In this document: positions 1 to 64,000 of the stretch, in pieces
Layout: each line of letters begins with the position of its first letter
Numbering within the stretch: the stretch's first letter is position 1
Notes under the pieces: model-generated
Seen by the model: only the letters and a program-made list of their open reading frames with translations
Database searches by the model: none
Told to the model about the DNA's origin: nothing
Assembly: GCA_963971425.1 (NCBI GenBank)
Contig: OZ020519.1
Coordinates: 10,742,028 to 10,806,027 of the forward strand
Direction of reading: 5' to 3'
Length of the DNA: 64,000 nt
DNA from: Bryoerythrophyllum caledonicum
Lineage: Eukaryota > Streptophyta > Bryopsida > Pottiales > Pottiaceae
Position numbers and translations under genes: made by a program

Positions 1-396
1 CAACATATTAAAAAATAAAAAATCGCATATTTGTCAGGCACTGTCGATACTGCAAATTCCTAATGTGAAAGTTCTCCAGTTGCTTGAAACCCTTGCATCC
101 ATCCATTTTTCATCCATCCATTTTTCATCCATCCATTTTTAAATTGGGAGAAGTTGATGATTCATTTAAATTTCAATAAATATGGATATTGTTATTCAGC
201 TTGCCTAGCTTCAATCCTTTTTTTTATTTGATTCTTATTGGGTTTATTTCTATGCACACTAGTGCATGGAAAGATTAGTTCACCTTGATGTTTCATTGAA
301 ACTTTATTTTTCATCCATGTTTCACTGAAACTATCCACCAAAAGGATTAGTTCACTTTTAAGTTTCTTTTAAATTTCAATAATTAAAGTAATTTTT
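1..396. repeat. AT-rich spacer with a 15-bp triplication
   Basis: No gene is visible. Three perfect copies of a 15-bp unit (CATCCATCCATTTTT) lie in tandem at 96-140. The rest is AT-rich spacer. Confidence 0.6.
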
Positions 397-461
397 TTGA
401 CCCACTCTAACTTCATTTTTTTATTCTTTCTTATATCATCCCTCTCCCTCTCCCTTTTTCT

Positions 462-1265
462 TGATGACGTTGAATTAGCAACATATCATAAAATTAAAAA
501 AATTAAAGAAGATATATTGGCTTTTCTATTTTGGCTTCTCTACTTTTGGTTATTTAATTTTTTAGTTTTTTACCCGCATCTTCATGACATGGAATTTGCA
601 CCATGTTAAAAAAATTAAAAGAATTAAAGAAGGGATATATAGCTATAGAACATATTTTATTTATTTTCATTATTCTTTATTTTTATTATCCTTTATTTTT
701 ATTCCTTTCTTCTACCTCACATTCCCCTTCATCTTTCTTTATTCCCTTCATCTTTATTCCCTTTCTCTCTCTTTATTCCCTTTATCTTTCTTTATTCCCT
801 TCATCATTCTTTATTTTATTTTTATTTTTATTTTTTCTTATCGTCTTCTTTTCCCCATTTTCCTTCACCTTTCTTTATTCCCTTCATCTTTCTTCTTCTC
901 TCTCTCTCCCTCTTCCTCCCCTTCATCTTTCTTCTTCTATCTCCCTCTCTCTCCCTTGTCCTTGATGACGTGGAATTTGCATCGTATTAAAAAATGAAAA
1001 AATAAAAGTGAGATATATAGTTTTTTTATTTGTTTTGGGTTTTTTTTTTTATCCCTTCTTCTTTCCCATTTTCCTTCATCTTTCTTTATTCCCTTCATTT
1101 TCCTTTATTCCCTCCATCTTTCTCCTTCCTTTCATTTTTTTCCCTTTATTCTCTTCATCTTTCTTCTACTCTCCCTCTTCCTCTCCCTCCCCTTCATCTT
1201 CCTTCTTCTATCTCCCTCTCTCTCCGTTGTCTTTGATGACGTGGAATTTGCTAATATTAAAAATA
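462..1265. repeat. Pyrimidine-rich degenerate tandem array
   Basis: Four diverged units each open with a TGATGACGTGGAATTTGC-like motif (462, 583, 963, 1234). The first three continue with an A-rich segment. Units two and three then have a long C/T-rich run of TTTATTCCCTTCATC-type words. Overlapping open frames here translate to Phe/Ser/Leu/Pro-rich strings in every frame, which is what a polypyrimidine tract produces, so I do not call them genes. Confidence 0.65.
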
Positions 1266-2736
1266 ACCCATGACCATTGCTATCAGTGCATGACCGTTCC
1301 CTTGAGCCCTAGACCGCCGCTTTTGGCCCCACCACTGCTGCATTCGGCCCCATGACCACCGCATTGGGTCCCATGGCCGCAACCTCCTGCCCCATGGACG
1401 TCGGTTTCTGTATTTCTAACCGTCAGTCCGAGCCCAATGCCCGTCTCTTTGGGCCCGCAACCGTGAACAGCAAACGAATTGGGCTTCATCCCTTAGACTG
1501 TATCATTTGGGATGAATGTAACTGGCCTTTAAGATACATGAAACAGAAATACATTTTCATTTCAATATTCCAAGTTACATTCTGTTGAATCCTGGAACGT
1601 TTTATCAACGCATAATTATTGAAATTTATTTAAAAGTAAATAAATTGTATTTTCCAGATGTCTTACCTTGTACTTTCCAGTTCCCCTGTTCCTCATTATC
1701 TTCATAAGTACCATTTACATTGGCATAACTAATTAGCATTTCTGAACTCTGAATCTCTAATTGCATAATCTACTCCATTCTAAGTGAAACTGTGGACGCC
1801 AAATTAAACAAGGTCAGTAAATCAGATTCCAAGCAAATCAGGCTTCAAGCTTAATCTTACGTTTGCAGAACTAATAAGCATTTCCATATTCCAAATCCGG
1901 AATTGCATAATGTACTCCATTCTAAATTAAGTAGTGGACACCAAATTGAACATAGTAAGCAAATCAGATTCCAAGCAAATTGTACAAATTGGACAGCAAG
2001 CTTAAGCAAATGAAACAAATCAAATTGAAATTACACATGCAATTGAAATATTTGGAACCATAGAAGTTTTTCAACACATCATGCTCTTTGAAGTCCCGGG
2101 AGAGGTAAGCTCCACTGACTCAGTGGAGTTACCGAATCACTTGTCACCAAAATTAAAGCAGAGAAAATAGTAAAGCAGAGGAAAAACGAAACAGAATAAA
2201 AATACATCTACATCATCTGTAAATATCCACATCTTTTTTTCGTAAAGAATATCTACATAGATATATTCGTCGCGGGAGCTCCCACCTGGGAACAGTAACT
2301 ACGAAACTCAAGTAGCCGCCTGCTAAAGCGTCTATGCTGGCTGATGAAGTACATAATAATCTATGCATGTATTTATGATTTCAGGAGTGTTAATTTACCG
2401 AAGTCCAGTCCCAAGACAATTTGGTTATAGAATTGCAGTTAACGATTCGACCTTAATTAGAACAATCAGAATAAGAAATAACAGGGTAAAGCTAATCAAA
2501 AGTTTCAAATGCAATGGCTACTTGTCTTGAAAAGTATTGTCTCCTCAATTTAAAAAAAAAAAAAAAACAAATACTACAAGTCTTCTGTTACATGTTCACA
2601 ACGGTGACGCCCATGCAAACTAATGTCTGTTCACAATTTGACACCATTTTTAAAAAAATTTCCACCGTTTCTGAATTTCTATACCATGCACGTTAAAGTA
2701 AGGGAAAATTATGTGCACATTGAAAATATAGACCAG
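1266..2736. other. Spacer without a recognisable gene
   Basis: I see no coding sequence. Short open frames at 1283-1588 are in a GC-richer patch and resemble nothing I know. A 30-nt hairpin lies at 2104-2133, and GGGAGCTCCC at 2275-2284 is a perfect palindrome. This could be the 3' flank of the transposase-like gene that ends at 2737. Confidence 0.4.
2104..2133. repeat. Near-perfect inverted repeat (hairpin)
   Basis: GGTAA-g-CTCCACTGA is followed, after one base, by TCAGTGGAG-TTACC. The arms pair over 14 positions with a single bulged G at 2109. Function unknown. Confidence 0.6.
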
Positions 2737-5700
2737 CTAATTAATATTCGTAACATGGTCTTCACCGTACTCTGTTTCTTGACTCTCTTCTGTACTCCCC
2801 GCATACTCTACTGTCCTACTTGGACCAACTTCATCCTCCCATTGTGATGCAAGATGATCTTCCGTCGAAGCCGCAGGTGTTGTATCAATAGTGTCACCTG
2901 TGTCTAGGTCCTCTTGCCGGATATTTGTTTCAGCAATCCGCACCCACCTCCGTCCTTGCCGCACACGTCCTTCGCGCCACTCACTGAGCCTTGCTGCAGC
3001 TCCAGAACTGGTCCACGCCCTACGTCGACGTTGCGCCTCCTCCGCAACGTGGCTGGCTTCCGCAGCAGAACAGGCACTTCCCGTCGACTGCTGTGCGATC
3101 TTCCTAGCATATCTATGCTGAATATTCCTGTACCAATGTTGATATTGTTGCACTATAATACTTGTTCGATCCTTCGTACCTCCATGCTGTGTATGTGCTT
3201 GACTGGCCGCCTTTGCAGCATGATGCGACTTCTCCATACCTTGGCAGCTCCAGACCGACAAGGATCCATATTTTTCCACAAACCATGTTCCATGCCGCAC
3301 AATTACGTGCTGCAAAACAAATCAACATAGCAAGTAACGCCGTCACATGTTTAACCATAGCCTTGCTTCAAACAAAACTTGACTGGGACCCTTCGCAGAT
3401 TAGTACATAGTAGAAAGAAATCACGACGTTCACATCAAGCTCCAACTCACCATGTAGTGTGTAACATGGTTTTCTCCAAATGCTTTTAAGAAAGCCTTTC
3501 CGAATTGATCCAGCTTAGCCTTGCAAGCTCCTCGTTGCTCCGCTGTCAGCACAAGCCCAGTGAGGTATGGTTGTAGTTCTTCCAAGGCTTCCCACACCTG
3601 AAAACGGTTCCTTCGTGCTTGACCATTCTCGAGGTGGTTATTCTCGGACATAACCACATCTTTCCATGCCCTATCCTGATTTGACCAAGAGCTAGGCTGG
3701 AAAAGCCTGCTTGCTACTACTCCGCTCAAGCTCGGCTTCATCACGACGTTACCTGCTTTACCAGACAGTTTTTCGTCCTTCTTCAGTTGGCAATTCCCTC
3801 CTTCCACCCCAATGGCAGACAGAGACTTCTCCATAGACTCGATCGCCACGGCCCTCCTTTCTTCGTTCTGCATGTTCCATACAAAAATGAAATGGAGATG
3901 AAGTAATTTCTCTACCATGCGAACCTGCGCATGCAAGGTACACATGTGTGTTCTTGATAGAGGAATTGGCAGCACCATTTTCCACCGAGGGTGAGTGGCG
4001 GCATCACATGGTTCTCCTTCGATTCCGCTTGCAAATAGTCCACCCTGCCACTTACCTTTTTCTCGACTTGCATGCTCACGATGTGCTGCTGAAGCATTGG
4101 CACACTTCTTCGGTTGCTCTCTAACTTGTTCACAATAAATGCAGTTCATCTTGCTGGAAGGGCCATGCTGAAGCCCGTGCATGCACTTGATAGTTTTCAT
4201 GTCTGCACTCATGTGCCATTCCACGGTGAAAGATCCAACACCATCCACGCACAGCTCCTGACCATTGCTCTGTGCTTCTATTACCTCTGGGAACTTGGTT
4301 TTTTTAAAAACCCAGTCAAGCACATCAAATGACTCCTTACCGACTTGGAAGCATGCAATTGGCCATATCTCCTGCTCTGACTGCACCGAGAAATATCTTT
4401 CATCATTCTTCTGGATCGCTGGATCGAGTGCCCGGTTCATCAACGTTAAGCTGACACGCTCATATTTCTTGCCCTGTTGTACTTCCGCTTCGTCCAGCTT
4501 CAACACAAAGATAAGCGGTCCACCATTGCACTCTGCAACACTCCGAAGCACTATCAGAAGTTTACATTACAATTTTTTCATTTCACTTTTTCAATAGTAA
4601 TGCAAAAGTGTGATTACAAAGTAATTGAATAATCTAATATTTAAATTTTAAATGTTGTTTATATTCCTTTACACACACTGAATATGCATTTTATAATCAC
4701 ATATCTTATAAATCATAAAATTAGGACAACAAGACCCTCTCTACTGTTGGTAAGTCAACTTCTACTTATCCACAACTGGGCAGCACTGTGAATATGGAAA
4801 TGGCAGAACTTATACGTTGAAATGAATGAACAGCGAAGTCGAGTTGACGCAGCAAAGTACCTTCAACAGTGATGTTGTAAAACAGAACCATAGATCGTTG
4901 AACAACTTCTAGGTCTACAAACAAATTATTCTTGCTATGAAGGATGACCTCCTTTGCTGCCGTTATCTCCTTCTTACCTTGACGAACTGCTGGAATCACA
5001 CGTCTACCCTCAATACTATAGTAGTTACCGATAAACTGAGGCAACTTAGCATTCATATCTTGTCGCAAACTAGCTAGTCGATGTGGAGCAGGCAAAATGC
5101 TTGCGGTCATACCAGGACCAATCAACCCAATCCGGTTTTTCAGTGTTCGATAGATCGCCTTGTATCCTCGATGAGTCACACCTGCTCCATCACATGCGTC
5201 CAGCATTGCATCAGGCCCCACACTGTCGCCAATCTTCTGGAGAACCTTCTTCGCTACACCGGCGGTTGCTTGGCTCATTCTGGGTTGGTCGATAAGCGCA
5301 TTGGCTTCACCTTGAGATAAGATGCTCGCAACTGCTGCAGCAGTTATACCTTGAGCAAATGAATCTCCCATCAGCCGTTTCCTTGACCCGCCAAGTCTAT
5401 TACTCGTTTGCACGCTCTCAACGATAGATGGTTGCAATTGTGCTCTTACCATGGTCCTGCGACGCTTAGCATGTCCTGACCCACTCTCAAGCTCGTGTAG
5501 ACTCTTCATTCTCTTCCGAATCCGTTCGCGATAACCTAGAGGGGTCTTCACCATCGACCTACATTTTTTTTCGACCCTATCATAATCAGCTTGGCACTTT
5601 TTAAGTTTCTCTTCGAGCACCCGCACCTCCTCCTGGCATTGTAAGCCCTCTGCCCCCATAGTACTTTCTGCTTGAGTTAGCAACACCTTTAACTCTAAGC

Positions 5701-6235
5701 ATGCGGACTCCAGTGTTTTCACATCACTTTCTAGCTGCTGACGTTCCTCTATGTGACATGCTTCAGCAGTAGACATGGTCCTCACTTCTTCGTGGAGTTG
5801 ATGACATTGACTTCGCAGCTGCTGTATCTCATTCTCGTAGCCTCTCACTCTTTCTTCTAACGACCTGACGATACTCTGCAATGATTCAGCCATTGGCCTC
5901 CACCGCATGCTTCCATCACTGTCCGAACCAGTAATCTTCAAGCGCTTTGTATAACCCAGCATCCCACTCTCACCATGGCACAGGAACTCTAAATACTGTT
6001 TGGTAGTCTTGAATTCTGGCGGAGAATCAGTCGCAGGATCCGGCGGGTACAAGCTCCCATCAATCCATAGATCAATGTGTGTTTCGCCTGCTGCTCTCCG
6101 TGTAGGGAAACTTGAACGGCTCGCTTGTTCTTCAATAATCCTCCCCTTCCGAATGGCCAGAGCATACTTGTTGTCCATCGAAATGTGCACTGCATAACTA
6201 CCTGGCACTCCATTCGTGACATCTCTCAAGGCCAT
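2737..6235 (-). CDS. DDE transposase-like protein, three exons, frame intact
   Basis: Exons read 6235-4861, 4550-3451 and 3309-2737. Donors are GTACTT and GTGAGT; acceptors are CTGATAG and TTTTGCAG. The phases match (1, then 0) and give 1015 residues with no stop. Residues about 115-230 look like a long coiled coil, followed by a basic patch (KRRR, about 257-260). The rest resembles a DDE-type transposase fold: an Asp in KLDE (478), an Asp in SADMK (575), a CIYC zinc pair (595-598), IPLSRTHMCTLHAQV (about 654-668), and a C-terminal Glu in SCQGMEKSH (851) next to WFVEKYGSL. The D/D/E assignment is my inference from motif order; I cannot name the superfamily. The start is the first ATG; the frame stays open a further 42 bases upstream, so another exon is possible. 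It may be an active element or a domesticated gene. Confidence 0.6.
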
Positions 6236-7430
6236 CCTTCTAGATCCACTACTAATCACACACAGAGCTCTAAACAAGAAATAGTCACCCTGCCGCAGGG
6301 TCCCGCAGGCGCCTGCAGCCTGCTGAAGGAAGTGTAAACCAGCCTACAACCTCGCTTCATGCAGAACTCATGCAATGAACTGGAGCCGCATTACCTCAAC
6401 CGCCGTTCACAACAGTCTGAAGTCCACGCGGGCTACTACATCGCAGCTCATCTACACGCTCTCCCGCCTAAATCGCTCCGAGGTGGCTCATACATGTGGA
6501 CTTTGGCGCGAATCTGGTCACCCCGCCTCCGCATTAAATATTCTCTGTACAAGTTATTTTTAAATGCGAACACCATCATGATAAGTCACCCAGGGTCCTC
6601 GGCTGCCATGGAAGCGTTGGCCACGAGGCTCCACGCGTCAGCCCACGGCCCATGTTCACCCATTCATCATGCCATCAGAGGCATGCGGATGGTGACTACC
6701 AGGGAGCTGCCCACACTCCCTGGTCCTTGTTGGCGCACTACCCGCCCCGAAAATTCCACTTAAAGGTGCTGCCCGGACCTGCCTTATAGGGCCCTCCCAT
6801 GACCCGACATTGGTTCTAATGTTTCATGAATTTATTGAATTATTCAAGCATTATGGGGGAGGCCAGGGCTTGAAATTGGGGACCCTTTGTAAAATAAAGG
6901 GCCCCGCCATTCACCCACTCTCCCTAGAAGTCAAGGTCTTCAAAGATTTGACTTCAAGTCAAGAACATTCCTTTTTTATCTACTTTTAATTGGTCCATAC
7001 TTCTTGGATTTCGTGGGGCCTTTCCTTGCACTTTTCTCTCCCATGATTTGGAGTGCCCCACCTTTCATCCACCCTTTGTGCCCCTACTTGCTGCCCCTCT
7101 TTGGCACTTGTGTTATATTAGTTCATAGAAGTGCCCAGGCTGCCCGCCATCCCCATTTATGACTTTAAGTGGTATTAACTTTCAAACCACAAATCCAAAA
7201 AAAAAAAAAACCCCTCCACAAAGCTCTTATTAGAGACAATCTAGTATAAAAATTTCAAAAAAAAGATATATTTTTTTGAATTTTAGGAGCCTACCCAAAA
7301 TCGAAAACGTACCTCCAAGGGACACTTGGTCCTTTAGAGGTTAAGTAGCAAAGTTTGGCTCATCACTAAATTCTAAATGCATGATTAAATTCAATTTTAT
7401 GTTCAACTAAGAAATTAATCTCAAGATCCA
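6236..7430. other. 5' flank of the transposase-like gene and spacer
   Basis: An open frame on the plus strand (6359-6763) has no recognisable domain and sits where the promoter and 5'UTR of the minus-strand gene should lie, so I do not call it. The segment 6290-6770 is GC-richer than its surroundings. From 6780 on I see only AT-rich spacer. Confidence 0.35.
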
Positions 7431-7439
7431 AAGGTAACA

Positions 7440-7790
7440 CTGGGCCTTCCCTAAGGTGGACGATCATTGCAAGGTGTGCAACCAAGGGGAGGTTGAGAGC
7501 ATTTGCCATTGCTTTTGGGATTGTCCTCAGGGAAGGACTACAAGGAACTAAGATGTCTGCATCCTCAATGATACGGGCAACACGGTTGGTCCGCAGTGGG
7601 AGAAGCCCAGGCTTACGTATGTCATCTTCGTGACTCGTCTCTCTAGGAAGTTCAAACGCATAAGCAGGTTCTGGCTTATGCTAAGGGATGTCAAGTTATG
7701 GTCCATTTGGATCGCCATGAATGATATGGTCTTCAAGCGATAGCAGTGGAGCCCACACAAGATGCATAGTGTGATTTGGTAGGGCTTGAC
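7440..7790 (+). pseudogene. Remnant of a LINE-type reverse transcriptase C-terminus (zf-RVT)
   Basis: The plus-strand reading contains CKVCNQGEVESICHCFWDCPQ-like text in pieces: a C-x2-C pair, then HCFW and DCP. About 60 codons later come LWSIWIAMNDMVF and a basic residue. This order is typical of the zinc-binding zf-RVT region at the C-terminus of plant non-LTR retrotransposon polyproteins. Stops interrupt the frame (one just after the zinc motif, others near the end) and no reverse transcriptase core is visible upstream, so only a fragment survives. Confidence 0.6.
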
Positions 7791-7965
7791 TGACTATGGT
7801 AGGGCTTGACCGATGTTGATCAAAGTAGAATCGGTACCATCACCCGTTTAAATGCCAACTGAAGTTGGTTCGAGGCTGATAAGGTAGCAAGCTGATGAGG
7901 GTTTGTGAGTTTCATTCATCTCTAAATTTCCAAGAGTCTCCTCGGGGGACTCTAAAAGGTTTGGG

Positions 7966-8842
7966 CAGGTTCCTATGGTGTCATTTTATAACAATTTTCT
8001 TTGATATTTTTAATGTAGATGGACATTACAAAAAGCTTTTTCTAAGTCCACTTTTTTCCTAAATCCGACATTTAATGAAAAGTTATAGGGTTTTGAAGTT
8101 CAAATGGGGAGAGCGGGCACGTCAAGCAACTACAAAAACTTTTGCTAGGACACTATTGAATGTGAGATTTTCAATACTAGCAAGTAATATTTTTTCCTTT
8201 CAAATTGTCAAAAAATCTCTTGTCTTTAGTAAAAAAAAAAACATATAAATCCAAGTCAAACATTTTCACACATTATTGCACATTGTCGGGCAAGGTACCA
8301 AAAAAACTTCTTTCTTTGAGATAATCATGTTTTTTACACTTTATTTCTTCTGCAGCATTATGTGGTGAAAACCTTTTTATTGACCATTCGGATTCTCATT
8401 CTAAAACATACTAAGTTCACAAAAAAATATAACGCGAATTGACAATTTTTGAACCTCCACTCCTTGCACAATTTTTTTGAATATGCTACATCCTTCTTCT
8501 ACCTCTAAAAATTGGAGTGCTAGGATCAAATATCATGCTTAACATGACGGAAATGAATTTAGACCTTGTGTAGTGCAAAAATTTGATACTAAGTAAAGTC
8601 AAAGTCTGCTGATCCATGAAACACAAGGAAGAAAATGGACCCTTTTATATACTTCAAATACAATAATATTACAATCTGTGCGGTCAAACTTTATGAAATT
8701 TTTGTGCAAGTTACTTAATAATTGTTAATTGGGATCCTACAGTTAAAACTAGAAGTAAAAGTTTTTTTTGTCCTTACTCATTGCACTAATTTTGAAGTGT
8801 TTTTGGTGTAAAATTATCAAAGAAATTTAGGGGTTAATGGTT
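7966..8842 (+). repeat. Dispersed AT-rich repeat, copy A
   Basis: The segment aligns along its length with 47268-48167, sharing words such as AGGTTCCTATGGTGTCA, TTGTCGGGCAAGGTACC, TTATTGACCATTCGGATT and AAGTCTGCTGATCCA. It has no sustained open frame. The right end carries TTTAGGGGTTAA, matching the terminal motif of copy B. Confidence 0.75.
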
Positions 8843-9031
8843 TGGTTGTGTCTGTTGTGTGACCGGCCGTGGTGCGCTCTTTGTGTGGTTTCTTGATTCT
8901 TCTTTGCAAGTAAAGTTTGCTTATCTTCTGCCAAAACGGAAAGAAAGAATGAAAGAGTAAATAACTAATAATTAGAAGCGGGCACAGTTATGAATCACAA
9001 TTACAAGCTTGGCCACCACCACAGTGTGCTA

Positions 9032-9310
9032 GGCCCAGGGCGAATTGACCCCCTCGTTGGGACTTACCTGAGGTGGGCCCTGTCTTAATTGCATGGGGTC
9101 ATTTTTCTGGCCTTCTTATTTTGGGGGGTCTAGAGGCTTTTTTTGGATTTTTTGGACAAATTTGGGGCCTGCGGCAATTGATTACCCTTGGTGTCCATCC
9201 CTTGCTATGAATAGGGACCCATCCAAAAACAAAATAGAGGCGAGGTTTGGCCCCACCACCTTGTGGCCCCCTCGAGTAAGTCCCAACGAGGGGGTCAATT
9301 CGCCTTGGGC
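9032..9310. mobile_element. Small MULE-like MITE
   Basis: Terminal inverted repeats of about 35 bp (starting GCCCAGGGCG on the left, GCCCAAGGCG on the complement of the right) differ at one base over GGCGAATTGACCCCC and CTCGTTGGGACTTAC. The element is about 278 bp and non-coding. The flanks AGTGTGCTA (9023-9031) and AGTGTGCAA (9311-9319) match at 8 of 9 positions. A 9-bp target duplication is characteristic of Mutator-like elements. Confidence 0.75.
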
Positions 9311-9514
9311 AGTGTGCAAGGTCCTAAGCTAGACTAGTAATAAGAACCCATAATCTTACCTAGTTACAAACTACTAGTCCATATATCTAGGGGACACTTA
9401 CACAAGGCAAAGAAAAGCTAGACAAAGAAGAAACAATATTGGAAGATGGCAGGTAGGCGTTTACTGCATGTTTCCACAATTTTGCAATTCTAAAAGGCAA
9501 TCAACTGGTGATTC

Positions 9515-9739
9515 ACTACACTAAACATCGCATTTAGTGTAGCGCCCAGTAAATGACTTGTAAATGCTATAAGTTTTTACTCTTGATGCCAATTTTTACC
9601 AAGAGCACAACCCTCTATGGTATTCAAATAAGAGGATCATCATAAACATAGTTGGTAAAAATATTCACTTAAAGTAAAAACTTATAGCATTTACAAGTCA
9701 TTTACTGGGCGCTACACTAAATGCGATGTTTAGTGTAGT
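9515..9739. mobile_element. Foldback MITE with perfect 67-bp inverted repeats
   Basis: Bases 9515-9581 are the exact reverse complement of 9673-9739, leaving a 91-nt centre. Each arm begins ACTACACTAAACATCGCA and itself contains a nested palindrome (CTACACTAAA ... TTTAGTGTAG). A C precedes the left end, giving a CACTA start, but the right end does not mirror it and no convincing target duplication is visible, so the superfamily is open. Confidence 0.85.
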
Positions 9740-10520
9740 AGCAATCATGCCTCTCCTCACTCAAAGGTGTCGCGGTCCACTCACACAAAAAATGGCGCTT
9801 ATTTTTCTTCTCTTGTCGTTTTATATCCGTTTGATTCTGACACCGACAATAGTATGCATTGGGTTGTTTCAAAACTTTATATTTTACACTTTTACATTAC
9901 ATTATTAACATGTTTTCAACACTTTTTTTTTACACTTCAACTAAAGTGTCAAGTTTAGAGTGTCGAATACAACCCCATTTGTGTTAGTGCCACGTCTAAA
10001 ATGCTTGAAATAGGAAGTGGATAACGACAGTGTTGCTAGTACGGTGTGATGAGCGGTGACGGATGGTGGCAGTATACATCATGTGCTGCCAAACGAGAGT
10101 TGTTTGGCACTATGAGCCGCCCGTCGTATGAATACGCTACATCACGTCACCTGCGCTCATCATCTGGCCCATGGCAGTGTTTCCGGTGAGAGTTTCAAAT
10201 AATTTCCAACAACCATTCCGGACTGAAGCGAGTTGTTCTTCAGATCCTGTTTTCTTTTGTTCATAGGATTAATCGTTTAAGCCATCAAGAGATGCCTCTC
10301 TTTCTCAACATGCCCCTCCTTTCCAAAACTTCTACTCCCAAAGTCTGCTTGGATAACTCCAGACACAAAATCCCTGATATATTGGTTATTATACTACTTT
10401 TTTCCATTACTGGTCAAATTGAGAAACGCGTTCTAGTTTTTCGCACTCTTCAGAAATACTCTCTTCTTCCGGCTGTTCAAACATTGGCCCAAACTTCTGG
10501 CGCCCTTGTCAGGTCCACAC
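9740..10520. other. Intergenic region upstream of the SufE-like gene
   Basis: Short plus-strand frames here have no recognisable domains. The region probably includes the promoter of the SufE-like gene. Confidence 0.4.
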
Positions 10521-10528
10521 TATAAAAG
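10521..10528 (+). promoter_or_regulatory. TATA box of the SufE-like gene
   Basis: TATAAAAG lies in CCACAC-TATAAAAG-CCCGG, followed about 30 bases later by a purine-rich leader (GAAGAAAGAGAAAGAGAG). This fits a plant TATA promoter. The start site, about 10550, is inferred from spacing. Confidence 0.6.
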
Positions 10529-10634
10529 CCCGGAAGCTCAACGCCAGGAGAAGAAAGAGAAAGAGAGAGACTGGAGACTGGGTTGTTGTTGCATCAACCT
10601 GCTTCACTTGTGTTCTTCCGCTTCTTTCTTCCCC

Positions 10635-11057
10635 GTAAGATCCTCTACCTTTTATCTCATGTGCATAGTACTCGTCAAAGTTTCTAGACAGTAGTTGATA
10701 TAACCCTGGCCAGCAAGAAGTCTGGTCGGTTGGTGCAGGGCAACTTTTGTGTAAACTCAGTCACCATGATCGCTAGTTGTAGGGGCGCTAATTACACGAG
10801 CCGAAGAATTAATTTAGGCAGAGCAGTTTGTTTCTATTCCTCACAACCAACATCCTCTACTTGAGCTGCAGAATGAACTTATGTTGAAGTATGTAAACAG
10901 AATATTTTCAGGCGACAATTTAGAACTTGAAGTTACGTAGCAGTGTGTAAATGAAAAAGTCTCCTTGGAAACAGGCAAGCTTCTGCTTGTGTTGCATGTG
11001 CGGTTTTCTGGTATCGTGTTGAAATGATCAAACCTTGTGTTCTCATTTGTAAGTCAG
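10635..11057 (+). other. Probable 5'UTR intron of the SufE-like gene
   Basis: A donor (CCCC-GTAAGAT at 10635) and an acceptor (TTTGTAAGTCAG ending at 11057) bracket 423 bp between the TATA-proximal leader and the SufE start codon. Leader introns are common in plant genes. This is a by-eye prediction without transcript support. Confidence 0.45.
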
Positions 11058-11103
11058 GTTTGGCGAGCTCAAATTGAGGCGTTCCGCTGCAACACAGCCA
11101 GTT

Positions 11104-11679
11104 ATGGCGATGGCGACCGTGTCCTGCCCTCGGGTGTCTCCCTCTCTCTCCCTGCGCTCCTCCCCTCCGTCTCCAATATGCAAACATCCACGGATCACTA
11201 CCGCACGCAGGCCGGGTTTCGCTCTAGCTGCTGCATCGGCGGCCACGACCTCGGATGATGCGCTCCCCGCGCGCCTGCAAAAGATCGTGCACCTCTTCCA
11301 AGCGGCAGGCGGGCAGCGCGCGCGCTACCAGCAGCTGCTGTACTACGGCCAGAAGCTGCCCGCGCTGGCCCCGCAGTACTGCGTGGCCGAGAACAAGGTG
11401 AACGGTTGCGTGTCGCAGGTGTGGGTGGTGTGCACGCTGGGTTCGGACGGGCGCGTGCGGTTCGAGGCGGAGTCGGACTCGGCGCTGACGCGCGGGCTGG
11501 CGGCGCTGCTGGTGGAGGGGCTGTCGGAGGCGACGCCGGCGGAGGTGATGCGCGTGACGCCGGAGTTCGTGCACGCGCTGGGGCTGCAGCAGAGCCTGAC
11601 GCCGTCGCGGAGCAACGGATTCCTCAACATGCTCAAGCTCATGCAGCAAAAGACGTCCATGCACATCATCGCGTCGTGA
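11104..11679 (+). CDS. SufE-like cysteine desulfurase activator, plastid-targeted
   Basis: An uninterrupted 191-residue frame. Residues 1 to about 46 are rich in Ser, Ala, Arg and Pro and lack acidic residues, as in a plastid transit peptide. From about 52 it follows the SufE fold: LPARLQKIVHLFQ, YQQLLYYGQKLP, then VNGCVSQVWVV with the sulfur-accepting Cys at 102. In the family this Cys takes persulfide sulfur from a SufS/NFS2-type desulfurase and passes it to the SufBCD scaffold for iron-sulfur assembly in plastids. No BolA or NadA domain follows, unlike Arabidopsis SUFE1 and SUFE3, so by architecture it is SUFE2-like; orthology is untested. I chose the ATG at 11104; another in frame at 11110 is also possible. 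The coding sequence is much GC-richer than its surroundings. Confidence 0.85.
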   Translation: MAMATVSCPRVSPSLSLRSSPPSPICKHPRITTARRPGFALAAASAATTSDDALPARLQKIVHLFQAAGGQRARYQQLLYYGQKLPALAPQYCVAENKVNGCVSQVWVVCTLGSDGRVRFEAESDSALTRGLAALLVEGLSEATPAEVMRVTPEFVHALGLQQSLTPSRSNGFLNMLKLMQQKTSMHIIAS

Positions 11680-13287
11680 GCAATTGTTGTGGAGGCGAAC
11701 TCACGTTGTGTGAATTAGTGTGTCATGGCTTAATTGATTCTCAAGGGTAGACCTTGTTAGATCCAACGCCTTGTTGGACTCAAAACCTTGGTTGATATTT
11801 GCCCTTCATTTAAAATAATAAGGCACCTTGAAGTGATGATGTTTTGATGGTGGATCAAGAAATGGGTACTAGCTATCATAGTGTTCATTGTGATGTCAAG
11901 GTGGAAGGAGAATTATTTGAATGATAGATTTGATCAATATTAGCCTAGCATTGATTGAAAGTTGGAGCAAAGTAAGCTGTTCAAATTTCATTTATAAATT
12001 ATGCTCATGTGGGATTTTTTATTTTTGCTCGAATAAAATACCATAGGGTATCATATGAATCAAGTGACTCTTAGTATACAATACCACAAGACATCATATG
12101 AAATGGGCATATTGTGGTAGACGTTAATTCCTAAAAACCCTTAACATACTTTTCACCAAAAACTCTTCAAAACTTCTCATTTTATTGCAGAGAATGGAAT
12201 TTTATTCTTTGATGTACATTTCCATATCCAATCTTTAGGCTTTGATATATATTATTAAAAACACATAGTCACAACTATTTCATGAACTTTAACTACACTA
12301 TTCATAGACTTTAACTAGAAACAATAATCATGTTTGAGGTGAAGAAAATAGTTTTTCATCTTCCTGCATTTAAAGGATAAGCAAACTTTGGCATCACTTG
12401 GTGCTCAATTTTTGCATAACAAAATTTCTAAATTTATACCATAATGATATGCATGATGTTATTTCTTTGTGCACCAATTTTTAAAGGTAGATGATAACTG
12501 CAACATTTTGGAAAAAAAAGGAGTGAAAAGAGATCAAAAATTGTCAAAAACCATTTCGACTTTGATGAATCCATATAATTGCAAATTAGAAATTGAAACA
12601 TGCAAAACAAAGGTTCATGCCTTTTCGTGAAGTAGAAAAAGTCATGCAAGAAAAAAAATCAAAGGTCTTTAACCTTTATGAAGAAAAGAAATTGCTTTCT
12701 ACACCTTGCCTGTGAGAAAACTTTGTTTTCGTCTTGGAGCAATACTTTTACAGTATGGAATATTGGTTTTTTTTACAATCTTAAATAAAACAATGTTATT
12801 AACTTGAATACAAAATCTCACATTCAACAAAAGGTTATATTAAAAATAAATTGTAGACTGCTGCCTAATACAAAAATCACTTAAGATGGCATAACTTTTT
12901 CCATTGGGTCCAATAAGACTAATTAGTGTTTCACATCTGGCAAGAGAAACAACTTTTGCATATGAACTTAATTCTAACTTGTGGTCAGATCATCCGTTGA
13001 ACATTCTACAGTCTCAGGTTCTGACGTCAGATTCTTTTCTGAGGAAGTTAATAGAAGCAACCGTTCAACCTACTTTGTTGCCTAAAAATCTAGAATGGGA
13101 CTTGAGGAAACTGACATAAGAAACCACCAGAAATGGCTCTCAAACTAAACTGTGTCTAAATTTACTTTGTAGTTGAAAACTTCACCTTCATGAATGCCCA
13201 AATCGATAACTGAGACCATGCATTAAAATCTGCAAAATTTGGTGAGAATTAACTCTCCATGACTCTATAACGGAAAAGATAACAACT
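11680..13287. other. Spacer between the SufE-like and RRM genes
   Basis: Contains the 3' flank of the SufE-like gene and a diverged inverted copy of the dispersed AT-rich repeat (12130-12870). No further gene is visible. Confidence 0.5.
12130..12870 (-). repeat. Dispersed AT-rich repeat, inverted diverged copy
   Basis: Read in reverse complement it follows copies A and B: CCCTTAAC near the left edge, then CACCAAAAACTCTTCAAAA, GTGCACCAATTTTTAAAGGTAG and CTCACATTCAAC. The ends are approximate. Confidence 0.5.
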
Positions 13288-15808
13288 CTAGGGTGTGTGT
13301 TCTCTCCTCAACTTAACCAGATTTTGCAGATCTTCCACGTCAACCATCAAATGCTTCAGAGTATTTTCAACTCTCGCCAGCATGAGCTCACTTTCTTGTT
13401 GGAGCCACTCTTCACCATCCTTTCTTCGTTTTAAAGACAAGTATGAGTTGGTATCGATATACGATGACGGCTGCGCTTGCAAGAGTTGCCCACCCAATTG
13501 CACCTCGTTCAGTCTGTACCAAAATACAGTCCACACCATATTAAGACATCCCACAAATAGAAGTGTGAGTACCAAGAAATCATGTGAGACTTGCAACTCA
13601 GCCACTCCACAACTCAAATTAGTTGTACCTGCTCATGATTCGTGGCATTTTCTCCAACTCTGTCTGATGAAAATATACGTCGAATGAACCGTCGCGTCGT
13701 ACCAAGACTTTCTCGACCTGGCCAATCAACTCACAAGCGGCTTGTATTTGTTCGGCACCAACTTCAGCACCTACATTGCTCAACCGGACCACTGAGGTCT
13801 TTACAGCTCTCTCACGAGCATCTTTTCCCTGCAATACAAGGCAGCAGGAAGTTACTATAACCTGGAAAACAGAGTGAGGAAGTTTCTGAGGATATTCTCG
13901 CGCCTCTACTATGTAAAAATCCACAAAAAGTGCAGGAGTTGGTACCTTAAACTTCACGTTGGCATTGTAGTCCCCATGTTTCTCAGTATATGATATATCC
14001 GAACTATCACATGTGTTCTGTGTGGAGGAAATATCTACATTTCTGTATGAAGGCTTTGGAGTGCTAGAACTCGGTTCTTTGCGTATGCGAATTCCTTTGA
14101 TGTACACTTTATCCTTTCCTAGTGCCTTCTGAAGAGCCTCGGCAGTCTGAAAAAGCAATACAGACATCACATTAGATAAGTTGCAATGTTCAACTCTTCA
14201 CTACAGCTTTCAAAAATTGAATGAACTACAGCACACAGAGCTGCCTGATACAATCAGAGTTTGCACAAAAACCTGAAAATGAAACCTAGAATCTAGAAAA
14301 CTTTTCACAATGACAAAAGCTATTGTCGACATTCCCGAGGTTCTAGTGATCCAACAACCGAGGCATAAGCAGTTCAGGGCACATGTCACGGACCTTAAAG
14401 TCAACAAAACCGTATGTATACTTCTGATGTGTTCTTGGCTTCATAGCTTGAGCCCTGACTATTTCTCCACAATCACTAAATGCTTCCTTCAAATCGTTTG
14501 GAGTGGCCTGGGGCGACAGGTAGCGTACGAACAAGCCATGCCTTTCCTCCATTTGTGAGGTATTCTTAATGTCAAGATCTGATACGTCACTAAAGCCAAG
14601 TGCCACAGATCCTCCTCGGGTTACTCCATTTTCTTCCTTCGTCGAGTCATCACTAGATTCACCATTTAAAGCAACAGAAGGCGGTTCTTGAGAGGTTGGC
14701 TGTTGTGTTGAACGTCGTGTGTCTTGCAATCCTAACTTTTGAAGCCGTGACCATAGCCCACTGTGAGTCTCTATCTCCCCATGGCTCGAACCAATCAGTT
14801 GCCCATTTGTGAATGTCACACTCTTCCTCTCAGCTTCCCGAAGTTCCCCTCCCAACTCTTCTTCTATCGTTTCCACGTCACTTACGTCTTCAGTATCAAA
14901 CTCTTCATCACTATCTTCACTATCATCACTCATCGCATCCTCCTGCCCATATAATTGAGTAGTAGATGCAGAGCCAACACCAAACTTCTTCTCCATTGTT
15001 CCCTCATTCGTGGTCCTTCCAGCGCTCCAACTATTCGGCGATGTCTCCATGCTAGTCAATCGACTTTCTACATCAGTCAGGATGTCCTTGACGGCACTCC
15101 TACCACCCCCCGTTTCCTTCAGCACAGCACTCACACTTGGAAACGCTCCCCCATGATCCTCCATATGCCTGGCAACACAGGAGATGAACATACCTTGTCT
15201 TCAACATTCAATTCTCAAGCCCTAAAACCTCAAAACCTCAAAATTATCCTACATAGAAAACCCAATTCCGGCCTCCATCCACTTTCAATCCACTCTCAAA
15301 AAGCAAGGAAAAAATCACAATGATAGCAAAGTGATATTCACGCACTTTATAACAAAAGATTCAACCAAAACAGTCCGTTCCTGTCGCGACAACCTTCCCT
15401 TCTTCTTCTCCGATGTCGGGCCGGCGTCCTCCAATGCTGCTCCTGAGTGACCATCTTCAGGAGCACACGAAGAAGCGACGGACGACGCCTTCACCGTAGC
15501 TGCAAGCAAATAATAGGGCCCAACACAGTTCACGATCACGAACTGCAAAACCAAAATATCCCCCAAACATCCTGTTGCAGAAAAATAAAACGAAACCGCT
15601 TCTCTTCCTCAATTGATCCCTCGTGATAGTACTTACATGAGATGTCGCAGAGAAGGCGGTGAGGGCAGGAGGGCAGCAAACGCGAGAGTCCAGTGGCACG
15701 CCTGCTCCACAGGCGCAACGCCATTTGTGGACGAAATTGTGAAGGGGAAACTGCGTGAGTTAGACGATGCTGCACGAGATGAAAGGTTGGCAAAACTCTT
15801 ACGGCCAT
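13288..15808 (-). CDS. Two-RRM RNA-binding protein, six exons, organelle-type N-terminus
   Basis: Exons: 15808-15637, 15499-15346, 15168-14394, 14146-13946, 13828-13629, 13513-13288. All introns are GT-AG, phases agree at every join, and the product is 575 residues. Residues 1-57 are rich in Arg, Leu and Ser with no acidic residue before Asp55, as in a mitochondrial or plastid presequence; an in-frame ATG at 15724 could be the real start. Residues about 94-145 (RQERTVLVESFVIK, then GGAFPSVSAVLKETGG) recall an N-terminal module I remember from plant RNA-binding proteins. An acidic linker follows. RRM1 spans about 318-395, with LFVRYL (RNP2) and KYTYGFVDF (RNP1). A second, weaker RRM spans about 445-500 (SVVRLSNVG, SFDVYF). 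The C-terminus may be coiled coil. It probably binds organellar RNA; the target is unknown. Confidence 0.8.
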
Positions 15809-15873
15809 GGGTGTACATACAAAGCAAATCCTTCGAGAAAACGTGACCCGAGAGAACCTCTGTCGATTCCCTT

Positions 15874-16030
15874 AAACCCTAAACCCTGGACTACTGGAGA
15901 TAGTTCGCACGTTAAACCCTAAACCCTGGACTACTGGAGATAGTTCGCACGTTAAACCCTAAACCCTGGACTGCTGGAGATGGGTCGGACGTTAAACCCT
16001 AAATTCTGGACTGGAGATGGTTCGAACGTT
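15874..16030 (-). promoter_or_regulatory. Tandem telo-box array upstream of the RRM gene
   Basis: Three 40-bp units and one shortened unit start at 15874, 15914, 15954 and 15994. Each of the first three opens with two tandem AAACCCT words (TTTAGGG on the other strand); the last has one and a decayed second. The rest of the unit is GGACTACTGGAGATAG then TTCGCACGTT with point changes. The array lies 66-222 bp upstream of the RRM start codon. AAACCCTAA telo-boxes are known plant promoter or leader elements bound by telomere-repeat-binding proteins, so a promoter role is likely but inferred. Confidence 0.7.
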
Positions 16031-16672
16031 TGGACCTTGAACCCTGACCATGGTTCCTTACTCATCACCAGGTAAAGTCATTTTAAACCTTACACGTCAG
16101 TCTACAGGCACGTATTTTACTCTGTAGAATTCAAAAGAAGTATCAAAGTTTAGCAAGATTTGCACCTTTGGATTGAAGATTCTTCAACTAACATCTTTCA
16201 TTTGGAGGCCATTTCAATCAATCTGAACCTTATCATGTTCAAATACAACACCATACATGTAGAGTACCATGGCCACTAGTGGCACCTTCTAATGTTTAAA
16301 GAATTAACCCCTCAATGACCTAGGCATTTTAGAGGAATCTCTACACCATTGATTAAAACTGCCAAGATGAACTTTTTAAGAATGTAATTGTAGGATCTTC
16401 TTCTAAACTTATATGAGATGATGTGGAATTATTTTTTTTGAAATTTGAGTGAATGGATTGAAAGATGATTGGAATTTTTTTGTCCCCCGAATGAACACTT
16501 GGTCATTTTGTAATTAAAGGTGAATTAGAATATGAGCAAATATAAACAATTAGTTTTAAAATGGTTGTGCTTGATTGATTGATTTTGGTAGAAATGAGGT
16601 TTGTAGATTCTCTCAAACATAGTCATCCACCCTTACCGTGGTTTAGCCTATCACGGCCAATTGTTTAACACC
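16031..16672. other. Spacer without a recognisable gene
   Basis: AT-rich sequence with only short open frames. I see no motif of note. Confidence 0.5.
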
Positions 16673-17694
16673 ACTACATTAAAGATCGCATTTCGTATAG
16701 TGGACACATAATACGGATCCATACACTAATTGTAAAGTTTACGATTAGTGTAGTGACAAAACCATACACTAAGTGTCAACTTCTACACTAAATGTCAATA
16801 CTAGTAAATAGTGGAACATAAGGTTTTTTACTTATGAACATTTAGTGTATCAAACCTAAAACATGATTAAGGTAAAGGCTCCCAATTCCGATTGGCCACC
16901 CAATTTCGATCAGTAGAGTATGCATGGCATGGTGCATGAAAATGACAAATGCTTGAAATGGTGCATGAAGTGATCCAAAAGTGATAACTCAAAATCTGAA
17001 AACACCAGTCATTATTGGCATTGGGTCATGATGTGTGCAATTTTGGGTTGCTCCACCTCAATTGAGCTCTCATTGGTGGCATTGCCTCGAAAGTCAAACA
17101 AGGCCGATCGGCATTGGGTACCTTCCATGAGTTGGTTATCCATGGCATGCCTTCTCTCTTTTACTCACTCTCACTTATTGGCATTGGGTGAAGGCGGGCA
17201 CCAAATCTCACCTACTCTAGAGTTTGATTTTGGGCTCCAGTGGTTTTTGGGCTTTTAAATTCTATATCAATTCCAAATCTTTGTGATTAAATTTGAAAAA
17301 GTATTTGTTGAGTTTCATTCCTAGTTCCGCATCTTTCTACACAAATGTTTTTGAAATACAATGCCATTTGAGTCCCCAACTGGCTTAAGTGATCGAAATT
17401 TGGTGCCTCTACCTTGTGTGTACATTTTGAGCATCAAAGTAAAGAAGATTTTGAGTGCATTTAGAAAAACAACAATTTTGCAAGAGAAAGATTGGAAAAA
17501 ATAGAACATAGATATGGAACAAAAGGAAAATCTCAAAAATTGGACAAAGTAGAATGTATATATGGAAGGAAAATGAAACTGCAAGTACAAGATTGAAAAC
17601 ATAAGAACTTGGATTTAGAAGGAATGTGAGAAAAGAAAGGAATTTTAGAAAAGGAAAAAAAACATAATTATGCAATAAACACACAATAAGAATA

Positions 17695-18345
17695 CAATAA
17701 ATATAGAAATATACATTAGATATTCATTAGATATTCATTAAGTATGCATTAAACATTCATTAAAAAATCATTAAATATTCAAATACACATTAAACATACA
17801 TTAGAAATTTATTAAACATTCATTAAATATCCATTAAATATACAAATATACATTAAAAAATCATTGAAATTCCATTTAAAATTCATTGAATACACTAATG
17901 TACATTAAATATAACCAATATTTAATAAAATCTGGAGAAAATGGTCATTTGTCGACAAATTATAAAACTTAAACTTTGAATTCTTATAATGCTTCTCCTC
18001 ATTTGCAATTTTCAAATGGCCACAACACACTAAAAATTTGTCCAAATGAAACATACAAGGTGTTTTTGGCATTTACATTTTTTGTAGATGTCAAAAAACA
18101 CCTCATTTTCCCAATTTGGATAGTATTTGAGTGAATTATAATTTATGCTCTTTAGAAGATTGTTGATGAGATACTCTAGCACCTCTCGGCGGGCAACCAA
18201 TCATTATTTCTCGACTTCCATTTTTCCACATTTAGTTAATTATCTATATTATTTATTAAACATACATTAAATATACATTAAATTTTCATTAAATATAAAA
18301 ATATACATTAAATATTCATTAGATAATCATTAAAAAATTCAAGGA
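17695..18345. repeat. AT-rich degenerate array of CATTAAATA-type words
   Basis: Two blocks (about 17700-17920 and 18240-18345) consist of irregular repeats of 9-13 bp such as CATTAAACATT and CATTAGATATT. Non-coding sequence separates them. Confidence 0.65.
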
Positions 18346-18435
18346 ATGCGAGAGATGGGAATGGGAATAGTTGGGAATGGGAAGATAAGAGGAGGAGGTT
18401 GAGGATGAGACGGGGAGAATAAATGCATGGCAACC

Positions 18436-18640
18436 GGTAGGCGGTTGATTGGGGGCTAATACTATTTATCAATTTGTTAACAAATTTTTGTGGTAGGGTA
18501 GGCGGTTGATTGGGAGCTAATACCAGTTGTCAACTTTTTAACAAATAGTGTACTAGGATAGGTGGATGATTGGGGGTTATTATAAATGACAATGGCGGCT
18601 AACAATAATTGCCAACTTGTTAGCAAATAGTGTAGTAAGA
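18436..18640. repeat. Three tandem units of about 60 bp
   Basis: Units start at 18436, 18497 and 18556 with GGTAGGCGGTTGATTGGG (third copy: GGATAGGTGGATGATTGGG). Each ends with a TTGTTAACAAAT-like inverted word. Copies differ by substitutions and small indels. Confidence 0.65.
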
Positions 18641-18688
18641 TAAGTACACTATTTGTACCATTACACTAAATGTCATCTTTAGTGTAGT

Positions 18689-21188
18689 CTACTATGGTTC
18701 TAAAATTGCCAAATTTAATTTTTTTAATTAAAAGGTTGGACATTGATATTGTGAGTGGCGGTCATGGATATTAATGCAATTACTTCACAAGTTAAAAGGT
18801 AGATATGGGGAACTATTATAGCACAATATTACTTCATACATGCCAAATTTTTATAGGTGGGATGACGGAAATTAAGTAGGTGATTAGCATTAATAGGCGT
18901 AGAAGATTGTGAATTAAGGTGGGTATGACAATTTTGGAATAAAAAGAGCAACCCAATGGGCAGTTAGAGTACTTTTCAAAGTAGAGGTTGTTGATGTGAG
19001 GAGTGATTGCTGAAAATTATTAATTCTAACAAACGCACGCAAATTGTTTATACGTCTATCAATGCTTGCACTAATTTTGATTAGAGATTGAATAGTGGAA
19101 CTTTAGATTGATTGCTGAATGAATTGCCTAAACTGAGACCTTTATTTAGATTTAGAATCCGACTTGTGAACATTTTATTGGTTGAGTGAGTGTTATTGTC
19201 TCATAACTCTTTTGTCAGAGGTTGCATTCCAAGGTATGGTTGGTTCTTGAACAATCTAATCCATTTTAGTTTACCATGTAATTAACACAGTTTTACGAAG
19301 CTTGACCTTATTGAGATCCGTCAAGCCTAATTCTAGATTTAATACAACTATCTTAAAAATCTTTTGCACATCAATATCGCTAGACATCAATGGCACCACG
19401 CGCCCATGTGCAGCCAGGACAAAGCTTCCCCTTGCGAGCATGTGCAGCAAGGACAAAGCTTCCCCTTGCGAGCAGAGAAGGGCCATTTAGATGAACAAAA
19501 ACGTCTACTCTTTGATGCATTCCTCCCTCACTTTAGGGTCCACCATGACCATGACTCTCTTTGCTCATAGGTAATCCATGCCTGCATTCAAAAGAAAGAG
19601 AGGGGAGATAAATGCGTCAACTTGCTATTCATGGACATATACGATACTTAAACTTATTAGAATTATTTGTACACTTACCTTAATTTTAAACAAGATAACC
19701 CTTGACTTTGCATTAGCTCTACGTAATTCTTAAATGAATATAAAATCACCTCAAAGAAGGGATCAACAACTATTATTCATGGTTAATCTCATGAAATTTA
19801 GACTCCAAGCTCTTTCTCACTTCACTAAAAGACAACCTTGATCTAATATCTATTTAGAGTAAACAAATACAATTAAACCTAGGGCATCGTCTTGATAAAA
19901 CTTAAAATGATTTTTAGTAAGATATTGATCCTCATCAAACAATGTAGAGTCACCCAAAGTTTATGAATTTCATGTAGATGTAGGTGTTAGTTTAGAATTT
20001 GCATCATTTTCAATTGGTTAACTTACTTTTTAGCAAGCTTGCAAATTGAAGGATGAGATTTCAAAGATGAGTTCAAAATTAGGAACTGTACCAATTTCTT
20101 TCTTTTTGTGTGTAAGACTTCATATTTCTATGTTGTCATATTCATGATTTTGGGCAATGAAAAAATCAAAGATGTAAGGCAAAAGTGCATTACAATAGCA
20201 AGAGCTTCTGTGGCATCATTCTCCTTTTTCTCAATAGCAAGCTCGCTTAGCAAAACTCATAACTTCCTTGTTAGTGCCGGTTTGTCTAATACCATTGCTT
20301 CTTATACCTTGTGTTGAACAAAATATGGTCCATAGGCTTTGAGCAAGTAGATTACAAATAATTGTAGCATATGCTTACAAATGTGGTCCACTATGATCTT
20401 GATTTCACATAAATTATGCCACTCTTTCCAAATTTGGTGTTAAATTAATTGCATCATTTTAAAATGGTTAGTTTGGTTTTTAGCAAGTTTGTAAATTGAA
20501 AGTTGAGATTTTAAGGATGAGTTCAAATTAGAAGTGATCATACCAATTTATTTTTTCTTGTGTTGCTTAATAGAAGAAGATTTCAGGGCGCTTTAACAAA
20601 TAATTTAGAATCAAATTGTCTAAATAAAAAGTCTCACAATCGGCAACGTGGCCTCCCCTCTAGAACACTGCTCTCCAATTGTGTGCAACAACGACTACTT
20701 TAGCAATCTCCTTGGCAAAAAGGGCCTCCTTGTCTCATATCAAACATTTGCCACTACGCTAAACATGACAAGCCAGTGTGTAATTGCTCAAAGCTTTACT
20801 TCATTCAGCTCCACTTGTACAAGATACACAAAATTAGTCTACTAATCACAAAGTGAGGCATGAGTGCAACTAATATCACTGGCGATGAAGATTCGGAGGG
20901 TAATGAAGAAGGACGAACGTGGGACGGGCATGGCAATGAGCAATGGGATGATCGAGACGAGGAGTATGGCGGTCTCAAATTTGGAGATGAAAAATATGGC
21001 GACGGCAAATGGGAGTATCACCAATGATACATCTCCAACCATTTTGAACGGCAATGTACCAAGTTTCTTTCTTTCCCCGTCGCCGCCTCCATCCCCATCT
21101 TTGTCCTCAACTCTCAATCTTCATCCCCAATCTCTGTTCCTGACCCCTAATCCCCATCCATATCCATTTCCCGTCCTTTGGTCGACAC
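18689..21188. other. Spacer with small duplications, up to the retrotransposon insertion site
   Basis: No gene recognised. A 34-bp unit starting ATGTGCAGC is duplicated in tandem at 19406-19473 with one difference. A diverged direct repeat of about 135 bp (TTGCATCATTTT ... TTTTTAGCAAG ... ATGAGTTCAAA) occurs at about 19997-20125 and 20445-20575. A plus-strand open frame from 20864 is cut by the retrotransposon; its predicted peptide resembles nothing known. Confidence 0.45.
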
Positions 21189-21193
21189 ACATG
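21189..21193. repeat. Left target-site duplication ACATG
   Basis: ACATG directly precedes the LTR start TGTGAGCC. The same five bases follow the last LTR base at 38254. A 5-bp duplication is standard for Ty3/Gypsy insertion. Confidence 0.85.
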
Positions 21194-23692
21194 TGTGAGC
21201 CAAATAAACCACCCCCTAATGGGTGGCTTATCTTGAACACAAGACCCCAATGTGGGATACAGCCCTTTGTGCAATCAACACTCAAGACCACATGCATACC
21301 TCACACTTAGAGCACAACGGTTCATGATGTGTTTAATGCAATGTTTTACTTATCATAAGTGCATTAGGGGTGAATTATGTTTTTAATTATGGGCGGACTT
21401 TGAACCTCTTTATCTTTTGCATTATAGCTCTGTTTTTAATGTTTTTTGGCTTAAACAGGATCAACACCTTCTTGCTAACTTGATTAGACGATTATGCTTT
21501 GAGTCAGGACCCTTACACGACCTCTACAGACAGATAACAGCAGACAGACCCGAATTCAAGCCAACCTTTACTCAGCTGTAACTTGTTGAGTTGGAATCCA
21601 AATTGAACGATTTGACCACCCATATTGACTTATTTTTTGTGCTCTTGCCAATGGATTAATAAAAGTTTAGGTTAGGACCCCGGAGACCACCGAATTCAGA
21701 CAGCCAGCCGCGACAGAACCCAAGATCCGCAGAAACTTTAGTTGATCATAACTCATTGAGTTTGACTCCGAATTGGGTGTTCTAAAGCTTATTCTTACTG
21801 AATTGGTGTGTTCTTCACGATGAGACCTCCCAAAACAGACCGCTGGACCAGAATTACCCTAGAATCAGCAGGCCAAGGCGACGGCAGACCACACCAACAA
21901 CCAACTCACATACACCAACGACTTCACCATCATCACCATAACTTGAGGAAGATAAAATCAATCGACACATGCAAATAAGCAATGCCCGATAGTTCATGAA
22001 TTGGTGCAATTGCAATAGGTTCCAATTTGATCAAATACCCAACTCTGGCCAAAATTGAGCATTGCTTCCGCACTGATTTCAACACCGGAAATTTGCAACA
22101 ACCTAGGATCTTACATCACAACGTCCATCAAAAAGCATGGAATTTCGGAAGAATGAGAACTCCCTGGTTGCCTCTTGCCGAGGCACCCTCGCAGCCGCTG
22201 CGCCGGAGCTACTCTCCGTCTCGCGATCTGCAACTGATCTTGCGATCTCGCGATCGGCGCTCCAGCTCCTCCTCCGGATCTGGTGCTCTACTTGTTCCTC
22301 GTCCGCCCTTTCTCGCAGCAGCCCGGCGCTCTCCTCGCACAGCAGATCCGTACCCGATCGGAACCCAGCAGCCTTCCAGCACCAACACGCCGCTCCGGAT
22401 CCTCAACCTCCAGGCCCTTCCCTTCTTCGTCGCACCCTACCGACTCGCAAACGTCTGCTCCAGCCCTCCGAACCCTCTCGCACTTACTGCCGAGACCAAG
22501 CACACCAGTCGCGAGCGCCCGCACAGCGTCACCTTGACTCCCTTCAACGGACACCACGAGACGACCACCTTCGGTACCGCCTCCACACAGAACTCCACAC
22601 CGACAATCTTCGGCGCTCCACCAGGGCTCAGGCCGACCTCCAGCAGAACCTCCGTACCGGACTCCACGATCACCAGGATCACATCCTCCAGCCGCAATCT
22701 CCAAGAGCCCACTTCCCACGATCCAGCACTCGCGGCTCCTTCGTCAACACAACAATCAACAGACTCTCCCGATTTCCAACCAGAAACCCTCAGTCTCCAC
22801 ACTCAAGTGCCCCGCGATCTCTCAACTCCCCAACAATCACTCTCGCTCACTGCTCGTGGCTTACGCTCCGCTCTCCCACACACTCTCACAGGCGGGGCTC
22901 TTCCCCTCCACACGTCTCCCTCGAGACCCAACGACCCAAAAAAAAAAAAGAGAGAGAGAAACGAAAACAATCCCTGTTCGCAGTCAACCCAGCACCCTCC
23001 AGCCCCAACGGCAGCCGCGCTCGCAACTCGCGCTGGAAGTCCAGCGTTTCTTCAGCAGATTCCGGGGAATATTCCCCGGGAAAACCCAAAATTCCCCCTC
23101 GCCAGCTCGGGGGAAGGAAGAAAACAAAAATAAAAAAGTTTTTAAAGGCAGCTTCGGCATGCCATTAAGGGCAGCCCATGATCGCCAATAATTGGTGCTA
23201 ATTTCTCCCCTCGTCACCATCTAACTTTTCTAATTTCTTCCAAGGCCATGTGCCACTACTTCGTGCATGGTTTTTTTAAAAGATTAACTACCAGAGTGGC
23301 CACATCATGGTTGCACTCCGAGTTTTGTTTACTTTTTTTTTTAGTTTGTTTATTTAATTACTTATTTGTCTACTTACCTCTTTGGTTTTTTAGTTTGTTT
23401 TTTCCAAGGCTTCCTCCCATTGTGTTGAAAACACATGTGGTTTGAGGTGTCTCCCCTTTCTTTTTCTTTTTTTTTTTCCCTTTTAATTTTTAGGTTTTTA
23501 ACAAAATTAAATCTCCAATTGGGGATGATGACCTCCTTCTACATTAGGAAATGGCAAGTAAAAGGCCTTTTCGAGCCCTTTAACCACAATAGGTGGTTTA
23601 GTCTAACCATCTCACCCCAACTACCACTTCCTAATGCTAACTAGTTAATCTTAATGCCCAAATGACATCGTGCGCCGGTTTTGGGGCTCACA
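21194..23692 (-). repeat. 3' LTR of the complete copy
   Basis: 2499 bp, bounded by the perfect inverted repeat TGTGAGCC ... GGCTCACA. The middle (about 22130-23130) is GC-rich and free of stops in two plus-strand frames. It differs from the LTR at 31434 only at 22950 (G here, A at 33190) as far as I can see by eye. Confidence 0.9.
22137..23168 (+). other. Long antisense open frame inside the LTR
   Basis: An ATG-started frame of 343 codons and an overlapping frame (22027-23133, no ATG at its beginning) are both open for about 1 kb, antisense to the element. Products are rich in Ser, Pro, Arg and Thr with no domain I recognise. GC-rich composition alone could keep both frames open, so I do not claim a gene. 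The same frames recur at 32377-33408 in the second LTR. Confidence 0.25.
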
Positions 23693-23850
23693 CATGGCGG
23701 CCATCTGGGACAACTCGTAGAGGCAGAGAACCCAAAGGCTCTTGCTCTTGGGCACACGGTCAAAATTCCCTTGTTTCGTATTTGAACAAGAACCAAGACC
23801 ATAAATAAGTAAAATGGGGAAGTTCCAAGAGGATGTAGGTTGTGAATAAT

Positions 23851-24303
23851 TCACACCTTGTACTCCTTGCATCGGTTTCCTGAAGTCCTTGTTGGAAAGT
23901 CCTCTCCATTTAAGGTTTGAAGTTGAACAGAATTGTTGGAGAAGACTTCCTTCACGAGGTAAGGACCTAACCATAAGGCATCAAATTTCCCTGGAAAATC
24001 CATGCGGCGCGCGTCTTGGAGTAGCACGAGCATTCCCGGTTGTAGTGACCGGACTTTGTTGCGCCTATCGAACGCAATTTTCCTGCGGCGCTGAATGGCC
24101 TCCATGTGTTGTGCACTAATACGGCGCCGCTCATCTAATTCCTCCAAGTGGCCCAACCGATTAGAAATTGAGGCAGCGATTGGCCACCTTCCAGACACCG
24201 CAACTCGGAGAGAGGGTATTTCTAACTCGATGGGGAGAATGGCTTCCACACCATAAACTAAGGAAAATGGGGTGGCCTGGGTGGTGACCTTAAAAGTGGT
24301 CGG
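23851..24303 (-). pseudogene. 3' end of pol (integrase C-terminus), out of frame with gag-pol
   Basis: This frame continues the integrase after a one-base shift at about 24300-24303: it opens with TTFKVTTQATPFSLVYG, the usual continuation of the integrase core, then LRVAVSGRWP and an SH3-like segment (LQPGMLVLLQ, KFDALWLGPYLV). It stops at 23851 without a chromodomain. About 160 bp of non-coding sequence separate it from the 3' LTR. Confidence 0.75.
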
Positions 24304-27300
24304 TAAGCCCATAAAGCCGCTGGGAGTTTTGTATCCCAATCACATTTGGAATCCACGACCGTCTTGCGTAAAATATTCACCAAAGTTTGGTTAACACGTT
24401 CAGTGTGGCCATTGGTTTGAGGGTGGTAAGGGGTGGTTTTCCGGTGATTAATCCTAAACCGAGTTGTCATGGCCGCAATCACTTCATTCAAGAAATGCTT
24501 GCCACGGTCACTGATGAGGATTTTTGGACATCCAAACCGTGTGATAACTTGTTCAAACAAGAACTTAGCGGCGTGGTTGGCGTCATTGGTTCGCACGGCC
24601 TTTGCTTCGGCCCATTTGGTGAGGTACTCGGTAGCGACCACTATATGTTTCATTCCATTGGAAGAACTAGGGTGAACCTCACCGATATAATCAATTCCCC
24701 ATTTCTCAAAGGGAAGCAAGGGAAGTGAAACTCTCAAAGGCAAGTTGAGCCGGAGATCATTCCTAGCATACCTTTGGCATGCGTCACAACGTTGGGCATA
24801 CTCGTGGGCATCTTGGAAAAGCGTAGGCCAATAGTAGCCTGCGCGGAGTACCTTTTGGGCCGTCAAGGCTCCAGAAAAGTGGCCACCACACGCGCTGTCG
24901 TGGCAAGCTGATAAAATCGTGGGTATTTCCGCGGCTGACACACACCGGCGAAGGAGGCCATCTATACCACGACGATACAACTTTCCACCCACTATGGTGA
25001 AGTGACGACTATGGAGGCGGACCTTTCGCCTCTCATTTTTGGACAAGGTCTCAGGTAGGCGGTGGGTGGTAAGAAATTCCGCTACTAAGCCATACCATGC
25101 AGGAATAGATGAAACTTTAAATAAAGTCTCATCCACTAATGTCTCATCGATGGGGACCACTCCAGGTTCTTCGGATAAGCGTGAGAGGTGGTCCGCCTGA
25201 AGGTGCATTCTCCCAGGCCTATATTCTACCGTATAATCGAATTCCTCCAACAACAAGACCCACCGGGCTAGTCGGCCGCTTAAGTCTGCTTTGTTGACCA
25301 GATACTTGATAGCCATATGGTCTACATAAAAGACCACCGGGTTCAAAAGAAGGTAGTGTCGGAACTTCTTCACTGAGAAAACCATTGCAAGACACTCCCT
25401 CTCTGTAGTGGAGTAATTTCTCTCTGCGGGGTTCAACTGTCTACTTGCAAAAGCAATTGGATGGTCTTTGTTTTTATCTCCTACAGCTTGGCAAAGTGTA
25501 CTACCTACCGCCACCGATGATGCATCGCAGAAGACATGGAAGGGTAAATCCCAGTTTGGAGGCCTCAACACTGGATACGAGCTAAGCTCGGTTTTTAAGA
25601 CATCGAAGGCTTGTTGACACTCCGGAGTCCACTCAAATTTCACCTCCTTCTGCTGAAGCCTAGTAATGGGCATAGATTTTGTGGCGTAGTCATGAATGAC
25701 CTCACGATACCACCCTACATGTCCAAGAGTCTTCTGAATTTCCTTGACATTCCTAGGAGGGGGCAATTCTACTATGACTCTCACCTTCTCTGGATCTGGC
25801 TCTCTACCATCCTTAGAAACCACGAAGCCAAGTAGGACTCCCTTCTCTACTGCCAAGAAGATCTTTTCTGGGTTTAAGGCTATTCCCGTGCGTCTACAAC
25901 GCTCAAAGCTCTCTTTGACACACTCAAGGTGGGAATCCTTCGAGGATTGGGTACTAAAGTCGTCAATAAAGACCGTCATAGACTTGTGTAAGAGATCGGA
26001 AAACGCGTAGGTCATTGCTCTCTGGAAGGCGGCTGGTGCATTGCACAACCCAAATGGCATCACTAAATAAATGAAGGTTCCCCAGGGAGTAGTGAAGGCC
26101 GTCTTATGGTAATCCTCAGGTGCTATGGAAATCTGGTTGTAGCCTGAATACCCATCCATGAAGGTGTACAACTCATGACCGCCGACCTCTTCTAAAATGG
26201 TATTGATAAATGGGAGGGGGAAATGATCCTTCTGAGTGTGTTGGTTTAATTTCCTATAATCGATACACACTCGAAGTTTTCCATTTTTCTTTTTGACCAA
26301 CACCATGGGAGAGACCCAGTCAGAGATTTCCACTGGTTTGATAAATCCCGCTTGCAGAAGCTTTTCTAACTCTGCCTTCACTATTAGCTGGAGGTTGGGG
26401 TTCATTCGGCGTTCCTTCTGTCTAATGGGAATCGTGTCTGGAAGAAGGGGAATGTGATGTTGGGTCACCTCTGGGGAAATTCCCTTAAGATCCTTGTAAG
26501 ACCAAGCAAAGACATCACGATACTCTAGGACTAAATTCTTATACTTGGCCATCTCTTCCTCACTTAATCCTACTCCAACCTTAATGCTACGGTTTCCTTC
26601 TCCTTCACGTGAGACATCCATTAATTTCCAATCTTGGGGGTGCACATGGGGTTGTTGAGTAGGGCCTCTGTACCAATCACTAGGAATTGGAGGATATATT
26701 GGGCCTAAACCTCCAGCTAAAATACCAGAGGACGTCCTCCTAAAATGAAGAGATGGATTGAGAGGCCCTTCGTCCACCAAGACCTCTAGCTCTTGAGCTT
26801 GTGTGCCCTCAACATCCATGCCGAATGCCTCTCCCAATTCCAAGTCATCTAATAGAGGAACTAAGCCTTGCTCTAATTCCGACCCCACGAGGATATCTTC
26901 CATAAAGTTTACTGAAATAGCCTCGTCCGCGCTTGAGATGGGGTGTTCCTTTAACCATTCTACATACTCCTCGGTTGGGGCCCATTCATAAAGCCCTGGA
27001 CCCAGACTTTTGAATGGAATTTTGTGGGCCTCTACTGGATGGACCCTATCAGCGGCTTCGTGAGGTAAAAACCTCACCTTCCTTGGGGGAACCTTTGTCA
27101 ACACTTCCATTGACTCATCCTCAGAAGAGCTGTGGCATCCACGACAAAATCCGTACTTCAAAGGCTTGATATCCACCTCCGTAAGGTTATGTGGCGGTCC
27201 ATAAGTAATGTGAGGCCTAAGGCCTCCCCAATCTACACGAGCATTGGCAACTCTCAACCATGGACGGCCTAACAACAAGGGGTATGTTTCCTTGTTGGAG

Positions 27301-29912
27301 CGCATTCGAAGTACCTGGAAGGTGAGAGAATACTCTTCCCCCCCTGTGATGACCTTACAATTACTAATTTGGCCTAAAGGCGCTTCTGCACTTTGGTTGG
27401 CCATGTTGATGATGAAAGGTGAGGGTTCCGTGATGTCTAGGCCTAATTTCTCCATGGTGGAGAGAGGCATAATGTTTAACCCACTACCACCATCTACCAA
27501 TACATGGGGTACTATCTTGTCCACGATGGAAACTTCAATTGTGCATGCCCGAACCTCGGTGGTAGGTGAGGTAGACTTAACCCGGGCAGCTAGTTTAACC
27601 TTGGCCTTGGGCCGCCGTTTTACTGGGGTTCCAGTCCTGAGAGCTCTTCTCATGGGAGGAGAGACTTCTAACAATTGGGCAATAGTGATGTCGGCCTTAA
27701 GACGACCTAAATCCGACCACAAGTCATACGAGCCCGTCACCACACTTTCTGCAGTGAGAGGAGGTGGTCTAAGCTCGGGAATGGGAATTTGTGGCCCTTC
27801 CCATTGTTCACTGAGTTGAGGAGCATGGTTCCCAGGCCTAGAATTCCCTTGGGTGGACCTAGAGTTTGCCCGCTGAGTGTTTTCTATCGCCTCTCTCATG
27901 GTCTCATTTAAGTCAGAGAAATGTGGTGAATCCTCATCAGAGCTATCACTTTCCTCTGGTATAGGTGGAGGAGGGCTAGAATATTTAGGATCACGACGAT
28001 TGGCCCTTGTTTGCACTGCTAGAGCTGGCAGCACACAATGTTGCTTTTCACGAGATGAACTAACCTCGTGGAAAACCACATTGAGCTCCGTGAGAGTGGG
28101 GGATTGTTCAGATACAACCTCACTTGAGACTGTAGCAAAACGGACGTCTTGTGGTCCTTGGTTTTGTTGTCCACCTTGAGGTGGTCCTTGGTTAAGAGGA
28201 ATGTAACCACCTTTGGTGTTCACTCCCATTGGAGGGTTTTGGTTTTGGCGGTTGTTATTGTAATCGTAATAGAGGCTAGGGGGTCTAAGTGTGTTATCAA
28301 AGGAAGGATTACGGGCCCCCCTCAAGTGATCTTGGGCTTGCTGCGGGTAATTCCCTGGCGGAAAGGTCATGGGAATTACCTTATCCGGCCTACGGCATAC
28401 ATGGGTGGGGTGATTGCCGCCACAGTTACCACATACTACACCACTCTCTATCCAACACTGCCCAATTGCATGTCTACGCCCACAAACATTGTGAATCTCG
28501 TGACGTGGTTTCTGTTGGCCTCCGAAACCTGGACTAGGAGACACATAACCTTGTTGGCCCAGGTTAGGTCCTACTTGCGGTGGGTTCCTATGAGGAGGCA
28601 CATAAGGCTGTTGACTAGGGTGGTGTTGTTGTGCAGATGCTCCCATGGTGCAAAATGGGCTAGTATGGCCAGGTTGGCCACATTGAGTACACCAAAGTCC
28701 CGAAGCATGTTTACCAGACTCTATAGGTGGGGGTGGTTGGTTAGGATTTTGGTTCCTAATCAACATAGCCATTTGATCTTGCATGGCTTTAATTTGTTGG
28801 ACCAACTGATTTTGGAACCCTTGTTGACCTTGGAGGACCTCATTCCTAAAATCATCCTTCCACGTTGTTCCTTCAACTGGATAAGTGATTTGAGGGAGAG
28901 GTGTGGGCGCTCTAGCATTCAAGGGGGGAGCGTAATAATTCCACATGGGGACAGGCGTACCTAAGGTGCCTTGAGCGGATTCACGGGCTACTTCTTTTCC
29001 TTTAGCGTGAATAGGTATGAAACTAGGAATGTGGTGCTCTTCCTTCCTCCACAACCTCTCCTGATCTCTATCAATCCGCTCTATCAACCTAGCTTGATCC
29101 TTAGCGGCCGCTAACGAAGCGGGGCGAGCCCTAAGGATTTCTCGAATGGTAGTCTCGTTGTTAAACCCTTGGATAAAGAATTGAGTCAAGGTATCATCGG
29201 TGAGGAGGTTGCCCACAAATCTAGTGACCACTAGCTCAAACCGGCGAATGTACGTGGTAATATCTTCACCTTGTCCCTGGCGCAAGGCTGCTAAGGCAGT
29301 GAGGGCATTACTTTGCCCTACTTCGGGCCTAAAGTTCTCCAAAAACGCCCTCATAAGACTATCCCAGCTGTCAAAGGTGTTAGGAGGATGGTTTCTATAC
29401 CATTCGTAGGCGGCATCCTTCAATGTGCATGAAAACCAGACTAAGTAGTAGCCCGGATCAGTGATAAGGCAAGTGGTGAGGAGCTCCAAGAACCGCTCTA
29501 CATGAGCAGATGGGTCTTCATCCTTGGTTCCTTTAAAGATGGGCAAATTTGGGGGCATAGGAGCTGCCTGCAACCCAATGGGTACTACGATGGGCAAACC
29601 CCTTGGTTGAACCAAGGGATTGATAGGAATGGCATCCGGAGGAGGTGGCCCTCCAAAATCCATAGTGGAAGGTGGTGGAGTGCCCTCACGTCGAGTAGCA
29701 CCCACGAAATATTTAGGATCTAGAGAAAAAATAGGCAATAAAAGTCTAGGTGAGAGAGGAGGGATAGGTTGGGCTTCTAGATGTACTTCTAAGAATCCCT
29801 CAGAGATATCCACCGTATTGTCACTAGTATTCCTAGATCTAGTCCGTCTTAGAGTCGAGGTTTCCAATGGCGCTTCCAAGGTGGGGCGTTGAGATCGAGT
29901 GGAACGGGACAT
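24258..29912 (-). CDS. Gag-Pol polyprotein (Gag, protease, RT, RNase H, most of integrase)
   Basis: A single frame of 1884 codons from an ATG at 29912. Gag includes a retrotrans_gag-type core (about 120-290) and two zinc knuckles: C-x2-C-x4-H-x4-C at 408-421 and CGNCGGNHPTHVC further on. The protease motif is LVDGGSGLNIM (Asp about 807), using DGGS rather than the common D-T/S-G. RT carries FGLCNAPAAFQRAM and FIDD (1315-1318) in place of YxDD. RNase H begins with FCDASS (Asp 1463). Integrase has an HHCC zinc module (GGHF ... CDACQR) and Asp 1741, Asp 1802, Glu 1838, a canonical DD35E spacing. The frame is lost shortly after, at about 24300, so integrase is truncated. Confidence 0.9.
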   Translation of the reverse strand: MSRSTRSQRPTLEAPLETSTLRRTRSRNTSDNTVDISEGFLEVHLEAQPIPPLSPRLLLPIFSLDPKYFVGATRREGTPPPSTMDFGGPPPPDAIPINPLVQPRGLPIVVPIGLQAAPMPPNLPIFKGTKDEDPSAHVERFLELLTTCLITDPGYYLVWFSCTLKDAAYEWYRNHPPNTFDSWDSLMRAFLENFRPEVGQSNALTALAALRQGQGEDITTYIRRFELVVTRFVGNLLTDDTLTQFFIQGFNNETTIREILRARPASLAAAKDQARLIERIDRDQERLWRKEEHHIPSFIPIHAKGKEVARESAQGTLGTPVPMWNYYAPPLNARAPTPLPQITYPVEGTTWKDDFRNEVLQGQQGFQNQLVQQIKAMQDQMAMLIRNQNPNQPPPPIESGKHASGLWCTQCGQPGHTSPFCTMGASAQQHHPSQQPYVPPHRNPPQVGPNLGQQGYVSPSPGFGGQQKPRHEIHNVCGRRHAIGQCWIESGVVCGNCGGNHPTHVCRRPDKVIPMTFPPGNYPQQAQDHLRGARNPSFDNTLRPPSLYYDYNNNRQNQNPPMGVNTKGGYIPLNQGPPQGGQQNQGPQDVRFATVSSEVVSEQSPTLTELNVVFHEVSSSREKQHCVLPALAVQTRANRRDPKYSSPPPPIPEESDSSDEDSPHFSDLNETMREAIENTQRANSRSTQGNSRPGNHAPQLSEQWEGPQIPIPELRPPPLTAESVVTGSYDLWSDLGRLKADITIAQLLEVSPPMRRALRTGTPVKRRPKAKVKLAARVKSTSPTTEVRACTIEVSIVDKIVPHVLVDGGSGLNIMPLSTMEKLGLDITEPSPFIINMANQSAEAPLGQISNCKVITGGEEYSLTFQVLRMRSNKETYPLLLGRPWLRVANARVDWGGLRPHITYGPPHNLTEVDIKPLKYGFCRGCHSSSEDESMEVLTKVPPRKVRFLPHEAADRVHPVEAHKIPFKSLGPGLYEWAPTEEYVEWLKEHPISSADEAISVNFMEDILVGSELEQGLVPLLDDLELGEAFGMDVEGTQAQELEVLVDEGPLNPSLHFRRTSSGILAGGLGPIYPPIPSDWYRGPTQQPHVHPQDWKLMDVSREGEGNRSIKVGVGLSEEEMAKYKNLVLEYRDVFAWSYKDLKGISPEVTQHHIPLLPDTIPIRQKERRMNPNLQLIVKAELEKLLQAGFIKPVEISDWVSPMVLVKKKNGKLRVCIDYRKLNQHTQKDHFPLPFINTILEEVGGHELYTFMDGYSGYNQISIAPEDYHKTAFTTPWGTFIYLVMPFGLCNAPAAFQRAMTYAFSDLLHKSMTVFIDDFSTQSSKDSHLECVKESFERCRRTGIALNPEKIFLAVEKGVLLGFVVSKDGREPDPEKVRVIVELPPPRNVKEIQKTLGHVGWYREVIHDYATKSMPITRLQQKEVKFEWTPECQQAFDVLKTELSSYPVLRPPNWDLPFHVFCDASSVAVGSTLCQAVGDKNKDHPIAFASRQLNPAERNYSTTERECLAMVFSVKKFRHYLLLNPVVFYVDHMAIKYLVNKADLSGRLARWVLLLEEFDYTVEYRPGRMHLQADHLSRLSEEPGVVPIDETLVDETLFKVSSIPAWYGLVAEFLTTHRLPETLSKNERRKVRLHSRHFTIVGGKLYRRGIDGLLRRCVSAAEIPTILSACHDSACGGHFSGALTAQKVLRAGYYWPTLFQDAHEYAQRCDACQRYARNDLRLNLPLRVSLPLLPFEKWGIDYIGEVHPSSSNGMKHIVVATEYLTKWAEAKAVRTNDANHAAKFLFEQVITRFGCPKILISDRGKHFLNEVIAAMTTRFRINHRKTTPYHPQTNGHTERVNQTLVNILRKTVVDSKCDWDTKLPAALWAYRPLLRSPPRPPHFP

Positions 29913-30322
29913 CTACTCCAAGTCAAATCCAAGCTTCAATCCCTGTGGCTTCCATCCAATTCCAGTGTGATAAGGTATCTACTACGCATTCGATCCTATC
30001 AACGTGCTTGTGAGTAACGTGAGTATGTGGAATTTGCACGTGTGGCCACTTCCACCTACATCACCTTAATCACACTCTATACGGAGGACCACTAGAACCA
30101 AGACAATAATTTTTTTTAAAAATATTCTTTTAAAGCTCGATGAAGCCGCCGAAGAAACCTGTTCAAAGGACTTACCCATCATGGGCAACGACAAAGAGCT
30201 AACTCGTTGAGAAGTGTCTCCACGGGCATCACCCCGTGCAAAGCCAAATCCCAACAAGCGCCATACAATACAAACCCAACTGTGGGGCTGACCTAGATCT
30301 TAGCAATAGAAGGTGTGATCCT

Positions 30323-30400
30323 TGGTAACCCCCTTGGTAACACTCTGGTAACTCCCTCTTGGTAACACTCCGGTAACACTCCGGTAACACCCTCGGTATC
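30323..30400. repeat. Cluster of GGTAAC words in the leader
   Basis: Six GGTAAC words and a final GGTATC occur at spacings of about 11-14 bases, separated by CCCCCTT-, ACTCT- or ACTCC-type spacers. Confidence 0.6.
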
Positions 30401-31412
30401 CCCCTTCACCTTCCACCGACTAAGTTAGGCATTACCCACTAGGAAGGAAACAACATGGAATACGAGACAAAATCCATAAAATGTGTGGACTTGGATTATC
30501 ACCGAGCAGAAAACGTACCTGGCTGCGTCGCCAGCCAACCTGTCACAATTAATTCGAATACGACCGTGGACCTACACGCAACTAACGGGACTAATGGCCA
30601 ACTAGGTAATTAATCAGCAAGTTATAGAGGGAAATTACGTACTTCAAGCAACTTCTGCCAATCCACAGTTAGCACAAGTTCGTTGCATACAAGAGTTTTA
30701 GCTGGCCAAGTCTACCGAATCTAAGGCAATTCTCCGTGGGGCACGAGGTTCCGAATTCTTAATCACAATGTCCACCCTAGCATAATTCTAAGTTACTAAC
30801 GCGGTCCTAATGCCATGAAAAAGGTCTAGGGTACATACCTCAAGCCGCGCTCCTTCCTATCACGACCCCAGCTTCTTGAAAACCCTCCATAGCTCCAACT
30901 CTCCTCCATGGCAGCTCATTCAACCATTCATACAATTAACTTAAAACAAAAAATTTAAAAACTCCAACAAATACCAAGTTGTACTCACCTTGGTGGTTAG
31001 TCAAGCACGGGGAGAAGGAAGGGGCGCCCTTGTCCCATACCCGGGCTCATGCACCCTTCCCCTTCGGCCTAGAAGCTCACTGGAATTCTTACGAATACCG
31101 TGGGAGGGCCTCAACCTTTCACCCCTAGGCCCCGTTGCTCGACACAAAGCCACAAGACTAGAAGGAGATCCCTCCAGCACAATGTGTTTGTGGCTGGAAG
31201 GTCGGGAAACCACACTCCCTCCTAGTCCCCCACCTTAAAACACAACTTGGCACACACACAAAACTAACAACTAACAACTAACAACTAATACTTAAGAGAG
31301 TTAAGCACTTACCTCAACTACTCAACGCCGCACCACCACCAAAAATCTCATAGCGTTTGCACCTACATCCAAGGTAGAACAACAACACAAATCAATCAAT
31401 AAACACGCCTGG

Positions 31413-31430
31413 CTCCCGGCAGACGCACCA
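31413..31430 (-). promoter_or_regulatory. Primer binding site
   Basis: On the minus strand TGGTGCGTCTGCCGGGAG lies three bases inside the 5' LTR. Its complement ends in CCA, as a tRNA 3' end must. It is not the initiator-Met site (TGGTATCAGAGC) nor the Athila-type Asp site (TGGCGCCGTTGCCGGGG). I could not name the tRNA. Confidence 0.7.
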
Positions 31431-31433
31431 AAA

Positions 31434-33932
31434 TGTGAGCCAAATAAACCACCCCCTAATGGGTGGCTTATCTTGAACACAAGACCCCAATGTGGGATAC
31501 AGCCCTTTGTGCAATCAACACTCAAGACCACATGCATACCTCACACTTAGAGCACAACGGTTCATGATGTGTTTAATGCAATGTTTTACTTATCATAAGT
31601 GCATTAGGGGTGAATTATGTTTTTAATTATGGGCGGACTTTGAACCTCTTTATCTTTTGCATTATAGCTCTGTTTTTAATGTTTTTTGGCTTAAACAGGA
31701 TCAACACCTTCTTGCTAACTTGATTAGACGATTATGCTTTGAGTCAGGACCCTTACACGACCTCTACAGACAGATAACAGCAGACAGACCCGAATTCAAG
31801 CCAACCTTTACTCAGCTGTAACTTGTTGAGTTGGAATCCAAATTGAACGATTTGACCACCCATATTGACTTATTTTTTGTGCTCTTGCCAATGGATTAAT
31901 AAAAGTTTAGGTTAGGACCCCGGAGACCACCGAATTCAGACAGCCAGCCGCGACAGAACCCAAGATCCGCAGAAACTTTAGTTGATCATAACTCATTGAG
32001 TTTGACTCCGAATTGGGTGTTCTAAAGCTTATTCTTACTGAATTGGTGTGTTCTTCACGATGAGACCTCCCAAAACAGACCGCTGGACCAGAATTACCCT
32101 AGAATCAGCAGGCCAAGGCGACGGCAGACCACACCAACAACCAACTCACATACACCAACGACTTCACCATCATCACCATAACTTGAGGAAGATAAAATCA
32201 ATCGACACATGCAAATAAGCAATGCCCGATAGTTCATGAATTGGTGCAATTGCAATAGGTTCCAATTTGATCAAATACCCAACTCTGGCCAAAATTGAGC
32301 ATTGCTTCCGCACTGATTTCAACACCGGAAATTTGCAACAACCTAGGATCTTACATCACAACGTCCATCAAAAAGCATGGAATTTCGGAAGAATGAGAAC
32401 TCCCTGGTTGCCTCTTGCCGAGGCACCCTCGCAGCCGCTGCGCCGGAGCTACTCTCCGTCTCGCGATCTGCAACTGATCTTGCGATCTCGCGATCGGCGC
32501 TCCAGCTCCTCCTCCGGATCTGGTGCTCTACTTGTTCCTCGTCCGCCCTTTCTCGCAGCAGCCCGGCGCTCTCCTCGCACAGCAGATCCGTACCCGATCG
32601 GAACCCAGCAGCCTTCCAGCACCAACACGCCGCTCCGGATCCTCAACCTCCAGGCCCTTCCCTTCTTCGTCGCACCCTACCGACTCGCAAACGTCTGCTC
32701 CAGCCCTCCGAACCCTCTCGCACTTACTGCCGAGACCAAGCACACCAGTCGCGAGCGCCCGCACAGCGTCACCTTGACTCCCTTCAACGGACACCACGAG
32801 ACGACCACCTTCGGTACCGCCTCCACACAGAACTCCACACCGACAATCTTCGGCGCTCCACCAGGGCTCAGGCCGACCTCCAGCAGAACCTCCGTACCGG
32901 ACTCCACGATCACCAGGATCACATCCTCCAGCCGCAATCTCCAAGAGCCCACTTCCCACGATCCAGCACTCGCGGCTCCTTCGTCAACACAACAATCAAC
33001 AGACTCTCCCGATTTCCAACCAGAAACCCTCAGTCTCCACACTCAAGTGCCCCGCGATCTCTCAACTCCCCAACAATCACTCTCGCTCACTGCTCGTGGC
33101 TTACGCTCCGCTCTCCCACACACTCTCACAGGCGGGGCTCTTCCCCTCCACACGTCTCCCTCGAGACCCAACGACCCAAAAAAAAAAAAAAGAGAGAGAA
33201 ACGAAAACAATCCCTGTTCGCAGTCAACCCAGCACCCTCCAGCCCCAACGGCAGCCGCGCTCGCAACTCGCGCTGGAAGTCCAGCGTTTCTTCAGCAGAT
33301 TCCGGGGAATATTCCCCGGGAAAACCCAAAATTCCCCCTCGCCAGCTCGGGGGAAGGAAGAAAACAAAAATAAAAAAGTTTTTAAAGGCAGCTTCGGCAT
33401 GCCATTAAGGGCAGCCCATGATCGCCAATAATTGGTGCTAATTTCTCCCCTCGTCACCATCTAACTTTTCTAATTTCTTCCAAGGCCATGTGCCACTACT
33501 TCGTGCATGGTTTTTTTAAAAGATTAACTACCAGAGTGGCCACATCATGGTTGCACTCCGAGTTTTGTTTACTTTTTTTTTTAGTTTGTTTATTTAATTA
33601 CTTATTTGTCTACTTACCTCTTTGGTTTTTTAGTTTGTTTTTTCCAAGGCTTCCTCCCATTGTGTTGAAAACACATGTGGTTTGAGGTGTCTCCCCTTTC
33701 TTTTTCTTTTTTTTTTTCCCTTTTAATTTTTAGGTTTTTAACAAAATTAAATCTCCAATTGGGGATGATGACCTCCTTCTACATTAGGAAATGGCAAGTA
33801 AAAGGCCTTTTCGAGCCCTTTAACCACAATAGGTGGTTTAGTCTAACCATCTCACCCCAACTACCACTTCCTAATGCTAACTAGTTAATCTTAATGCCCA
33901 AATGACATCGTGCGCCGGTTTTGGGGCTCACA
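31434..33932 (-). repeat. Central LTR shared by both internal copies
   Basis: 2499 bp with the same TGTGAGCC/GGCTCACA ends as the first LTR and a single observed difference (A at 33190). It serves as 5' LTR of the complete copy and 3' LTR of the truncated copy. Confidence 0.9.
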
Positions 33933-34090
33933 CATGGCGGCCATCTGGGACAACTCGTAGAGGCAGAGAACCCAAAGGCTCTTGCTCTTGGGCACACGGT
34001 CAAAATTCCCTTGTTTCGTATTTGAACAAGAACCAAGACCATAAATAAGTAAAATGGGGAAGTTCCAAGAGGATGTAGGTTGTGAATAAT

Positions 34091-34543
34091 TCACACCTTG
34101 TACTCCTTGCATCGGTTTCCTGAAGTCCTTGTTGGAAAGTCCTCTCCATTTAAGGTTTGAAGTTGAACAGAATTGTTGGAGAAGACTTCCTTCACGAGGT
34201 AAGGACCTAACCATAAGGCATCAAATTTCCCTGGAAAATCCATGCGGCGCGCGTCTTGGAGTAGCACGAGCATTCCCGGTTGTAGTGACCGGACTTTGTT
34301 GCGCCTATCGAACGCAATTTTCCTGCGGCGCTGAATGGCCTCCATGTGTTGTGCACTAATACGGCGCCGCTCATCTAATTCCTCCAAGTGGCCCAACCGA
34401 TTAGAAATTGAGGCAGCGATTGGCCACCTTCCAGACACCGCAACTCGGAGAGAGGGTATTTCTAACTCGATGGGGAGAATGGCTTCCACACCATAAACTA
34501 AGGAAAATGGGGTGGCCTGGGTGGTGACCTTAAAAGTGGTCGG
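34091..34543 (-). pseudogene. Integrase C-terminus, second copy
   Basis: Appears identical to 23851-24303, including the frame break at the upstream edge. Confidence 0.75.
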
Positions 34544-37500
34544 TAAGCCCATAAAGCCGCTGGGAGTTTTGTATCCCAATCACATTTGGAATCCACGACC
34601 GTCTTGCGTAAAATATTCACCAAAGTTTGGTTAACACGTTCAGTGTGGCCATTGGTTTGAGGGTGGTAAGGGGTGGTTTTCCGGTGATTAATCCTAAACC
34701 GAGTTGTCATGGCCGCAATCACTTCATTCAAGAAATGCTTGCCACGGTCACTGATGAGGATTTTTGGACATCCAAACCGTGTGATAACTTGTTCAAACAA
34801 GAACTTAGCGGCGTGGTTGGCGTCATTGGTTCGCACGGCCTTTGCTTCGGCCCATTTGGTGAGGTACTCGGTAGCGACCACTATATGTTTCATTCCATTG
34901 GAAGAACTAGGGTGAACCTCACCGATATAATCAATTCCCCATTTCTCAAAGGGAAGCAAGGGAAGTGAAACTCTCAAAGGCAAGTTGAGCCGGAGATCAT
35001 TCCTAGCATACCTTTGGCATGCGTCACAACGTTGGGCATACTCGTGGGCATCTTGGAAAAGCGTAGGCCAATAGTAGCCTGCGCGGAGTACCTTTTGGGC
35101 CGTCAAGGCTCCAGAAAAGTGGCCACCACACGCGCTGTCGTGGCAAGCTGATAAAATCGTGGGTATTTCCGCGGCTGACACACACCGGCGAAGGAGGCCA
35201 TCTATACCACGACGATACAACTTTCCACCCACTATGGTGAAGTGACGACTATGGAGGCGGACCTTTCGCCTCTCATTTTTGGACAAGGTCTCAGGTAGGC
35301 GGTGGGTGGTAAGAAATTCCGCTACTAAGCCATACCATGCAGGAATAGATGAAACTTTAAATAAAGTCTCATCCACTAATGTCTCATCGATGGGGACCAC
35401 TCCAGGTTCTTCGGATAAGCGTGAGAGGTGGTCCGCCTGAAGGTGCATTCTCCCAGGCCTATATTCTACCGTATAATCGAATTCCTCCAACAACAAGACC
35501 CACCGGGCTAGTCGGCCGCTTAAGTCTGCTTTGTTGACCAGATACTTGATAGCCATATGGTCTACATAAAAGACCACCGGGTTCAAAAGAAGGTAGTGTC
35601 GGAACTTCTTCACTGAGAAAACCATTGCAAGACACTCCCTCTCTGTAGTGGAGTAATTTCTCTCTGCGGGGTTCAACTGTCTACTTGCAAAAGCAATTGG
35701 ATGGTCTTTGTTTTTATCTCCTACAGCTTGGCAAAGTGTACTACCTACCGCCACCGATGATGCATCGCAGAAGACATGGAAGGGTAAATCCCAGTTTGGA
35801 GGCCTCAACACTGGATACGAGCTAAGCTCGGTTTTTAAGACATCGAAGGCTTGTTGACACTCCGGAGTCCACTCAAATTTCACCTCCTTCTGCTGAAGCC
35901 TAGTAATGGGCATAGATTTTGTGGCGTAGTCATGAATGACCTCACGATACCACCCTACATGTCCAAGAGTCTTCTGAATTTCCTTGACATTCCTAGGAGG
36001 GGGCAATTCTACTATGACTCTCACCTTCTCTGGATCTGGCTCTCTACCATCCTTAGAAACCACGAAGCCAAGTAGGACTCCCTTCTCTACTGCCAAGAAG
36101 ATCTTTTCTGGGTTTAAGGCTATTCCCGTGCGTCTACAACGCTCAAAGCTCTCTTTGACACACTCAAGGTGGGAATCCTTCGAGGATTGGGTACTAAAGT
36201 CGTCAATAAAGACCGTCATAGACTTGTGTAAGAGATCGGAAAACGCGTAGGTCATTGCTCTCTGGAAGGCGGCTGGTGCATTGCACAACCCAAATGGCAT
36301 CACTAAATAAATGAAGGTTCCCCAGGGAGTAGTGAAGGCCGTCTTATGGTAATCCTCAGGTGCTATGGAAATCTGGTTGTAGCCTGAATACCCATCCATG
36401 AAGGTGTACAACTCATGACCGCCGACCTCTTCTAAAATGGTATTGATAAATGGGAGGGGGAAATGATCCTTCTGAGTGTGTTGGTTTAATTTCCTATAAT
36501 CGATACACACTCGAAGTTTTCCATTTTTCTTTTTGACCAACACCATGGGAGAGACCCAGTCAGAGATTTCCACTGGTTTGATAAATCCCGCTTGCAGAAG
36601 CTTTTCTAACTCTGCCTTCACTATTAGCTGGAGGTTGGGGTTCATTCGGCGTTCCTTCTGTCTAATGGGAATCGTGTCTGGAAGAAGGGGAATGTGATGT
36701 TGGGTCACCTCTGGGGAAATTCCCTTAAGATCCTTGTAAGACCAAGCAAAGACATCACGATACTCTAGGACTAAATTCTTATACTTGGCCATCTCTTCCT
36801 CACTTAATCCTACTCCAACCTTAATGCTACGGTTTCCTTCTCCTTCACGTGAGACATCCATTAATTTCCAATCTTGGGGGTGCACATGGGGTTGTTGAGT
36901 AGGGCCTCTGTACCAATCACTAGGAATTGGAGGATATATTGGGCCTAAACCTCCAGCTAAAATACCAGAGGACGTCCTCCTAAAATGAAGAGATGGATTG
37001 AGAGGCCCTTCGTCCACCAAGACCTCTAGCTCTTGAGCTTGTGTGCCCTCAACATCCATGCCGAATGCCTCTCCCAATTCCAAGTCATCTAATAGAGGAA
37101 CTAAGCCTTGCTCTAATTCCGACCCCACGAGGATATCTTCCATAAAGTTTACTGAAATAGCCTCGTCCGCGCTTGAGATGGGGTGTTCCTTTAACCATTC
37201 TACATACTCCTCGGTTGGGGCCCATTCATAAAGCCCTGGACCCAGACTTTTGAATGGAATTTTGTGGGCCTCTACTGGATGGACCCTATCAGCGGCTTCG
37301 TGAGGTAAAAACCTCACCTTCCTTGGGGGAACCTTTGTCAACACTTCCATTGACTCATCCTCAGAAGAGCTGTGGCATCCACGACAAAATCCGTACTTCA
37401 AAGGCTTGATATCCACCTCCGTAAGGTTATGTGGCGGTCCATAAGTAATGTGAGGCCTAAGGCCTCCCCAATCTACACGAGCATTGGCAACTCTCAACCA

Positions 37501-38190
37501 TGGACGGCCTAACAACAAGGGGTATGTTTCCTTGTTGGAGCGCATTCGAAGTACCTGGAAGGTGAGAGAATACTCTTCCCCCCCTGTGATGACCTTACAA
37601 TTACTAATTTGGCCTAAAGGCGCTTCTGCACTTTGGTTGGCCATGTTGATGATGAAAGGTGAGGGTTCCGTGATGTCTAGGCCTAATTTCTCCATGGTGG
37701 AGAGAGGCATAATGTTTAACCCACTACCACCATCTACCAATACATGGGGTACTATCTTGTCCACGATGGAAACTTCAATTGTGCATGCCCGAACCTCGGT
37801 GGTAGGTGAGGTAGACTTAACCCGGGCAGCTAGTTTAACCTTGGCCTTGGGCCGCCGTTTTACTGGGGTTCCAGTCCTGAGAGCTCTTCTCATGGGAGGA
37901 GAGACTTCTAACAATTGGGCAATAGTGATGTCGGCCTTAAGACGACCTAAATCCGACCACAAGTCATACGAGCCCGTCACCACACTTTCTGCAGTGAGAG
38001 GAGGTGGTCTAAGCTCGGGAATGGGAATTTGTGGCCCTTCCCATTGTTCACTGAGTTGAGGAGCATGGTTCCCAGGCCTAGAATTCCCTTGGGTGGACCT
38101 AGAGTTTGCCCGCTGAGTGTTTTCTATCGCCTCTCTCATGGTCTCATTTAAGTCAGAGAAATGTGGTGAATCCTCATCAGAGCTATCACT
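34498..38190 (-). pseudogene. Truncated pol of the second copy (lacks Gag)
   Basis: Appears identical to 24258-27950 of the first copy: protease, RT, RNase H and integrase remain, with the same integrase frameshift near 34540. The frame is open to the deletion junction at 38187-38191, so Gag, both zinc knuckles, the leader and the primer site are gone. The first in-frame ATG (38139) is internal. Confidence 0.85.
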
Positions 38191-38254
38191 TCCTAATGCT
38201 AACTAGTTAATCTTAATGCCCAAATGACATCGTGCGCCGGTTTTGGGGCTCACA
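38187..38254 (-). repeat. 68-bp remnant of a third LTR
   Basis: Matches the last 68 bp of the LTR (23625-23692), ending GGCTCACA. It is fused to pol through the shared word CACTT at 38187-38191. Confidence 0.9.
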
Positions 38255-38259
38255 ACATG
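38255..38259. repeat. Right target-site duplication ACATG
   Basis: Matches 21189-21193. Confidence 0.85.
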
Positions 38260-40433
38260 CACCCGGAAATGAACTTTAAGGGACCTGACCCCCATGTTTC
38301 GGGGACCTTTTTTGCTTTTCAGGCCCTGATATGGTGAGCCTCATCGCATGTAACTGTGGGAGCCTATTAATATGTGTGGTAATAAAACTGCAGAATATTT
38401 TCCCATTGCCGCCCTTCGTTTTACCATCCCTCCCAAAATTCACCCAACGACCTAGTTACTATTCTTAAGAAATTAACGTTCCTGTTTGGTTCATTTCCTA
38501 GGTTCATGTGCTTTTTTTTCATGTGGAAAAGAGGGGCGTAGAGTACTTATCTTTCATGTGGCCAAGAGGGGTGACATTTTGAAGAACGTGCACATGCTAA
38601 TAAACCCCTTAAACTCAAGTGTACTTACAGGGTCTAAAATGTATACTTTGACCGCAATTATCTCTCAATCTGTAAGGTCAAACTTCAAAAAAAATTCACC
38701 ACATCATCTCTTATAAGAGAAGAGAAAGCACCATGTAAATGCACAGGAACATTGTAATGCTCATGGTAAATTGTAAACTAGTGATTGCATAATCGAAACT
38801 ACGGCACGAAATTCCACTTATGAAAATTGCACACTCCTCACTCCGTGTTAGTATTCTTACAGGGACATAACCTTTCCAAAAAAGTTCAAAATGGGAGAAA
38901 GAAGCAATGAACAAAGCTTAAACATAAACACAAAAATCAATTAAAATAAGAATGGAATAAATTGCATATGGAGCTCCAAATTCAAACCTGAAAACCCAAA
39001 AAGAATAATCAACTGCAAGTCTGCTCTCTAAACCCTGCAAGACAAACATAGAAGGAAACAGAGAAGAGAAATAGAGCTCTAAAATCAATGAAGTTGATGC
39101 ATATTTATTGCTGGAGGGTTAAAATCGAGGCAAGGGCGGGATAAACAAGGCGAGGGAGGTGGGAAAAATTGCAGCTGAAAACTTCAGAATACCGCCTGCG
39201 CCGGATACAATATGGGACCATGTCCGGGTTCGGGCGGATTCGGGCGCTCTGTGAGGTGGGGGTCCACCACCTGACAAGCATCGTTGGAATGCAATCTGGC
39301 CGGATGCATGTGCGCGCACCATTTGTTTGAGAATTTGATCACCCCTTTGGCTGAATAGTTTGTGTGTGGCTTTTACTCATGTTATCTGAAGAAAGTGAAG
39401 CTACGACCAGGATAACTTGGAGTTGAGATTGTATTGGAACGTATGTGTGGTTGTGCACCATGTAATTTTATGTACAGTACATACTCCTTCGTTGAGTGAG
39501 GAGATTTTTATTTCTTTTTGAAAAGTACATTTTTTGGATTGCATCAATTGCGGTTGCCCATTTCCCTATGTAGCTTCACATCCTTGCTCTAGAATGAGGG
39601 CGTGGCTTCATCTACCAGCTCCACAATGACGGCATGGTTTTACCTACCTACACCTTCTCCAGTTATTATAATAGATACAGTGAGCCCTATTTAGCTTACA
39701 GCCCAAAGAAAAAAATGAGTTCTCGAACATAGCCTTGCAACAAAGAGGTCTTATAGTAATGGATAAGGATAGAAAAGGGAGTACGCACCAAGCAAAAGGG
39801 AAAAGAGAATTGCAAATAAGTTATTATGAAGAGAGGTTTGGAAGACGCACCCTACAATCCAATGACGAGACCGTGTGAGCAGTTCGAGAGCACTTGCGGT
39901 GAGCAAAAAAATATGTTCTAAAATCAACAATTAAAAATTTTAAAATTTTATTTTCTAGAATTGGATTTTAAATTGGATTTTCAAATGCAAAAGGTCTAAA
40001 TTAGGAAAAAAATGGACCTATTGCCATGCAAAATTTTAGTAACTCATTTCCCCGTTATGATGGTTGTAAACGATCATGTGAGTCATTGGAGATTCAAAGT
40101 GAAACTATAAAAAATGGAAAACATGGGTCCTATAACCGTGGACCATGATATAAATTCCTCCTTTTTGACCACTCAAAATTATAACCTTGTGAGTCCCCAG
40201 ATTAGTCCGTTGGAAATAAATTGAGAAGGAGTTCTAAAAGTTGGAATGAATGAGACAAGAGTCAAATATACAACACATTTTTTAAGTGGCCTAATCATTG
40301 AATTTGTAGATTTATGGTTCTTGGGAGATATGCAAACATGATACGCGGAAGAGACTAAACTCAACAATTATATCACTTGGTATTATAATGACATTCCAAG
40401 TTCTAGTCCGCCTATTAAGTTTCAAGAAAGCTT
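38260..40433. other. Spacer between the retrotransposon and the MULE pseudogene
   Basis: No gene recognised. About 38598-38720 (AAACCCCTTAAACTCAAGTG ... CACATCATCTCTTATAAG) is a diverged copy of 60957-61085. A minus-strand frame at 39119-39322 has no known motif. Confidence 0.45.
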
Positions 40434-43400
40434 CTACAATAGAATTGCTCGCACTACAGGCATGAGTTTGTTGAAGCTAAGTGTGGAGGCATGGACAAAC
40501 AAGTCCTCGAGCTCATCGAGCTGACACACAACCGCATAGACAAAGTATAAATGCTTGCAATTAGTCCAAGACCGGCCGGATCGGTTGGCCTTCACCTACA
40601 TTGAAACAAAGTCCGGACATGTGCAAGCTGGAATTGAGCTGAGCGTAAGAATGTAGTGATCTATGGCGTGGGTAGTAGAGGAGTCAACCTCAAGATCGAC
40701 GATGCAGCCGAGGCTTGGGAAGGGCAACATTGTGCGCTTCCGAATTACTGCCTTCATCATAAAGGCTGAACCCCATCGTTGGAGCTGGGTGGCGATTGGC
40801 CTGCCGGAACGACGCTTGACCACTTTGGTGAAGCGCGACTACGAATGTTTGTCAACGTCCTCTGGAACTGAGTACGCAACAAGGTCAACACTATTGGCAT
40901 GGGTCGATTGGAAGTGCCGACGGGGAGACGCTTCTCGCTTCTGTGGAAGCTGGAAACCAGCGCGCTCTAGTGCGATGATCTCTGACCGCTTTAGACTGGT
41001 GCCCCTCTTAACAGTCCAAATTTGTGGGACGGTATCCGGACGAGTAAGAATCCATTTTTTGCAAGAGCCCAATACACAACGGTTGATATCGTTGGGGCAG
41101 AAATAAAACTCTTGTCGTTGGATTCTACCAGTGTGATAGTTCGTCCAGTTTCCTATGTATGTGGGACATGCAGTGGTTTTTTTCTTCTGGATAATCTTCA
41201 TTGTGCATTGCTTCTTTGAGACGGCTAGGAGAGCCCAACTCGCTCCACCAGTGCAATGTTTAGGTACTCGAGTGATATGCCATTCGGTAACGTTACAAAC
41301 GGATTCTTCTACCCCCGTAACATATGTAGGTCGATTATGCCGGGCACTAACATTGTCCATACATTCCAAACTTGAAGAATCGTTTGCGCCAATTGTTAGA
41401 TCAACATCCTCTTCCACATGTGCATCCTCATCAACCTCTTCAAGGACTTCACGAGTCCTTTGGGCCTTCGCCGACCTAGTCTCTACTCGGGGATGGGAGA
41501 AATTAATTCTCTCCGGGCGATGTGAGTCAAACTCCGATCCTCGGGGTAGATTAAGTTTGCGCTTGGTTGACCCAAAAACCTCTTCACCAGCAAAGTGTGG
41601 AGATCGTGTGAGGATGTCCGCTGAATTTTGGAAGTTTTCCATTGTTTCGGCCTGCCTTAATTTTTTTGGGATCTCTAGATTCTTGGGCTCTCCTCAATCT
41701 GAGTTTGTTCTTACTTGGACCAGTCCCTCCACGTTAACCCTTTAGAAACAAAATATAATGAGTAACCTGCATGAAGGCCCTAACGTAATCATCCAAAGTT
41801 GCCTCAAAGAGGTCACTGCCCTTGTTCCCAAACGCTTGGAGCCATTTGTTGTGCATTGCCTCCGCAAGGTTGCACCTCGACATGCTTGCCCGCTCCTCGT
41901 CCGTAAGATCCTAGATACAATTATCAATTACATAGATATCAATAAGAACAGGTTACAATATTAAAAGCAAAGGAAATGAATTAGAAAACATGGTAGTATG
42001 AGGGACTCACCATTGAATATAGCTCCACCCCATTGAATATAGCGGAAATGCCAAAATGCTAACCATTCATCCACCTTCGAGATGTCCTTATCACCAGTCG
42101 CGGCTTTTGCTGAAATCCACCACTCCCTTATAGCACGATAACGAGCTTCGGCATTGGAAATGGTAGTAGAGCCCTTGTATTGCTTGCAGAGTAGTCGGTG
42201 TTGCTCACGGAGCTCCGACTTGATGTGCTTGTCGGTGTGTTCTGTCATGGACTTAGTCCAATGGAATAGACATGTCCTCTCTTGGCCAACCATCTTCTCC
42301 GTCTTGCTTCCAGACCCGTATATAATCCTTACGGCATTCCAATTTGCCTGAGCGCTATCAGCCATGAATCCCTTAAATACTGGCTTTGAGTGTCTAGCTT
42401 CCAAAACAACACCATTGAGACCGTGCCAAAGGAGGGATTGCGCTTCTGTGTCCTCCGATTGCATGTCACAAACCGCAATAGTCATGACTTTCGAATATCC
42501 CGGATCATAAACATGACACGCCATGGTCGTCCAATTTTTCACTCGTTTAACATTGTCAAACATCATCCAAGCGTCTTGCAAATCACCGCCAGGTTGCATT
42601 CAGAGGACTAAGTCAAGGCTAGATCGAGGGCCAACCTCGGACATCTTAAACACAAATACCTTCTCGTTTCCTTGCCCCGGAAACTTGTTATCCCGAACGT
42701 AAGACCAATTACTGAGACCGGCCAGGTTCGTGATTCCATCGATTGGGCCCAAGCGGGGTAGCGCCTTTAATCCCGACACAGTGTGCCACAACTTTGGTGA
42801 CGTGAATGACTTGAATTATTCTGCAACCTCAAACAATTGATCAACGATAAGAGGCACCGCCGTCTTGCCTTCCTTCGTGATGAGAAATTCACTCAAGAAC
42901 TCCTTACTTGCCTCGAGGACAATCTTAGAATGGGTTGTACTTGGCATTCTAGAAACTTGGACATTGCAAAGCACCTGCATTCTGAGGAGCGATTCACGAC
43001 AATCTCCAGTCTTCACCGGATGATCGTGAGTCCCAAGATGGATGCACGCACGTGTCATATCCCCTGGGCCGCTTGCATAGTATAGAAGAGCCGGACAAGT
43101 GTCCACGCACATGGGAGGCTCTTGGCAAATTCCACATACTAGAGTCGACTTCTTGGGTGGACTTTCACCCACCCTAAAGGGATTTTCAGTACACCCGTCC
43201 CACTCCGTCTCGTTTATCTCGTACAACCGTTGCTCGTGGTTCAGATAATCACATGTAGAATTTGAGCATCGAAGATGCCCCGCACATGCAGAGTAGCGGA
43301 AAGTGAAGCCTGCCTATTTTTTCACATCTCCAATCGGCTCAAATTCATAAATAACATCACCATTGTAAATTGGAGGGAGGTACCTTATTTGGTGGATGGG

Positions 43401-44003
43401 GACCGAATTGAAATCGAGACGTTTGAGGGCATTCCGTGCACCTGGTCTCGTAATTAGTCTTCTCAGATTGTGGATGATGCTCCCAAGGCCCTTAGGAGTA
43501 TTGGGGCGAGGCGGTTTCAAAGCAAAAGTATGTTGGACAAAGCCTCCAACACTTCTCTGCGGGTCGACCTCGGTTGGTTGTGGTGTCCGTAATGGCGTGA
43601 ATGCGGAAAGGTCTGCTAGAGGGGGGTCGTCGTCGTCGTCGCTCAACAATACGATAGTCTCCGTTCCAGGCTCAATCTTCACAACAATCTTTGAATTTGT
43701 TGTTGATTTGTCTGGCATATCAATCTTGGTGGTTGCCGCCATCTGTTCAAATTTCAGACCTATGACCCTATACCTACCAGGCCAAAGGTTTCAAGAACGG
43801 TTGTCGCCTTCGACCGTGAAGGGCATAAGTATGGACTCGACCAGAACTCCTTCCTCATCCAAGACCTCTTGCTCAATATGAATCAACATAATATCTAACT
43901 CATAACGGACTCGCAGTACAGACGCAAGGACATTGCATGACCCATTCGCAAGAGGGGGAATAGTGAGAGGAACACCGACGCCGTTGAATCGAAGAGAAGC
44001 CAT
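40434..44003 (-). pseudogene. MULE-like transposase with SWIM zinc finger, six in-frame stops
   Basis: The frame runs from an ATG at 44003 to a donor at about 42011, then exons 41910-41767 and 41651-40434. In exon one, the reading frame continues unshifted across stops at 43791 (TGA), 43314 (TAG), 42816 (TAA) and 42600 (TGA); exon three has stops at 40839 and 40596 (both TAG). Visible parts: Cys/His clusters (CAGHLRCSNSTC, CGICQEPPMC, CIHLGTHDHPV) resembling the N-terminal zinc region of MULE transposases; GFMADSAQANWNAVR, a likely catalytic Asp region; CNLAEAMHNKW; and a C-terminal SWIM-type finger (CTC ... CKH) at about 40540-40620. The join of exons one and two is one base out of phase, so a further lesion or a missed exon exists; an 18-bp duplication sits at that edge. 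No terminal repeats were found. Confidence 0.65.
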
Positions 44004-46473
44004 GATGTAGTAATGCAGCGAGCAAGAGAAGACAATGACAAGTTGGGGACGTCAAAATACATTAAACCACCAGTCATGCATCAATTCTAAGACGGTCTGC
44101 GGTGTCAAAATGGTATATAGATATAGACGTCTCATCCATAGATATATATGATAGCTACTTGTATCCGCAGTCTTAGGAATATAATGAAGCAGAAAAATCA
44201 TGGGCTGATAAAGTTAAAATCCCCAACGTATTGATAAGGTTGCCAGCATTGCCATTTCTTTTCTTTCCCATTTTTAGTTGTTTGTGGGAAGGGCAGCCGA
44301 CGCCGGCAGTCCAATATTGCAGTGTATATTGTATAATATTTCGGAGACAGAGGCGCCACAATTGTGAGTTTATTATCTTAATTTTGGTTTATTGATATAG
44401 AAAGTTGTTGATGAGAAGGGTTGCCATTGCCGGCAGTACTATATTATGGTGGAAATTGACCGATCCAAATTTAAACCATGCTCAATAAACTGGTGAAATA
44501 TTATGAAGTTGGTATGAAAAAACCAAAATAGTAAATGATGTTAATGGAAATTTGCATATTTATACAACGGACAAGATGGGCATTTGCAATAATTGACATG
44601 TGCATGATGGACAACATGCAAAGTGAGGAAGATGACGTTGGGGGTGTATTACAATATAATAGATTTGGCGGTTAGTGTATTTCAAGAAGAAACAATTAAC
44701 GACAAGTCATTGTTGTGGGTACCTTGAATTATAATTGTGCTTAGGTAGGTATAATAGTTAAATAATATATATGTAAAATATTTAATGTTTGAAAATAGAA
44801 TACAAAATAAATGTGCAACTCTGTCAATGAAAGTGAATATATGAAAAATACCATATAGTGTTAATGATGACGGTGGATATCTTGCTGGTCAAGTGGGATT
44901 GCAAATTTGAAATCTCTAAATAATTGAACCTTTAGCTGCTTATCCTCAAGTTAGAATTGAAGTAGATCTATGTAGATTATGACCCATCGTTTCTTGCGGA
45001 TGTAGTTGCAAAGATAAAGCAACAGAAGGCTTACCAAGTTGATCCCTTTTAATGAACCGTGCTTACTAAGTTGATTCAGTTGAGAGGTGATTATTTGCAG
45101 ATGCAAAGAGAAGTTGTCACTCAAACATCTATTCATGGGGTTGAGAGAAAGAAGAGAAGGAAGGCGGACTTCGTTTCTCAAGTGTGAAACAATTGAGGAA
45201 GTCAAGGATGGGAAGACGGAAGGTCCAGATTCTTGAGGATGACTTAAGAGATACCCATTGTGTCTTATCATTTGGGATTGGAGAGCGTGATAGAAGTGGG
45301 CGTTTGCATACAATTGGAGAGGGTAGTGCTACGCCATCGGCACGTAATGAAGACATCATTGTGGACAAGGACAAGGACCAGGACCAGGACCAGGACAAGG
45401 AGAAGGACAATATTGAGGTGAGCAAACATCTAAATGAATATCTGGTATGCTCTCAACAAATTTGTATAATGCTTAACTATATTGTAATGAAACATTAGCT
45501 GCTTCTGAACCTACGACATAAAAATTTGTCTTGTTTCTAGGGTATTGATTTAAAAGTTATATACGGATGGTGTCATGGCAATATAAACATTATATGTAAA
45601 GGTTCATTCATTTGTTTGTCACTTGTCCATTTCTCCCTCTCCATCTTCATTAATCCCACATTCTCCCACAACCACTGTCTTATTATCTTTCAATTCATTT
45701 TTGAAGAGTTGTGTTGGCATAATCGGTATTCAAGGTTATCGGCTTATAGAACTATATGCCAAGTGTTGCAATACTTAATATTTTAAAAGTGCAATCTCAT
45801 TTTAGCAATACAGAGGGTCTAAATCCATTACCATCTTGTTAAGCATGATGATAGTTCCTTATACACCAATTTTTAGAGGTAGTGGACAAGTGTAGCATAT
45901 TCAAAACAACTGTGCAAGGAGTGGAGGTTCAAAATTTGCTAGATTTTTTGTGAACTTAAAATGTTTTAGATTGATAATCCAAATGGTCAAAAAGTGGTTT
46001 ACACCACATATTGTTGTGGATAAAATAGAAAGTGAACAAAATAAATATATCTAGTTTTTATGTGGAAATGAAGAGGCTATTTTGTTACCTTGCCCAACAA
46101 TGAGTGAAAATATGTGAAAATGTGACTTGGGTTGGTATGCTATTTTTCACTAAAGACAAGAATTTTTTTTTAAATATGGAGGGAAACAATATTACTTGCA
46201 AGTATTGAAAATTTCACATTCAATAAAGTGACCTAGAAAAAGTTTTTTGGACTTGCCCGAGGTGTCTGCTCTCTGCTTTTGAAATTCCATGTGTCCTTAA
46301 TTTTTTCATGAAATGTACAATTCAGGAAAATGATTGGTTTCCCACTAAGGTAGAAGTTTCCTGGAATCTCATCATGTTGCAACCATGTCGTCCATCCACT
46401 GTCTATCTCCATATCTTCTCCTAACTCACTGTCCCTAACTCTTTCACCTTCCCACGCTGAGTATTACAGAGGA
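44004..46473. other. Spacer with repeats
   Basis: No supported gene. A short hexamer array (GGACCA/GGACAA, about eight units) lies at 45363-45410 inside a weak plus-strand frame. An inverted copy of the dispersed AT-rich repeat occupies about 45826-46290. Confidence 0.45.
45826..46290 (-). repeat. Dispersed AT-rich repeat, inverted partial copy C
   Basis: Its reverse complement follows the middle of copy B (47400-47890): shared words include GGTCTAAATC, CACCAATTTTTAGAGGTAG, GTAGCATATTCAAAACAA and TTGCCCGAGGTG. Confidence 0.65.
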
Positions 46474-46569
46474 TGGAGTTTCAGGAGAATCAACCAGTGA
46501 TCGAGAGCTTATCGGAGGAGGTTGCCTTGCCTGAAAGAGTGGTCGATACAACTACCTCATCTCCAGGTG
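46474..46569 (+). other. Possible isolated coding exon
   Basis: An ATG follows TATTACAGAGG, and the frame (MEFQENQPVIESLSEEVALP, then acidic/Ser-rich) reaches a good donor (CCAG-GTGAGAT at 46567). It could be a first exon of the plus-strand methyltransferase-like pseudogene 4 kb downstream, or chance. No domain. Confidence 0.2.
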
Positions 46570-47219
46570 AGATTTGCTGGGTTGATCTGCGATTCTATTG
46601 GTGAGATCTGCTTTAGTTATTGATGTTGTTATCGGAGGGTTTATCGTTGGAGCCTTGCGTTAAATGATGCGGGAAGATGATGTGGATGTTTTTCTTGTCT
46701 TTGAATGCGTGTATTGGAAGTCGGCAGCCGGTGCCGGCACCCTAGTTTGGTTATCATGTTTTCGGTTACATGATCAAACCCTAGTTGGCGACACTGTAGA
46801 AGCCGAAACCTTAGAAGTCGACACCCTTCTTCTTGATCCTGCAATCCTTGACTCCTTATCCGCATGCAACATCTAATGCCAGTGCATGTGAAGGCCTGTC
46901 AGTGTCGGCACGAAGTGAGAGGGCAAGTTGATGGTGAGGGCGGGAGGATGACGGTGGAGGTTTACTCGCCCGACCTTGTGTCTTTGGCTCGGGGGCGCAG
47001 TTGTTCGGGTTCGCGACGTTGTCGATGAAATGAACTTTATGTTCATATCGATGAGATGATCGTTGTCGACTCGCGATGTGAGCCGGCTCTTTGCTTGCCG
47101 TGTTGCATGCCCCCATTCTGGAAGTCATCGATGAACTCTGAAGTCATCGATTATATTTCTGTTTGATTCAGGTTCGTGGAGGTGTGCCGGTGCCGACACC
47201 TTTGTTGGTAACTAAGGTT

Positions 47220-48167
47220 TAACCCCTAAAAGACCAAGTGTCCAAATTTGGCTTTTGAAAAATCGGTCAGGTTCCTATGGTGTCAATTTCCAACATTCCA
47301 CTTTGAAAATTTTACTATAGAAAGACATTACCAAGAGCTCAGTGGGAAAACAATTTTTTCCTAAATTGGACATTTGATGAAAAAGTTATAGGGTTTTGAA
47401 TTTGAAATGGGGAGGGCGGGCACCTCGGGCACCTCCAAAAACTTTTGATAGGACACTCTATTGAAAGTGATATTTTTAGTACTCGCAAGTAATATTATTT
47501 CCCTTCATGTTGTCAAAAAAAAGTTCTTGTCTTTAGTGAAAAATAGCATACCAACCCAAGTCAAACATTTTCACACATTGTCACTCATTGTCGGGCAAGG
47601 TACCAAAAAACTTCTTCTTTTCCACATAAAACCTAGAGATCTTCATATTTTTCACTTTTCATTTTTTCCACAACAATATGTAATGTAAACCTTCTTATTG
47701 ACCATTCGGATTATCAATCGAAAACATATTAAGTTCAAAAAAAATTAAAGTGTGAATTAACAAATTTCGAGCCTCTACTCCTTGCACACTTGTTTTGAAT
47801 ATGCTACACCCTGTCTCTACCTCTAAAAATTGGTGTGTAAGGAGCTAACATCATGCTTAACAAGATGGTAATAGATTTAGACCTTGTGTAGTGAAAATTT
47901 TTGACACCAAGTGAAGTCAAAGTCTGCTGATCCACTAAACGCTGGGAAGAAAATGAACCATTTGCTTGACTTCAAACACTATAATCTTTTAATCCGTGCG
48001 GTCAAAGTTTATGAAATTTTGTACATGTATTACTTAATAAGCCTTTATTGAGATCCTACGGTCAGAACTAAAAATCAAAGTTTTTGTTACCTTCTTTATT
48101 CATTGCACTAGAATCCATTAATTTTGAAGTGTTTTTGGTGTAAAACTATCTTGGTACCTTAGGGGTT
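47220..48167 (+). repeat. Dispersed AT-rich repeat, copy B with intact ends
   Basis: Bounded by TTAACCCCTAA (47219-47229) and TTAGGGGTTAA (48159-48169), an 11-bp perfect inverted repeat. AAGGTT abuts both ends (47214-47219 and 48168-48173) and may be a target duplication. About 950 bp, AT-rich, non-coding; probably a non-autonomous DNA element. Confidence 0.6.
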
Positions 48168-49832
48168 AAGGTTGGATGAGTTTGTACCCTAGTAGAGAAA
48201 CCGGCTAACTTCTTCCTCGATCCACATGCGACGGCTGCCTCGCGAAGTGGCACCCCAACTCAAAATTGAATGCACTAAATGTACACGCACTTCATTGAGA
48301 ATCATCAGGTTCCAAAACTGGTAGGGCACATCGCCATTTGGTCGTTTTGTTGGACATCATTGTTGAGTTCCAGCAGTTTGACTGCCGTTTTGCCTGGGGC
48401 AATTATGGACGTCATCGATGATGCCGACATCCATGTACCATTATAATGGACGTCAGTGATGAACGTCCAGCCAATATTTTCTTTGATTTGTGTCTGATTT
48501 AGGTACTTGCTGGTGCATGTGAAGGCCTGCCAGTGCCGGCACCCTTGCTTGACACTATGGTTTTTGATTTAATGAGTTTGTACCCAAGTACGGAAGCTGG
48601 CACCCTTCTTCTTTGATTCATATGCGTCGTCTATAGCCCGCAATTTTTTCGGCCCAGAGAAGCTTGTCAAGGCCTGCCGGTGCTGGCACCCTAGCAAAGT
48701 GGCACCCCAATTGCCCGCACTGTGCAACGAAGTGTCGGCACGTCTAAAGTGCATCATTTCATCTCCGGTTGATGGAACCATGTTGATTAGTCATCTAAAT
48801 CTTCATATGATGGAGTCCGATCTCGAACGAGTGCCGGTGAATGGGGAGGCCTGCCGGTGTCGGCATCTCTTCGATGTGTCAGAATATTTTCAAACAATAT
48901 GGTGGACTTGATCGTTGGTTGTCAGCTCCGACCTGCTGGTGCCGGCACCTTAGTGAGGCTTGCCGGTGCCGGCACCCCAGCAAAGTCCCACCGCCCCTGC
49001 TCGCATAGTGAATCAAGTTCCGCCTGGTTGGCTCCTCGATGTCCGCCATCAGTGGATGTCTGAACTAATGGTATGGTGGTGATGGCAATATTGATGATGG
49101 CGATGGTATTAACTATGGTGGTGATGGCGCTGGTATGGTGGTGATGCCTGAACTATGGTGGTGATGCGTGAACTATGGTAGTGATGTCTGAACTTGAAGT
49201 CATCAATGAACTTGGAGCCAAATATTTTTTATATGTGTCCTTCAGGTTCTTGAGTTTCACGTTCCAGGTTCCTTAAGATCCATGAGATTATTTAAGTGTG
49301 TCTTTGAGTTCCTGGTTTCTTCAGGCTCTTGAGTTCTAGGTTCTAGGTTCCAGGTTTCAGGATTTCGCTTGATTGGACTCGCTTGATTGGACTCACTTTG
49401 CATGTTGCTTGCCGTGATGATTGAAGTCATGTGATGAAGTTATGACGCCGTCGTCGAATATTACTTATTGATTGAGTTTCGTGGAGGCCAACCGGTGCCG
49501 GCACCGGCACCCTTGTTGGAAACCTGGATTATATTTGATTGCACTCGCGATGAGAGGCGGCACTTTGCATGCCATGGTGCATGCCGTGATGATTGAAGTC
49601 ATGCGATGAAGTTATGATGTTGTCGTTGAATATTTTTTTTAGATTCAGTTTCGTGGATGCCTGTCTAGTTTTATTTTGGATTAGTGGATATCACATCAAT
49701 GGGCAATAGTGGGCGATCTCGAACGAGTGCCGGTGTCTGGGGAGGCCTGCCGATGCCGGCATCTCTTCAATGTACTAGAATTATTTCTTACAATATGGTG
49801 GATTTGATTGTTGGTTGTCAGCTCCGAGCATG

Positions 49833-50110
49833 GTGATCCCCTGAACTGCTGGTGATGGTGGTGGTGCATGAGTCGATGTCGATGCTGATTCCCTAAACTC
49901 TTGGTGAAGGTGGTGATGCATGAGTCGATGGATATCCTGATCCCCTGAAATGATGGTGAAAATGGTGGTCCATGAGCGGATGGAGAGCTGATCCCCTGAA
50001 CTGCTCGTGAAAGTGGTGGTGCATATGTCGATGGAGAGCTAATCCCCTGAACTCCTGGTGATGGTTGTGGTGCATGAGTCGATGGCGTTGTTGATCCTCT
50101 GAACTGATTA
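49833..50110. repeat. 51/52-bp minisatellite, five units
   Basis: Units start at 49833, 49885, 49937, 49988 and 50039, with a partial sixth at 50090. Each contains CTGATCCCCTGAACTG, then GGTGGTGCATGAGTCGATG. Because 51 is a multiple of three, part of the array is open on the minus strand and gives a His-rich 17-residue repeat; this is probably incidental. Confidence 0.75.
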
Positions 50111-50713
50111 TCTGGTGGCTAGGAGATGCAGTTCTTCAGGTTCGTGACGTTTTTGTGGTTTCGCAATCCTATGGATTCGCGGCGTTTAGTAAATCTCCGC
50201 ATAGCCTACCCTTTTAAACATTTTGGGACTCGTTATTTTTGTCTCGGAAGCTTTATGGACGGTTCTAACGTGCACTAACAGGGACCACATTATGAGAACT
50301 GTCACTTGGCGTGGATTTCCACTTGTCTATAAAGCTATCATCACATATGTTGGGACTGGTTGGGTGGCTACCTTGTCAACAGGATTGTTGCCATGTTAAT
50401 GCGGTGAATGCGTCGGTTCAAAATCGAACCGTTGGTTGATGGATCCATGTTGATAAATATTTATGAAATATTTTATGATGGAATTCGATCTCAAACCACT
50501 GCCGGTGCCGGCACCTCTTTGATGTGCAAGAATTTTTGAGTTGATACTTGACAAGGATGGCAATATGTGTGCAATGTGAGGCCTAGAGAGGGCCGAGAGT
50601 GAAAAAACAGGGCCTAGGAAGGCAACCCTCCAATCAAAGTCAAATGAGCATGAATGGATTGTTGGTTACAATGCTCAAAATTTTAATCGTTTCTTCTAAT
50701 TATATTTGTGTAG

Positions 50714-53700
50714 TGATTGATGAAGATGACAACCCTATGGACGTTCAAACAAGTGTTGAGGATATTATTTCTGCAGACGAGTTGGACAAAAAAATGCATC
50801 TTTTTGAGTAATGGATATATGGATGGCAATGGCGTGTTTTATGTTGCCTTAGAAGATCATGAAGGTAAGACTGTCGATGTGACAAATATTTAATGAAATA
50901 AGAGATACCTGGAACCCTCATTGGGTTGCAACAAATGCTGCTTCTGAGGATCTCCTTCTTCAAGATGAAGTTCTGAGGTGTTTCTCCGGGAAGATGTTTC
51001 ATGTATGGGATGGGAATCACCGTCTTTAGGCGTGGATGCGGCATGCCAATAATCAACCGTCATCACTCTAACGATCCAACATGGCATTATTCAGTGGAAT
51101 CAATCATTCTTGATGTTAAAGGATGTCTTGGGTCACTTCTGACTGCTCTACACCAAGTAAATTGATATGTTGGCCATACTCATTTCTAAATTCCTTTCAT
51201 GCAGATTGAATTTTAAACTGTCAATCAGTAACTTCTAATAATTATATTGATTCATTCATATATAGCAGGAGGAACCAAAAATGCCATGTGATTACCAATT
51301 TGGTTCACAATTTTTTTTGAATTCAGGGTATAGCGGGGCAACCTTTATCTTATTTCACAAATTTGGTTAGTAAGGAGGATTTTCTTGCTTGTGAGGCTAA
51401 GCAAAAGAGTAAGAATCGAACATGGTTTTCACTCACTACAAAAGCTCTTAATGGAGTGTTGTATCAGATATTTTCTTCTCATATCCATTTGTTTGTCAAT
51501 TTTTCCTTCAACAATTGAATTCTTCATGTTTGAATCCATAGCTACTTTTATAATTTAACCTTTCTTATATTAAATTCATTTTACAGCAAGAGCTGGGTGC
51601 AGCTACTGCCACTGCTGAAAGAAGATTCCATGAGAAGTATCCAGACCCCAAAGAATGGACTTTTCTCAAAGCTCATGAATTTAAATCTAAAGCGGTATTG
51701 AAGATGAAGGTTCAATGCACATCGGAGTTAAAGAAGCAACTACCCATAGCTAATCCTAAATACATCCCTGAATTTCTTCTACAAGTGAAGAAAAATTATG
51801 AAAATAGTGAGGAACCAGAGATGGCACAAGAAAAATTATGGATGCTTGCTACCTCAACTCTGGATTCTCACATGAAGGTGAAATGGCTTGAGAGATGGAA
51901 TTCTTTTTCTACTCTTCGTGCGATTTTGAAGTTTCCAAAACCTTGATTTGAGAATGCAGAATTCCCCGAATGGCTTCGCCAGGCTACTTGGCGGACTTAG
52001 GTTTGTTTTTCACAAAAATGCATCAATATTTCTTTTAAATGATTTTTCTTCCTTTCAATACATATGCTAACAACTATTTTATATCATTTCAGTTGGCTAT
52101 TGAATCGGAGAAACTCTTTGATGGTGCCATTGCGGACATGGGAGTTACTATTGACTACCATCCAGATGGAAAAGATCAGATTTCAACCATTTCAAAGTAT
52201 ATTGAGCAGATAAAAATTCAGCTATGGAATTTTGGTTTACATCGTGACTTCAATGAAGAGTAAGGTGTTCACAAGAACAATATCTTTGATAAACAATATG
52301 GATTTAAGCCCGCCATGCAACGTTCGTTGTATCGATATTTCAATTATATTCTTTTCCCTACAAAGGCAATTTCTAGATCTCCAGTTTTTTTGCCAACTAC
52401 TTGGATGTTGACAGCAATGATTATATGTTAACAAAAGGTATCATGAAATCTTGGAATTCTTCTCATTGGGAGTCATGTGGCTGGTATTTAGACTACCCTG
52501 ATAGAAGACCTCCTAGTTTTGACATTGAGTTTCGTGATAGTATTGAGCCTGCATTGAAAGGTACTCAAGTTGTCTACACGGAGGTAGTAGAAAATCCTCT
52601 TGCTAAGAAAACTAGGGGGTCTAAGAAAAATATCCCAAAGGATTCAAATGATATAGCAAATATCAATGCATTGGAACCCAAGACAAATTTTCTTTCATCC
52701 TCAAATGTAGTAGTGAATCCTCTACTGCCATCAGAAACTATTGCTCAAAAGCCGTCTTCAACTTCAACTCTTGCATCTCAACATTTGAAGGCAAAGAAAT
52801 CTACAATTCTTCACAAAACTACACTTTTGCAGCTAAACATCCTTCTACATTTGTTTTTTTGGAACAAACGTCCATTCCGGATATCTTGGAGTTGGGCTAT
52901 CACATCTAGCCCTTCTAAATTGCACGAATTTGTAAAGAAGGTATACATCCTTTCTTTCATTACAATCGATTTATTTGAATTTTCACATTTTTGTAATGTA
53001 TCACTAGTTTTTTAATTGTCATTTTATTAGGTGAAGGGTAATATTGTAGGCCCTCCTCGTTGTGATACTTGTCCTTGTAGTGGTTTGGATTTAATCATTG
53101 ATGATCTCTCAGAAGGTCTTCATGTTCCAAAAATTTCCCTTACACCTTTACACATTCCCTCTTGGAATGAATATGTTTAGTCTCACGTTGAGGCTCTATT
53201 TGAATTTATAGAAGCATTTCTTCATATTGATGGAGATATTTTGAATTTTCTCTCTAAATCTCAAGCAATCAAATATGATGTGAAGACATATGCTTAAACT
53301 TATGAGTTCAAGATTTTGAAGGACTGGTGGGGTATCAAAGAGCTACGACTTACTTCTCCAAATAATTCAGGGCTCACTGTAAGTGACTAATTAATAATTA
53401 CAACTACTTTATGTTTTGCATTTATTTTATATTTTTACATTTGGTCGCATGTATTTTATTTGTAGTCTCGCCAATTTTGCATTCTTTTTCATACATGTGA
53501 AAAGAATGCATCCAATATCTTCATATTTCATGTAGATTGTGAGTTGTCCAACCTTCATATTAATGTGAAAGAAGATGATATACTATTCAAGTATATCTCA
53601 ACTGACTCTTAAAAGTAGAACGGAACCGTACCATGGAAGGGAGCCCGACAGAAGGACCAAGTACTACACTAAATTCTTATTGAAGCCTTCACCAAGCTAG

Positions 53701-54308
53701 GATCAGTGATTCTAGATGCTATTGCTGGCACATGTGATGCTCCTATTAACTTTTTTTATTTTATAAATGTTTCGGCATTAAACATTTCAAAATATTATTT
53801 TATGTAGTTTTAAGAGCTTCTATTCGAGCAACAAAGCATTTGCATCGGCATGTTATTGGTTTTGGAGCCGATCCTTTGATTTTTGAGGCTATTATTTCTC
53901 GTCTTCGAGATGAACCACCACTTTTGTCAATTCTTTTTAGAGCTATTGATATCTTTGATGAAGATGATGTTCCAATTCATCGAGTTGCAAAGCGCAATCG
54001 TTTAAGTAAGTGAGCTGTTTTTTTCCAATTGTTTGTTGTTTTTATACACAAATGATTTTTCTATACTTTAATTGTATTTGACTTTTTATGGCAGATTGAT
54101 GGCCTTTGTCCACTCTCCCCCGGATCTTTATGCCCTTCCTACATATGCCGACAGTAATGCCCAAGCTTTTATAGCAACACATTCTTCACCTTTAACTCGA
54201 AAGAAACGACGTTTCAACCCTCACGTTTATAAGTATCTGGATATGGAGGTTGAAGAAGGTAGTGAGGACTCTTCTACTAAGGCACACAGTTGTAGTTCCA
54301 TTGATTGA
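50714..54308 (+). pseudogene. Decayed multi-exon gene with ParB-like and amino-methyltransferase-like regions
   Basis: Recognisable exons start at 50714 (VIDEDDNPMDVQ), 51327, 51587, 52093, 53031, 53466, 53808 and about 54095. Near 51000 the text FHVWDGNHRL occurs, recalling the DGxHR core of ParB/Srx-type domains. The C-terminal part reads VPWKGARQKDQ, then ILIEAFTKLGSVILDAIAGT and, after an in-phase intron, LRASIRATKHLHRHVIGFGAD and FEAII. That matches the order of the C-terminal SAM-binding half of N4/N6 amino-methyltransferases (LI..., VLDxxAGT, A....R..IGxxxD). Lesions: stops at 51944, 52261, 53178, 53295 and several near 53610-53680; a frameshift in the T7 run near 52390; another near 50810; and a lost donor at 51468 (CAG-ATATTT). 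No DPPY motif is clear. Function in the living gene is unknown. Confidence 0.45.
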
Positions 54309-57239
54309 TGCATTGGAGGTTTTCAACCTTCGATATGTCTCTAGTATTTATTTTGTACTTGGTTCATTTCTTTTACACAGTAATGAAATTCCCAAGGCAA
54401 ATAAACATAGCTATTTTTAGGTTTGTATCATCAAACACAAAATAATTTTATATAGAATATAATTTGTTCATCTTATTTTATTGTTGGTGTTTAATATTGT
54501 AGCATGTGCATTTGGAAAATTTTACATATGTCAGTACTAGTACTGCGGTTATGAATGACTTTTAACTTTAAACAATAATAAATATTCACTTTGTTTTTCG
54601 TGACATTGGTTAAATTATGAAATTTTAAGATTTCATGATGAACATATCAATGTTTGTTTTATTTACATACCACGATCATAGGACAGTATACACAATTAGC
54701 ATTATTTATGAATTTTCTATAATCTCCATATCATCCCACGGTTATAGGATTGTTCTAAAGCCAATTGTCCTAATTCTCAAAATCCCACGGCTTTAGTCCT
54801 CTCTTGCAATAAAAAAATCTCTCAGATTTTTTTGCTTACCGCTCACCGCTCACGCCGGCTGCTCTCTGACAGCTCACGTAATCAAGTTTTCCCCCTACAA
54901 TCAACTCTTGAACATATTAAAAAAGAGCCAAATTGAATAAGAGGTTGCATTCATAAGAGTACAAGACCAAGTCTTATGGCAGAGTCAATGAAGTTGATGA
55001 CATATTAAAGATGCGGAGCAACCACACTACTATTACAACACTTGTGTGATAGAAGAACATGTGGGAGGATTTGCTCGAAGAAGAACACCATTACAACCAC
55101 CAAAAAAAAATGTCAAACATGAGCTTGTACGTTTAAAGCCAATAATAATGCTTGTAGTTGAAAGAGAGCGAGAACTAGATACAACAACTAGACCGCATTG
55201 AATTGTAGTGCAAGATTATAGATGAAGATGAAAATTTATGTACAAGGTTGGTGGCACATATTATAACAAAACTAACCTCATTTGTCGTATAATTGATGTT
55301 CATGAGAAATAATGTCTTATGAATGATAACACATGATAACCTAGTTTTGGACCTCCACCAATGAGTCTATCTATAACAAAAAGGAGAGGGTAAGTGATGA
55401 GAAAACAAGGACAACAACATCTATGCTAGTAAGGATATGCCTTAAGGTGATAAAAGGGTGAGTGAAAGATCTAAAAGGCATACGAGTATGGAATATTGCA
55501 GTCTCACATGATTGCATAGTCTAACATGATTGCAGGGCTTGTGAAGCGCACAAGCTTCATCAAGAACGGCTCATTCTTGAGAGCGAAACTGCCCTATAAC
55601 TAGATGTCGAGAACCTCCGTAGGTTGTATCAAAGCCCCCAATGTGCGTAGGAAACACCGTCTCTACTAAATCAAATTGCGTACGAGCATCTGATCCGATC
55701 TATTTGATTCTTCAATAAAAGCAATAGAATCTTGAGCCTAGTTGGTCTCTAAAACTTAAGTAGGAAGTAGTTTGAAATAGGAAATAATTTTCGATGAAAG
55801 AGAGTCATGTTGTATAAGCTCTAAATTTTAGCTTCTTTTATTTTCTTTGAGTTGATGATAAATGAACTATGAGCTTTTTGTGGCTGTTTTGAATATTAAA
55901 GTTAAGAGAACCAAATTCACGTATACGGATTTACGGCTCGCCCCCCTGCCGGCATGTACATCGGCAGAGGAGGCTGATCTTGCTACTGTTACTGCCGCCA
56001 TACCGCGGCGCACATCGTCTTGGAGTCGCCATTTGAGGGCATGGAAATCAGCACTACTCCACGCATCTCGCCCTGCAAGTTACTAATCCTCTCGTAGTAC
56101 GGATTCTGCCGCCCCGCCATCGCTGCTGCATTACTTTCTTGCCTCCAAAACCTCCAAAACCTCCTAAACCTCAATGCATGGGCTAATTTCACAAAACTAA
56201 ACCTCCAACGCCTCCAGAACCTCCATGCATTAGGAAAATTTGCAAGAATAAACCTCTAGCACTCTGAAAATGAAATCTCTACCCCCTTTTAACGCCAATT
56301 CTATTGTAGAAAAGAAGCCACCACAAAATTTTCCGGCCTTCTTAGGCAGTGTTAAAGAAACACGACCTAAAATACCAAACCTCCTTCAATGCCTAAACTC
56401 ATACCTCACTGTGAAGGCTTCTGAAGCGATGTTAAGAAATACAATCGAAATCTTCAACGCCGAAACTCTAAGCGGCAAACAAGATGAAGCGAATTCCTTT
56501 CTTAAACAGTCTGCGAGAGATATTTTCTCTGATAAGCAACACAATCAAAGCAGAGAGAAGAAAGATATATTCAATCCGCCTGTAGACAGACATGGTTGGA
56601 GAGCTCAAATTTTGTGTCTACACGCGCGGCGGAATGAATTGCCGACAGACTGTGTAAGAAATGGTCACATTGTGTTCGAAAACTCAGAAAACTACATGAC
56701 AAAGTCGAAAAGTTCCCTCCATAGCCAGGCTTCCTTGTAGAATTCAACAGACAGACAAGCTTGGCTGAGCATGAGTGCAGTCGTAGAGTAGAGTTGCAAT
56801 CGGAAGGACGGGTTTAGGAGAAGCAACTGTAGTAACTACATGTAACAAAGAGAAGCACTTGACTGGAGCATGAGACCATAGCAAAGGGGACAGTCTTGGC
56901 GGTTGCCACGTCATCGCCTCTCTCCTCAATCGAAGCCATTGACGCCCGCAAAAAACTTCCCTTCCCGTCACCGCTCATCATCGCAAACGTGCCTGACCAA
57001 ACGAACGCTACATGTGCAATCGCCTCATGTGCAATCATCAAAACCTACTCACTTCACATGCCTCAAATCGACCTTCTTGTCAAGCATTGTTAGGGGCTTG
57101 TATGTTACGAAAAACAAACACAATAGAGCCAAGAAAGGTGCAAATAATCACGTGCACAACAGACGCAACATAGCCACGCAAAAAATAGGTTATATATTAA
57201 GAAGATAATAAGTGCCGCAAAAAGAAAAATACAAAGAAA
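54309..57239. other. Spacer with one unassigned open frame
   Basis: Mostly AT-rich. A Lys/Glu-rich stretch at 55530-55690 interrupted by stops may be a decayed coding fragment. Short AACCTCC(A) repeats occur at 56148-56235. Confidence 0.4.
56270..56740 (+). CDS. Hypothetical 156-residue open frame
   Basis: ATG-started and uninterrupted, in an AT-rich stretch where so long a frame is unusual. The product is hydrophilic with many Asn, Lys and Ser, no signal peptide and no membrane segment. No domain recognised and no clear promoter or introns. It could be a chance frame or an exon of a lost gene. Confidence 0.2.
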   Translation: MKSLPPFNANSIVEKKPPQNFPAFLGSVKETRPKIPNLLQCLNSYLTVKASEAMLRNTIEIFNAETLSGKQDEANSFLKQSARDIFSDKQHNQSREKKDIFNPPVDRHGWRAQILCLHARRNELPTDCVRNGHIVFENSENYMTKSKSSLHSQASL

Positions 57240-58177
57240 TTAGTTGAAGCAATCAAGCATAAACTGTCTGTAGGTGCCAAACCGATGAACAATATGAGCT
57301 GCCTCTGGAATCTCATTCCCGAAATCCCAAATGCCGAGGGCCCTTGTACAAACGTCCACCCTTTCTACCAAGACTCTTAGGTTAGTGCAATGCGCGACAT
57401 TGTTCCTACAATTGACGACCTTGTGTACAAGACTTTTGAAGTCTTGCAGCTTTTTTCCATGCGGGGCTTTGCCAAACATCCCATGGCAAATCGCACTTTG
57501 CTGCAAGAGAAAAACAAAGGTCAGGAAAAAAAAACACTGAAGGAATTCTAAAACAAAAACATACTAAAATTATAAACTTACTATAACAAGGGCTTGGAGT
57601 CTTGGACGTCCTTGTTCTTGTCATAAAAGTGTCGACCGGCACCAAAAAGCAAGCTTTTCTTTTTGATCGACCACTTCATAATTTCTCCGGCACAGATCTC
57701 AATCTCCATTTTCATGGACCCTCTTAAGAGCCCATGATGATCCAAGGTCATCTTGAAGCGCTTTCGGTTTATCTCCTTCTCCTCCTCAAAGCGCTTATGG
57801 TTTGACTCTTTCTCCTAGACAAAGCGCTTTTCAAATTTCGCTGCCAATATCTCAAGCTGAGCCCTCAAAACCGCTGTGGGCAATCGTTCTTTTGGAGGGG
57901 AAATGGATTGGCATGCCACGGTGGGAGATCCAAATTTCGTAGGTGAAATCGGGGGGAATTCATCACGAGCCTCCAAATCGTAACCCTACAGATCCAACAA
58001 AACAACACAAAATTAAAAAAAACTTAACATGAAAAATCAATCAAAAACCAAGTCATCTAATGGACTCCATAAAAAGGGATCACTCGCACACAAACCATTG
58101 TGCCTCCGCCTAGTGCTATATTCTAGTCTTTCAAAAACACAAAATCCACCTGTGACCTCATAAGAAGAAGATGCCAT
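57240..58177 (-). pseudogene. Unrecognised three-exon gene with one in-frame stop
   Basis: Exons 58177-58049, 57985-57582 and 57495-57240 join in phase (donors GTTTTTG and GTAAGTT; acceptors CTGTAG and GCAGCAAAG) to 262 codons plus stop, broken only by TAG at 57814-57816. The N-terminus starts MASSSYEVTGG. The middle has a charged, coiled-coil-like stretch in which KRFEEEKE and RKRF recur. The C-terminus (LQDFKSLVHKVVNCRNNVA, DVCTRALGIWDFG) has several Cys and resembles no family I know. The upstream frame is open without an ATG to 58228. With one stop and intact splicing it died recently, or the stop is a sequencing or allelic difference. Confidence 0.45.
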
Positions 58178-58380
58178 CGTTGAATTCAATGAAGATGAAT
58201 GGTCACTGAACTCAATGAAGCCGAACAATGAAGTTGAACAAGAGATAGAAGAGACCTAAATTAGACAGTCGTTATAAACGAAAAAGAAAAGCAAAAGACA
58301 AAAATAAAACCTAGGCATCTAAAGTATGTGTATCCCACATGTACACACACATCACATCTATTGTGTGTACATGCGGAGTA

Positions 58381-59600
58381 CACTAACTTCGATTACATCA
58401 GAGTTGTCAGGACGCTCGACATCCATGACGTCCGGTCGTCTGGACAGAGAACGTCCTCGGCCTCATGACGACGTCCGGTGACATAACGACTTTGGTCAGT
58501 TTACCCGGAGGTAAATGGTCGTCCGCTACCCAACCGACCGCTTGGCAGACGGCGCCGAGCGTCCACCGCTAGAGGCGACCGCGCTACGGACGGCCATTCT
58601 GTCCGCTTGGGCCGACCCCAAGGCCATCCGCTTGGGGCGACCACCATCCGCCATCCGCGGTCGGCCGGGGCGGACGGCCCTCTCCCGTTCACGCGGCTGA
58701 CTGCCTAGCTGTCCGCACGGGTTTTTTGGCCATAACTCCCTCATTTTTGGAATTTGTTAAACGTGTAATATACCATCCAAAGCGTCTTTAAAATACGCTT
58801 CCAAGGGTATAAAGCGCGCAGCGGACGCCCAAGGGCCGACCGAACGGCGGTCGGCTTTGCAGTCCGCAACGCCCTAGGACCGAACGATGTGCAGTTGGCG
58901 TGGCGGACGGCAGAGGGGACGCCGAAATGGATAAAACCGACGGCCGAGCGGACGGTGAACGACCTGGCTGTCGGCCATTCCAGTATGCTTGTGGTTAGTT
59001 AACGAAGAAAATGAATCAACATTTATTATGTAGTCTATTTTAAGTAGAACCATTGTTCACAAATTCTATTCTTCATATGTTTCCAAGCACATAAGATATT
59101 TGGAATGGAATTACCAACTATAATTGCATAAAATCTTCCAAACATTCCTCTGACTTCTAATGCATGTGGCTCTTTTTCCTTATTTAGACTGCACGTGCAA
59201 TGTGAAACTACTTAAAAAAGAAAAGTTGTAAACCACTTTTGTGTTGCCAAAGAGCAGAGAAAAGTGGAGGAGAGGGGAGGGAGTTGCTGAAATTTGAGGC
59301 TTGGTGGCCGTCCGCAAAGCTCTAGGGGCGGACGGCATGGCTATTGACCACCAAGTGCCGACCGACTAATCTCAAGTCGATTGATCAAGGATGTTCAATC
59401 GGCATCGGGTGGAGCGAGACCGTCCGATTAGGGGGGCGTAGTCGAGTGCGTCCGCAATCGAACGGCCACGGATGAGAGCGATCGGACGGCTACGATTGAT
59501 GGTGCCGACCGCGCGGCTGTCCGATCAAGCATTATGGCCAAGTCCATCCGCCATCGGACAGCCTGAGCGATCTCAAGTGAGGCTGGGCAAAGTCCAAGAC
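58381..59600. repeat. GC-rich tracts of GTCCG/CGGAC words
   Basis: Two GC-rich blocks (about 58400-58980 and 59300-59560) are packed with GTCCG, CGGACGGC, GACGTCCGG and GGCCGACC in both orientations, separated by ordinary AT-rich sequence. Open frames within them are compositional. A related block closes the window at 63590-64000. Confidence 0.6.
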
Positions 59601-60254
59601 ATGTTACTAACTTAGATGAAGATTAATTGTACATGGGCACGTTGTTATGTAGTCTATGTGGATAATGTCTTGGTGCATGAACACGATTCTGTAAATTCCG
59701 AAGGTCATTTTTTAAGATCTTCTAGTGGATGTTTATTTCTATATTGCGGCCATGTCAATGTAAACAAAGAATATACATTGTATGTTATCCATTTTTAAAT
59801 AAACTTGATTGATTATTTTTTGTATTAGTGGATGTGTGGAATGAGAAAATTTTATGCATTCTAACGTCTCCAACATTACATTTGAAAGGAGTAATTATTT
59901 TTGCAAAGATGTATGTAGTGAATTTGGAACTTGGAGAAAGGTGCAAGTGTTTAACGATACTTTCCAAAATCATAATGTCGATAATGTTCTACAAACAATG
60001 TGATTACCTTAGAAATGTCTTAAAATATTTCCAAACTCTACACCATTTTGGGGTGGCAATGTTCGTGTTTTAGATAGAGTTGGAAGTTGGAGGTTTGAAC
60101 CAGGGTTGAACTTTCTAAAGACACTTGGAATCAAAAAGGGAGCGCAGAAGTTAAAAGATGAAGTGTTGGACCAGTAGAATTGGACTTCCTCGTTCATATG
60201 AAAATCCATATTTCTAATACACAATACTTTTGACATTATATTGCCAATTTCGGA

Positions 60255-60379
60255 ATGGTATGGCATCTGAGAATCCGACAAAGAACCAACAACTTCTAAA
60301 TGGATGAAGTACTCCATTGGAAGAGTTAATCCGCATTTAACGCATCCATTAGTTATCCAATGGATTATTGCCATACCAT
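60255..60379. repeat. Inverted-repeat element, copy 1
   Basis: ATGGTATGGCA (60255-60265) and TGCCATACCAT (60369-60379) are perfect complements about 100 nt apart. The stretch 60235-60400 aligns with 63411-63580, sharing AATCCGACAAAG and GGATGAAGTA. Confidence 0.65.
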
Positions 60380-60956
60380 CTTAGAATGAGCATGTCAAAA
60401 AGAAGAGCGTGAAAGCCTTCAAAAGCTTGATTATTATTGAGATCTCAAAATTTAGAAATACACTACAAGGTTGAGCTCATAAGCTTAAATCATTGGATGT
60501 GGACCACTTTTTTATTTTTAGAATGCCACTATAGAATTATGGAATAGCCCAATAGTGCCGCATTTTAATAAAAGGTACGGGTATAGTGACACAGTCCCAG
60601 TGGCAAAAGGTAATGGCTAGATCTTCCATAGTTAGATATGGCAATGGCATGTATTCCGAAATTTACATATTAAGCAAGATATATTTGGAAAACCACTACC
60701 ATCAAAATTTGTATATATCCATGCATGAATTTCATATCGATAAACATGTAATATGGAATATCACTCTTGCACCTATCATACTACTACTATTGATTGAAAT
60801 TGATTATGCGTTCAAGGAAAAAACAATGATTATTTAGAATAATTGTTTTTATTGTTTTCGTCAGAACGACCACACTACTAGTTATTGTTGGAAACACTAT
60901 TGGCAAAAAAATTGTAACAAGAATCTAAACTAATCTTACTCTTAAGCCATATAAGT

Positions 60957-61330
60957 TTAACCCCTGCAGACTTAAGTGCACTTTATGGGGTTTATTATGT
61001 TTACCTTGACTGCGATCATCTTTCAATTCAAGTGGTTAAATTTCACGAAATTTTGACCACATCATCTCTTATAAGTTGGAAAAGACTTCATATTGTTACA
61101 TTTTCAATAAGTTTCTTTTTACAAGCTGAATTCCTAAAATTCTTTGAGTATTTCTCATCAATATAGAGTGTTAGTTCCTTACAAGAAAAATCAAAGAGAA
61201 ATATGAAAGGTGCAAAATATTCAAAAACATTGTAGAAGGGATTGGGGTTCAAATACTATCATGATATAGATATATATTTTTTGTGGTGAACCTAATTTGT
61301 CATAAAATGGGAATCCCAACAATAAAAAGG
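60957..61330 (-). repeat. Dispersed AT-rich repeat, partial copy
   Basis: Starts TTTAACCCCTGCAGACTTAAG. Later words (GTTCCTTACAAG, GCAAAATATTCAAAAACA, TTGGGGTTCAAAT) correspond to copy C in the same orientation. Strongly diverged. Confidence 0.45.
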
Positions 61331-62100
61331 ATGACATTTATTGCATCATATAGTAAAATTAAACTATAGAGCAGAAACATTAAAAATAGTTTTTTTCAAA
61401 ATTTTAAGTGTAAAAAGGGTTGTGTATATATTCAAAAATTAGTAATTAGTGTTAAAAGTTCATATCAATTAGTTTAAATAGCTAAAAGACATATTAAGCC
61501 AAGAGTTCATTAAAGTTAGTTAAGATTTGAAGAGGTGCATCCATTTGATGAATGGTTGTGGAAGTTAAAGAAGTTATAATACACACCTCTTCCCAAGAGG
61601 TGTCTTCCCCAAAATTTAGATTATAAATAGCATTGGAATTACAATAATTCCACCACTACCACGTTGAAGATTGGAGTGTGTCCTAGCTTTGGAAGCTAGT
61701 TTTTTTGGTTGCTATATGTATTTGATTTATGATTAATATATGTGATTATTCATTGTGTAATTATTGTCTTAATTTTGTGAATTGAGTCATTTGTAATACA
61801 TTGAATATTAGTACTTCATTATAAATTAGAGAATTACTCTAATTTGTCTAACTAATGCAATTTTGTGTGTATGAAGATTAATTATAAACATTGTGATGAG
61901 ATGTGAGTGTGATTGAATTAAATTAATGTAAAACTTGAGTGCGAGTAAGAGTATGATTTGATAGAAGCTTTGAGTGGCATTGTAGATGTTTAAGGAGTGA
62001 TTTCATGAATGAGAAATTCATGTGTGTGTGTTAATGTGTAATCAGTGACGTAATGCAATATTCCCAGGAATGCATGGGCACTTGCCACTTGATAAGGATT

Positions 62101-63410
62101 TAAATTTGAGTGTTGAAAATTAAAGAGGCATAAGAGTATGAGTAATTTCTAATGCTAATGATATAAAAAATCATCAAGAGAGATGCATTCCTTGGTGCAT
62201 AGCATGTTAAGAGTGTTATGTGCACGTTAATAAGTTGAATTGAGTCTAACCTAGAAAGGAGATATTCCTTAAGGTGGATTAATTGCATTTGTGTTTTATG
62301 TGACGAAGACAATTGAGAATTAAGTGTAATGGAAATTGAGATAATTTCCTAGACTTAATTTTGTGTTATTCTTTGAGACTAACTTGAATGAAAGAGGATC
62401 ATAATGATTAAGTGAAATTGGAGAAAGCTTTATTGCATGAGGTAAGGTTTGAATTCTAAGGAGAACATAATTAATGATTTGTATTGAAATTTGATGGAAT
62501 ATTCCATCGGCCAATCTAGGCATGGATTGAGAGTCTTCACGGTTGACCACATGCACAATTGATAAAGGAATAATGTTCCTACTAGGCACTTAGTTCTTGG
62601 ATTCAATTAATACCTTGTTCCTTAAGAGTGATGCATAACAACCTTAAATTCTTAAGAGTTTGGGTTAAAACTTAAGTTTTGTTAATGGAAGAGAGTTTTT
62701 ATATAGAAATTAGAGTCAAATTATAATACAATAGTCGCTAGACCATCCGAGGAATGGGTTTGGAATCAGAAGGAGAATATGTGTGAGTCTTGGGTGTTTT
62801 GTGAGTTGACCCGTTTTAACTTTTAAACCTTACAAAAACCTAGACCCAAAGATGTGAAAATGTCCAAAATTATTAGTGGTTCTCATTACACTACCTAGAA
62901 ATGTGTGAACATTTTTTACTTTGCTTGGAAATTAGATCCTTCATTGAAGACATGAAATATTTATTGACGTTTTTAAGAAACCTAGGTATGATCTAGTATT
63001 ACAAAGACTCTTAAAATCAATGGAAGCTTCTAGCAAAACGTTTGGAGTTGCGCGGAGTCAAACTCTGTGTGATTAGAAAAGCATTGCTTTTTCTCTAGAG
63101 ATCCAAGTGGGACAAAATTAATGTTCCCACTAGGCTTGCATTATGGAAATCTATGTTAATGCAAGCCTAGTGGGAACATTATGGAAGTCACAAAATTTCA
63201 ATTAAAATCACAATCATAGGAATGTGCACGAAGTGAAAAGTTTCTCCCGGGGGTGATTTGTTCCTTCAAGGATTAGACGAAGGTTGTGCATGATCATTAC
63301 ATCTCAATAAAAGAAAGATCCATCAATCGAAGGAATTTTTTTTGAACCATTACAAATTTGTCTTGCCGTTTATATGGGATACCATATTTGTAATACAATA
63401 TGCTCCAAAA
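62101..63410. other. AT-rich spacer
   Basis: Only short, unsupported frames. A strong inverted repeat lies at 63119-63181. Confidence 0.45.
63119..63181. repeat. Perfect 24-bp inverted repeat with 15-nt loop
   Basis: Left arm 63119-63142 and right arm 63158-63181 are exact complements (core GTTCCCACTAGGCTTGCA). The centre is 15 nt. A related word, ATGTTCCTACTAGGCA, occurs at 62572. It could be a MITE remnant or a hairpin transcript. Confidence 0.75.
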
Positions 63411-63431
63411 ATTATGCTGCTAATTTGAGAA

Positions 63432-63554
63432 TGGTGTGGCAACTAACAATCCGACAAAGGACGAAGGACTTATGAACGGATGAAGTATTCCGCCGGAAAA
63501 GTTCATCTGCTCATAACTCATGCAATGTTGATCCGATGGGCGATTGCCACACCA
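63432..63554. repeat. Inverted-repeat element, copy 2
   Basis: TGGTGTGGCAA (63432-63442) pairs with TTGCCACACCA (63544-63554). It aligns with 60255-60379; the arms differ from that copy but remain complementary. Confidence 0.65.
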
Positions 63555-63589
63555 ATTTAGAATCAGCAGGTTATAGAGAAGAGTGTGAC

Positions 63590-64000
63590 GTGAAATTAGA
63601 TGGCGGGCCAACCGGTTACAATCGGACGGCCATTGGGCCGTCCGCACGGTCGGATGGCGAGCTCTCCGTCCGTGCGATCAAACGGTCGGCGAGCCGTCCG
63701 CACGATCAGACGGCCGACTTGCCGTCGGCTCGATTTGTCGGCCGCGAGATGTCCGCGCTCTTCCACGTGGAATCAAATGGTCGATAATCGCCCGTGCCGA
63801 CTGATTTTGCCGTCCGTCCGTGTCCTCCGATTTTAATAAAAATTATTTCACTAAAAATATTTAAAGTGGCATTGGGTTAATGATTTTTTATCCCGTGGAC
63901 GATGCGTCCGGACGTCCTCGTCCTGACGACGTCTCAGGACACTCCCAGACCCCCAAGGACGTCCGATTGGTAACCCTGGATTACATGCTCAACTCGGGCA
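63590..64000. repeat. GC-rich GTCCG tract at the window edge
   Basis: Same word composition as 58381-59600 (CGGACGGCC, GCCGTCCG, GACGTCC). ACGTCCTCG followed by TGACGACGTC at about 63914-63934 echoes 58450-58474. The tract runs to the window edge. Confidence 0.55.

Follow-up and report, generated by a model that had tools for sequence, protein, structure and literature searches.

A DNA transposon of Bryoerythrophyllum caledonicum carries, as its second gene, a decayed gene joining a DGNHR motif to a methyltransferase-like end

In the window, the 64,000-nucleotide stretch of Bryoerythrophyllum caledonicum DNA analysed here, positions 50714–54308 hold a decayed multi-exon gene with DGNHR close to its start and an amino-methyltransferase-like end. 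Rather than a stray pseudogene, this gene forms the second of two genes in a 15-kb DNA transposon that has hundreds of relatives in the same genome. Quite likely it was the accessory gene of a two-gene, probably Mutator-like transposon with a divergent transposase, a reading that includes the shielding function considered below. Its product is of a type of transposon helper protein that has received little study, and the Ectocarpus Sola1 element has already been reported to carry a ParB-methyltransferase gene opposite in strand to its transposase.

The motifs, exon borders and lesions that the preliminary description had read from this gene are all present, as judged from positions, spliced alignment and GT/AG candidates. 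FHVWDGNHRL ends at 51026 and is directly followed by an in-frame stop (51027–51029), VILDAIAGT lies at about 53706–53732, and A....R..IGFGAD falls within the exon that starts at about 53808. When aligned in spliced form with the lesion-free copy L022, the window gene covers L022 residues 87–1055 with 10 stops and 7 frameshifts, lacks about 50 residues of the N-terminal domain, and has intron phases 0,0,0,0,0,1,2; GT/AG candidates are present at the expected exon borders, except at the exon-2 donor, which seems to be lost. All exons lie on the (+) strand. The exon with the DGNHR (ParB-like) domain (50714–51156) is homologous to L022:2800–3399 and is disrupted by frameshifts, stops and a deletion; exon 2 (51327–51467, acceptor at 51327) encodes 47 aa with 66% identity to L020/L022; exon 3 (51587–52000), placed by border candidates, shows 47–60% identity to nine subfamily-A copies; and exon 4 (52093–52940), with a variable linker, was placed by border candidates and alignment to relatives. 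Exon 5 (53031–53378), assigned to the first half of the methyltransferase fold, is 348 nt long, as it is in L022 and L012, aligns with phage methyltransferases in hhalign, and reads DLSE at the catalytic position (about 53103–53114). Border candidates also delimit exon 6 (53466–53733), which contains PWKGARQK and motif I (VILDAIAGT) and matches Pfam N6_N4_Mtase at E=0.13 and a PHROG DNA methyltransferase at E=0.002; together with spliced alignment they delimit exon 7 (53808–54009) with its SAM-strand-like RHVIGFGAD, and together with comparison with relatives exon 8 (54095–54308), the C-terminal tail. A further 5′ exon (MKRRK..LYFSD) is present in some relatives, and no tblastn match to it was found in the window at E 0.01.

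The whole transposon copy, likewise decayed, spans 15,034 bp (39860–54893, unstranded) and is defined by terminal repeats, a 9-bp flanking duplication and the same two-gene layout as the L022 element. The target-site duplication CCTACAATC occupies 39851–39859 on the left and recurs identically at 54894–54902 on the right (both unstranded), a coincidence found in 139 of 200000 trials with a wobble of ±3. The left terminal inverted repeat (TIR) region is degraded and was located with blastn-short (39860–39917, +), while the right one (54826–54893, −) contains CCGCTCA heptamers and includes an exact 15-mer at 54839–54853 (1 match vs 0.03 expected); both extents are approximate. The TIR alignment of the window is weak when taken alone, since 11 of 2000 random pairs score equally high; its score is 34 with 60-bp ends, compared with 104 for L022 and 84 for L011 with 70-bp ends and a maximum of 40 for random 60-mers. 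Perfect 9-bp target duplications were found in all three elements with both ends located, and subterminal heptamer arrays occur at both element ends. Over 8,378 bp, L020 and L022 share 99.7% identity, and they begin to diverge at the same terminal base, where their flanks differ; a segmental duplication was dropped as an account of this pair, since the homology stops exactly at the terminal motif. A pattern search located the heptamer array with the end motif in 9 of 19 further loci, and the end motif matched 602 times vs 0 for the control. Among the 77 ends listed in C1, 10 outward-facing pairs lie less than 25 kb apart and none occurs in the opposite order; seven of these pairs enclose a DGNHR site and three enclose none. 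An exact end motif in the right orientation lies within 8 kb on the 3′ side of only 15 of 94 DGNHR sites (wrong orientation: 1) and on the 5′ side of 5 of 94.

A divergent, decayed transposase gene at 40443–43994 (−) was identified in the window by tblastn to L109/L022 transposase pieces (E 3.6e-22, 3.2e-161, 3.8e-72 and 1.6e-17); its pieces lie at 43994–43329, 43307–42024, 41907–41677, 41648–40911 and 40688–40443. The accessory gene runs antisense to the transposase inside one element in L022/L109 and in L017/L110, where the ParB part is recognised by motif only; the L017 element, which also carries the transposase, belongs to another subfamily. In C1, a divergent DGNHR site lies within 9 kb of 7 of 12 transposase matches (random mean 0.09, maximum 3 in 5000 draws), and the other 5 have none nearby. 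In 14 of 116 scored copies, on ten contigs and with L022's own included, the transposase is 99–100% identical to that of the L022 element; the transposon, judged by its copies, appears to have moved recently in the source genome. No Pfam transposase model matched, and the 435- and 318-aa transposase pieces gave no Pfam match at E≤1. Mutator-type transposases often carry a SWIM finger, and a SWIM match was obtained here at E=0.017 and 15.1 bits, below the cut-off of 19.6. It has been reported that Mutator-like elements have target duplications of 8–11 bp (PMC6446971); here, TIRs are accompanied by 9-bp duplications in three of three elements. The transposon is thus probably Mutator-like, a label that rests on the 9-bp duplications and the weak SWIM match.

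The DGNHR codon pattern matched 935 times in the source genome (437 Mb) vs 41 times for the reversed pattern, so the family is beyond chance. Of 100 DGNHR sites listed, 94 form one family with the same encoded context, as judged by eye, and with both regions in one gene; a strict script rule requiring Trp before DGNHR rejected 17 of 60 sites, 15 of which were reinstated by eye because in the more divergent members a different residue or a stop precedes DGNHR. The gene was modelled at 19 loci. An intact relative, which the preliminary description had only supposed, does exist: L022, itself the reference model, has no lesions, L017 has 0 stops and 0 frameshifts over reference residues 59–1054, and both hold the two regions in one gene. 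The intron phases of the window copy are shared by L012, L014, L020, L022 and L025. Across the gene, dN/dS is 0.10–0.23 in 20 of 25 pairs with usable dS, although several of the 20 have dS >1, and it is low in the methyltransferase region as well; between subfamilies it is unusable, as synonymous sites are saturated. Outside this genome, viral contigs gave no match to the WDGNHR pattern and 19 stretches matching the profile pattern, none of them a relative, while the profile pattern matched 7 stretches in genome contigs, including one relative (L117). L117, whose contig carries the label of a cyanobacterial bin, was taken as misplaced eukaryotic DNA because its introns sit at matching positions.

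A cellular multigene family whose members merely happen to lie close to unrelated transposons would also be large and divergent with conserved introns, and would account for the many copies with no exact end motif or scored transposase nearby; it is nevertheless very improbable, since the gene lies inside terminal repeats and target duplications in three of three cases, which contradicts it for elements with both ends located, and since the two nearly identical copies, set in unlike flanking DNA, end at exactly the same terminal base. Still harder to credit, in the frame of the preliminary description, is a plain host pseudogene of a bacterial-type ParB-methyltransferase gained by gene transfer: the methyltransferase half is bacterial/phage-like, but hundreds of copies, eukaryotic-type introns and the transposon context speak against it, and the target duplications and the end pairs enclosing DGNHR sites contradict it as a sufficient account. 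What survives of that description is one gene with both regions and a methyltransferase fold; the ParBc match was not obtained, and the transposon context and degenerate catalytic motif had escaped it.

A DGxHR-type core motif marks the ParB/Srx family. DGNHR is invariant in 24 of 24 N-terminal exon rows, all selected by that motif, and the domain may be ParB/Srx-like. The proposed core motif is present, but the 24 exons gave no significant ParB model in Pfam, NCBIfam or PHROGs, and PF02195 was absent among the 12 families that they matched at E≤5; this test is a weak one, as the annotated ParB-like protein of phage N15 was also missed at E≤1. The nearest matches were DUF1015 (best E 0.0025, 3 of 24, possibly related) and a ParB-like PHROG (E 0.19, 1 of 24), and unrelated models scored equal to or above ParB models on some exons. 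NCBIfam sat3 (0.0032), an OB-fold model (0.01) and DUF1015 itself were taken as chance, as was ribosomal eL24, the sole PDB profile match (E=0.0018, 51 positions).

For the C-terminus, the earlier reading as amino-methyltransferase-like was borne out, and an N4/N6 amino-methyltransferase fold is supported by profile comparison. Pfam N6_N4_Mtase (PF01555) scored above its cut-off of 26.7 bits in three of five pieces (L015 28.8, L017 28.8, L026 29.1; the L015 and L026 pieces carry one X each); the L022 piece reached 23.0 bits, the L012 piece gave no match at E≤10, and the L017 exon 4–6 translation without exon 7 gave none at E≤1. In hhalign against five phage proteins, the probability was 96.8 with E=3e-10 over 204 collinear columns, in which the catalytic motif precedes motif I and the SAM strand; the best of 50 column shuffles gave E=0.026 and the reversed control 0.088. 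By tblastn, Aeromonas phage LPM4 and Cronobacter phage CR3 enzymes matched at E 4e-5 and 2e-3. The catalytic consensus of amino-methyltransferases is [DNS]-x-P-[YFW]. In the five phage proteins this site is D-[LP]-P-[YF]-G; the family rows differ, 14 of 14 having D, E or K at position 4 of D-x-P-[YF]. The active-site aromatic residue thus appears to have been lost in the copies examined, dN/dS being low nonetheless.

An active DNA amino-methyltransferase that marks the element encoding it with 4mC or 6mA, the role proposed for the Ectocarpus Sola1 protein, would agree with the collinearity with phage enzymes, the largely retained SAM-site residues and the low dN/dS of the methyltransferase region, but is unlikely given the missing aromatic, which is also absent from L117, a copy from another source (DVPED, E at position 4). 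In our proposal, the DGNHR domain would bind its own element, most likely at the CCGCTCA heptamer arrays at the ends, and the C-terminal fold would bind SAM and DNA; without the catalytic aromatic, methylation would be gone or its chemistry changed. The protein could then coat its own element and thereby aid its movement or its escape from host silencing, in the manner of VANC on the VANDAL elements of Arabidopsis. It is tentatively suggested that the methyltransferase-fold protein, its SAM- and DNA-binding shape kept under selection, acts as a sequence-specific shield on the heptamer arrays, a second, structurally unrelated VANC-type anti-silencing. It is also possible, if doubtful, that the accessory protein serves transposition itself, through end pairing or target choice: the subterminal arrays are natural candidate binding sites, and the L011 element kept part of the accessory gene despite losing most of its transposase; yet such a role would not require a methyltransferase-like domain, and the L011 copy of the gene is broken too, with 4 stops and a large gap.

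According to PMC12477816, the 1104-aa accessory protein of Ectocarpus Sola1-1_Ec32 combines ParB-like and N4/N6 methyltransferase domains, its gene is part of a large DNA transposon and runs antisense to the transposase, such proteins are suggested to modify their own element, and similar ParB-methyltransferase proteins occur in green and red algal transposons (Iyer 2011; Petroll 2025, Bostrychia, cited therein). Compared by description, the Ectocarpus protein has the same domain make-up and antisense layout as the family here; the difference is a Sola1 element there, and 9-bp duplications and no catalytic aromatic in the 14 rows here. An intron-bearing plant version remains unusual, as first remarked, but a transposon protein built in this way has been published from a eukaryote, Ectocarpus. 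The literature searched yielded no ParB-methyltransferase accessory protein from a Mutator-like element, and none present in hundreds of copies in a plant-type genome. VANDAL is grouped in the Mutator superfamily (PMC6446971), a grouping that the present element would share, and according to PMC5735166, VANC binds short motifs forming tandem repeats in its own element and is encoded, as here, beside the transposase. Unlike VANC, which has DUF1985/DUF287, the family has a methyltransferase fold and a ParB-like motif, and its anti-silencing role is drawn by analogy; neither DUF was matched in Pfam by the accessory-protein pieces scanned. The function is testable because near-identical copies define the element, the candidate binding sites in the heptamer arrays and the degenerate active site. 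If the protein does protect its element from silencing without methylating it, this would be a case of convergent evolution of anti-silencing, in which a methyltransferase fold serves to read DNA.

As the preliminary description held, 50714–54308 is a decayed gene that has a DGNHR motif close to the 5′ end and closes with amino-methyltransferase-like sequence; it lies on the + strand. That it is a transposon's accessory gene is well supported, its biochemical role apart. Spliced protein-to-DNA alignment of this copy with L022, the reference model among the family loci of the same genome, shows 10 stops and 7 frameshifts. Taken alone, the window pieces match Pfam N6_N4_Mtase at E = 0.13, NCBIfam CcrM at E = 0.0077 and the PHROG 3008 DNA methyltransferase at E = 0.002, and one piece matches a phage methylase by tblastn at E = 0.006; these matches are weak, yet all agree on methyltransferases. 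The N-terminal piece has no match in the Pfam, NCBIfam or PHROG libraries, and when the C-terminal piece was searched against PDB sequences, a Cas9 chain at E = 0.19 was the sole match. A 52-bp tandem repeat (5.4 copies, 49830–50106) lies inside the element, directly upstream of the pseudogene. Elsewhere in the window, 22000–38202 contains two Ty3-type retrotransposon copies with one orientation and a spacing of 10,240 bp, and long ORFs are nearly identical between them; that of the first copy (24261–29912, − strand) matches Pfam gag, protease, reverse transcriptase, RNase H and integrase. An open SufE-domain ORF occupies 11053–11676 (Pfam E = 2.3e-38), its N-terminal extension resembling, on inspection, a plastid transit peptide, and an RNA recognition motif is encoded in an open stretch at 14346–15200 on the − strand (Pfam RRM_1, E = 3.6e-9). 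Judged by eye, the introns and the SufE gene make the host plant-like.

The genome searched comprises 437,360,962 bases in 894 contigs, the window being C7:10742028–10806027, and a DGNHR codon pattern matched it 935 times, against 41 for the reversed pattern. Context was translated for the 100 listed sites, every one on contig C1 (about 10 kb for 20, 1.3 kb for 40 and 314 bases for 40); by eye, 94 of them belong to the family and six (L019, L063, L069, L073, L080, L104) were judged outside it, while a stricter script rule requiring W before DGNHR passed just 43 of the first 60. By extrapolation from C1 as the base, the genome would hold about 880 copies with the motif, a figure that misses copies with other codons. 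Identity of the N-terminal exon to L022 is as low as 29%. Six dispersed C1 copies (L049, L075, L077, L078, L083, L084) form a WDGNHRFSAWW subfamily with almost identical short translated contexts, and their sequences suggest another recently mobile lineage. Gene models were made for 19 loci by a purpose-written spliced protein-to-DNA aligner with L022 as reference. Intron phases 0,0,0,0,0,1,2 are common to L012, L014, L020, L022, L025 and the window copy; the remaining modelled loci depart from them through lesions, deletions or subfamily, and in L017 the exon 4 to exon 6 region is a single 545-aa exon. From these models it follows that the DGNHR and methyltransferase regions are one gene, and intact relatives, whose existence had been supposed, were found in L022 and L017, with 0 stops and 0 frameshifts.

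The methyltransferase assignment of the C-terminus was borne out in the family. Pieces of L015, L017 and L026 passed the Pfam cut-off (3 of 5 tested), that of L022 fell short of it and that of L012 had no match; the L017 exon 4–6 translation without exon 7 gave no N6_N4_Mtase match at E ≤ 1, so the last SAM strand is needed for the Pfam match. The alignment of L026 with the Aeromonas phage LPM4 enzyme covers 87% of the query (E = 4e-5). When 14 family rows, the window's among them, were made into a profile, it matched five phage enzymes across 204 columns (probability 96.8, E = 3e-10); of 50 column shuffles the best reached E = 0.026, and reversing the profile gave 0.088. Motif I and the next strand (D..[AT]STG.S..AC....H....E.D) are mostly retained. 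At the catalytic site, the five phage enzymes have D-[LP]-P-[YF]-G; 9 of the 14 family rows have D-[IVM]-P-[DE] and the others DLKD, DVPK, DVLE, EFPD and, in the window, DLSE, so that the catalytic aromatic is missing from all 14 aligned rows (12 tabulated). The ParB claim stood for the motif and not for the profile: DGNHR is invariant in a 24-row alignment, its rows having been selected by that motif, and no ParB profile, PF02195 included, was significant for the 24 N-terminal exons. DUF1015 matched 3 of these 24 over the DGNHR stretch (best E = 0.0025) and a ParB-like PHROG matched one (E = 0.19); a DG(H/N)HR motif is common to DUF1015 and some ParB/Srx relatives. The absent PF02195 match says little, because phage N15's protein annotated as ParB-like lacks one too, and ParB-like is a label at motif level.

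Selection was estimated by the Nei–Gojobori method from codons at equal model positions in 25 pairs. Whole-gene dN/dS was 0.10–0.23 in the 20 pairs with usable synonymous distance, several distances being above 1, while the five L023 pairs showed synonymous saturation. Values were 0.10–0.34 for the methyltransferase region, peaking where one partner was the deleted copy L011, and 0.03 to 0.44 for the N-terminal region, where many pairs were saturated and the rearranged L013 gave the top values; L020 against L022 gave 0.67 on 0.4% divergence, too few differences to tell. The low dN/dS therefore indicates that element lineages retain the protein, including the fold without its catalytic aromatic.

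Pieces of a divergent upstream gene, the transposase, match the window at 43994–40443 (− strand) with E down to 3e-161. In the flanks examined, L012, L014, L015, L020, L022, L025 and L028 have the N-terminal part of the transposase upstream of them, and at L013 it is present but rearranged; L109 is the transposase adjoining L022, and a 713-aa version with 51% identity over 438 aa occurs in the L017 element, which belongs to another subfamily. Of the 12 transposase matches in the inspected range of C1, 7 lie no more than 9 kb from a divergent DGNHR site; with random placing the mean was 0.09, and the maximum over 5,000 draws was 3. With a 351-aa query from the L022 element, 116 copies were scored among 2,675 first-look candidates; 14 of the 116 were at least 99% identical to it (12 at 100%), on ten contigs, and the element has therefore moved recently.

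The copies have a common, sharp 3′ limit about 0.8 kb beyond the stop codon, ending in CCGCTCA-type heptamers and a AAGATAGCA(A/T)TC motif, a pattern found in 9 of the 19 loci (L011, L014, L015, L017, L018, L021, L023, L024, L028). Identity between L020 and L022 is 99.7% over 8,378 bp, and their homology stops at the same terminal base. The L022 element, its other end located from the sequence upstream, spans C1:9566155–9578377 (12,223 bp) with CCTGTGAGG on both flanks; that of L011 (6,727 bp, most of the transposase lost) is flanked by CAAAACTGA, and the window element, 39860–54893, by CCTACAATC. Perfect 9-bp duplications thus occur in 3 of 3 elements with both ends located, against 139 of 200,000 draws for random window point pairs with ±3-base wobble. 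Terminal-repeat scores were 104 for L022 and 84 for L011 (70-bp ends), the maximum of 2,000 random 60-bp pairs being 40; because the window scored just 34, reached by 11 of 2,000 random pairs, its ends are placed mainly by the duplication, by the heptamers at 54839–54853 and by the homologous layout. Genome-wide, the end pattern matched 602 times and its reversed control 0 times. The 77 ends listed for C1, which reach to 54.2 Mb, include 10 outward-facing pairs with a spacing below 25 kb, 7 of which enclose a DGNHR site; no pairs had the opposite order. Within 8 kb of the 94 C1 sites, a 3′-side end was rightly oriented in 15 and wrongly in 1, and a 5′-side end in 5 and 0, respectively; the majority have no exact end motif nearby, as would be expected of old copies. 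Two long transposase pieces matched no Pfam model, and the C-terminal piece reached SWIM at E = 0.017, short of the cut-off. Target duplications of 8–11 bp are described for the Mutator superfamily (PMC6446971), and on the 9-bp duplications together with the sub-cut-off SWIM match the element is labelled putatively Mutator-like. Upstream of the L017 gene, repeated blastn matches mark repeat units roughly 520 bp long (sense coordinates relative to DGNHR, about −3560 to −900), which recall the tandem repeats of VANDAL elements.

In a scan of collected prokaryote contigs, L117 was the one relative retrieved, on a 4.7-kb contig of a Synechococcales (cyanobacterial) metagenome bin; it is apparently intact, with five introns in its model and a DVPED site, and is most likely stray eukaryotic DNA contaminating that public genome. 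Two viral-contig scans gave no relatives. A transposon ParB–methyltransferase protein is of a kind already known from the Ectocarpus Sola1 paper (PMC12477816), and captures of other kinds are exemplified by the bdelloid 4mC enzyme (PMC8885841) and DNMT-bearing retrotransposons (PMC5890265). As far as the literature searches reach, three things are new: the putatively Mutator-like carrier, the occurrence of hundreds of copies in a plant-type genome, and a degenerate active site under purifying selection. It has been reported that VANC of Arabidopsis VANDAL elements binds motifs in its own element's tandem repeats and causes methylation loss (PMC5735166); it is the nearest working model for what the accessory protein may do.
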